From: an uncultured Rhodospirillaceae bacterium
Lineage (GTDB): Bacteria; Pseudomonadota; Alphaproteobacteria; SP197
NCBI GenBank assembly: GCA_937880925.1
Contig: CALGGB010000292.1
Location: 1-41,419, forward strand
Length of the DNA stretch: 41,419 bases
Direction: 5' to 3'
In this document: positions 1-41,419 of the stretch, one piece after another
How the letters are laid out: each line of letters opens with the position of its first letter
How positions within the stretch are numbered: the stretch's first letter is position 1
Position numbers and translations under genes: made by a program
Notes under the pieces: generated by a model
Told to the model about the DNA's origin: nothing
What the model saw: the letters and a program-made list of their open reading frames with translations, nothing else
The model's database searches: none

Positions 1-2763
1 GCGCAACCAGACTTTCTGGCCGCTTCACTGAGGGATTTTGTCTCCGGCGCTTACAATCGATTGCGCGCCATTGTCCTGGGTGCGCGCTCCGACGGTCTGG
101 TGAAGGCCAACGAAGAGTTTGCCGCCTGGGCGATCGGCGAGCGCTCCATGCCTTTCGGTCCGGATGGCGAGCATGTCACCATCCGCCTGATCGATTTCGA
201 CGACATGGAGAACAACACCTACGTCGTCACCCAGCAGCTCACTTTCCGGGCCGGCAAGACCGAGAAACGTGCCGATCTGGTGCTTCTGGTCAACGGCCTG
301 CCGCTGGTGCTGATCGAGGCCAAGACCCCGGTTCGTTCAAGCCAGAGCTGGCTCGATGGCGCGCTGCAGGTCCACGACGACTACGAGAAGAACGTCCCCG
401 AACTGTTCGTGCCGAACCTGTTCTCCGTCGCGACCGAGGGCAAGGAATACCGCTACGGCGCGGTCGCCATGCCGGTCGAGTTCTGGGGCCCCTGGCGGCT
501 CGAAGACGACGACGCCCCACCATCGTTGGCGCAGGTCGAGAAGGCGGTCAGCTCGATGCTGCGCCCTGGCGTCGTGCTCGACATGCTGGCGAACTTCACC
601 GCCTACGCGACGCACAAGGGCAAGCAGCGCATCAAGATCATCGCGCGCTACCAGCAGGTCGAGGGCGTCAACAGGATCGTCGAGCGCGTCGTTGCCGGCC
701 GCCCCCGCAAGGGCCTGATCTGGCACTTCCAGGGCTCGGGCAAGTCGCTCCTGATGCTCTTTGCCGCCCGCAAGCTACGTCTGCACCCCGCGCTGAGGAA
801 CCCTACAGTGCTCGTCGTCGTCGATCGCATCGACCTCGACAGCCAGATTTCCGGGACGTTCTACGCCGCCGACATGCCCAACCTGGTGAGGACGGAGAGC
901 AGGAAGGAGCTCCAGGAGCTGCTCGCCAAGGACGCCCGAAAGGTCGTCATCACCACGATCCACAAGTTCGCCGAGGCCGAGGGCGTGCTCAACGAGCGCG
1001 ACAACATCATTGTCATGGTCGATGAGGCGCACCGGACCCAGGAGGGCGACCTCGGGCGCAAGATGCGCGACGCACTGCCTAACGCCTTCCTGTTCGGGCT
1101 GACCGGTACGCCGATCAACCGGGCCGACAAGAACACCTTCTATGCCTTCGGCGCCGACGAGGACGAGGGCGGCTACATGAGCCGCTACGGTTTCGAGGAC
1201 TCGATCCGCGACGGGGCGACCAAGCGGCTGCACTTCGAGCCGCGCCTCGTGGAGCTGCATATCGACCAGGCGGCTATTGAGGAGGCCTACCGAGAACTGA
1301 CCGCCGGCCTGACCGACGAAGACCGCGACCGACTCGGCAAGGCCGCGGCGAAGATGGCGGTGCTGGTGAAGTCGCCGAAGCGCGTCCGCGCAATCTGTGT
1401 CGACATTGCACAGCACTATCAGGAGAAGGTCGCCCCCAACGGCTTCGGCGCCCAGGTCGTCACCTTCGATCGCGAGAGCTGCGTTCTCTACAAGCACGAG
1501 CTCGACAGGCATCTGCCATCGGAGGTGTCCGATGTCGTGATGTCGGTCAACAGCGGCGAGGACCACTACGCTCCCTATCGGCGCGATCGGGCTGACGAGG
1601 AGAAGCTGCTCGACCGCTTCCGCGATCCGATGGATCCGCTGAAGATCCTGATCGTGACCTCCAAGCTCCTGACCGGCTTCGACGCCCCCATCCTGCAGAC
1701 GATGTATCTGGACAAGCCACTGCGCGACCACACCCTGCTGCAGGCCGTCTGTCGCACCAACCGGCCCTATGGCGAGGAGAAGAGCCACGGCCTGATCGTC
1801 GACTACCTGGGCATGTTCGACGACGTCGCCCTGGCCCTGCAATTCGACGAGAAGGGTGTACGCAAGGCGGTGTCCAACATCGCCGAGCTGATCGCCATGG
1901 TGCCCGGGGCCCTGCAGAAGTGCCTGGCCTTCTTCGCCGGCGTGGATCGCACGCTGCAGGGCTACGAGGGCCTGATCGCGGCGCAGGACTGCCTGCCGAC
2001 CAACGAGGCCCGTGACGCCTTTGCGGCCGAGTTCAACGTGCTTGCCCGGATCTGGGAGGCAGTCTCGCCCGATCCCAGCCTGACACCCCTGGAGAGGGAC
2101 TACCGCTGGCTCGTCCAGGTCTACGAATCCCTCAAGCCCTCGACCGGAACGGGCCGGCTGCTCTGGCACCGGCTGGGCGCCAAGACGATCGAGCTGATCC
2201 ACGCCAACGTCCATGTCGATACCGTGAGGGACGATCTCGACACGCTGGTCCTCGATGGCGAACTGCTTGAAGCCGTTCTGGGGAACCCCGATCCGGCCAA
2301 GAAGGCCAAGGAAATCACGATCAAGCTGGCCGGCCGGCTGCGCAAGCATGCGGGCAACCCAAAGTTCAAGGCCCTGGCGGAACGGTTGGAGGAGCTCAAG
2401 AAGCGCCATGAGCAGGGGCTTCTGGTGAGCATCGACTTCCTGAAGGAGCTGCTCGAACTTGCCAAGGATGTCGTCAGGACGGAGCGTGAGGCACCGGTCG
2501 AGGAGGACAGTGACCGCGGCAGGGCCGCCCTCACTGCGCTCTTCGAGGAGACCAGGAACGGCGAAACGCCGGTCATGGTCAAACGCATCGTCGACGACAT
2601 CGACGCCATCGTGCGGGAAATCCGCTTCGACGGCTGGCAGACCACTCACGCCGGGGAGCGCGAGGTCAAGATCGCCCTTCGTAAGACCCTGCTGAAATAC
2701 AAGCTGCACCAGGACACGGACCTGTTCGACAGGGCCTATGGCTATATCCGGGAGTACTACTAG
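1..2763 (+). CDS. hsdR: Type I restriction endonuclease subunit R (5'-truncated by the window edge)
   Basis: Reading frame is open from base 1 (AQPDFLAASLRDFVSGAYNRLRAIVLG...), so the listed start at 61 is internal. HsdR nuclease region (VLLVNGLPLVLIEAKTP), Walker-like FQGSGKSLLM, DEAH box (VDEAHRTQ), helicase motif (LLTGFDAPILQTMYLDKPL...QAVCRTNRPY). Stop at 2763. Confidence 0.95.
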   Translation, partial: AQPDFLAASLRDFVSGAYNRLRAIVLGARSDGLVKANEEFAAWAIGERSMPFGPDGEHVTIRLIDFDDMENNTYVVTQQLTFRAGKTEKRADLVLLVNGLPLVLIEAKTPVRSSQSWLDGALQVHDDYEKNVPELFVPNLFSVATEGKEYRYGAVAMPVEFWGPWRLEDDDAPPSLAQVEKAVSSMLRPGVVLDMLANFTAYATHKGKQRIKIIARYQQVEGVNRIVERVVAGRPRKGLIWHFQGSGKSLLMLFAARKLRLHPALRNPTVLVVVDRIDLDSQISGTFYAADMPNLVRTESRKELQELLAKDARKVVITTIHKFAEAEGVLNERDNIIVMVDEAHRTQEGDLGRKMRDALPNAFLFGLTGTPINRADKNTFYAFGADEDEGGYMSRYGFEDSIRDGATKRLHFEPRLVELHIDQAAIEEAYRELTAGLTDEDRDRLGKAAAKMAVLVKSPKRVRAICVDIAQHYQEKVAPNGFGAQVVTFDRESCVLYKHELDRHLPSEVSDVVMSVNSGEDHYAPYRRDRADEEKLLDRFRDPMDPLKILIVTSKLLTGFDAPILQTMYLDKPLRDHTLLQAVCRTNRPYGEEKSHGLIVDYLGMFDDVALALQFDEKGVRKAVSNIAELIAMVPGALQKCLAFFAGVDRTLQGYEGLIAAQDCLPTNEARDAFAAEFNVLARIWEAVSPDPSLTPLERDYRWLVQVYESLKPSTGTGRLLWHRLGAKTIELIHANVHVDTVRDDLDTLVLDGELLEAVLGNPDPAKKAKEITIKLAGRLRKHAGNPKFKALAERLEELKKRHEQGLLVSIDFLKELLELAKDVVRTEREAPVEEDSDRGRAALTALFEETRNGETPVMVKRIVDDIDAIVREIRFDGWQTTHAGEREVKIALRKTLLKYKLHQDTDLFDRAYGYIREYY

Positions 2764-2932
2764 GGGTGCTGGTCGGGCTTCCCCCGGCCAAGGGCAAGAC
2801 ACTCAGCCGACGAACGTTGCGATGCATTTTCACCTCGTCCAGCGCGCTGCCTTCCCCATCCCGGCACGGCAAATCTTCGATCCAGTGCGGGGTGGCGAGG
2901 GCGAATGGCCGGCTGAACCTTAGGCCCATAGC

Positions 2933-3619
2933 CTAGCTGCCCGAGTAGGCCCTCTTTTCGTAGATCTTACTGATCGCCGTGCCGTCCCAGACGTAGCAGA
3001 GGTGCCGTTCCTGGCGGCAGTTGGAGAGAAGCCTCGGTCGGAAAACAGCCGCGCAGTGCCCGCCATAGAGGCGGACGCTATCGAAGACGATGCCATCGGC
3101 ACTCTCCCTGCGCAGCGTCACGGCCAGATGCTGGCCGGCACCATAGTCATCGGGGTGATAGATGAGCGGATAAGCCTCCCGGAGGCCGCGCAGGTCGTGC
3201 AGCATCGCGACGAGATCGACGAGATACACCCGCATGTCGAGCTCTGCCCTGGCCTGCCTGGTGGCGCGCATGAAACGCTCGCGATGGTGTCGGGTTTCGG
3301 CGACCGCCGTGTCGAGATCGTGTGCCGTGTAGAACACCCCGAACGTGCCGTCGGTGAAGCGACTGCCTCCGGGATTGAGGTGGGTGAAGGCTGCCATGAT
3401 GGCGCTGGTGCCCGGTCCTGACACGCGATCCTCAGGCTGCACCAGAGCAAGGTCGCCCACAGCGTCGCGCAGGCGCGGGTTGGTCATGGCCTCGATCGCG
3501 AACACCGCATCCAGATCCGCAGCGTCCGCCACCCTCTCGTAGAGGTCGATGGGCGGATAGCGGCTTGGAATGATGCGCCAACAGGGGCGCCACGCGACCG
3601 GCGAGAGGGGAATGGTCAC
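2933..3619 (-). CDS. RES domain protein (putative NAD+-degrading toxin)
   Basis: 228 aa. N-terminal WRIIPSRYPPIDLYERVADAADLD and C-terminal GIVFDSVR fit the RES fold. Start overlaps the stop of the upstream Xre/DUF2384-like gene by 4 bp. Confidence 0.8.
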   Translation of the reverse strand: MTIPLSPVAWRPCWRIIPSRYPPIDLYERVADAADLDAVFAIEAMTNPRLRDAVGDLALVQPEDRVSGPGTSAIMAAFTHLNPGGSRFTDGTFGVFYTAHDLDTAVAETRHHRERFMRATRQARAELDMRVYLVDLVAMLHDLRGLREAYPLIYHPDDYGAGQHLAVTLRRESADGIVFDSVRLYGGHCAAVFRPRLLSNCRQERHLCYVWDGTAISKIYEKRAYSGS

Positions 3620-4020
3620 GCCCAGCCGCCGCGCTGGGCATCCAGGTACTGCCGCACGACGAAGAGGTCGGACACATGCCCCGACAGCATCCGGTCGAGA
3701 GCCGGCTTGCCGGAGAAGAGGGGAGCGTCATTGGGTTGCCGCACCCATTCGTCGGCCGCTCGCTCGTTCGGCAACAGGATCTGCAGCGCCTTGTAGATGC
3801 CAAGCAGGTAGGAGATGCGCTCCAGGGTGTCCTTGGACAGCAAGCCTGCGCGCTCCCTCTTCCATTTGTGGAAAGTCGAGGGGCTCGTCAGTCCCAGCAG
3901 CGTCATCTGATCCTCCACCGACAGGTTCCAGAGGTCGGCAATTCGGAAAAAGGCCCGCAGTGCGGGACCCGAAAGCTCCCTACGGTCCAGGGCCACTGCG
4001 GTCTGCACCTGTGTAGCCAT
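3616..4020 (-). CDS. Xre/MbcA/ParS-type antitoxin (DUF2384-like)
   Basis: 134 aa with an HTH-like N-terminal half (LWNLSVEDQMTLLGLTSPSTFHKWKRE) and a C-terminal toxin-binding-like part (NERAADEWVRQPNDAPLFSGKPALDRMLSG). Directly upstream of the RES gene with a 4-bp overlap. Confidence 0.82.
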   Translation of the reverse strand: MATQVQTAVALDRRELSGPALRAFFRIADLWNLSVEDQMTLLGLTSPSTFHKWKRERAGLLSKDTLERISYLLGIYKALQILLPNERAADEWVRQPNDAPLFSGKPALDRMLSGHVSDLFVVRQYLDAQRGGWA

Positions 4021-4114
4021 AGCGAAACTCCATATTCATTCTTGGACAAGTATATTGTGTATATTAGCATTCGGAGCAAGGTGCGAGCCTGATTTTTGCT
4101 CAGCGCGCCAAACT

Positions 4115-5503
4115 TCAGCGGGGATGCTGCCGTCGGGCGCGATCAGCCTTCCCGATTGGCGTGACCTCTGCCTGAACGGACTTCGGCGCCATCGCCGCCG
4201 ATAAACGAGCGGCGACCGCCTCGTTGGCCGCCCGCGCCGGATCATCCGCCAGATGGGCGTACCGCTGCGTGGTCAATGTCGAGCGATGGCCCAGCAGCTT
4301 GCCGATCATGGGCAGCGAGAGACCGCCGGCAGCCGCGACCGAGGCGAAGGAGTGGCGCAGGTCGTGCAGCCGCACGTCTTCGAGCTCCGCGCGCTGGCGC
4401 AGGCGGCGCCACGGCTTCTGCAGGTTGACCATGCCCGCGCCATCCCTTTCGCCGCAGATGACGTGCGGATTGCCCTGGAGGCGCGGCAACGATGCCAGCA
4501 CTGCCAGCGCAGGGGCATTGAGGTAGATGGTCTTGCGGCCGGTCTTGCTGTCGGGAAGGTCCATCAGAGCCCGCTGGATATCGACGTCTTCCCAGCGCAG
4601 GGCGAGGATCTCGTTGAGCCGCGCACCGGTGAAGACCAGCAACCGAATCGCAGCCAGGACAAAGGGGCTCTCGGCCCGCTTTTCGGCGGCCCGAAGCTCC
4701 AGCTTTAGTGGTTTGGCATCTTTCGCCGAGGCGGCGGCGATGCGCTCCCGCAGCTTCTCCGTCTCGCTCCAGGTGGTTTCGCAGTCGACCATGACGCCGG
4801 CCAGCGTCGCCAGCTCCACGTTGCTGAGGAAGCGCTCGTGACGCCGCTCGCGGTACTTCTCGACATGCCGGCATGGGTTGCTGCCGTCGAGCCGGTAGCC
4901 CCGCTGTTCGGCCCAGTTGAACATCTTCGAGAGCAACGCCAGGCAGCGGTTGGCCGCCCCAGGACCGCCGCGCACGATCGATTTCGCGCGCTTGCCCAGC
5001 ACCTCGACCCGCGCGGTTTTCCCGGCGCTCACGTCGCGCTTGAAGCGGTCGATGTCGGCGCGGGTGACGTCTGCCGCCTTGAGCTCACCCAGCAGCGGCT
5101 CGACGTGGTTGCACACATTGCGCCTGTCAGACTCGTAGCTCAGCGGCTTCTTGTGCTGGGCGGAATGCTCATCGAGGAACCACTGGGCCAACTGCTTCAT
5201 CGTCGGCTGCCGCCGTTCGGCCTCGCGGACGGCGGCGAGGTCCTTGCCGTCGGCGATATCGCCGAGCATGACGAGCGCCCGGGACCGTGCCTTCTCCACC
5301 GTCCAGGGTGCCCCATGGGTGCCGATGGAGAACCAGCGGGTCCGGCCCTTGATGTTCGCCTTGACGATGTAGACAGGATCGCGTCGCTGGCAGCGGGCAC
5401 CGAACCCCTTCACCTCACTGTCCCAGAGGATGGAACCCGGCTCCAGCGCCTCGACAAGGCGCTTGGTCAGCTTCTTGCGGACACCCTCCTGCCGATCGCC
5501 CAT
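4115..5503 (-). CDS. Tyrosine-type recombinase/integrase with DUF4102-like N-terminus
   Basis: 462 aa. Catalytic motifs: TGARLNEILALRWEDVD (Arg), LHDLRHSFAS (HxxR), LGHRSTLTTQRYAHL (His and Tyr). Next to a tRNA fragment. Confidence 0.95.
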   Translation of the reverse strand: MGDRQEGVRKKLTKRLVEALEPGSILWDSEVKGFGARCQRRDPVYIVKANIKGRTRWFSIGTHGAPWTVEKARSRALVMLGDIADGKDLAAVREAERRQPTMKQLAQWFLDEHSAQHKKPLSYESDRRNVCNHVEPLLGELKAADVTRADIDRFKRDVSAGKTARVEVLGKRAKSIVRGGPGAANRCLALLSKMFNWAEQRGYRLDGSNPCRHVEKYRERRHERFLSNVELATLAGVMVDCETTWSETEKLRERIAAASAKDAKPLKLELRAAEKRAESPFVLAAIRLLVFTGARLNEILALRWEDVDIQRALMDLPDSKTGRKTIYLNAPALAVLASLPRLQGNPHVICGERDGAGMVNLQKPWRRLRQRAELEDVRLHDLRHSFASVAAAGGLSLPMIGKLLGHRSTLTTQRYAHLADDPARAANEAVAARLSAAMAPKSVQAEVTPIGKADRARRQHPR

Positions 5504-5518
5504 TGGCCCGAACCTCGT

Positions 5519-5552
5519 GTTGCTAGCAACAGCCTAGCAACGATCTAGCAAC
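5519..5552. repeat. Three direct repeats CTAGCAAC at exact 11-bp spacing, the first inside the palindrome GTTGCTAGCAAC
   Basis: CTAGCAAC at 5523-5530, 5534-5541 and 5545-5552; palindrome GTTGCTAGCAAC at 5519-5530. Immediately upstream of the integrase start (5503). Confidence 0.85.
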
Positions 5553-5656
5553 AGAACAAGCGCGTATCCCTGTCGGCTGGGGACAAGCCTTGTCCACCAA
5601 CTCATTGAAATTGCGTACTTGTGTCGTGAGGATCGAAGTGCCAAAAAGGCTGAACC

Positions 5657-5706
5657 TCGGATTCCTAATCCTGGGGTCGCAGGTTCGAATCCTGCCGGGG
5701 ACACCA
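5657..5706 (+). other. 3' fragment of tRNA-Arg(CCT): probable att site at island end
   Basis: Anticodon loop TTCCTAA (5662-5668), T arm GCAGG-TTCGAAT-CCTGC (5679-5695), acceptor 3' strand CGGGGAC (5696-5702), A, CCA (5704-5706). No matching GTCCCCG 5' acceptor strand or D arm upstream. Confidence 0.85.
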
Positions 5707-5732
5707 TTTTGCCGCAGCATCTGGAGTTACCG

Positions 5733-6083
5733 ATGTCCTTGCGACCGCGCCTGCGCCATCCCCTTCTGGAGACTCTGCTGACCCTGAGCCTTGCGGCAAC
5801 CGGCACAACTCTGGCCGACGAGCGCGCCGAAGATGTACAGCGGGGCGAGCAGCTCGCCGGGACATGGTGTTCGGAATGCCACCGGGCCAAGGGCGACGAG
5901 CAGTCCGGCATGGAAAGCGGTGCCATAGCCTTTCAGGATCTGGCCATGGACCCGGACCGGACCATCGAGAGTCTGCGCGCCTTCCTGTCGCGCGACCATC
6001 CGTACATGCCTTTCGACGAACTGGACGACCAGGACCGCGAGGATATCCTGGCCTACATGATGTGGCTGAGGCCGCGCCCCTGA
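5733..6083 (+). CDS. Small secreted c-type cytochrome-like protein
   Basis: Signal-like N-terminus (MSLRPRLRHPLLETLLTLSLAATGTTLA) and haem-binding motif CSECH. Start taken at 5733; the upstream extension is read-through of the tRNA fragment. Confidence 0.8.
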   Translation: MSLRPRLRHPLLETLLTLSLAATGTTLADERAEDVQRGEQLAGTWCSECHRAKGDEQSGMESGAIAFQDLAMDPDRTIESLRAFLSRDHPYMPFDELDDQDREDILAYMMWLRPRP

Positions 6084-6440
6084 AGGCAGCGCAACCGCAA
6101 CATCGCCCGGAAGAGCATGGCTGCGGCGGGTTGGCCGCCGGGGCGTAACCCTGTCGCCATGACGCGCGAAGGCGCGCCCCGAAGCAAAGCAGCAAAGAAA
6201 ATCATCGCTAGTTGTCCGGGAGAAGCGCGTTTCCCGTCCTGATTGTCATGATCAACACAGCAACTGTAAATATTATCTTACATACAGTCTATTTGAATCT
6301 GCCCTTTTTGTTCTCGTGATTTGGAGTTATTTGCTACGAAAGCCTGCTGTTCTGTCATAAGACTTCAGTTGTCACTCCATCCTTCCGTGGCAATGTGAGT
6401 CAGGCGACCGAGTGCCATTTCCGCAACGGAACATTCCTGC

Positions 6441-7961
6441 ATGACCGATCAATCCGCCGCCGCAAGCGATCCCATCGGGCGGGTGCCGCTCGCCAAGACG
6501 TTCGGGCGACGCGATCCGGCCTTTGTCGACCAGCGCAATCGCGAACCCGCAGCCGCGCAGAACGAGCCCGGCAATGCCGAACGGCGGCACAAGCCCGCCG
6601 ACAACCTGATTGTGTTTCCCAGCCCTGTTCTCGATGCTGCCGAAGAGCTGCAGGCCGCCGCCACCGGCGTGACCGCGCAGGACAGCCTGATCGCACTGAA
6701 GCGCACGGCCCGCCATGCCCTGTTCGACGAAATGGACCTGTCAGCGTTCGCCGACCGCAGCGACGACGAGATGCGTGCCGTGGTCTCGGAGTTCATCGTT
6801 CACCACCTGGCAGACCAGCACATCAGCCTGTCTGCCGCAGAGCAGCGCCGGCTGACGCGGCTGCTGGTCGACGACATCATAGGCTACGGGCCACTCGAAC
6901 CGCTGCTGGCCGATGCCTCGGTCTCGGACATCCTGGTCAATGGTCCCAATCAGGTCTGGATCGAGCGTGGCGGCAAGCTGGATCTCTCCGCCGTGCAGTT
7001 CGAGGACGAACGCCACCTTCGCAGCCTGGTGGACCGTATCCTGGGCACCGTGCAACGCCGCGTCGACGAGCGCACGCCGCTGGTTGACGCGCGTCTGGTC
7101 GACGGCAGCCGCGTCAACGTCGCGATCCCGCCGGCGTCCTACAAATTCACCAGCATGTCGATCCGCAAGTTCCTGCAGAAGCATGTCACCCTGGACGATC
7201 TGGTGAAGCTCGGCGCCATGAGCTTTTCGATGGCCACGCTGTTGAAGCTGGCGGCCAAGAGCCGGCTCAACATCCTGATTTCGGGCGGCACCGGTGCGGG
7301 CAAGACCACCCTGTTGCAGGCCGTGTGCCAGCATGCCGCCGTGCGTGAGCGGATCATCACGATCGAGGACACCGCGGAGTTGCAGCTTCAGCAACCCGAC
7401 GTCGTGCCCATGGAGGCGCGTCCGCCCAACATCGAGGGCAAGGGCGAGATCACCATCGCCGACCTGCTGCGCAACGCGCTCCGCATGCGTCCGGACCGCA
7501 TCATTCTGGGAGAGGTGCGCGGCGCCGAGGCAGCCGACATGCTGCAGGCCATGAATACCGGTCACGACGGCTCGATCGGTACCGTACACGCCAACAGCGC
7601 CCGCGATGCGCTGTCGCGCTTCGAGTACATGGTCTGCATGTCCGACCACTACCAACCCGGCCGCGTCGTGCGTCAGCAGATCGTCAACGCGCTGGATCTT
7701 GTAGTTCATGTCGAACGCATGAAGGACGGCATACGCCGGGTGATGTCGATCACGGAGGTCGACGGCATGGAGAACGAAACCATGCTCACGCGCGACATCG
7801 CCCTCTACACGGTCGAGCGCGAGACCGAGGACGGCAAGCTGATCGGCAAGTTCGAGATGACCGACATGCGACCGCGCTTCTTCACACGCCTTCAGGGCAG
7901 CCAGCTCACCGGCGAGGAAGCCGAACTGATCCACAATTTCCACGGCAAGCCCGGCAACTGA
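6441..7961 (+). CDS. CpaF/TadA-type secretion ATPase (type II/IV secretion family)
   Basis: 506 aa. Walker [68 protein letters not shown]. Confidence 0.92.
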
Positions 7962-7977
7962 AGGGCACAGCCGTCGT

Positions 7978-8001
7978 GGGCTCGCCCCCAGGGGCGGGCT
8001 C
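7978..8001 (+). terminator. Candidate hairpin between convergent genes
   Basis: GGGCTCGCCCC-CA-GGGGCGGGCTC, 11-bp stem with two G-U pairs. No following T-run. Confidence 0.4.
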
Positions 8002-8399
8002 TACTGCGGGGCGTGTTCGGCGAGCCAGGCTTCGATCAGGGCAATCTCGCGCTCCTGGGCGGCAATGATCTCCTGGGCCAGCGCGCGGACATCCGGGTCC
8101 TTGCCGTGCTCCATGACGATACCGGCCATGGCGACGGCGCCCTGATGGTGGGGCAGCATGCCGCGCATGAAATCGACATCGGCATCGCCGCTGGGCACGA
8201 AGGCCATGGAGGTGTGCATCGCGTCGTTGACGCCGCCGTAGAGGTCCATGCCGTGGTCCATGGGCATGTCGCCGGCATCGTGGTGCATGCCGTGGCCCTC
8301 GCCCCAGCCGTGCATCCCGCCCATGAACAGGAAACCTGCGAGGATGGTGAGCAGGATGCCGGCAAGCGCGCCGGTCCAGAAACTGCCTTGCTTGAGCAT
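8001..8399 (-). CDS. DUF305 family protein with one N-terminal TM segment and His/Met-rich linker
   Basis: 132 aa. TM segment ([21 protein letters not shown]), [24 protein letters not shown], and DUF305-type [46 protein letters not shown]. Confidence 0.88.
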
Positions 8400-8541
8400 G
8401 GTGGTCTCCTATCGAGTCGTCGATGACAGCCCCAAGTCATGCCGCTTCCAGCGGCGGGAAGGTCAAGCGCCCCGTGCGGCGCTGGCGGGTGCCCGGACGT
8501 ACGGTCTATCGTTGTGCCGCACCGCAACCTGGGAGACCGCC

Positions 8542-9351
8542 ATGACCGACGCCCTTGCGCTCTACGAGACCGACGGCAAGGTCGGCATCATCACGATGAA
8601 CCGGCCCGACAAGCTCAACGCCATCAGCCCGGACCTGAAGAAGGCGCTGGAGACCTGCTTCGACAAGGCCGAGGCCGATGAGAGCGTCAGCGTCGTGGTG
8701 CTGCGCGCAGAAGGGCGCAGCTTCTGCGTGGGCTACGACATCGGCGGTGGCGGCGACGATGAGCCAAAGGACGCCCTGGTCTGGCACAAGCTGCTGCGCG
8801 AGAGCCTGGAATTCGAGATGACGCCCTGGAACATGAGCAAGCCGGTCATTGCCTCGGTGCAGGGCCACGCCCTGGGCGGGGGCTGCGAACTCGCCATGTT
8901 CTGCGACATGACGGTATGCGCCGACAACGCGCTCTTCGGCGAGCCCGAGGTGCGCTTCTCCGCCGTCGGCCCGGCCATGGTCATGCCCTGGATGATCGGC
9001 TTCAAGAAGGCCCGCGAGCTGATCTACTTCGGCGACATGATCGATGCCGCGGCAGCCCTGGAACTGGGCATGGTCAACCGCGTCGTGCCCGCCGCCGAAC
9101 TGAAGGAAGCGACCATGAAGTTTGCGCGGCGCCTGGCCATGGTTTCGCCCGAGGCCCTGGTCAATTCCAAGATCGCGATCAACCGCGGCGCCGATGCCGC
9201 CGGTTTCACCACCGCCATGCGCGCGGGCATGGACGCGCTGACCCCGCTTTATGCCGGGGCCACCGAATACGGCGAAAAATTCAAGGAAATCACTCGCGAG
9301 CAAGGCCTCAAGGCCGCGCTCAACTGGCGCAAGGCCCACTTTGCAGAGTAG
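8542..9351 (+). CDS. Enoyl-CoA hydratase/isomerase family protein
   Basis: 269 aa. ITMNRPDKLNAISPDLKKALE, VVVLRAEGRSFCVGYDI, ASVQGHALGGGCELAMFCDMTVCADNALFGEPEVRF. Confidence 0.92.
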   Translation: MTDALALYETDGKVGIITMNRPDKLNAISPDLKKALETCFDKAEADESVSVVVLRAEGRSFCVGYDIGGGGDDEPKDALVWHKLLRESLEFEMTPWNMSKPVIASVQGHALGGGCELAMFCDMTVCADNALFGEPEVRFSAVGPAMVMPWMIGFKKARELIYFGDMIDAAAALELGMVNRVVPAAELKEATMKFARRLAMVSPEALVNSKIAINRGADAAGFTTAMRAGMDALTPLYAGATEYGEKFKEITREQGLKAALNWRKAHFAE

Positions 9352-9397
9352 GGGCAACCCTCGCCCCGGCGCGCCACCGGACGCACGCCATCGCCTT

Positions 9398-9440
9398 GTC
9401 ACTATGTGACGACGACACGCGAATCTTGACAACACTTGTC
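9398..9440. promoter_or_regulatory. Two 5-3-5 palindromes, candidate operator pair upstream of the ABC transporter operon
   Basis: GTCAC-TAT-GTGAC (9398-9410) and GACAA-CAC-TTGTC (9428-9440), centres 30 bp apart; TTGACA at 9426-9431 overlaps the second. Confidence 0.45.
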
Positions 9441-9788
9441 TGCCTGCCGAACACTTTGGCCGTGACGCCAGTCATGAAGAACCGGCCCCAAGCCGGCATG
9501 CGCCACAACGGAACGATGCCGCAGGCGGACGCCAACGATCCGCATCGGCGCAGTTTGTTGGGGAGGGATCAGGGGCGTGATCAGGGCATCCGGGTTGGAC
9601 GCGGCTTCAGCGCCTGATTTCCCCTTGGGCCAAGGGCCCGCGATCGCCCATCCAGGTTTCGCGGCCACCCGATTGCGGTGGCGCACTTCCCGTTCACGGT
9701 CAACCAGTACGGGCCCGGGCATGATCCCGGCCGGCCGGGGGCACGACCGTGCGGGCCATCACGTCTTCATCCAGAGGAGAGGAATGCC

Positions 9789-10865
9789 ATGACCACCACC
9801 AAGAGGTTCAAGAGCAGCCACAGCCGTCGCAGCGTTCTCAAAGGCGCCGGCGCCATTGCCACGATCGGTGCAGCCAGCAGCTTCGGCTTCCCCGCAATCG
9901 CCCAGTCCAAGCCCGAACAGCTTGTCATCGCCTCGGGCGGCGGCGCGCTCGACGAGGCCTACAAGGTCGCCTATTTCGACACCTTTACCGAAAAGACCGG
10001 CATCAAGATCATCACCGCGCCCTACGCGGGCCTGGCCAAGATCAAGTCGATGATCGAGGCCGACAACGTCGATCTCGACGTGCTCAACATCGATGCCGCC
10101 GAGGCGCCGGTGGCGGGCAACAACGGCTGGCTTGAGCCGATCGACTGGAGCCTCTCGGACCGCGCCTCGGTTATCCCCCAGGCGGCCAAGGACGACCACG
10201 TCTATGCCGAGGTCGCGGCCAAGGTCATGGCCTGGAACACCGATGCCTATGGCGACAACCCGCCCGAGAACTGGACCTCCATGTGGGACGTCAAGGGCCG
10301 CCCGGGCATCCGCAGCCTGTGGAAGCAGGCCTTCCAGACCATGGAAGTCGCCCTGATGGGCGATGGCGTAGCCAAGGACGCGATCTATCCCATCGACGTC
10401 GACCGCGCGCTGGCAGCGCTCGACAAGATCCGCGATGACCTCATCTGGTGGGAATCGGGCGGCCAGTCGGCGCAGTACCTGATCGACGGCGAAAGCGACA
10501 TCGGCTCGACCTGGAACGGCCGTGTCTATCAGCCCCAGGTCGACGGCGCGCCGGTGAACTACACCTTCAACGATGCGCTCTTCGTCTCGGGCTCCTGGTG
10601 CATCGTCAAGGGCACGCCCAATTCCAAGTGGTCCCAGGAGTTCATCGCCCACACGCTCGATCCCGAGCTGCAGGCGGTCTATTCGATGAACATCCCCTAC
10701 GGCCCGGTCGTGCCGGCGGCCCTGCAGTACATCCCTGCCGAGCGTCTGCCGCTGCTGCCGAGCTCGGAGGAGAACATCGGCAAGGGCGTGTGGTCCGACT
10801 TCGACTTCTGGGCCGAACACGGCGAAGAGGTGATCAACCGCTTCAACGAGTGGCTGCTCTCCTGA
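9789..10865 (+). CDS. ABC transporter substrate-binding protein (PotD-like, Tat-type signal)
   Basis: Start at 9789 (MTTTKRFKSSHSRRSVLKGAGAIATIGAASSFGFPAIAQ). Extracellular solute-binding fold; followed by two permeases and an ATPase. Confidence 0.9.
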   Translation: MTTTKRFKSSHSRRSVLKGAGAIATIGAASSFGFPAIAQSKPEQLVIASGGGALDEAYKVAYFDTFTEKTGIKIITAPYAGLAKIKSMIEADNVDLDVLNIDAAEAPVAGNNGWLEPIDWSLSDRASVIPQAAKDDHVYAEVAAKVMAWNTDAYGDNPPENWTSMWDVKGRPGIRSLWKQAFQTMEVALMGDGVAKDAIYPIDVDRALAALDKIRDDLIWWESGGQSAQYLIDGESDIGSTWNGRVYQPQVDGAPVNYTFNDALFVSGSWCIVKGTPNSKWSQEFIAHTLDPELQAVYSMNIPYGPVVPAALQYIPAERLPLLPSSEENIGKGVWSDFDFWAEHGEEVINRFNEWLLS

Positions 10866-10899
10866 TCGCTTTCACGAAGACAAGACAGGCACTCGCGCG

Positions 10900-11778
10900 A
10901 TGACCTCGCGGGACCCTGCGATGCGGCAAGCCACGGGCCGGATATGGAGTCCGGCCCGTGGCTACTTCGTGATCCTGTCGCTGCCGGTGATCTTCCTGGC
11001 GGTGTTTTTCATCTGGCCGCTGGCCGGCGTGATACTGCGCAGCTTCGGGGGCGATGAAGGCATCTTCTTCCAGTACCTCACCGTCTTCGAGCGTGACTCC
11101 TACCTGAAGGTCCTGGGCTACACGCTGCAGGTCGCAACGACCGTGACCGTGCTCTGCCTGCTGATCGCCTATCCCGTGGCAGCGCTGGTCGCGCGCCTGC
11201 AGGGAAGCTGGCTGCAGCTGGCCTTCGCCCTGATTCTGGTGCCCTTCTGGACCAGCACCGTGATCCGCACCTATGCCTGGATGGTCCTGTTCCAGCGCAA
11301 GGGCGTGATCAACGATGCACTGCTGAACTTCGGCGTGATCGATGCGCCGCTGCGCTTCATGCACAACAACATCGGCGTCCACATCGGCATGGTCCACATC
11401 ATGCTGCCCTTCATGCTGCTGCCGCTGATCAGTGCTTTCCGCAACATCGATCCCAGCTACATGCGCGCCGCGGGCGTGCTGGGCGCCAATCCGATCCGCG
11501 CCTTCTGGCACGTCTACCTGCCGCTCTCGATGCCCGGCGTCAGCGCCGGCGTGGCACTGGTCTTCATCACCTCGCTGGGTTTCTTCATCACGCCGGCCCT
11601 GCTGGGCGGGGCCAAGAACATGATGCTCGCGGTGCTGATCGAACAGCAGGTCACCATCACGGTGAACTGGGAGCTGGCGAGCGCGCTGGCCTCGATCCTG
11701 CTGATCGTCACGGCCTGCCTTTACGTCGTCTATGACCGGGTGTCGCGCCGAGCCGGCGGCGGCGGGGTGCTCGACTGA
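10900..11778 (+). CDS. ABC transporter permease (PotB-like)
   Basis: 292 aa multi-pass membrane protein with an EAA-like loop (YMRAAGVLGANPIRAFWHVYLPLSMPG). Confidence 0.9.
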   Translation: MTSRDPAMRQATGRIWSPARGYFVILSLPVIFLAVFFIWPLAGVILRSFGGDEGIFFQYLTVFERDSYLKVLGYTLQVATTVTVLCLLIAYPVAALVARLQGSWLQLAFALILVPFWTSTVIRTYAWMVLFQRKGVINDALLNFGVIDAPLRFMHNNIGVHIGMVHIMLPFMLLPLISAFRNIDPSYMRAAGVLGANPIRAFWHVYLPLSMPGVSAGVALVFITSLGFFITPALLGGAKNMMLAVLIEQQVTITVNWELASALASILLIVTACLYVVYDRVSRRAGGGGVLD

Positions 11779-12587
11779 TGACCTGGAACAGTTCAGGGCG
11801 CCTGGCTCGCATCTTCATCGTCGCCTTCACGGTGGCCGTGCTGATCTACCTGATCATGCCGACCTTCGTGATCGTGCCGATGAGCTTTTCCAGCAAGTCC
11901 TACCTCTCGTTCCCGCCGCCTGGCTGGTCGCTGCAGTGGTACCAGACCATGACGGAGCGCCACGACTATCCCCAGGCGTTCTGGAACAGCATCAAGATCG
12001 GCGTGCCTGTCGCCCTGCTCTCCACCACCCTGGGCACGCTGGCCGCGCTGGGCGTGGTGCGCGGGCGCTTTTTTGGTGCCCGGCCCATGTCGGCCATCGT
12101 CATCGCGCCGCTGATGCTGCCCCAGATCATCCTGGCGATCGGCCTCTACCCGATCATGGCGAAGTTCGGCCTGGCGGGCAGCTACCCCGGCGTCGTGATC
12201 GGCCATACGGTGATCTGCATTCCGCTGGTCTTCATCACGGTCGCGGCCTCGCTGAAGAACTATCATCCGGCTTATGAGTATGCGGCCATGACGCTTGGCG
12301 CGGGCTGGTGGTCGACCTTCTGGCACGTCACCTTCCCGATGATCCGGGTCGGCGTGATCGTCGGCGGGATCCTGGCCTTCACCTTCTCCTTCGACGAACT
12401 GATCATCGCGCTCTTCCTCACCAGCCCGGAGACGCGGACCCTGCCGCGCCTGCTGTGGGAGGATCTGCGCCAGTACGTCACCCCGATCATCGCGGCGGCA
12501 ACCACGCTGGTGCTCTGCATCTCCTTCATCCTGTTTGGCGCCGTGGCCCTGCTGCAGCGCCGTCTATCCAAGGCAAGCAAATCATGA
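11778..12587 (+). CDS. ABC transporter permease (PotC-like)
   Basis: 269 aa. EAA-like loop YEYAAMTLGAGWWSTFWHVTFPMIRVG. Start overlaps the previous stop. Confidence 0.9.
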   Translation: MTWNSSGRLARIFIVAFTVAVLIYLIMPTFVIVPMSFSSKSYLSFPPPGWSLQWYQTMTERHDYPQAFWNSIKIGVPVALLSTTLGTLAALGVVRGRFFGARPMSAIVIAPLMLPQIILAIGLYPIMAKFGLAGSYPGVVIGHTVICIPLVFITVAASLKNYHPAYEYAAMTLGAGWWSTFWHVTFPMIRVGVIVGGILAFTFSFDELIIALFLTSPETRTLPRLLWEDLRQYVTPIIAAATTLVLCISFILFGAVALLQRRLSKASKS

Positions 12588-13663
12588 GCGGCCAAGGCGC
12601 AAAGATCGAATACGTCGACATCTCCAAGCGGTACGGTGCGGTCGAGGCCCTGCGCCCGACGAGCCTGACGATCGAGGCCGGCGAGTTCTTCTCCATCATC
12701 GGTCCCAGCGGCTCGGGCAAGACCACCCTGCTGGGCGTCACCGCGGGCTATGTCCCGCCGACGTCGGGCCAGATCATCATCGACGGGCGCAACGTGGTCG
12801 GCGAGCCGCCGTTCCAGCGCAACATTGGCATGGTCTTTCAGAACTACGCCCTGTTTCCGCACATGACGGTGGCTGAGAACATCGGCTTCCCCCTGCGCAT
12901 GCGCAAAACGCCCAGGGCCGAGATTGCAGAGCGCGTGAAGAAGATGCTGGCGCTGGTCCAGCTCGAGGAGATGGCGAGCCGCAAGCCCGGCCAGCTCTCG
13001 GGTGGCCAGCAGCAGCGCATCGCGCTCGCCCGCGCCGCCGTCTACGATCCGCTGATGCTGCTGATGGACGAGCCGCTGTCGGCGCTCGACAAGAACCTGC
13101 GCGAGGCCATGCAGGACGAGGTCAAGCAGTTCCAGACCGTGCTCGGCTCCACCGTGCTTTATGTCACCCACGACCAGGCCGAGGCCGCGGCCATGTCGGA
13201 CCGCATCGCCATCATGAACCACGGCCGCATCGTGCAGATCGGCTCGCCGCGCGATCTCTACGAACATCCCGTGGCGCGTTTCGTGGCGAGCTTCCTGGGC
13301 GAGGCCAACATCTTCGACATCGAGAGCGTCACGCCCCACGCCAGCGGTTCGATGATCGCGACGCATCATGGCTTCTCCCTGGTCTGCGCCGCATCGGGCA
13401 GCCACGACGGCCAGTGCGTGTGCGTGCGCCCGGAGGCGGTGGCGCTCTCGGCCAGCCGCCCCGAACACGACAACGTGCTGGAGGGCAAGGTGGTGGATGC
13501 CACCTATACCGCAGGCAGCCTGCGCTATCGCGTGGAGCTGGCACCCGACTGCATCATCACCCAGCGCACGCCTTCGGTGCGCGGCATCGAGATGTTCGAT
13601 ACGGGTGCCACGGTTTTTGCCTCGTGGCGCGCCGAGGACACCCTTCTGGTTGACGACGATTGA
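12584..13663 (+). CDS. ABC transporter ATP-binding protein (PotA-like)
   Basis: Start at 12584 (MSGQGAKIEYVDISKRYG). Walker A GPSGSGKTTLLG, signature LSGGQQQRIALARA, Walker B LLMDEPLSALD, C-terminal TOBE-like part. 4-bp overlap with the permease. Confidence 0.95.
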   Translation: MSGQGAKIEYVDISKRYGAVEALRPTSLTIEAGEFFSIIGPSGSGKTTLLGVTAGYVPPTSGQIIIDGRNVVGEPPFQRNIGMVFQNYALFPHMTVAENIGFPLRMRKTPRAEIAERVKKMLALVQLEEMASRKPGQLSGGQQQRIALARAAVYDPLMLLMDEPLSALDKNLREAMQDEVKQFQTVLGSTVLYVTHDQAEAAAMSDRIAIMNHGRIVQIGSPRDLYEHPVARFVASFLGEANIFDIESVTPHASGSMIATHHGFSLVCAASGSHDGQCVCVRPEAVALSASRPEHDNVLEGKVVDATYTAGSLRYRVELAPDCIITQRTPSVRGIEMFDTGATVFASWRAEDTLLVDDD

Positions 13664-13692
13664 GGCGGGAGCGCCCGCAAGGAGCCTGAACC

Positions 13693-14775
13693 ATGGAACT
13701 GGGTCTTTTTTCGCTGATGCCGCTGCGCGACACCGCGCGTCCGCCCAAGACGATCTACGAGGACACGATCGGCCTGGTGAAGGATGCCGAGGCCGGCGGC
13801 TTCGACATCGCCTGGTTCGCCGAACACCATTTCGGCAACTACAGCATGTGCCCCTCGCCCCTGATGATGGCCAGCCACTGCGCGGGCGTGACCAGCAGGA
13901 TCGCACTGGGCGCTGCCGTGCTGGTGACGCCGCTCTACTACCCCATGCGCGTCATCCAGGAACTGGGCATGCTCGACATCCTGAGCGGCGGGCGCGCCGT
14001 GATCGGCCTGGGCTCGGGCTACCAGGGCTACGAATTCGACCGCTACGGCGTCGACCTGAAGGAAAACTGGGCGATCACCCACGAGTTCATGGACATCCTG
14101 GAGATGGCGCTGGAAACCGGCCAGGTGACCTACGAGGGCAAGCACTTCCACATCCCCGAAACGCCCATCGGCGTGCGCATGATGCAGGAGAACCCGCGCG
14201 TCTATATCGCGGGCAACGAGCCAGCCTATCTGGAACGTTCCTGCAGGCGCGGCTACACCCCCATCGCTACCGTAGGCGGCCAGCCGGTGGAGGTGATGCT
14301 GAAGGTGAAGAACCACGTCGTGGAACAGTTCCGCAAGGCCGGCTGGCAGGGTACCGACGTGCCCTTCGGCATGCAGCGGAGCGTGTTCGTCACCGACGAC
14401 CCCGACGAGGCGCTCCATGCCGCCGCGCAGTCGCTCTACACCGCGCGCCTGGTCATGGCCTTCCGCGGCAACTACGAAAAGCTCGACGGCTTCGAACTGG
14501 TGCCCCAGCCCTACGAGGGCGAGCCCACGCCTGAGCAGATCCGCGACATCCTGCCCATGGGCAATGCAGAGACCTGCGCCGAGCGGATCGTCGCCGAGCT
14601 GAAAGCCGTGCGGCCCAGCCACTACAGCTGCTTCATGCAGTCGGGCAACATCGAGGGGACCGCGGCACGCCGCTCCATGGAGCGCTTCATCACCGATGTT
14701 CTGCCCATGGTCGAAGCCGAGGTCGGCAGCCTGAAGGATTTCGGCCCGGATCTTGGCCAGATGGCGGCGCAGTAA
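13693..14775 (+). CDS. LLM class flavin-dependent oxidoreductase (luciferase-like monooxygenase)
   Basis: 360 aa. GFDIAWFAEHHFGNYSMCPSPLMMASHCAGVTSRIALGAAVLVTPLYYPMRVIQELGMLDILSGGRAVIGLGSGYQGYEFDRYG. Confidence 0.92.
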   Translation: MELGLFSLMPLRDTARPPKTIYEDTIGLVKDAEAGGFDIAWFAEHHFGNYSMCPSPLMMASHCAGVTSRIALGAAVLVTPLYYPMRVIQELGMLDILSGGRAVIGLGSGYQGYEFDRYGVDLKENWAITHEFMDILEMALETGQVTYEGKHFHIPETPIGVRMMQENPRVYIAGNEPAYLERSCRRGYTPIATVGGQPVEVMLKVKNHVVEQFRKAGWQGTDVPFGMQRSVFVTDDPDEALHAAAQSLYTARLVMAFRGNYEKLDGFELVPQPYEGEPTPEQIRDILPMGNAETCAERIVAELKAVRPSHYSCFMQSGNIEGTAARRSMERFITDVLPMVEAEVGSLKDFGPDLGQMAAQ

Positions 14776-14802
14776 GCCGCAGGCAAGGCAGACAGCACGT
14801 TC

Positions 14803-15750
14803 ATGGCGACCTATCAGGTCATCGACACCCACACCGCAGGCCACCCTACCCGCGCCATCCTGGGCGGCCTGCCGCCGGTGCGCGGCGCCAGCGTGCTTGC
14901 ACGCCGCGACGATTTCCGCAATCGGCTGGATCACCTGCGACCGCAGCTTCTCCATGAACCGCGCGGCCATGCCGCCATGGTCGGCGCCATCCTCACCGAA
15001 AGCAGCCAGGCCGATTTCGGTGCCTTCTTCATCTCCTCCTACGTCTATCTGGACATGTGCGGGCATGCGACCATCGGCCTGGCGCGCACCCTGGTCGCCA
15101 GCGGCCAGGTAGCGCAGGGCGAGGAAGCCACCAGCTTCACGCTGGAAACGCCAGCGGGCGTCGTGACGGTCGGGGTGAGCCGCGCCCAGGACGGCGCTAT
15201 CACCGCCTCGATCCGCAACGTACCTGCGCGCCTGGAGGTGCCGGCCAAGACCGTGGCGGTCGAGGGCCTGGGCAGCATCGACCTGCAGATCGCCTATTGC
15301 GGCGGCCGTTTTGTCCTGGTCGATGCCGCCGCATTGGACCTGACCATCGAACCCGACCGCGCCGGGGAGCTCTGCCGCAAGGCGGCGGCGATCAAGGCAG
15401 CGGTCAACGCCGACCTTTCCGAACCCGCCGGATCGGTGCTGTTCTACCGCGACCTCGGCCAGGGCCGGGCGCAGCATCTGGTGGTGCTGGAAGCCCACAA
15501 GTTCGACCGCTCGCCCTGCGGCACAGGCACCAGCGCGCGGCTTGCCGCGCTCCATGCGGCAGGGGCGCTGGAGGTGGGCGAGACCTTCATTGCCGAAGGC
15601 ATCCTCGGCACCCGCTATGTCTGCCGCATCGAGGAGGCGGCCGACGGCGCCATCGTTCCCCGTATCGCGGGGGAGGCCTTCCTCAGTGCATTCTCCACTC
15701 TTGTCGTGGAGGACGCCGACCCGCTGGCGGCCGGGTTCCTGTGCCGGTGA
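14803..15750 (+). CDS. Proline racemase / hydroxyproline epimerase family protein with both catalytic cysteines
   Basis: 315 aa. First Cys in DMCGHATIG, second in DRSPCGTGTSARLAALHA. Confidence 0.9.
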   Translation: MATYQVIDTHTAGHPTRAILGGLPPVRGASVLARRDDFRNRLDHLRPQLLHEPRGHAAMVGAILTESSQADFGAFFISSYVYLDMCGHATIGLARTLVASGQVAQGEEATSFTLETPAGVVTVGVSRAQDGAITASIRNVPARLEVPAKTVAVEGLGSIDLQIAYCGGRFVLVDAAALDLTIEPDRAGELCRKAAAIKAAVNADLSEPAGSVLFYRDLGQGRAQHLVVLEAHKFDRSPCGTGTSARLAALHAAGALEVGETFIAEGILGTRYVCRIEEAADGAIVPRIAGEAFLSAFSTLVVEDADPLAAGFLCR

Positions 15751-15754
15751 CACC

Positions 15755-17455
15755 ATGACCTTCGACCACATCATCGTCGGCGGCGGTTCCGCGGGCGCGG
15801 TACTCGCCAACCGGCTCTCGGCCGATCCGACCCGTCGCGTGCTGCTGCTGGAGGCCGGCGCCGACACGCCGCCGGGGCAGGTGCCCGCAGCGGTGCTGGA
15901 TGCCTATCCCAGCGTCGCCTATTTCAACAGCGCCTGGCACTGGCGCGACCTGCGGGTCGACTACGAGCTGCTGCGCGGCAACCGGCCCTTCGTGCCGCGC
16001 CGCTACGAACAGGCCCGCCTGATGGGCGGCGGCTCCAGCATCAACGGCATGATGGCGATCCGCGGCAACCCGTCGGACTACGATGAGTGGGCGCAGCGCG
16101 GCGCCACGGGATGGTCCTTCGAAGACGTCCTGCCCTACTTCAAGCGCGCCGAAACCGATCTCGACTACGACGGCCCGCTGCACGGCAAGGAGGGCCCCTT
16201 CCCGATCCGGCGCATTCGCGAGCCCGAATGGCCGGGTTTCGCCCGTGCCGCCCGCAAGGCGATGCTGGCGGAGGGCTTTGCCGAACTGGAGGACCATAAC
16301 GCGGAGTTCGGCGACGGCCTCTTCCCCATGGCGATCAACAACCGTCCGGGCGGCGCACCCGACGGCACCCGCGTCTCCACCGCCATCGCCTATCTGGACG
16401 AGGTGACACGGGCGCGACAGAACCTGGAGATATGGCCCCACGTCATGGTCGAGCGCGTCACCTTCGAGGGTCGGCGCGCGACGGGCGTGGACGTGGTGCG
16501 CGACGGCGTGCGCAGCCATATCGCAGCCCGCGATGTCGTGCTCTCCTGCGGCGCCTTTCACAGCCCGGCCATGCTGCTGCGTTCGGGCATCGGGCCGGGC
16601 CGCCATCTGGCCGACATGGGCATCGCCGTGGTCGCCGACCGGTCAGGCGTCGGCCAGGGCCTGCAGGACCATCCCACCTGCACCCTGATCGGCCACGCGC
16701 AACGGCAATGGCGCATGCCCGCCGGCATGCGCCGGCACATCCACATGGGCCTGCGTTACTCCTCCGGCCATGCCGATTGCGCGGGCGGCGACATGTTCCT
16801 GATCGCCAACAACCGGGGCGGCTGGCATCCCCTTGGTCATCTGCTGGCGGGCCTCGTCATCGTCGTCAACAAGCCCTATTCGGAGGGCGCGGTGAAACTC
16901 GCCTCGCCCGAGCCGCAGGCCGAGCCGGAAATCCACTTCAACCAGTTCGCCGATCAGCGCGATCTGGATCGGCTGGTCGATGCCGTACGCCTGTCCTACC
17001 GGCTGATGATGCGGCCCGAAATCAGCAAGGGCCTCAAGGGCATGTTCCCTTCGACCTTCAGCGAGAAGGCGCGCGACCTTGCCGTGGTCAACACGAGCAA
17101 CTGGCTCCAGACCAAGGCCGCGGCGCTGATGCTCGACTTCCCGCCGACGCGGCGCTGGATGATGGAGCGCCACATCAGCCCCGGCATCGACATCCACAGC
17201 CTGATCAACGACCCGCAGGCGCTCACCGACTGGGTGCGCGAAAAGGCCTGCGGAAGCTGGCACGCAAGCTGCACCAACCGCATGGGAGCAAGCGACGATC
17301 CCCGCGCCGTGGTCGACCCCGGCTGCGCCGTGATCGGTGTGGAGGGTCTGCATGTCGCCGACGCCTCGGTGATGCCCTGCGTGCCCAGCGCCAACACCAA
17401 CCTTCCCACCATCATGATTGCCGAAAAGGCTGCCGACGCGATCATGGGGCTATAA
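15755..17455 (+). CDS. GMC family FAD-dependent oxidoreductase (choline dehydrogenase-like)
   Basis: Start at 15755 (MTFDHIIVGGGSAGAVLANRLSADPTRRVLLLEAGAD). GGGSSINGMMAIRGNPSDYDEWAQRGATGWSFEDVLPYFKRAE; C-terminal GLHVADASVMPCVPSANTNLPTIMIAEKAAD. Confidence 0.95.
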   Translation: MTFDHIIVGGGSAGAVLANRLSADPTRRVLLLEAGADTPPGQVPAAVLDAYPSVAYFNSAWHWRDLRVDYELLRGNRPFVPRRYEQARLMGGGSSINGMMAIRGNPSDYDEWAQRGATGWSFEDVLPYFKRAETDLDYDGPLHGKEGPFPIRRIREPEWPGFARAARKAMLAEGFAELEDHNAEFGDGLFPMAINNRPGGAPDGTRVSTAIAYLDEVTRARQNLEIWPHVMVERVTFEGRRATGVDVVRDGVRSHIAARDVVLSCGAFHSPAMLLRSGIGPGRHLADMGIAVVADRSGVGQGLQDHPTCTLIGHAQRQWRMPAGMRRHIHMGLRYSSGHADCAGGDMFLIANNRGGWHPLGHLLAGLVIVVNKPYSEGAVKLASPEPQAEPEIHFNQFADQRDLDRLVDAVRLSYRLMMRPEISKGLKGMFPSTFSEKARDLAVVNTSNWLQTKAAALMLDFPPTRRWMMERHISPGIDIHSLINDPQALTDWVREKACGSWHASCTNRMGASDDPRAVVDPGCAVIGVEGLHVADASVMPCVPSANTNLPTIMIAEKAADAIMGL

Positions 17456-17496
17456 CGACAGCCCCGGCCGCCGGCGCAAACAACAAGGAGGACGAC

Positions 17497-18279
17497 ATGA
17501 TCGAGAACAGGATCAGGACCATCTGGGCCGAAGGCGGCACCGTGTTCAACGGCTGGATCGCCTGCCCCAGCAGCGTCAACGCCGAGGTCATGGCGCGCCA
17601 GGACTGGGACAGCGTCTGCATCGACCTGCAGCACGGCCTGATCGACTATTCCGACGCCGTGGTGATGCTCCAGGCGATCACCCAGACCGACACGCCCCCG
17701 CTGGCGCGCTGCCCCTGGAACGAGCCGGTGATGATCCAGAAGCTGCTCGATGCGGGGGCCATGGGCATCATCTGTCCCATGATCAACAGCCGCGAGGAGG
17801 CCGAGCGTTTCATCGGCGCCTGCCGCTACCACCCGGACGGCTATCGCAGCGTCGGCCCGATCCGCGCGGCGATGTATGCAGGTTCCGATTACATCGTGAA
17901 GGCCAACGAGACGGTGCTGGCGATCGCCATGATCGAGACCGAGCAGGCTGTCGACAATCTCGACGAGATCCTCACCACGCCGGGGCTGGACGGCATCTTC
18001 GTCGGCCCGTCGGATCTTTCCGTGAGCCTGGGCCATGCCGCGGGTTTCGACCCGGAGTTCCCCAAGGTGATGAAGGCGATCAAGCACATCGCCGCGCGCT
18101 GCAAGCACCACGGCATTCCCGCGGGCATCCACACCGGATCGGTCGCCTATGCCGGCAAGATGCAGAAGGCGGGATACACCTTCATCACGATCCTGTCGGA
18201 CCTGCGCCTGATCCAGTGGTCGGCGGCCAACACGATCAAGGCGCTGCGCGCAGGAAAACCCGCCAAGAATGCCCCCTGA
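17497..18279 (+). CDS. HpcH/HpaI family aldolase
   Basis: Start at 17497 with AGGAGG upstream (aacaaggaggacgac). DSVCIDLQHGLIDYSDAVVMLQAI, LLDAGAMGIICPMINSREEAERF, GLDGIFVGPSDLSVSLG. Confidence 0.92.
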   Translation: MIENRIRTIWAEGGTVFNGWIACPSSVNAEVMARQDWDSVCIDLQHGLIDYSDAVVMLQAITQTDTPPLARCPWNEPVMIQKLLDAGAMGIICPMINSREEAERFIGACRYHPDGYRSVGPIRAAMYAGSDYIVKANETVLAIAMIETEQAVDNLDEILTTPGLDGIFVGPSDLSVSLGHAAGFDPEFPKVMKAIKHIAARCKHHGIPAGIHTGSVAYAGKMQKAGYTFITILSDLRLIQWSAANTIKALRAGKPAKNAP

Positions 18280-19540
18280 TCCGGCATCCCACGGCGCACC
18301 CATCGGCGGCCCGGTCACCATCGTCGGCGCCGGTATCGTCGGCATCTGCACGGCAAGCTGGCTGATCCGCGAGGGCCACGATGTCACCGTGATCGATGCG
18401 GACGAACCCGGCAACCGCTGCTCCTTCGGCAACGCCGGGGGCATCTGTCCGGGCTCGGTGGTGCCCATGGGCATGCCCGGCATGTGGAAGAAGGTGCCGG
18501 GCTGGCTAACCGATCCGAAGGGACCGCTGTTCATCCGCCTGGGCCATCTTCCCGCCGCCCTTCCCTGGATGCTGGCCTTCATGGCCTCGGGACGGCGCGA
18601 GCGGGTGGAGGCCATCTCCGCGGCGATGGCAGCACTCCACAGCGAAACTATCCTGCGCTACCGCGATCTCGTCGCCTGGGCCGGCTGCCCCGAGCTGCTG
18701 GTCGAGCGCGGCCAGCTCTTCCTCTACGAGAGCAAGGACGAACTGGAAGGCGACCGCTACGGCCTCGATCTGCGCCACAGGGCCGGAGCCGAGATCGACA
18801 TCCTTGAGGCCGGGGAACTGCGCCAGCTCGAACCTGCGCTGGACCATCGCTTCAGCCACGCGGTGTTCCTGCCCGGTCAGGCCCAGTGCCTCAATCCGCA
18901 CCGCCTGGTGCAGGAGCTGGCCGCGCAATTCGTCGCCGACGGCGGACGCATCGAACGCGCGCAGGTGCAGCGCCTGGAGGCGCGCGACGGACAGGTCCGC
19001 CGTATCGTCACCGACGCCGGAGAGCGGCGCATCGAGACGCTGGTGATGGCGGCTGGCGCATGGTCGGCACGCCTGCTCAAGACCGCAGGCATCCGCATTC
19101 CCCTGGAGGCCGAGCGCGGCTATCACGTCACCGTCGCCGATCCAGAGCATGCCCCGCGCATCCAGGCGATGTGGGCCAGACGCAAGTTCGTCGTGACACC
19201 CCAGGAGGGCGGCCTGCGTTTTGCCGGCACCGACGAATTTGCAGGCCTCGACGCCGCCCCCGACATGCGCCGGGCGAAGGTGCTGCTCGACCAGGGGCGC
19301 GAACTGATTCCCGGACTCAACCCCGAAAGCCACACCATGTGGATGGGCCATCGCCCGGGCACACCCGACAGCCTGCCGGTGCTGGGCCGCGACAGCCGCT
19401 ACGCCAACCTGCTGCACGCCTTCGGCCACGGCCACACGGGCCTGATGGGGGCTTCGGTCTCCGGCCATGTCATCGCCGACCTGATGGCGGGGCGGCGGCC
19501 CGAGCTGGACCTGTCGCCGTACCGGCCGGAGCGGTTCTGA
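18269..19540 (+). CDS. FAD-dependent D-amino acid dehydrogenase-like oxidoreductase (DadA-like)
   Basis: 423 aa. VTIVGAGIVGICTASWLIREGHDVTVIDADEPGNRCSFGNAGGICPG, LRFAGTDEFAGLDAAPDMRRAKVLL, YANLLHAFGHGHTGLMGA. Confidence 0.9.
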   Translation: MPPDPASHGAPIGGPVTIVGAGIVGICTASWLIREGHDVTVIDADEPGNRCSFGNAGGICPGSVVPMGMPGMWKKVPGWLTDPKGPLFIRLGHLPAALPWMLAFMASGRRERVEAISAAMAALHSETILRYRDLVAWAGCPELLVERGQLFLYESKDELEGDRYGLDLRHRAGAEIDILEAGELRQLEPALDHRFSHAVFLPGQAQCLNPHRLVQELAAQFVADGGRIERAQVQRLEARDGQVRRIVTDAGERRIETLVMAAGAWSARLLKTAGIRIPLEAERGYHVTVADPEHAPRIQAMWARRKFVVTPQEGGLRFAGTDEFAGLDAAPDMRRAKVLLDQGRELIPGLNPESHTMWMGHRPGTPDSLPVLGRDSRYANLLHAFGHGHTGLMGASVSGHVIADLMAGRRPELDLSPYRPERF

Positions 19541-19548
19541 ATGAGCGT

Positions 19549-19571
19549 CCCTCTCCCCTTGCGGGAGAGGG
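19549..19571. repeat. REP-like palindrome CCCTCTCCC-CTTGC-GGGAGAGGG
   Basis: Perfect 9-bp inverted repeat between convergent genes (dadA-like and iclR-like). Confidence 0.6.
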
Positions 19572-19578
19572 AAAAAGA

Positions 19579-20397
19579 TCACGTCGAGCGCTGGTAGGCC
19601 AGACTCACGGCCTGAGCGGTCTTGAGGATGACGGAGGCATACTCGCGTTCGGCCCTGGCGGGCGTGAATTCGTTGATGTCGAGGGTGATGGCGACGGTGG
19701 CAATCGGCTGTCCGGCGTAGTCGAAGACCGGGGCGCCAAGACACACCGCACGAGGATGGCAGGCGCGGTCGGTGATCGCGTAGCCGGTCTCGCGGGTGCG
19801 GGTCAGCGCCTGCAAAATCGCCTCGATCTCGGTCACCGTGTGGTCGGTCATCCGGTTGCGCGGCGCAGCGTCGATCAGCGCGAAGGCAGCGCGCTGGGGC
19901 ATGTGCGCCAGGATCGCCAGGCCCGTGGGCGAGCAGAACGCGGGTTCGCGCACGCCCACGGAGGGGCCCTTCACCAGCGACAGCTTCTGCGCCGCTCCTG
20001 TCATCGACAGCAGGACCACGCAATCGGTCTCGTTGAGCACGCAGAGTTCGAACTGGTGGCCGGTTTCCTGGGCGACGTTCTGGAGCACGGGATAGGCGCA
20101 GGCGACCAGCGGATCGTTGCCCAGATAGGCGACCGACCATGCCAGCACCTTCGCCGACAGACGGTAGCGCCGCGAGCGGGCGTCCTGCTGCAGGTAACCG
20201 GCGCTGACGAGCGTGGTGAGCAGGCGTCGCGCACCGCTGATCTCCAGCCCGGTCATCTTGACGATCTCGGTCAGCGATAACTCGCGGTGTCCCGCATCGA
20301 AGGCCTCCATCACCTGGAGACCCTTCAGCAGGGTCCGCGCCAGGGTGGCGCCGCCGCCCTCGCCACTGCTGCGCAATGCTTCCAACGTGTCGCTCAA
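19579..20397 (-). CDS. IclR family transcriptional regulator
   Basis: TTG start at 20397 preceded by GGGAGG. N-terminal winged HTH (LLKGLQVMEAFDAGHRELSLTEIVKMTGLEISGARRLLTTLVSAGYLQQDARSRRYRL) and C-terminal IclR sensor-like domain. The longer ORF track start (21060) would overlap glmL. Confidence 0.9.
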   Translation of the reverse strand: MSDTLEALRSSGEGGGATLARTLLKGLQVMEAFDAGHRELSLTEIVKMTGLEISGARRLLTTLVSAGYLQQDARSRRYRLSAKVLAWSVAYLGNDPLVACAYPVLQNVAQETGHQFELCVLNETDCVVLLSMTGAAQKLSLVKGPSVGVREPAFCSPTGLAILAHMPQRAAFALIDAAPRNRMTDHTVTEIEAILQALTRTRETGYAITDRACHPRAVCLGAPVFDYAGQPIATVAITLDINEFTPARAEREYASVILKTAQAVSLAYQRST

Positions 20398-20481
20398 TAA
20401 AGCCTCCCGGCAACCGGCGCCGCTTTTGGGCAATCGACGGCACCCTGTCCAGCAATTGAAACGCACTGTCGATATTTGATA

Positions 20482-20495
20482 ACTATAGTGACTAT
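20482..20495. promoter_or_regulatory. Palindromic candidate operator in the iclR-glmL intergenic region
   Basis: ACTATAGTGACTAT: contains palindrome ACTATAGT (20482-20489) and dyad ATAGT-G-ACTAT (20485-20495), in an AT-rich patch between divergent genes. Confidence 0.4.
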
Positions 20496-20611
20496 TTGTT
20501 GCCGCTGCCACCGCGCGGTTGTAGCGTTTTTCCCTCGGACTCGACGTCGCGGTCCGTTCTATCGAGAACCGGCGCCAAGACCGGGATCGACGCTTTGGGA
20601 GCTGATCCGTC

Positions 20612-22045
20612 ATGCGTTTGTCCACGTCCGACCGTGCCGAGGCCTTTCTTGCCGGGGACCGTCCCTGGAGCAGCGGCCTGCTGATCGACGTCGGCTCCAC
20701 CTTCACCAAGATCATGGTCATCGATCCCTCGGGCGCCGTCCTGGGCCGCGCCGAATCCTCCACCACCATCGACAACGACGTCATGGACGGCATCACCGCC
20801 GCCATCGCCAACCTGCCCGCCGACCTGCAGGGACCCTGGGACTGGGCGCTCGCTTCTTCCAGCGCCGCGGGCGGCCTGCGCATGGCCTCGGTGGGTCTCA
20901 CCGAGGCGCTTTCGGGGCGCGCGGGATCGCTGGCGGCCTTTGGCGCGGGCGGAAAGGTGGTGGCCACGGCCCACGGCTTTCTGGACGACGAGGCCATCGC
21001 CCGCATCGACGCCGAGAAGCCCCATCTGGTGCTGCTGGCGGGCGGTCTGGACGGCGGCAACAGCGCCGCACTGATTCACAACGCCGAGCAACTGGCGCGG
21101 CTGAAGACGCCCCACGGCTACATCGTGGCGGGCAACGCATCGGCCGCGCAGGAAGCCGCCGACAAGCTCCGCGACGGCAGCCGCGACGTGCGTGTGGTCG
21201 ACAATGTTTTCCCGCGCGCCGGCGAGATCGCGATCATGGCGACGCGCGACACCGTGCGGGATCTCTTCCTGCGCCACATCACCCGCGCCAAGGGCCTGGA
21301 AGGCATGATGGAGACCTTCCGGACCGACTGCGAGCCCACGCCGCTGGCGGTGAGCCTGGCGCTCGCCCACCTGCCCGGCGACGGCGGTCCCGTGGTTTTC
21401 GTCGACCTGGGCGGGGCGACGACGGACGTCCATTCCCTGGGCGGCGTGCGCCCGGACCAGCGCAAGGTGGAGATTCCCGAGCCCGAAATCATGCGTTCGG
21501 TCGAGGGCGACCTCGGTATGCGCTGGGGCGCGCCGGGCACGGTCGCCTCCATGACCAGCGCCTCGCGGGCGGTGGTCGAATCGCGCCTTTCCTGCAATCT
21601 GGAAGACGAAGCGAACCGCCGCCGCGACGATCCGGCCTTCCTGCCAGAAAACGACCACGACCGCGCCGTCGACCGGGCGCTGGCCGAGGCAGCCGTCGCC
21701 ATCGCCATCGAGCGCCACGCCGGCAAGGTGGTGGTGCGCCACCGCCCCTGGGGCGACCGCTACCAGGTAACCGGCAAGGACCTGCGCCCGACCCGCATCG
21801 TCGTCGGCATCGGCGGCGCCCTGCGTCACGGCGCCGAGCCGGTCGGCCTGATCGGCGACGCCATCGCCGGCATCGAGGGCGCGCAGGTGCCGCGCAACCC
21901 GGCCATCGCCATCGACCAGAGTTACGCCCTTTACGCGACCGGGCTGATCGCCCGCCATTCCCCCACCCTGGCGCGCGCGCTGGCAGCAGGCACGCTGCGG
22001 CTCGACGCCAGCCCGCACATCACCCCGGAGGTTCAGGCGTCATGA
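20612..22045 (+). CDS. glmL: MutL/GlmL-family protein (ASKHA-fold putative B12-mutase reactivase)
   Basis: 477 aa. LLIDVGSTFTKIMVID, LVLLAGGLDGGNSAALIHNAEQLA, VVFVDLGGATTDVHSLGG. 4-bp overlap with the downstream B12 mutase. Confidence 0.85.
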   Translation: MRLSTSDRAEAFLAGDRPWSSGLLIDVGSTFTKIMVIDPSGAVLGRAESSTTIDNDVMDGITAAIANLPADLQGPWDWALASSSAAGGLRMASVGLTEALSGRAGSLAAFGAGGKVVATAHGFLDDEAIARIDAEKPHLVLLAGGLDGGNSAALIHNAEQLARLKTPHGYIVAGNASAAQEAADKLRDGSRDVRVVDNVFPRAGEIAIMATRDTVRDLFLRHITRAKGLEGMMETFRTDCEPTPLAVSLALAHLPGDGGPVVFVDLGGATTDVHSLGGVRPDQRKVEIPEPEIMRSVEGDLGMRWGAPGTVASMTSASRAVVESRLSCNLEDEANRRRDDPAFLPENDHDRAVDRALAEAAVAIAIERHAGKVVVRHRPWGDRYQVTGKDLRPTRIVVGIGGALRHGAEPVGLIGDAIAGIEGAQVPRNPAIAIDQSYALYATGLIARHSPTLARALAAGTLRLDASPHITPEVQAS

Positions 22046-23781
22046 GCAACCTTGCTTCCTACCTTCCCCAGGACTGCCCGGACGGGCGCGCCCTGCTTGC
22101 GCAGGGCCGCGAGATCGCCAGGGACGTGACAATGGGTGTGAGTTTGCTGTGCGAGCAGCACGGCGTCACCTCGGAGGTGCAGTACAAGAAGAAGATGGTC
22201 GAGGAAGGCCGTCTGATGACCTCCCTCAACATCGGCATGCAGACCTGGGCCGAGACGGCGCGCGCCCTGGAGTACATCGCCGAGGAATCGGCCAAGCGCG
22301 GCTTCCGCGTCGATCGTTACCAGATGCAGATGGACCGCCGCATGGGCCTGCCGCCCGAGATGTGGGAGAAGGCGGCCAAGGAAACCGGCCCGATGCTGAT
22401 GAGCAAACAGGACTGGTGGGAGACCGCGCACTGCGCGCCGATCCAGCCCCAGCTCGGCGACATGATGATCGGCTCGCCCATGTCGGTCTCCAACGCGCGC
22501 AACGCCCTGGAAGCGGGCGTCACCTATATCGGCAACATGTCGCAGTTCGCCTGGAAGTATCCGGGCTGGCCGGGCGACGACGTCGAGCAGATGGCCGAGA
22601 TGGTCAAGGCCATGGGCCTGATGGCGGCCAAGCGCGACGAGGACGCGATGATGCAGTCCTATCTGGAGGACGGCTTCTGCGCGACCTTCAAGGATTACTG
22701 CTCCTACATCGGCTGGGCCATGTTCGAGCGGTATCTCATCAACGAGGTCATGGGCTCGCGCCTCTCCATCGCCTACGGCGGCCTGACTCACAATCCTGTT
22801 TCCAAGACCGCGGTCATCCTGGCGCTGGAGAAGATCAAGCCCGCGGGCACCTTCAACTCCTTCTACCACTGCAACACCACGGCCTATTCGGCCCAGGTCG
22901 ACGAGAACTACGCCGTGCTCTCGATCGACGACCTCTACCTGATGCTGGCCCAGCACCGCACCAAGTCCGGCGCGGCGACGCTGTCGATCCCGGTCACCGA
23001 GGCCCTGCGCATTCCCACGACCGAGGAGATCGTGCAGGTTCAGACCGTGGCCCATCGCGTGGCGCGCGATGCGCCGCGCCTGATGGAGAGCTTCAACTGG
23101 GATCACATCGACGCCATCTCCGACCGCATGATCGAGGGCGGCACGCGGTTCTACGAGAACATCATGCAGGGGCTGGAGGAACTGGGCGTCGACATGGGCG
23201 ATCCCATGCAGCTTCTGCTGACCATCCGCCGCATGGGCGCCCAGGCGATCGAGAACCAGTGGGGCGTGGGCGAACTGCCGACCAGCGATGCCGAGATCTA
23301 CGAGCCGGAGATCCCGACCGACACCTTCCTCGACTTCGTCGAGCGGCGGAACCGGGTGAAGACGATCTTCGGCGCCAACGGCAAGAAGCCCAAGGACGCC
23401 ATCCAGCTTGTCGTGGGCAGCACCGACATCCACGAATACGCCATGTTCCTGATCATCGAGGGCCTGCAGCAGGTCGGCATCCAGCCGATCGTCGCCGGCA
23501 CCAGCGTCGATCCCGACGAATTCGCCGACCTGGCGCTGGAGGCCGGCGCCAGCGCGATTTTGATCTCCACCCACAACGGCATGGCGCTGACCTACGCCCA
23601 GCAGCTCCAGAAGGAATGCGCCGACCGCGGCCTGGAGCTGAAGATCGCCATGGGCGGCACGCTGAACCAGGACGTCGAGGGCCTCAATGCCCCGATCGAC
23701 GTGAAGGAACAGCTGAAGGAGATCGGCGTCGTCGTCTGCACCGACGTCACCGACATCCTCAATCTGCTGCAGGCGCACTGA
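22042..23781 (+). CDS. Fused GlmE-like catalytic domain + C-terminal cobalamin-binding domain: putative B12-dependent mutase, substrate unknown
   Basis: Start at 22042 (MSNLASYLPQDCPDG). C-terminal IQLVVGSTDIHEYAMFLIIEGLQQVGIQPIVAG...ASAILISTHNGMAL...LKIAMGGTLNQD lines up with GlmS-type B12 domains. N-terminal ~430 aa resembles a mutase TIM barrel. Confidence 0.75.
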   Translation: MSNLASYLPQDCPDGRALLAQGREIARDVTMGVSLLCEQHGVTSEVQYKKKMVEEGRLMTSLNIGMQTWAETARALEYIAEESAKRGFRVDRYQMQMDRRMGLPPEMWEKAAKETGPMLMSKQDWWETAHCAPIQPQLGDMMIGSPMSVSNARNALEAGVTYIGNMSQFAWKYPGWPGDDVEQMAEMVKAMGLMAAKRDEDAMMQSYLEDGFCATFKDYCSYIGWAMFERYLINEVMGSRLSIAYGGLTHNPVSKTAVILALEKIKPAGTFNSFYHCNTTAYSAQVDENYAVLSIDDLYLMLAQHRTKSGAATLSIPVTEALRIPTTEEIVQVQTVAHRVARDAPRLMESFNWDHIDAISDRMIEGGTRFYENIMQGLEELGVDMGDPMQLLLTIRRMGAQAIENQWGVGELPTSDAEIYEPEIPTDTFLDFVERRNRVKTIFGANGKKPKDAIQLVVGSTDIHEYAMFLIIEGLQQVGIQPIVAGTSVDPDEFADLALEAGASAILISTHNGMALTYAQQLQKECADRGLELKIAMGGTLNQDVEGLNAPIDVKEQLKEIGVVVCTDVTDILNLLQAH

Positions 23782-23789
23782 AGGCGAGA

Positions 23790-23814
23790 CCCGGGGCGCT
23801 GCCTGCGCCCCGGG
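23790..23814. terminator. Strong hairpin between convergent genes
   Basis: CCCGGGGCGC-TGCCT-GCGCCCCGGG, perfect 10-bp stem, directly 3' of the mutase stop (23781). Confidence 0.6.
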
Positions 23815-23837
23815 CCGTCTTCCGCCGCCGCGGCCAC

Positions 23838-24253
23838 CTACTGGCTGCGCACCTCGACCTTGCGCCCACCCGTGGGTGCGGCCGCACGCCGCGGTACAAG
23901 GATGGTGAGAACGCCATCCTGGTGGTCGGCGGCGATACGCTCGGCGTCGCTGTCGCCGGGCAGGCGAAAGCTGCGCAGGAAGGCGCCGTAGCTGCGCTCG
24001 GAGAAGAAGTAGTTGCGGCCTTCCTCCTCGTGCGAGGAGCGTTTCTGCCCCTTGACGACCAGCGTGCCCTCGTGGACGGAGACATCAATGTCCTCGGCGG
24101 CGACACCGGGCAACTCGATGGTGATCTCGTAGGCATCCTGGGTGGCAAGCGCGACCGAGGAAGGCGAGAGGAAATCGGCGATCTTCTGACCCGCAGCCCG
24201 GAAGGGGGCGTAGATGCCGGGCAGAACTCGGCGGACTGGTTCGATTCGACCAT
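23838..24253 (-). CDS. Hsp20/alpha-crystallin family small heat-shock protein (apparent frameshift near its 5' end)
   Basis: ADFLSPSSVALATQDAYEITIELPGVAAEDIDVSVHEGTLVVKGQKRSSHEEEGRNYFFSERSYGAFLRSFRLPGDSDAERIAADHQDGVLTILVPRR is a clear Hsp20 core. The best start (ATG 24253, AGGAGG 7 nt upstream) lies in a different frame from the core. Confidence 0.8.
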
Positions 24254-24319
24254 GATCGGTCCTCCTGTTGGCAGACAGGGCGATCATGGCGGGCGCGTCC
24301 GACAGGGCATTGCGCTGGG

Positions 24320-25750
24320 TCAATCCGCCGGCGACGCGGCCTGCGCGGCCAAGCCTCGGAACAGGGCGATCAGGGCCGGCTCGTGGCCCTGGCGGCGGAT
24401 CTTGTCGTAGTAGTGGGGCTTCTGGCCGGACCAGACGAAGCTGCCCTGGAGACGGCCGGCCTCATCCTCCCCCTCGACGGCGAAGGTGAACATGTCCTGC
24501 AGGGCGATGACGCCGTCGGCGTAACCCAGCACCTCCTGGACCGCGGTCAGCCGGCGCGAGCCGTCGTGCAGGCGCTCGACCTGGATGATGAGGTCCAGGG
24601 CAGAACCGATCTGGGCCAGGACGTTGGAGCTGGGCAGGCCGAAGCCGGCCATGGCGACCATGTCCTCCAGCCGGTGCAGGCAGTCCTGCGGCGTGTTGGC
24701 ATGGATCGTCGACATCGACCCGGCATGGCCCGTGTTCATGGCCTGCAGCATGTCGAAGGCTTCCGAGCCGCGTACCTCGCCCACGATGATGCGGTCGGGG
24801 CGCATGCGCAGCGTGTTCTTCATGAGGTCGCGCTGGGTGATCTCGCCGCGGCCCTCGATGTTGGCCGGACGGGTTTCCAGGCGCCCGACGTGGATCTGCT
24901 GGAGCTGCAGTTCGGCGGTGTCCTCGATCGTCACGATGCGGTCGTTCTCGCGGATGGAAAACGACAGCGCATTGAGCAGCGTGGTCTTGCCTGAGCCCGT
25001 GCCGCCCGAGATCAGGATGTTGCAGCGCCCCATGACCGCCAGCTCCAGGAAGCGGGCGAGCGGCGCCGACATGGCGCCGAAGGAAACCAGATCGTCGAGC
25101 TGGAGCCGGTCCTTGCGGAAGCGGCGGATGGTGAGCAGCGGCGCATCGACCGCCAGCGGCGGAATGATGATGTTGACCCGGCTGCCATCCTCCAGACGCG
25201 CATCGCAGATCGGGCTGGACTCATCGACCCTTCGGTTGACGCCACCGGCGATGCGCATGCAGATGTTCACGAGCTGGGCGTTGTCGCGGAACGCGATGGC
25301 GGTCAGCTCGATGCGTCCCTTGCGTTCGATGAAGACGCGCTTGTGGCCGTTGACCATGATGTCGGTGATCTCGGGATCGTCCATCAGCGGCTCGATCGGA
25401 CCCAGGCCGAACATGTCGTTGAGGATGTCCTGGGTGATCTTCTCCTGCTCGGGCACCGAGATGACGATGCCCTTGCCCGTCACGATCTCGCCGATCAGCG
25501 CCGTGATTTCATCGCGCGCCTGCTCGCGGCCGAGCTTGTTGATGACCGAAACCTCGATGGTGTCGAGGATCAGCCCGAAGATACGGATCTTGATCCGCCC
25601 CAGCGGATCTTCGTTGTGCGCCTCGGGCGCAAGCGGATGTTCCGCCGCCCTGGCTGCCGTGCCGGAAGCAACGCTTTCGGTCTGGCGTCCCAGCGAGGGA
25701 TGCTGGCGGCGGCCGAAGCCGGCCGGGCCGTGGCTGTCATCGTTCTGCAT
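24320..25750 (-). CDS. CpaF/TadA-type secretion ATPase (second paralog)
   Basis: 476 aa. [94 protein letters not shown]. Confidence 0.93.
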   Translation of the reverse strand: MQNDDSHGPAGFGRRQHPSLGRQTESVASGTAARAAEHPLAPEAHNEDPLGRIKIRIFGLILDTIEVSVINKLGREQARDEITALIGEIVTGKGIVISVPEQEKITQDILNDMFGLGPIEPLMDDPEITDIMVNGHKRVFIERKGRIELTAIAFRDNAQLVNICMRIAGGVNRRVDESSPICDARLEDGSRVNIIIPPLAVDAPLLTIRRFRKDRLQLDDLVSFGAMSAPLARFLELAVMGRCNILISGGTGSGKTTLLNALSFSIRENDRIVTIEDTAELQLQQIHVGRLETRPANIEGRGEITQRDLMKNTLRMRPDRIIVGEVRGSEAFDMLQAMNTGHAGSMSTIHANTPQDCLHRLEDMVAMAGFGLPSSNVLAQIGSALDLIIQVERLHDGSRRLTAVQEVLGYADGVIALQDMFTFAVEGEDEAGRLQGSFVWSGQKPHYYDKIRRQGHEPALIALFRGLAAQAASPAD

Positions 25751-25945
25751 GGCACGCTCCTGCCGCAGTCTAGGACCTTAGTCGACAGCGACCAATGCGC
25801 ATGGCCTCGGTCCAGCACGAGGCCGCGATGCTGCCGGGCAAAGAGCCGCACGCCTCGGTCATTACCCAAGCCAAACTCGAATACGGCGCACGGCGGAATT
25901 GCGGTAGTGTCCCGGCCAGACCTGCAACCAGACAGGGAGACCATC

Positions 25946-26608
25946 ATGGCAGCACGCCAGAAGCCGGGGCTGCGCAAGACCAATGTGGGCGTCCGCAAAC
26001 CCGGCAAGCATCGCCGCGACGCGCTGCTGCGCGCCGCCTACGACCTGTTGTGCGATCATTCGCTGGAGGACATCACCTTTCTCGACATCGCCGGCAAGGC
26101 GCAGATACCGGAAGGGTCTGCCTACCACTTCTTCGCCAACCGCTACGACGTGTTCATGGCGCTGTCGGACGAGCTGGATCAGCGCTTTGTCGCACTGGTG
26201 ACGGAAGCCGTGCCTGCCCGGTCACGCGGCACCTGGCAGCACCTGGTGCGCCACCAGCTCACCCGGGTGGCCCGGCTCTACAACGACACGCCGCCGGCCC
26301 GCAAACTGCTGATCGGCGGCACGACACCGCCCGTATTCCAGCAGCAGGAGCGCATCCGCGAGCGCCTGGCCGGCCAGGTCAGCTATGAGGTCTATGCGCG
26401 CTACTTCGAGCTACCGGAGATCCCGCGGCCCAGGGACGTGTTCTTCTATTACGTCGAGCTGACGCACGTCCTGTTCTCGCTTTCGGTCATCGAGCACGAT
26501 CGGATCGTCAAACCCATGCTGGATGAGGCGATCCGGGTGGGGATTGCCTATCTCGGCCTCTATCTGCCCGAGACGCTACCTGCCAGATCGGCTGGTGAGC
26601 AGAGCTGA
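25946..26608 (+). CDS. TetR/AcrR family transcriptional regulator
   Basis: Start at 25946. N-terminal HTH: HRRDALLRAAYDLLCDHSLEDITFLDIAGKAQIPEGSAYHFFANRYDVFMALSDEL. Confidence 0.85.
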   Translation: MAARQKPGLRKTNVGVRKPGKHRRDALLRAAYDLLCDHSLEDITFLDIAGKAQIPEGSAYHFFANRYDVFMALSDELDQRFVALVTEAVPARSRGTWQHLVRHQLTRVARLYNDTPPARKLLIGGTTPPVFQQQERIRERLAGQVSYEVYARYFELPEIPRPRDVFFYYVELTHVLFSLSVIEHDRIVKPMLDEAIRVGIAYLGLYLPETLPARSAGEQS

Positions 26609-26629
26609 TCGGTCATCGACCGCCGACGC

Positions 26630-27652
26630 TCATGGACGTGCTGCGGCCGTCGGATCGTGAAAGGCTTGCTTGAGCGCGCCGTAGAAATCCGCCACGCCGG
26701 GGTGGCTCGGACGTTCCGGCTGAACCTCGAACTGCAGCCGGTAGAGCAACCGGCGACCGATGTCGCCCGGGTCCTCGGCGAAGGCCGTGCGACCGTGGAG
26801 CGTGGCCTTGTTGTCGAGCAGCAGCATGTCGCCTGCCTGCAGCTTGAAATAGAGCGCCATGCCGTCGCGGCCGGCAATCTGGTGGATCATGCGGCAACCC
26901 TCTTCGAGCGCCTGCGGGTAAGGCAAATCAAGTTCCTTCGCGGCGGCCGTCATGTAGCCCTCGTCGAGCACGCAGACGATACGCCCCTCGCTCCAGGAAA
27001 AGACCGGGACGGCGAAGTCGCTTACCTTCTCACCGGGCACGGGGGGCTCGTCGAACCAGTGGATGCGGTAGCCCTCGTAGAGCGCGGGCAGGAGGTCGGG
27101 ACGTTCGGCGGCCAGCACATTGTGGATGGTGGCCGCGCTGACGGCGCAGGATTCGCCGCCCTCGCCGGCCGGACGGACGCAGGCCAGGCCCACGCCATCG
27201 AGATAGTCGGTGTGAAAGGGCGAGCGGTTGGAGCTGCGGTAGCCGCGCCAGGCCTGTTGCAGAGTGGGATCGACCTGGACGCGGCCGAGCCTGTCGCCCT
27301 GGGCGCTCTGGCTGGCACGCCATCCGAAGTGGCTGCCCACGGCCCATGCGATGACCGCCGCCTCGTCCTCATCAAGCTCGTCCATGGGCAGGCCGCGCAG
27401 CAGCACAATACCCCGCCCCTGGTAAACCTCGCGGCGCACCCCGGCGAGGAGCCCGGCAAGTTCGGGCAGGGCCTCTTCCTGGCGCGTCACGTCGGGCCAT
27501 CGGCGGCCTTCGGCGCATACCTTCCGCCCCAGCGCCACCAGGCTGCGCCGCTGCGCCGGGCTCAACACCGCAGCGATGTCGTCGAGCGAACCGAAATCGT
27601 CGGCGCGCCAGGCAACGGGATGCTCGATGGGTTCCATCACGATGTCGGGCAT
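26630..27652 (-). CDS. TauD/TfdA/gamma-butyrobetaine-hydroxylase-like Fe(II)/2-oxoglutarate dioxygenase
   Basis: Start at 27652 (MPDIVMEPIEHPVAW). Metal motif FHTD...LHGR and distal RRLLYRL. Confidence 0.88.
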   Translation of the reverse strand: MPDIVMEPIEHPVAWRADDFGSLDDIAAVLSPAQRRSLVALGRKVCAEGRRWPDVTRQEEALPELAGLLAGVRREVYQGRGIVLLRGLPMDELDEDEAAVIAWAVGSHFGWRASQSAQGDRLGRVQVDPTLQQAWRGYRSSNRSPFHTDYLDGVGLACVRPAGEGGESCAVSAATIHNVLAAERPDLLPALYEGYRIHWFDEPPVPGEKVSDFAVPVFSWSEGRIVCVLDEGYMTAAAKELDLPYPQALEEGCRMIHQIAGRDGMALYFKLQAGDMLLLDNKATLHGRTAFAEDPGDIGRRLLYRLQFEVQPERPSHPGVADFYGALKQAFHDPTAAARP

Positions 27653-27725
27653 GGCCAATCTCCGGTCTTTCGGTGCGTGGCAGCCGCCATCGGCGGCGGC
27701 TGCATCGTCTTGGTGCACAGGCGCC

Positions 27726-27753
27726 GGCCCGCGCCACCCTGGCGGCGCGGGCC
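27726..27753 (-). terminator. GC-rich hairpin downstream of the family-5 binding protein gene
   Basis: GGCCCGCGCC-ACCCTGGC-GGCGCGGGCC, perfect 10-bp stem just 3' of the minus-strand gene ending at 27768. Confidence 0.5.
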
Positions 27754-27767
27754 GTCACACGGTCGCG

Positions 27768-29363
27768 TCAGGCCTGGTCGTCGAGCCAGGCTTCCTCGAA
27801 TATCCAGCCGTCACCAAGCTCCAGTACGGGGCTACCCTGATAGTTCTTCACACGGGTGCTCGACGCCTCCAGGTAATTGGAGAAGAACGGGATGAAGTCG
27901 CCGCCGTCGTCGTGCAACAGGGTGCATGCCTCGCAGTAGATTTCCTTGCGCCGGGCCGGGTCGGTTTCCTTGCGGCCCATGATCAGCAGTTCGTCGAAAC
28001 GTTCGTTGCACCAGGCTGTCTCGTTCCAGGTGGCATCGCACTGATGCGCGATCGTCAGGACCAGGTCCGCGGTCGGGCGCGAACTCCAGCCATCGGCACA
28101 CCAGGGCACCTTCATCCAGACGTCGCTCCAGTAACCGTCGTCAGGCACGCGGTTGAGCTCAATGTCGATGCCGCAGGCCCTGGCATGCTCCTGCAGCACG
28201 ACAGAGAGATCCACCGCGGAGCTGTTGGCCGCGTTGGAAACCACCAGCGTGGCCGAACTCAGCCCCGTCTTTTTCCAGTAGAACGCCGCCTTGTCGGGGT
28301 CGTACTCGGTCTGCGGGATCTCGTGGCAGTAGTCGGGCGAAGCCGGATTGACGGGGAAGTCGTTGCCCACGACCGCATAGCCCATCCGCACGTTGTCGAC
28401 GAGGTACTGGCGGTCGACCGCGTGTTTCATGGCCTTGCGGAAGTTGATGTCGTTGGTCGGCGCGCGGTCGCACATCATGGCCCAGTTGAACCAGGCGCCC
28501 GATGGCGTCGAGTAGATGGCAAGACCGGAGTCCATCTTGAGCAGATCGGCCGTGCGCGGATCGATCGCATTGACGATGTCGATCTCACCGGTGCGCAGGG
28601 CATTGGTCCGCGCCGTGCCATCGGCGATGCCCCGGGTCTCCACGGCCGCGAAATGGGCCGCGTCCGACTTCCAGTAGTTCCCGAAGCGCTCCGCCACGGA
28701 CATCATGCCGGGCGTGAACTCGGTGAGCCGGTAGGGACCTGTCCCCGTGATCGGATCCGCCTCCGTCCAACCCTCCGGCACGATATCCAGGTGGTAGTCG
28801 TAGCCCAGCAACACGGGGAAATCGGCATTGCCGGAATTGAGTGTGAACTTGATGACGTTGGGTCCGTCGGTCGCGATGTCGGTGACCGCCGCAAGGTACG
28901 GCTTGGAAGGCGATTCTGAATCCTCCTTCATGTGGATCTCGAAGGAGTAGAGCACGTCCTCGGCGGTCATCGTCTTGCCGTTGTGGAACTCGACGCCTTC
29001 GCGCAGCTTGAAGGTCCACTCCTGCGCATCGTTGGCGGACTCCCACTCAACCGCAAGATTGGGCACGACATTGATGCTGCGGTCGAGCGCCGTGAGCCGG
29101 TTGTAGACCTGGAACGAGCGGGCGATATCCGTGCCGCTGGTCATCCGTGTCGGGTTGAAGGTCTCGTCGGGGCCCGCGTACTCGGTGCCGACCCTCAGCG
29201 TGCCGCCGTTGACCGGCTCCTCGGCGATACCGGCGCTGGACAGCATCGTGGTCGCCGCAGCGACCCCCATGCCCAGCGCGCCGGCCCGCCCGACGAACTC
29301 CCGCCTGCTCATGCGCCCTGACTGAACCTGTCCGATCATCCACTGGAACTGCCTCTCGTTCAT
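27768..29363 (-). CDS. ABC transporter substrate-binding protein, family 5 (peptide/nickel type), Tat signal
   Basis: 531 aa. Tat-like SRREFVGRAGALGMGVAAATTMLSSAGIA; WTFKLREGVEFHNGKTMTAEDVLYSFE; ITGTGPYRL. No permease or ATPase genes beside it. Confidence 0.93.
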   Translation of the reverse strand: MNERQFQWMIGQVQSGRMSRREFVGRAGALGMGVAAATTMLSSAGIAEEPVNGGTLRVGTEYAGPDETFNPTRMTSGTDIARSFQVYNRLTALDRSINVVPNLAVEWESANDAQEWTFKLREGVEFHNGKTMTAEDVLYSFEIHMKEDSESPSKPYLAAVTDIATDGPNVIKFTLNSGNADFPVLLGYDYHLDIVPEGWTEADPITGTGPYRLTEFTPGMMSVAERFGNYWKSDAAHFAAVETRGIADGTARTNALRTGEIDIVNAIDPRTADLLKMDSGLAIYSTPSGAWFNWAMMCDRAPTNDINFRKAMKHAVDRQYLVDNVRMGYAVVGNDFPVNPASPDYCHEIPQTEYDPDKAAFYWKKTGLSSATLVVSNAANSSAVDLSVVLQEHARACGIDIELNRVPDDGYWSDVWMKVPWCADGWSSRPTADLVLTIAHQCDATWNETAWCNERFDELLIMGRKETDPARRKEIYCEACTLLHDDGGDFIPFFSNYLEASSTRVKNYQGSPVLELGDGWIFEEAWLDDQA

Positions 29364-29422
29364 CTCGTTGACCTCCTCGTCAGCGATGGTGACAGCCCGG
29401 ATTGCGCAGGGCTGATGGAACG

Positions 29423-30478
29423 TCAGCCGGCTGGAAGCGCCACCCCGGCTTGCGGCCAGGGCGGCAGGGACGCCGGATCGTCGTGGTAGGCGTGTTTGAG
29501 GCCGCCGTAGTAGCAGGCCACCCCGGGATGCATCGGGCGTCCGGGCAACAGCTCGAACTGCAGGCGGTAGAGAAGCCTGCGTCCGATGTCGCCAGGTTGT
29601 TCGGCAAAGGCGGCGCGGCCGTGCAACACGGCCTTGTTGTCGACCACCAGCATGTCGCCGGCCGCCATCTTGAACTTCAGGGCCATGCCGTCGCGCTCGG
29701 CGATCTCGTGGATCAGGCCGCAGGCCTCCGCGAAACCCTGCGGCAGGGGTACGCCCGTCTCCTCGGCGGCCGCCTTCTGGTAGCTCGGCAGCATGACGCA
29801 GACGAGGCGCCCATCGCTCCAGGAGAAGACCGGAACGTCGCGGTCCGTGACCTTCTCACCGGGCATCGGCGGTTCGCCGAACCAGGCCATGGGGAAACCC
29901 GCATAGAGCACAGGCAGCAGGTCGGGACGTTCGGCGGCCAGGACGTTGTGGATCGCGGCGGCGCTGACGGCGCAGGATTCCCCGCCCTCGCCGGCGGGAC
30001 GGACGCAGACAAGTGCCAGGCCATCGAGATGATCGGTGTGGAAGCGCGAGCGGTTGGCGCTGCGGTAGCCGCGCCAGGCCTGCTGCAGGTTCGGATCGAC
30101 CTCGACGCGGCCCAGCTTGTCGCCCAGCGCGCTCTGCGTCGCGCGGCGGCCGAAATGGCTGCCGACCGCCCAGGAGACGATGGCGGCTTCGTCCTCGTCG
30201 AGTGCGTCCATGGGCAGGCCGCGCAGCAGGACGAGCCCGCGGCCCCGGTAAACCTCGCGGCGAACCTTGGCGAGGGTCGCGGCAAGCTGGGGCAGGGCTT
30301 CCTCGCTTGCGGTCAGATCGGACCAGGCGCGGCCTTCGCGCCGCACCCCGCGGGCCATTTCAACCAGGCTGTTTCGCTGCTCCCCCGTCAGGGCGACGGC
30401 GACCGAATCCAGCGTGTCGAAGTCGCTCGCACGCCAGGCAAAACGATCCTCGATCGGTGTCGTCACGATACCAGGCAT
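29423..30478 (-). CDS. TauD/TfdA/gamma-butyrobetaine-hydroxylase-like dioxygenase, paralog of the 26630..27652 gene
   Basis: Start at 30478 (MPGIVTTPIEDRFAW). Shares long blocks with the other copy (LLRGLPMD, LDEDEAA, LQQAWRGYRS, CVRPAGEGGESCAVSAA, IHNVLAAERPDLLP, GDIGRRLLYRLQFE). FHTD...LHGR present. Confidence 0.88.
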   Translation of the reverse strand: MPGIVTTPIEDRFAWRASDFDTLDSVAVALTGEQRNSLVEMARGVRREGRAWSDLTASEEALPQLAATLAKVRREVYRGRGLVLLRGLPMDALDEDEAAIVSWAVGSHFGRRATQSALGDKLGRVEVDPNLQQAWRGYRSANRSRFHTDHLDGLALVCVRPAGEGGESCAVSAAAIHNVLAAERPDLLPVLYAGFPMAWFGEPPMPGEKVTDRDVPVFSWSDGRLVCVMLPSYQKAAAEETGVPLPQGFAEACGLIHEIAERDGMALKFKMAAGDMLVVDNKAVLHGRAAFAEQPGDIGRRLLYRLQFELLPGRPMHPGVACYYGGLKHAYHDDPASLPPWPQAGVALPAG

Positions 30479-30538
30479 ACATGCCTCCGACGAGCGGGCG
30501 GCCACCCTATCGGCGGCTGGTGGAAACTATCACGCGAT

Positions 30539-30568
30539 CCCAATAACCGAGTCAACTCGATTATTGGG
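30539..30568. promoter_or_regulatory. 30-bp near-perfect inverted repeat (candidate operator) between divergent genes
   Basis: CCCAATAACCGAGT-CA-ACTCGATTATTGGG: 14-bp arms with one mismatch, about 60 bp upstream of the dioxygenase start at 30478. Confidence 0.7.
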
Positions 30569-30704
30569 CCTCTGGCTTCAGGCATCTCCACGAGCCGCCC
30601 AGGGTGATCGTGGCACCGCAGCCTCACGGTAAAGCCCGCACCCGGTGCTGCTTCACCGCCGCCCTGCGATGTGGGACCCTGCAGCCCCGCAAGCGGAGGC
30701 GAGG

Positions 30705-31250
30705 ATGGCGACAAGCGACAAGCAGAGAGGCGTGCTGACCGGCATGGTCGCCGCACTGGCGATCGTCATCGTGGTGCTGGCGCTGGCTATCCTGCTGCAC
30801 CCGGTGGCGCTGCTGCCGGTCGGTTCGGGCCTGGACAGCCGCCTGGGCTGGGGTGCGATGTGGCTCATCCTGCCTGCGCTCTGCCTGTTGCTTGCCATCG
30901 GGCGGCTCGCCAGCCACCGCTTCATGACGCCCGAGGACATCGACGGCAGCGGCCTGACCCAGGGCAGCGAAACCGCCCGCATCGCCCAGGCCGTGATCCA
31001 GAACACCCTGGAGCAGGCGGTGCTTGCCGCGCTCGTCTATGGCGCGTTCTGCGCGTCCGTCTCGCGCGGCTGGCTGGCGGCGATCCCGGCGGCGGCCGTG
31101 CTCTTCACCCTGGGACGCATCCTCTTTGCGGCGGGTTACCGGCGGGGTGCGCCGGGACGCGCGCTGGGCTTCGCCCTGACCTTCTACAGCACCATCGCTC
31201 TGGCGGTGCTCGCCTTTGTCGGCCTCGTCCTTCGCCTGCTCGGCCCCTGA
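30705..31250 (+). CDS. MAPEG-family-like integral membrane protein
   Basis: Start at 30705 (MATSDKQRGVLTGMVAALAIVIV). Four predicted hydrophobic segments and VIQNTLEQAVLAALVYGAF, typical of MAPEG. Confidence 0.7.
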   Translation: MATSDKQRGVLTGMVAALAIVIVVLALAILLHPVALLPVGSGLDSRLGWGAMWLILPALCLLLAIGRLASHRFMTPEDIDGSGLTQGSETARIAQAVIQNTLEQAVLAALVYGAFCASVSRGWLAAIPAAAVLFTLGRILFAAGYRRGAPGRALGFALTFYSTIALAVLAFVGLVLRLLGP

Positions 31251-31265
31251 ACAAGGAAACCAGTC

Positions 31266-32027
31266 ATGACCTTCACCGGCAAACGCGTGCTCATCACCGG
31301 CTCCTCGCGCGGCATCGGCTGCGCCGCGGCAGAGGTCTTCCTGGCCGGCGGGGCCACGGTCGCGATCAACGGCCGCAGCGCCGCCTCGACACAGGACGGC
31401 ATTGCCGCGCTGGGCGGCGGCGAGCGCCTGGTCGCCGCACCGGGCGATGTCGGCACGGTGGCCGGCTGCAACGCCATCGTCGCGGCCGCGATCGCCGCCA
31501 TGGGCGGGCTCGATGTGCTGGTCAATTCCGCGGGCATCGGCGACTCCCGCCCGATGGCCGAGTGCGACGAGGAGATGTGGGACGCCACCATGAACATCAA
31601 CCTGAAGGGCACCTTCTTCTGCATCCAGGCCGCACACCCGCACCTGAAGAAGACCAGAGGCAACATCGTCAACGTGGCGTCCGATGCCGGGCTGATCGGC
31701 GAGAAGGGCCTGTCGGTCTATTGCGCGAGCAAGGCGGGCGTCGTGAACCTGACCCGGGCGCTCGCACTGGAGCTCGCACCCGACGTGCGCATCAACAGCG
31801 TCTGCCCGGGTTATGTCGATACCGACATGGTGCGCCGTGACGGCATCGAGCAGGCCGCCGATCCCAAGGCCGCCGAACAGGCCCTGCTCGACTACACGCC
31901 GCTGCGGCGCCTCGCACACCCCGCCGAGATCGGCAAGGCCATCGCCTATCTCGCCAGCGACGACGCCGTTTTCATCACCGGCGCTGCGCTGCAGATCGAC
32001 GGCGGCACGACGGCAGGCCATCCGTGA
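31266..32027 (+). CDS. Short-chain dehydrogenase/reductase
   Basis: 253 aa. VLITGSSRGIGCAAAEVFLAGG, LVNSAGIG, YCASKAGVVNLTRALALELAP, FITGAALQIDGGTTAGHP. Confidence 0.95.
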   Translation: MTFTGKRVLITGSSRGIGCAAAEVFLAGGATVAINGRSAASTQDGIAALGGGERLVAAPGDVGTVAGCNAIVAAAIAAMGGLDVLVNSAGIGDSRPMAECDEEMWDATMNINLKGTFFCIQAAHPHLKKTRGNIVNVASDAGLIGEKGLSVYCASKAGVVNLTRALALELAPDVRINSVCPGYVDTDMVRRDGIEQAADPKAAEQALLDYTPLRRLAHPAEIGKAIAYLASDDAVFITGAALQIDGGTTAGHP

Positions 32028-32896
32028 GCGCGCCCCTCTGCCGCGGCCTGACCGCCGAGGAGATCGAACGGCAGTACGCCCTGCGCAAGCTGCGCCCGTC
32101 CTACGAAACGGAGATGGTTCCGGGCTGGCTGGAACGCTCGGCCGCTTTCCGCACCGAGCACCCCGGCGCGCGCATCAACCTGGCCTACGGGCCCGGGCCG
32201 CGCGACCGCTTCGACCTCTTTCCCGCCCCCAAGCCCAAGGGGCCGTTCCTGCTCTACATCCATGGCGGCTACTGGCAGCGCGGCGACAAATCCGTCTATT
32301 CAATCCTGTCGCGGCCCTTCACGGATGCCGGCATCGACGTCGCGCTGGTCAACTACGACCTCTGCCCCAGCGTGCCCGCGAGCGCCATCGCGCCCCAGGT
32401 GCGCCGTGCCGTGGCGCATCTCTGGCGAGAAGCAAGGAACCTAGGCTGTGCGCGGGAGCGCTTCTGCGTCATGGGCCATTCGGCCGGCGGCCACCTGGCC
32501 GCCGAGATGATGGCGACCCGCTGGGACGAGGAGGCCGACGACCTGCCCGCCGACATGATCGATGCGGGTCTGCCGTTCTCCGGCATCTTCGACTTCACGC
32601 CGATCCTCCACTGCAGCGAGAACGACGGCATGCGGATGGACGCGGCCGTCGCCGCCGAGATCAGCACCATCCGCCGCGCCATGCCCACCGACGCGCCCCA
32701 GCTTGTGGCCTGGGGCGAGAACGAGACACCGGACTGGAAGCAACAGTCGCAGGACTATGTGGCGTGTTTCGGCACCGCGCAGCGCCGGATCGAAACCCAT
32801 GTCGTGCCCGGCGCCGACCACTTCGATGTCGTCGACGTGCTGGCCGATGGCGACAGCGATCTCACCGCCAAGGCGCGCGCCCTGATCCTGGGCTGA
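32024..32896 (+). CDS. Alpha/beta hydrolase, kynurenine formamidase-like
   Basis: GTG start overlapping the SDR stop. YIHGGYWQRGDKS (HGGxW oxyanion motif), VMGHSAGGHLAAEM nucleophile elbow, VPGADHFDVV catalytic His region. Confidence 0.9.
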   Translation: MSAPLCRGLTAEEIERQYALRKLRPSYETEMVPGWLERSAAFRTEHPGARINLAYGPGPRDRFDLFPAPKPKGPFLLYIHGGYWQRGDKSVYSILSRPFTDAGIDVALVNYDLCPSVPASAIAPQVRRAVAHLWREARNLGCARERFCVMGHSAGGHLAAEMMATRWDEEADDLPADMIDAGLPFSGIFDFTPILHCSENDGMRMDAAVAAEISTIRRAMPTDAPQLVAWGENETPDWKQQSQDYVACFGTAQRRIETHVVPGADHFDVVDVLADGDSDLTAKARALILG

Positions 32897-32897
32897 G

Positions 32898-33641
32898 CTA
32901 CTGCCCCAGCGCCGCGCGTAGGGTCTGCGCCGAGACGGCAAGACCCAGCATCGTGCCGTTCTGGTTGACCGTGGCGCTGTGGATGCCGACCAGGCGGACG
33001 CTGCCGTCGGGCGAGGCGATCATCAGGGGCGAACCGGAGTCGCCGTTCACGGCATCGCAATCGTGCAGGAACAGCTTGCCGCCGCGCACCATGGCGACGA
33101 CGTGGCAGGCGCGGTTCATGGTCGGCACATGGCGCGCGTCCTGGCTGAACCCGGCCTGCATCATGGCCTCGTCGGGACCGGCGGTCTCCCGGCCCGGCGC
33201 GGCGAGCGGGATGGGTTCGCCCAGCGGCTTGGCGACGGTGAGCACGGCCCAGTCGAGCGGCAGCTTTGCGTTCTCGCCCTCGCGCGGCAGGTCGGGATCG
33301 GGACCCATGATGTAGGAGACGACCGGAGCATCGTCGGTCCAGTCGCCACGCCGGTAGTTGACGACGACATGCAGCGCATCGGGCGTCAGCCAGTGATCAG
33401 TGCGCGAGAGCCACAGGCAGTGGGCGGCGGTCAGCACCTTGTCGGGCGCGACCAGCACGCCGGTGCAGTAACCGCCGGTGCGCCGGTTGACCTTGACGAC
33501 CGCGCTCCAGGGCCATTCCAGGCTTTCGACGATAGTGCGGTCGTCCTCGCCCTTGATGCCGGGCAGATGGATCGGTGCCTCTTCGGCAAACAGCGGCAGC
33601 GCGGAGCAAAGCAGCAGCAGGACGGGCAGCAGGACCTTCAT
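32898..33641 (-). CDS. Secreted trypsin-like/V8-like serine peptidase
   Basis: 247 aa. Signal peptide (MKVLLPVLLLLCSALPLFAEE), triad motifs LTAAHCLW, LDWAVLTV, NGDSGSPL. Confidence 0.9.
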   Translation of the reverse strand: MKVLLPVLLLLCSALPLFAEEAPIHLPGIKGEDDRTIVESLEWPWSAVVKVNRRTGGYCTGVLVAPDKVLTAAHCLWLSRTDHWLTPDALHVVVNYRRGDWTDDAPVVSYIMGPDPDLPREGENAKLPLDWAVLTVAKPLGEPIPLAAPGRETAGPDEAMMQAGFSQDARHVPTMNRACHVVAMVRGGKLFLHDCDAVNGDSGSPLMIASPDGSVRLVGIHSATVNQNGTMLGLAVSAQTLRAALGQ

Positions 33642-35119
33642 GCGGCGAGCTCCCCGCGCATCTCTTGGGCCAGCGGTTCGGCGATGGCGCGTACCCGCGC
33701 GGGCACGGAGCGGGCATCCTCGTCGCCGGTGCGGAAGTTGACGATGCAGGCGCGCAGGTACATCGCGCCGGATATCACCGCGTTGGAAAGATAGAGGTCG
33801 CCCGAGCGCTGCACCGCGCCCATGAGCGCGCCGTTCAGGCGGTCGAGCCAGGCCGCGACGGCGGGTTCGCCGCGCCGCGCCATCAGGTCGGCCGGCACGT
33901 AACGGAAGGTGGCGATGGAGAGGGAGCAGAGCCCCGCCTCGAAGTCGCGCGCTTCCTGCGCTGCCGCAAACATCAGCCGGGCCTGGGCGATGTTGCGGGC
34001 AATCGCCTCCCGGTAGCCCGACCGGCCGGCCTGCTGCAGGGCAAGCCAGACCTTGAGTGCGCGGAAGCCGCGGGAGTTCTGCGGCCCCCAGGCGTAGTAG
34101 TCGGTGACTTCCTCAGCCCCGGTCAGGGCGTAGTAGCTGGGGTTGGTGGAGAACGCCGCCTTCAGCCGCGCGCCGTCGCGCACCAGGGCGCAGCCGGCCT
34201 CCAGGGGAACGTAGAGCCACTTGTGGGCATCGACGGCGAGCGAATCGGCGCGGCGCAGGCCGAGCAGATCGGCCGGGGCATCGGGGAGGCAGGCAGCGGG
34301 TGCGCCGTAGCAGCCATCGACGTGGAACCACAGGCCTTCGCGTTCGGCGAGATCGGCGATGGCGGGCAGCGGATCGACCGCGCCGACCGCAGTGGTGCCC
34401 GCCGTGCCGACGATCAGGAAGGGCTCCATCCCGGCGGTGCGGTCGGCGGCGATCATCGCCGCGCCCGCAGCGACATCCATGCGCGCCGCACCATCGGCCG
34501 GCACACGGCGGATCGCGGCCATGCCCAGACCCAGCAGGTCGGCAGCCTTCTCGATCCAGGCGTGGCACTGGTCGGTGGCGTAGAGGGTGAGGCGGCGGCC
34601 CCGCAGGCCCTCGGCGCGGATCGAATCGCCCGCGAAGGCGTGGCGGGCGGCCACGATGCCGACGAGGTTGGCGGCATTGCCGCCGCTGGTGAAGAGTCCG
34701 CCGCCGGCGGGATAGCCCAGCAGATCGCCGACCCAGGCGACAGTCTGCTCCTCGATTGCCGTCGCCATGGGCGCGCCGTTCCAGCCCGCGACATTGGGGT
34801 TGATCGCGGCAGTGAGCATATCGGCGAGCGCGCCGATGGGGGCGGGCGAGCCGGTGATGTAACCCCACATGCGCGGATGGGCGTTGAGACAGGTCGCCGG
34901 GGCGAGCAGGTCGAAGGCGCGGGCGAGCAGCGGGCCGGGTTCGGCGCCCTCATCGGGCAGGCCGCCATGGCCGCGCGTTTCGGTAATCGCGGCGGGGGTC
35001 GTCGCGGGCGCGACGGGCAGGTCGCCCAGGCCGTCGAGCCAGTCGGCAATCCGCTCCACCAGATCGTGCCCCGCCGCGCGGAAGGCCGCGCCGTCCATCT
35101 CGAATTTGCCTGCCGTCAT
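33638..35119 (-). CDS. PLP-dependent aromatic-L-amino-acid decarboxylase-family protein
   Basis: Start at 35119 (MTAGKFEMDGAAFRAAGHDLVERIADWL). LFTSGGNAANLVGIVAARHAF, WFHVDGCYGAPAACL, LAVDAHKWLYVPLEAGCALV (PLP lysine). Confidence 0.92.
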   Translation of the reverse strand: MTAGKFEMDGAAFRAAGHDLVERIADWLDGLGDLPVAPATTPAAITETRGHGGLPDEGAEPGPLLARAFDLLAPATCLNAHPRMWGYITGSPAPIGALADMLTAAINPNVAGWNGAPMATAIEEQTVAWVGDLLGYPAGGGLFTSGGNAANLVGIVAARHAFAGDSIRAEGLRGRRLTLYATDQCHAWIEKAADLLGLGMAAIRRVPADGAARMDVAAGAAMIAADRTAGMEPFLIVGTAGTTAVGAVDPLPAIADLAEREGLWFHVDGCYGAPAACLPDAPADLLGLRRADSLAVDAHKWLYVPLEAGCALVRDGARLKAAFSTNPSYYALTGAEEVTDYYAWGPQNSRGFRALKVWLALQQAGRSGYREAIARNIAQARLMFAAAQEARDFEAGLCSLSIATFRYVPADLMARRGEPAVAAWLDRLNGALMGAVQRSGDLYLSNAVISGAMYLRACIVNFRTGDEDARSVPARVRAIAEPLAQEMRGELAA

Positions 35120-35270
35120 CGTCGCGCTCCGTTGTCTTGTCCCGCCATAGCAGGGTGAAACGTGCAAGGCGAGAGCCCGGCAGGCTGGACGCCTCGGGTT
35201 CGCCCTCCTAGCATTGCCGCGACGGGCCGGGCGCAGTCGCGCGAGTGGTCCCTGCCCATCCGAAGGTGCC

Positions 35271-37298
35271 ATGATCGAACCCGCGATTCGCCACGATTTC
35301 CCGCGCAAGGTGCGCGAGATTCCCATCCTCTGGATCCCGATGAGCGACGGCGCGAAGCTGGCCGCCCGGGTCTGGCTGCCGGTGGATGCGCAGGACGATC
35401 CCGTGCCGGTGATCCTGGAATCGATTCCCTACCGCCGCCGCGACGGCACGGTGCTGGGCGACGTGCTGACCCATCCATGGTGGGCGGGCCACGGTTATGC
35501 CTGCGTGCGCCTCGACATCCGCGGTTCGGGCGACAGCGACGGCGTGCTGATGGACGAATACACGGCCCGGGAACAGGCCGACATCTGCGAGGCCATCGCC
35601 TGGCTGGCTGACCAGCCCTGGTCGAGCGGCAAGGTCGGCATGATCGGCATCTCCTGGGGCGGCTTTGCCTGTCTGCAGGTCGCCGCCCTGCGCCCGCCCG
35701 CGCTGAAGGCGATCATGCCCAATTGCGCCGTCGACGACCGTTATGCCGACGACGTGCATTACATGGGCGGCTGCCTGCTGAGCGACGGCATCTCCTGGGG
35801 CAGCGGCCTATTTGCCCTGGTCTCGCGCTGGCCCGAGCCGAGCGGGCGAGGCGAGGACTGGCGCGCCCTGTGGCAGGAGCGGCTGGAGAAATCCGGCAAT
35901 CCGCTGATCGATTGGACGCGTCACCAGCGGCGCGACGGCTTCTGGAAACACGGCTCGGTAGCCGAGGACTACGCTGCCATCGAGGCCGCGACCTGTGTCG
36001 TGGGCGGCTGGACCGACGGCTACTCCAACGCCCTGCTGCGCCTGATGACCCACCTGAAGGCGCCCAAGAAGGCGCTGATCGGGCCGTGGACCCATGTCTA
36101 TCCCCACTTCGGCACGCCGGGACCGGCCATGGGTTTCCTGCAGGAGTCCCTGCGCTGGTGGGACCGCTGGCTGAAGGACATCGACAACGGGGTCGACCGC
36201 GAACCCGCGCTGTCGCTGTGGATGCAGCAGGACCTGCACGCCCATGCCATGGACTTTGCCGTCGGCGGCCACTGGATCGGCGAGCGCGCCTGGCCGCCGC
36301 AGGGTCCGGTGAAGAGCCTGGCGCTGGGCAATGGCGCCCTGGGCGGCGAGGGTGCCTCCGCCACCTTCCACCACAGCTCGCCGCTGCTTTGCGGCATGGC
36401 GGGCGGCGAGTGGTGCCCGCGCGACGGCGGCGGCGTGGGTCCGGAGTACCAATCCGACCAGCGCGCCGACGATGCCCTTTCGCTGTGCTTCGAGACCGTG
36501 CCGCTGGAAGAGGACCTGACCGTGCTGGGCACCCCGGTGGTGCGCCTGCGTCTGGCGGTCGACAAGCCCCAGGCGATGATCGCGGTGCGCCTCAACGAGG
36601 TCGCGCCCGACGGCCACAGCAGCCGCGTGACCTTCGGCCTGCTCAACCTTTCCCACCGCAACAGCCACGAGAACCCGGAACCCATGGTGCCGGGAGAGAC
36701 GGTGGAGATCGCGCTCGACCTCAATGCCGTCGCCTATCGCTTCGCCAGGGGGCGGCGCATCCGCCTGGCGATCTCCACGAGCTACTGGCCGATGGTCTGG
36801 CCCGCGCCGGAACCGGTGACGATGACGCTGGAGACAGCGGGTTCGGCGCTGGAGCTGCCCCTGCGCGGCGACACCTCGGCCGATGCGGAACTGCCGACCT
36901 TCGGTGCGCCGGAGATGAGCCCGCCCTATCCCTCGACACGGCTGGCCGAGGGTGAAAGCACGCGCACCCTGGCGCGTGACATGGCGACCGGCACCTTCAC
37001 CCTGCACCACATCGAGGATACCGGCCTGACGCGCATCGAGGACATCGGCCTGACCGTGGGCAAGCGCGGCACCGAGACCTACACGATCACCGAGGGCGAC
37101 CCGGCGAGCGCCCGGATCGTCATGGTGCGCCATGCCTATGCCCGCCGTGAGGGCTTCGACGTGCGCACCCGGGCCAACCTCGCCTTCTCGTGCGACGCCG
37201 GGAACTTCCGCATCGAGGCGAATCTGGAGGCCTTCGAGGACGGCAAACAGATCCTGACACGGACGTGGGACGAAACCATCCCACGGGACCACCTGTGA
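35271..37298 (+). CDS. CocE/NonD family hydrolase (X-Pro dipeptidyl-peptidase S15 type)
   Basis: Start at 35271. PVILESIPYRRRDGT, LDIRGSGDSDGVLMDEYTAREQADICEAIAWL, GMIGISWGGFACLQVAA, IGPWTHVYPHFG; C-terminal jelly-roll-like half. Confidence 0.92.
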   Translation: MIEPAIRHDFPRKVREIPILWIPMSDGAKLAARVWLPVDAQDDPVPVILESIPYRRRDGTVLGDVLTHPWWAGHGYACVRLDIRGSGDSDGVLMDEYTAREQADICEAIAWLADQPWSSGKVGMIGISWGGFACLQVAALRPPALKAIMPNCAVDDRYADDVHYMGGCLLSDGISWGSGLFALVSRWPEPSGRGEDWRALWQERLEKSGNPLIDWTRHQRRDGFWKHGSVAEDYAAIEAATCVVGGWTDGYSNALLRLMTHLKAPKKALIGPWTHVYPHFGTPGPAMGFLQESLRWWDRWLKDIDNGVDREPALSLWMQQDLHAHAMDFAVGGHWIGERAWPPQGPVKSLALGNGALGGEGASATFHHSSPLLCGMAGGEWCPRDGGGVGPEYQSDQRADDALSLCFETVPLEEDLTVLGTPVVRLRLAVDKPQAMIAVRLNEVAPDGHSSRVTFGLLNLSHRNSHENPEPMVPGETVEIALDLNAVAYRFARGRRIRLAISTSYWPMVWPAPEPVTMTLETAGSALELPLRGDTSADAELPTFGAPEMSPPYPSTRLAEGESTRTLARDMATGTFTLHHIEDTGLTRIEDIGLTVGKRGTETYTITEGDPASARIVMVRHAYARREGFDVRTRANLAFSCDAGNFRIEANLEAFEDGKQILTRTWDETIPRDHL

Positions 37299-37936
37299 AC
37301 GCCGCGGCCGACAACAAGGGCACCGGCGGCGAGCGCAGCGCCATGCTCGCCCAGATCGGCCAGGAGATCCGCACCCTGCGCCGCCTGCGCGGCATGACCA
37401 TGAAGGATCTGGCGCAGCGCACGGGCAAGACCATCGGCTTCATCAGCCAGATCGAGCGCGGCCTGTCGCGCGCCTCTCTGGGCACCCTGCAGGACCTGTC
37501 GGACGCGCTGGAGGTGCCGCTGGCCTGGCTGTTCCGCGCCGGCGACGAGGACGATGGCGCCGAGAGCGCCGAGAAGCGTTATGTCCTGCGCAAGGATCGC
37601 CGCCGCCCGCGCGCGCCGACCAGCCACGGCACCACGGAATACCTGGGCATGGACGATTTCCTCGCGACGCCCGCGAGTTACGCCAACATGGGCCTGGGCA
37701 TCACCCGCTTCCGCGCCGGCGGCGGCACCGGCAAGACGCCCGAGAAGGTGGAGTTCGGCTTCATCGGCCTGACGCGCGAGGGCGCGATGACCCTGGAAAT
37801 CGACGGCGAAACCATCGACCTGGCGGCGGGCGACGCCTTCTACGTGCCTTCCCGCACGCCCTATCGCCTCATCAACCAGGGCAAGGACGAAGCCGAATTC
37901 GTCTGGGTCGCCGTGCCCCACAAACAGGGCGGCTGA
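37295..37936 (+). CDS. XRE-family HTH regulator with C-terminal cupin domain
   Basis: GTG start at 37295 overlapping the hydrolase stop (GTGA). HTH IGQEIRTLRRLRGMTMKDLAQRTGKTIGFISQIERGLSRASLGTLQDLSDALEVPL; cupin VEFGFIGLTREGAMTLEIDGETIDLAAGDAFYVPSRTPYRLINQG. Confidence 0.92.
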   Translation: MNAAADNKGTGGERSAMLAQIGQEIRTLRRLRGMTMKDLAQRTGKTIGFISQIERGLSRASLGTLQDLSDALEVPLAWLFRAGDEDDGAESAEKRYVLRKDRRRPRAPTSHGTTEYLGMDDFLATPASYANMGLGITRFRAGGGTGKTPEKVEFGFIGLTREGAMTLEIDGETIDLAAGDAFYVPSRTPYRLINQGKDEAEFVWVAVPHKQGG

Positions 37937-37987
37937 AGCCTGCCAGACCTGTCTGCTTCAATTACGTATTGCTCTACTAAAACGAAT

Positions 37988-38035
37988 TATACTAAGACTC
38001 CGGCATCGGACCCAGCCAGCATGTACCCAGCCAGC
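37988..38035 (+). promoter_or_regulatory. Candidate promoter/leader: TATACT -10-like box and an ACCCAGCCAGC direct repeat
   Basis: AT-rich patch at about 37957-37997 with TATACT at 37988-37993. ACCCAGCCAGC at 38010-38020 and 38025-38035. Confidence 0.35.
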
Positions 38036-38070
38036 CCACACCCCGCCTGCCCCATCTCCCGCGAGGCCGC

Positions 38071-40149
38071 ATGAGCCGCGACCCGCGCTACGACATCCTG
38101 TTCGAGCCGGTGAAGATCGGCCCGGTGACGGCAAAGAACCGATTCTACCAGGTGCCCCATTGCACCGGCATGGGCTACGACCGCCCGGCGACGCTCGCCG
38201 CGATGCGCGGCGTGAAGGCCGAGGGCGGCTGGGGCGTGGTCAACACCGAGTTCACCTCGATCCACCCGACCAGCGACGATGCGCCCTTCCCCAGTTGCAG
38301 CCTGTGGGACGAGGACGACGTGCGCACCATGGCGGTGACCGCCGACGCGATCCACGAACACGGGGCGCTGGCCGGCACCCAGCTCTGGCACGGCGGGCTC
38401 TATTCCTGGGTGAGGATGACCCGCGAGGTGCCGATCGCCGCCAGCGGGCGGCCCATCGCCTATCCCGCGCCGATCCACGCGCGCACCATGGACAAGAGCG
38501 ACATCGCCGAACTGCGCCGCTGGCAGGTCGATGCCGCACGGCGTGCCAAGCGGGCCGGCTTCGACATTGTTTACGTCTATGGCGGCCACAGCTACCTGCC
38601 CGCCCAGTTCATCAGCCGCCGCTTCAACCGCCGCGGCGACGAATACGGCGGCAGCCTGGAAAACCGGGTGCGCCTGTTCCGCGAGATGATCATCGATACC
38701 AAGGAGGCGATCGGCGACACCTGCGCCGTCGTCGTGCGCTTCTCCATGGACGAGCTTTCGGGTCCGCTGGGCATCGAGAGCGACCAGGAGGGCCGCGAGG
38801 TCGTCGAGATGCTCGCCGAACTACCCGACCTGTGGGACGTCAACGTCGCCGATTACCGTACCGATTCCGGCAGCAGCCGCTTCTTCGAGGAAGGCTTCCA
38901 GGAGCCGCACCAGAAGTGGGTGAAGCCGCTGACCAGCAAGCCCGTGGTCGGCGTGGGCCGCTACACCAGCCCCGATGCCATGGTGAGCCTGATCAAGCGC
39001 GGCGTGCTGGACCTGATCGGTTCGGCGCGGCCCTCCATTGCCGATCCCTTCCTGCCAAAGAAGATCGAGGAAGGACGGCCCGAGGACATCCGCGAGTGCA
39101 TCGGCTGCAACATCTGCCGCGGTGCGGCCAAGGCCAGCGTGCCGATCCGCTGCACCCAGAACCCCACCATGGGCGAGGAATGGAGGAGCGGCTGGCACCC
39201 CGAGCGCATCCAGACCAAGAAGAGCGACGACGCCGTCCTGGTGATCGGCGCCGGTCCCGCGGGGCTCGAGGCGACGCGGGCACTGGCCCAGCGCGGCCAT
39301 GCCGTGACCCTGGCCGAGGCCGGCACGGAACTGGGCGGCCATGTCGCGCGCATCGCGCGCCTGCCGGGCCTTGCCGCCTGGAAACGCGTCACCGACTGGC
39401 GCATCGGCCAGATCGAGAAGATGAGCAATGTCGAGGTCTATCGCGACAGCGCGCTGACGCACGATGACGTGGCGGGATTCGGCTTTCCCCATGTCGTGGT
39501 GGCGACCGGCTGCACCTGGGTCAAGGACGGTACGGGCCGCACCCATCTTTTGCCCATCCCCGGCCATGACGGGCCGGACATCCTGACGCCCGACGACCTG
39601 CTGTGCGCCGAACCGGCGGCGGTCAAAGGGCCGGTCGTGATCTACGACGACGACCACTACTACATGGCCGGCGCGCTCGCCGAGCGGCTGGTCGCCGAGG
39701 GCCATGAAGTGACCTTGCTCACCCCGGCGGCTGAACCCTGCGTCTGGATGCTGCAGACCGACGAGCACCACATGATGGTGCCCCAGCTCTACCGCAAGGG
39801 CATCCGCCCGGTGGTCTGCCAGCGCATCGAGAGCATTGGCGCGGGCGAACTGGAACTGCGCCACACCGGCTCGGGCGAACTCACCACCATGGCCTTCGGC
39901 ACCCTGGTGCTGGCGACGGCGCGCGAGCCCGTCAATGGCCTGATTCAGACCCTTCAGACGCAGACGGACGCGATGGCCGCCGCGGGCATCCGCAGTGTGA
40001 GCGCCATCGGCGACTGTCTCGCACCCGGCCTGATCGTGGACGCGGTCTATGCCGGGCACCGCTTTGCCCGTGCGTTCCAGGAGCCGCCCGCAGGCGACGT
40101 GCGCTACCGTCGCGACAGGGTCGTCCTCAACGGAGAACACGCAGCATGA
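38071..40149 (+). CDS. Trimethylamine-dehydrogenase-like FMN/4Fe-4S flavoprotein (OYE family with C-terminal FAD/NAD-type domain)
   Basis: 692 aa. SRDPRYDILFEPVKIGPVTAKNRFYQVPHCTGMG (Cys of 6-S-cysteinyl-FMN), FDIVYVYGGHSYLPAQF, CIGCNICRGAAKASVPIRCTQN (4Fe-4S), VLVIGAGPAGLEATRALAQRGHAVTLAEA. Confidence 0.93.
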   Translation: MSRDPRYDILFEPVKIGPVTAKNRFYQVPHCTGMGYDRPATLAAMRGVKAEGGWGVVNTEFTSIHPTSDDAPFPSCSLWDEDDVRTMAVTADAIHEHGALAGTQLWHGGLYSWVRMTREVPIAASGRPIAYPAPIHARTMDKSDIAELRRWQVDAARRAKRAGFDIVYVYGGHSYLPAQFISRRFNRRGDEYGGSLENRVRLFREMIIDTKEAIGDTCAVVVRFSMDELSGPLGIESDQEGREVVEMLAELPDLWDVNVADYRTDSGSSRFFEEGFQEPHQKWVKPLTSKPVVGVGRYTSPDAMVSLIKRGVLDLIGSARPSIADPFLPKKIEEGRPEDIRECIGCNICRGAAKASVPIRCTQNPTMGEEWRSGWHPERIQTKKSDDAVLVIGAGPAGLEATRALAQRGHAVTLAEAGTELGGHVARIARLPGLAAWKRVTDWRIGQIEKMSNVEVYRDSALTHDDVAGFGFPHVVVATGCTWVKDGTGRTHLLPIPGHDGPDILTPDDLLCAEPAAVKGPVVIYDDDHYYMAGALAERLVAEGHEVTLLTPAAEPCVWMLQTDEHHMMVPQLYRKGIRPVVCQRIESIGAGELELRHTGSGELTTMAFGTLVLATAREPVNGLIQTLQTQTDAMAAAGIRSVSAIGDCLAPGLIVDAVYAGHRFARAFQEPPAGDVRYRRDRVVLNGEHAA

Positions 40150-41419
40150 GCCGCCGCAGCGAAAAACGCAGCCAACGCCGTCCCACCGGCCCCAAGGTCC
40201 ACCAGCTTCCCTGGCGCCGCCTGAGAAACCCCTACAAGCCGATCGAGGTCGTCTCGGCCGATCACCTGGAAGCGATCCACCAGACCTCCCTGCGGGTGCT
40301 GGAGGAACTGGGCATCGAGTTCCTTTCCGACAAGGCGCTCGACATTCTCGAAGCCGCCGGCGCCGACGTGAACCGGGACAAGAACCTGGTGCGCTTCGAC
40401 CGCGCGCTGGTGATGGAGCTGGTCGCAAAGGCGCCTGCCGAGTTCACCCTGACGCCGCGCAATGCCGAACGGGCGGTGACCTTCGGCGGCAACCACGTCA
40501 ACTTCAACTCGGTCGGCGGCCCGCCCAACGCCAGCGATCTCGACGGCGGCCGCCGTCAGGGCAACTTCGCCGACTACAAGAACTTCATCCGCCTGATGCA
40601 GAGCCTGAACATCCTGCACCTGTGCGGCGGCGTGCCGATCGCGCCCATCGATCTGGACGCCGAGACACGCCATCTCGACTGCATGCTCACGATCCTCACG
40701 GAGTCCGACAAGGTCTGGCACGCCACGGGTCTCGGAAAACAGCGCGTTTCCGACGCCATCGACATGCTGTGCATCGCGCGGGGCAAGACGCGCGAGGAAA
40801 TCCGCGATGAACCCGGCATCTTCACCACGATCAACGTCAACTCGCCCCGGCGCATCGACGGACCGATGATCGACGGCCTGATGGAGGCGGTGGAACACGG
40901 CCAGGCGGTCTCGCTGACCCCCTTCACGCTGGCCGGTGCGATGAGCCCGGCGACCATCCCCGGCGCCCTGGTGCAGCAGAACGCCGAGGGCCTGGCTGGC
41001 ATCGCCTTTGCCCAGGCGGTGACGCCGGGCGCGCGCGTCTTCTACGGCGGCTTTACCAGCAACGTCGACATGAAGACCGGCGCGCCGGCTTTCGGCACGC
41101 CCGAATACACCAAGGCCTGCCTGGTCGGCGGCCAGCTCGCGCGCAAGTACAACCTGCCCTACCGCTCCAGCAACACCAACGCCTCCAACGCGGTCGACGC
41201 CCAGGCGGCCTACGAAAGCCAGATGTCGATCTGGGGCGCGATCATGGGCCACTGCAACCTGCTCCATCACGGCGCGGGCTGGCTGGAAGGCGGCCTGACC
41301 GCCAGCTTCGAGAAGGCCATCGTCGATGCCGAGATGCTGCAGATGATGTCGGAGTTCCTGCAGCCCATGGTGGTCGACGAGGACAGCATGGGTTTCTCCG
41401 CCATGGCCGAGGTCGAACC
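40146..41419 (+). CDS. Trimethylamine methyltransferase (MttB) superfamily protein, 3'-truncated by the window edge
   Basis: Manual translation from ATG 40146 (4-bp overlap with the TMADH-like gene) gives 424 uninterrupted codons: MSRRSEKRSQRRPTGPKVHQLPWRRLRNPYKPIEVVSADHLEAIHQTSLRVLEELGIEFLS...GAMSPATIPGALVQQNAEGLAGIAFAQAVTPGARVFYGG...NLLHHGAGWLEGGLTASFEKAIVDAEML. Not in the ORF track because it lacks a stop in the window. Confidence 0.9.
   Translation, partial: MSRRSEKRSQRRPTGPKVHQLPWRRLRNPYKPIEVVSADHLEAIHQTSLRVLEELGIEFLSDKALDILEAAGADVNRDKNLVRFDRALVMELVAKAPAEFTLTPRNAERAVTFGGNHVNFNSVGGPPNASDLDGGRRQGNFADYKNFIRLMQSLNILHLCGGVPIAPIDLDAETRHLDCMLTILTESDKVWHATGLGKQRVSDAIDMLCIARGKTREEIRDEPGIFTTINVNSPRRIDGPMIDGLMEAVEHGQAVSLTPFTLAGAMSPATIPGALVQQNAEGLAGIAFAQAVTPGARVFYGGFTSNVDMKTGAPAFGTPEYTKACLVGGQLARKYNLPYRSSNTNASNAVDAQAAYESQMSIWGAIMGHCNLLHHGAGWLEGGLTASFEKAIVDAEMLQMMSEFLQPMVVDEDSMGFSAMAEVE

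Follow-up and report, generated by a model that had tools for sequence, protein, structure and literature searches.

A single-chain B12-dependent mutase with a MutL-family partner, probably from a separate lineage of adenosylcobalamin isomerases in Alphaproteobacteria

To our knowledge, few B12-dependent carbon-skeleton mutases are known, and every new one has opened a pathway. The 2-methyleneglutarate mutase of Eubacterium barkeri is a single polypeptide of about 66 kDa whose B12 domain is C-terminal. In one survey it is listed as known from E. barkeri only (PMC2667541). The glutamate mutase of Clostridium cochlearium (GlmE/GlmS/GlmL; 1cb7, 1i9c, 6h9e) is formed by separate GlmS and GlmE polypeptides. 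MutL serves glutamate mutase as a chaperone that reactivates it (PMC4682846). Other described systems for comparison are methylmalonyl-CoA mutase (8dyj, 2xij, 1req) and D-ornithine 4,5-aminomutase. The window analysed here, a stretch of 41,419 nucleotides from an uncultured Rhodospirillaceae bacterium, contains a locus that shares traits with all of these. We think it probable that this locus encodes a class I adenosylcobalamin isomerase together with its reactivase, belonging to a separate alphaproteobacterial lineage and perhaps acting on an imported amino-acid-like carboxylate.

The gene mutL (20612..22045, plus strand) encodes a MutL/GlmL-family ATPase-like reactivase of 477 residues, and the gene after it (22042..23781, plus strand) encodes the mutase, a single chain of 579 residues. 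Both reading frames lie where an earlier note on this DNA had placed them, with the 4-bp overlap it described: an ATGA at 22042..22045 (plus strand) that joins the mutL stop to the mutase start. The AlphaFold model of the mutase, built from 14 family members (mean pLDDT 87.8, pTM 0.86), consists of a catalytic barrel (residues ~1-450) followed by a B12 domain (residues ~453-579), which bears out the description of both regions in one polypeptide. In Pfam and NCBIfam scans the sole recognisable domain is the B12-binding one, at residues 461-541, with 26.6 bits (E 6e-6), slightly below the curated cut-off. The match is not due to chance, because the same domain is found in 14 of 14 aligned family members, with a best E of 4e-11. 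The catalytic half matched no Pfam or NCBIfam model; PF06368, PF01642 and other catalytic families were unmatched in the 14 scanned members (the window mutase and 13 relatives), and when the PDB was searched with sequence profiles, the matches were confined to B12 domains. Pfam, NCBIfam and PDB sequence searches thus place the protein in no characterised mutase subfamily.

When the model was compared with the PDB by Foldseek, the top match was methylmalonyl-CoA mutase (E 5e-15), followed by GlmE (2.5e-10) and OraE (6e-10), which places the mutase among the class I adenosylcobalamin isomerases; the predicted structure has the barrel and the Rossmann B12 domain of that superfamily. The TM-scores are moderate (0.4-0.5), so that the fold does not single out one isomerase subfamily. 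A B12-binding protein that is no isomerase, for example a sensor or a corrinoid carrier of methyl groups, would agree with the resemblance of the B12 domain to methionine synthase and corrinoid proteins and with an MttB-type gene 16 kb downstream, but the top fold matches spanning both domains are isomerases and a MutL partner is present, and we hold this explanation to be highly improbable.

The cobalamin motif reads STDIHEYA (S460-T-D462-I-H464-E-Y-A467; 23419..23442, plus strand), with the Asp and His of the superfamily motif DxHxxG...S...GG kept and the last Gly replaced by Ala, as had been noticed before. The later elements of the B12 domain are also in place: STHNG (S509-T-H-N-G513; 23566..23580, plus strand) and GG (G538-G539; 23653..23658, plus strand). 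D462 and H464 are invariant across the aligned members, and in alignment A1 so are T510, N512 and G513 of the STHNG element and G538-G539. His464 is the predicted lower axial ligand of cobalamin.

With glutamate mutase the locus has in common the barrel and B12 fold, a MutL-family partner and a free-acid context, and it differs in being one chain and in the Ala at the last motif position. The earlier note had described the mutase as a fused GlmE-GlmS-like protein, and as a statement of descent this needs correcting as far as the sequence goes. PF06368 (GlmE) is unmatched, and profile-profile comparison of the family with GlmE by hhalign gave a weak, low-confidence alignment (E 0.06 over 209 columns), while global hhalign gave no useful one. 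The GlmE motifs QPRxG, TRxN, RH[GS][TS] and EGG[GP]I, which hold the substrate-binding Arg and the catalytic Glu, were absent from 37 of 37 family members in a pattern search. The domain order differs as well: the window family has its B12 domain last, as in methylmalonyl-CoA mutase and OraE, whereas the natural GlmS-GlmE fusions (L106, L107) have it first. A true glmL-glmE-mal locus of another proteobacterium (L105) looks unlike that of the window, and its GlmE aligns end to end with the C. cochlearium enzyme and carries QPRxG, TRxN, RHGTPD and EGGGI. Neither PF06368 nor the methylaspartate ammonia-lyase family PF07476 was found anywhere in the host assembly (G000), which is ~91% complete and fragmented into 323 contigs; this extends to the whole assembly the argument against ordinary glutamate fermentation that had been made from the window. 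The fold match to GlmE, the alignment over 209 columns and the best score of the MutL protein, which is to GlmL, would speak for a single-chain glutamate mutase; given the missing family match, motifs and ammonia-lyase and the different appearance of the true locus, we regard that identity as scarcely credible.

Methylmalonyl-CoA mutase, besides being the top Foldseek match across both domains, has the same domain order, but PF01642 is missing from the scanned members, the window protein is ~150 residues shorter, and its neighbour is MutL, in contrast to the MeaB-type neighbours of methylmalonyl-CoA mutase. D-ornithine 4,5-aminomutase resembles the locus by the OraE fold match and by a MutL-family partner, the GlmL-related Or-4, against which the window MutL also scores. 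Nevertheless, an ornithine- or lysine-type aminomutase is very unlikely, since the OraE equivalog model NF040743 matches the window mutase in the B12 domain only, at 22.8 bits for a cut-off of 800, and no OraS-type small subunit adjoins the mutase. Of the previous assignment as a carbon-skeleton or amino mutase of unassigned substrate, a MutL-serviced adenosylcobalamin mutase is supported (PF13941, Foldseek), and an amino mutase of the PLP type finds no support. Among known enzymes the likeliest relative, by its description, would be the E. barkeri 2-methyleneglutarate mutase, likewise one polypeptide of comparable size and with a C-terminal B12 domain. The window enzyme might then be its alphaproteobacterial relative, acting on a branched dicarboxylate, but nothing recognisable as a nicotinate-fermentation gene lies near the window and we think this unlikely.

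The product of 20612..22045 belongs by sequence to the MutL/GlmL family, with 399 bits against PF13941 (cut-off 27) and 226 bits against glmL_fam (TIGR01319; cut-off 204), while with 364 bits it stays under the cut-off of 475 of the NCBIfam GlmL equivalog. A full-length MutL adjoins the mutase at seven of seven loci of clade A (genera g1 and g4) and clade B, namely those of the window, G001, G007, G004, G000:C89, G006 and G013. Members of clade A from genus g2 have neither MutL nor a GABA-type importer beside them, and no full MutL over the cut-off was found in the g2 genomes G015 and G012. Compared with the same-genus genome G001, the mutase has a dN/dS (Nei-Gojobori) of 0.08 and mutL one of 0.15, and against another genus the value is about 0.2; purifying selection is thus apparent, and the two look like working genes.

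Upstream of the pair, an IclR-family regulator (19579..20376, minus strand; 165 bits against the PcaR/PcaU/PobR subfamily of NCBIfam, below the cut-off) is transcribed divergently from mutL. Further upstream, all on the plus strand, lies an ABC importer: a solute-binding protein of the GABA/opine group (9789..10865; PF13416 and nearest solved structures), two permeases (10900..12587, as 10900-11778 and 11778-12587; PF00528) and an ATPase with a TOBE domain (12584..13663; PF00005, PF08402). The order of importer, divergent IclR, MutL and mutase is repeated in G004 (L029), with identities of 82% for the binding protein, 83 and 85% for the permeases, 71% for the ATPase, 72% for IclR, 68% for MutL and 79% for the mutase. 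IclR orthologs that are 72-91% identical occupy the same place in G001, G007 and G004; conservation of the importer rests on one extra genus (G004), as the contigs of G001 and G007 end beside iclR. Neighbouring genes were defined with a codon-usage gene caller, by which genes may be trimmed or missed.

The nearest solved relatives of the binding protein are 4i1d, the GABA sensor Pf622 (9d57/6dgv) and the Agrobacterium GABA binder 4eq7, with opine binders next. The GABA site includes W9, T13, F100, W202, R205, D228 and Y264, and D228 contacts the GABA amine (PMC12999171). In the window protein W242, R245 and Y304 match W202, R205 and Y264, which are kept, while the positions W9, T13, F100 and D228 are changed. 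If R205 is the residue that binds the carboxylate, as we suppose, the ligand would be a carboxylate with an amine end different from that of GABA. Import of polyamines was considered and rejected because PotD/PotF are far more distant from the protein than the binders of GABA and opines are; the binding protein of the sister clade is closest to polyamine binders.

Five catabolic genes (13693..19540, plus strand) are found, in the window only, between the transporter and iclR. They encode a luciferase-like monooxygenase, a proline-racemase-family protein, a GMC oxidoreductase, an HpcH/HpaI aldolase and a D-amino-acid-dehydrogenase-like protein. As necessary members of the mutase pathway they were rejected: they need not serve it, because G004 (L029) has none of them between its orthologous transporter and iclR, and whether they form part of it in the window is uncertain. 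The proline-racemase-family protein (14803-15750) has both catalytic cysteines (MCGHA, SPCGTGT) and falls below all equivalog cut-offs; the D-amino-acid-dehydrogenase-like and HpcH/HpaI aldolase genes are its neighbours.

Returning to an isomerase with its reactivase, the substrate may, with less certainty, be an amino-acid-like carboxylate in free form that the ABC importer takes up under the control of IclR, as opposed to a CoA ester, and glutamate is improbable. From membership in the class I superfamily a course of reaction can be proposed. His464 would displace the dimethylbenzimidazole tail of cobalamin (base-off/His-on), and substrate binding would trigger homolysis of the Co-C bond. 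The adenosyl radical would take a hydrogen from the substrate, whose radical would rearrange before the hydrogen is returned. MutL might swap damaged cobalamin at the cost of ATP, the role that has been proposed for it with glutamate mutase. The host genome encodes a cob(I)alamin adenosyltransferase. The mutase and MutL are a tractable pair and the ligand of the transporter can be screened, so that the question of the substrate is testable.

Full-length members of the family were found in about 17 of 385 genomes of a class-wide alphaproteobacterial sample and in 4 of 399 of a phylum-wide sample of Pseudomonadota, all four alphaproteobacteria, a restriction that holds within Pseudomonadota and the sampled genomes only. 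In the GTDB family of the host, 9 of 16 genomes carry a member. A search of genome contigs with the single window protein as query gave two close relatives, and viral contigs scanned with alignment A1 gave 26 pattern matches, none of them a relative. Family members carry no annotation other than hypothetical or 'cobalamin-dependent protein', and we found no study of this B12 mutase family in the open-access literature.

In a tree of 37 proteins, Group I (clades A and B, n=8) and Group II (clades C and D, n=29) are separated by long branches with full support; the midpoint root serves the drawing alone, and a warning of the tree program says that long branches meet there. The single-chain layout with the catalytic region before the B12 domain is family-wide. 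DxHxxA is present in all eight Group I proteins, six from the clade of the window and two from the sister clade, whereas Group II has DxHxxG in every copy but one, a DVHEYA in a tandem copy of L087. Thus, the Ala is not an isolated substitution, a possibility left open by the earlier note, but a trait that the clade shares, and it must have arisen at least once more, in the L087 copy. No MutL over the cut-off was found in the 15 genomes carrying only Group II members. Judging from the sequences, Group I would be a mostly MutL-dependent DxHxxA group and Group II a DxHxxG group lacking MutL, both in a separate lineage within the isomerases. Plasmid entries of Shinella and Phyllobacterium named 'cobalamin-dependent protein' are full-length Group II relatives, 33-36% identical to the window mutase, from which they differ by DxHxxG, by lacking MutL and by records without functional assignment.

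The host genome itself has three copies: that of the window (clade A), a clade B copy that is 40% identical to it and adjoins a MutL of its own, and a clade C copy that is 35% identical to it and adjoins ccr. Clade C is found beside ccr in at least seven genomes of the window's family. At some ten loci the neighbour of a Group II mutase is a gene like that of pyrroline-5-carboxylate reductase (P5CR), whose product has P5CR dimerisation and F420_oxidored domains; in many cases the two genes overlap slightly. As leads, the P5CR-like and cyclodeaminase neighbours suggest a chemistry of amino acids or imines, and ccr suggests a CoA pathway. Across Alphaproteobacteria, genes for amino-acid, betaine-type and ethylmalonyl-CoA-pathway functions adjoin family members. 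A wider reading can be tentatively put forward, as a possibility of less than even chance: a new adenosylcobalamin isomerase lineage of aerobic alphaproteobacteria that would rearrange an imported amino-acid-like carboxylate in a way not yet described. Its clades would use several substrates, with MutL servicing a DxHxxA group, while a second group, free of MutL, would be linked to imine reductases or ccr.

Some arrangements at single loci deserve mention. In the host, the clade C paralog (L036, 2533-5589, G000:C247) carries DVHEHG and stands directly before ccr, the crotonyl-CoA carboxylase/reductase gene; the arrangement recurs at L037-L040 and L042-L044, and the ccr-linked copy is present although the host has methylmalonyl-CoA mutase and a second mutase of that family. 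At L096 (8229-11880, G142:C10) ornithine-cyclodeaminase-family genes flank the mutase on both sides, with a 4-bp overlap between the first of them and the mutase, and at L087 (2282-11278, G319:C20) five tandem mutase genes, one of them stop-interrupted, lie beside two P5CR-like genes.

Other parts of the window gave minor observations. The region 37295-41417 is a separate methylated-amine module, with an XRE-type regulator, an OYE/FadH-type flavoenzyme and an MttB-superfamily methyltransferase (247 bits, cut-off 525). Paralogous T2SSE/CpaF-type ATPases are encoded at 6441-7961 and 24320-25750, on either side of the transporter-mutase region. At 26630-30478, the gene of a peptide-type solute-binding protein lies between two TauD-like dioxygenase genes, a block kept in G001:C96 (L138). 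On that contig, 46 residues encoded at 4987-5124, between TauD-like and CpaF-like genes, are 85% identical to the C-terminus of the mutase and separate from the main mutase copy of G001.
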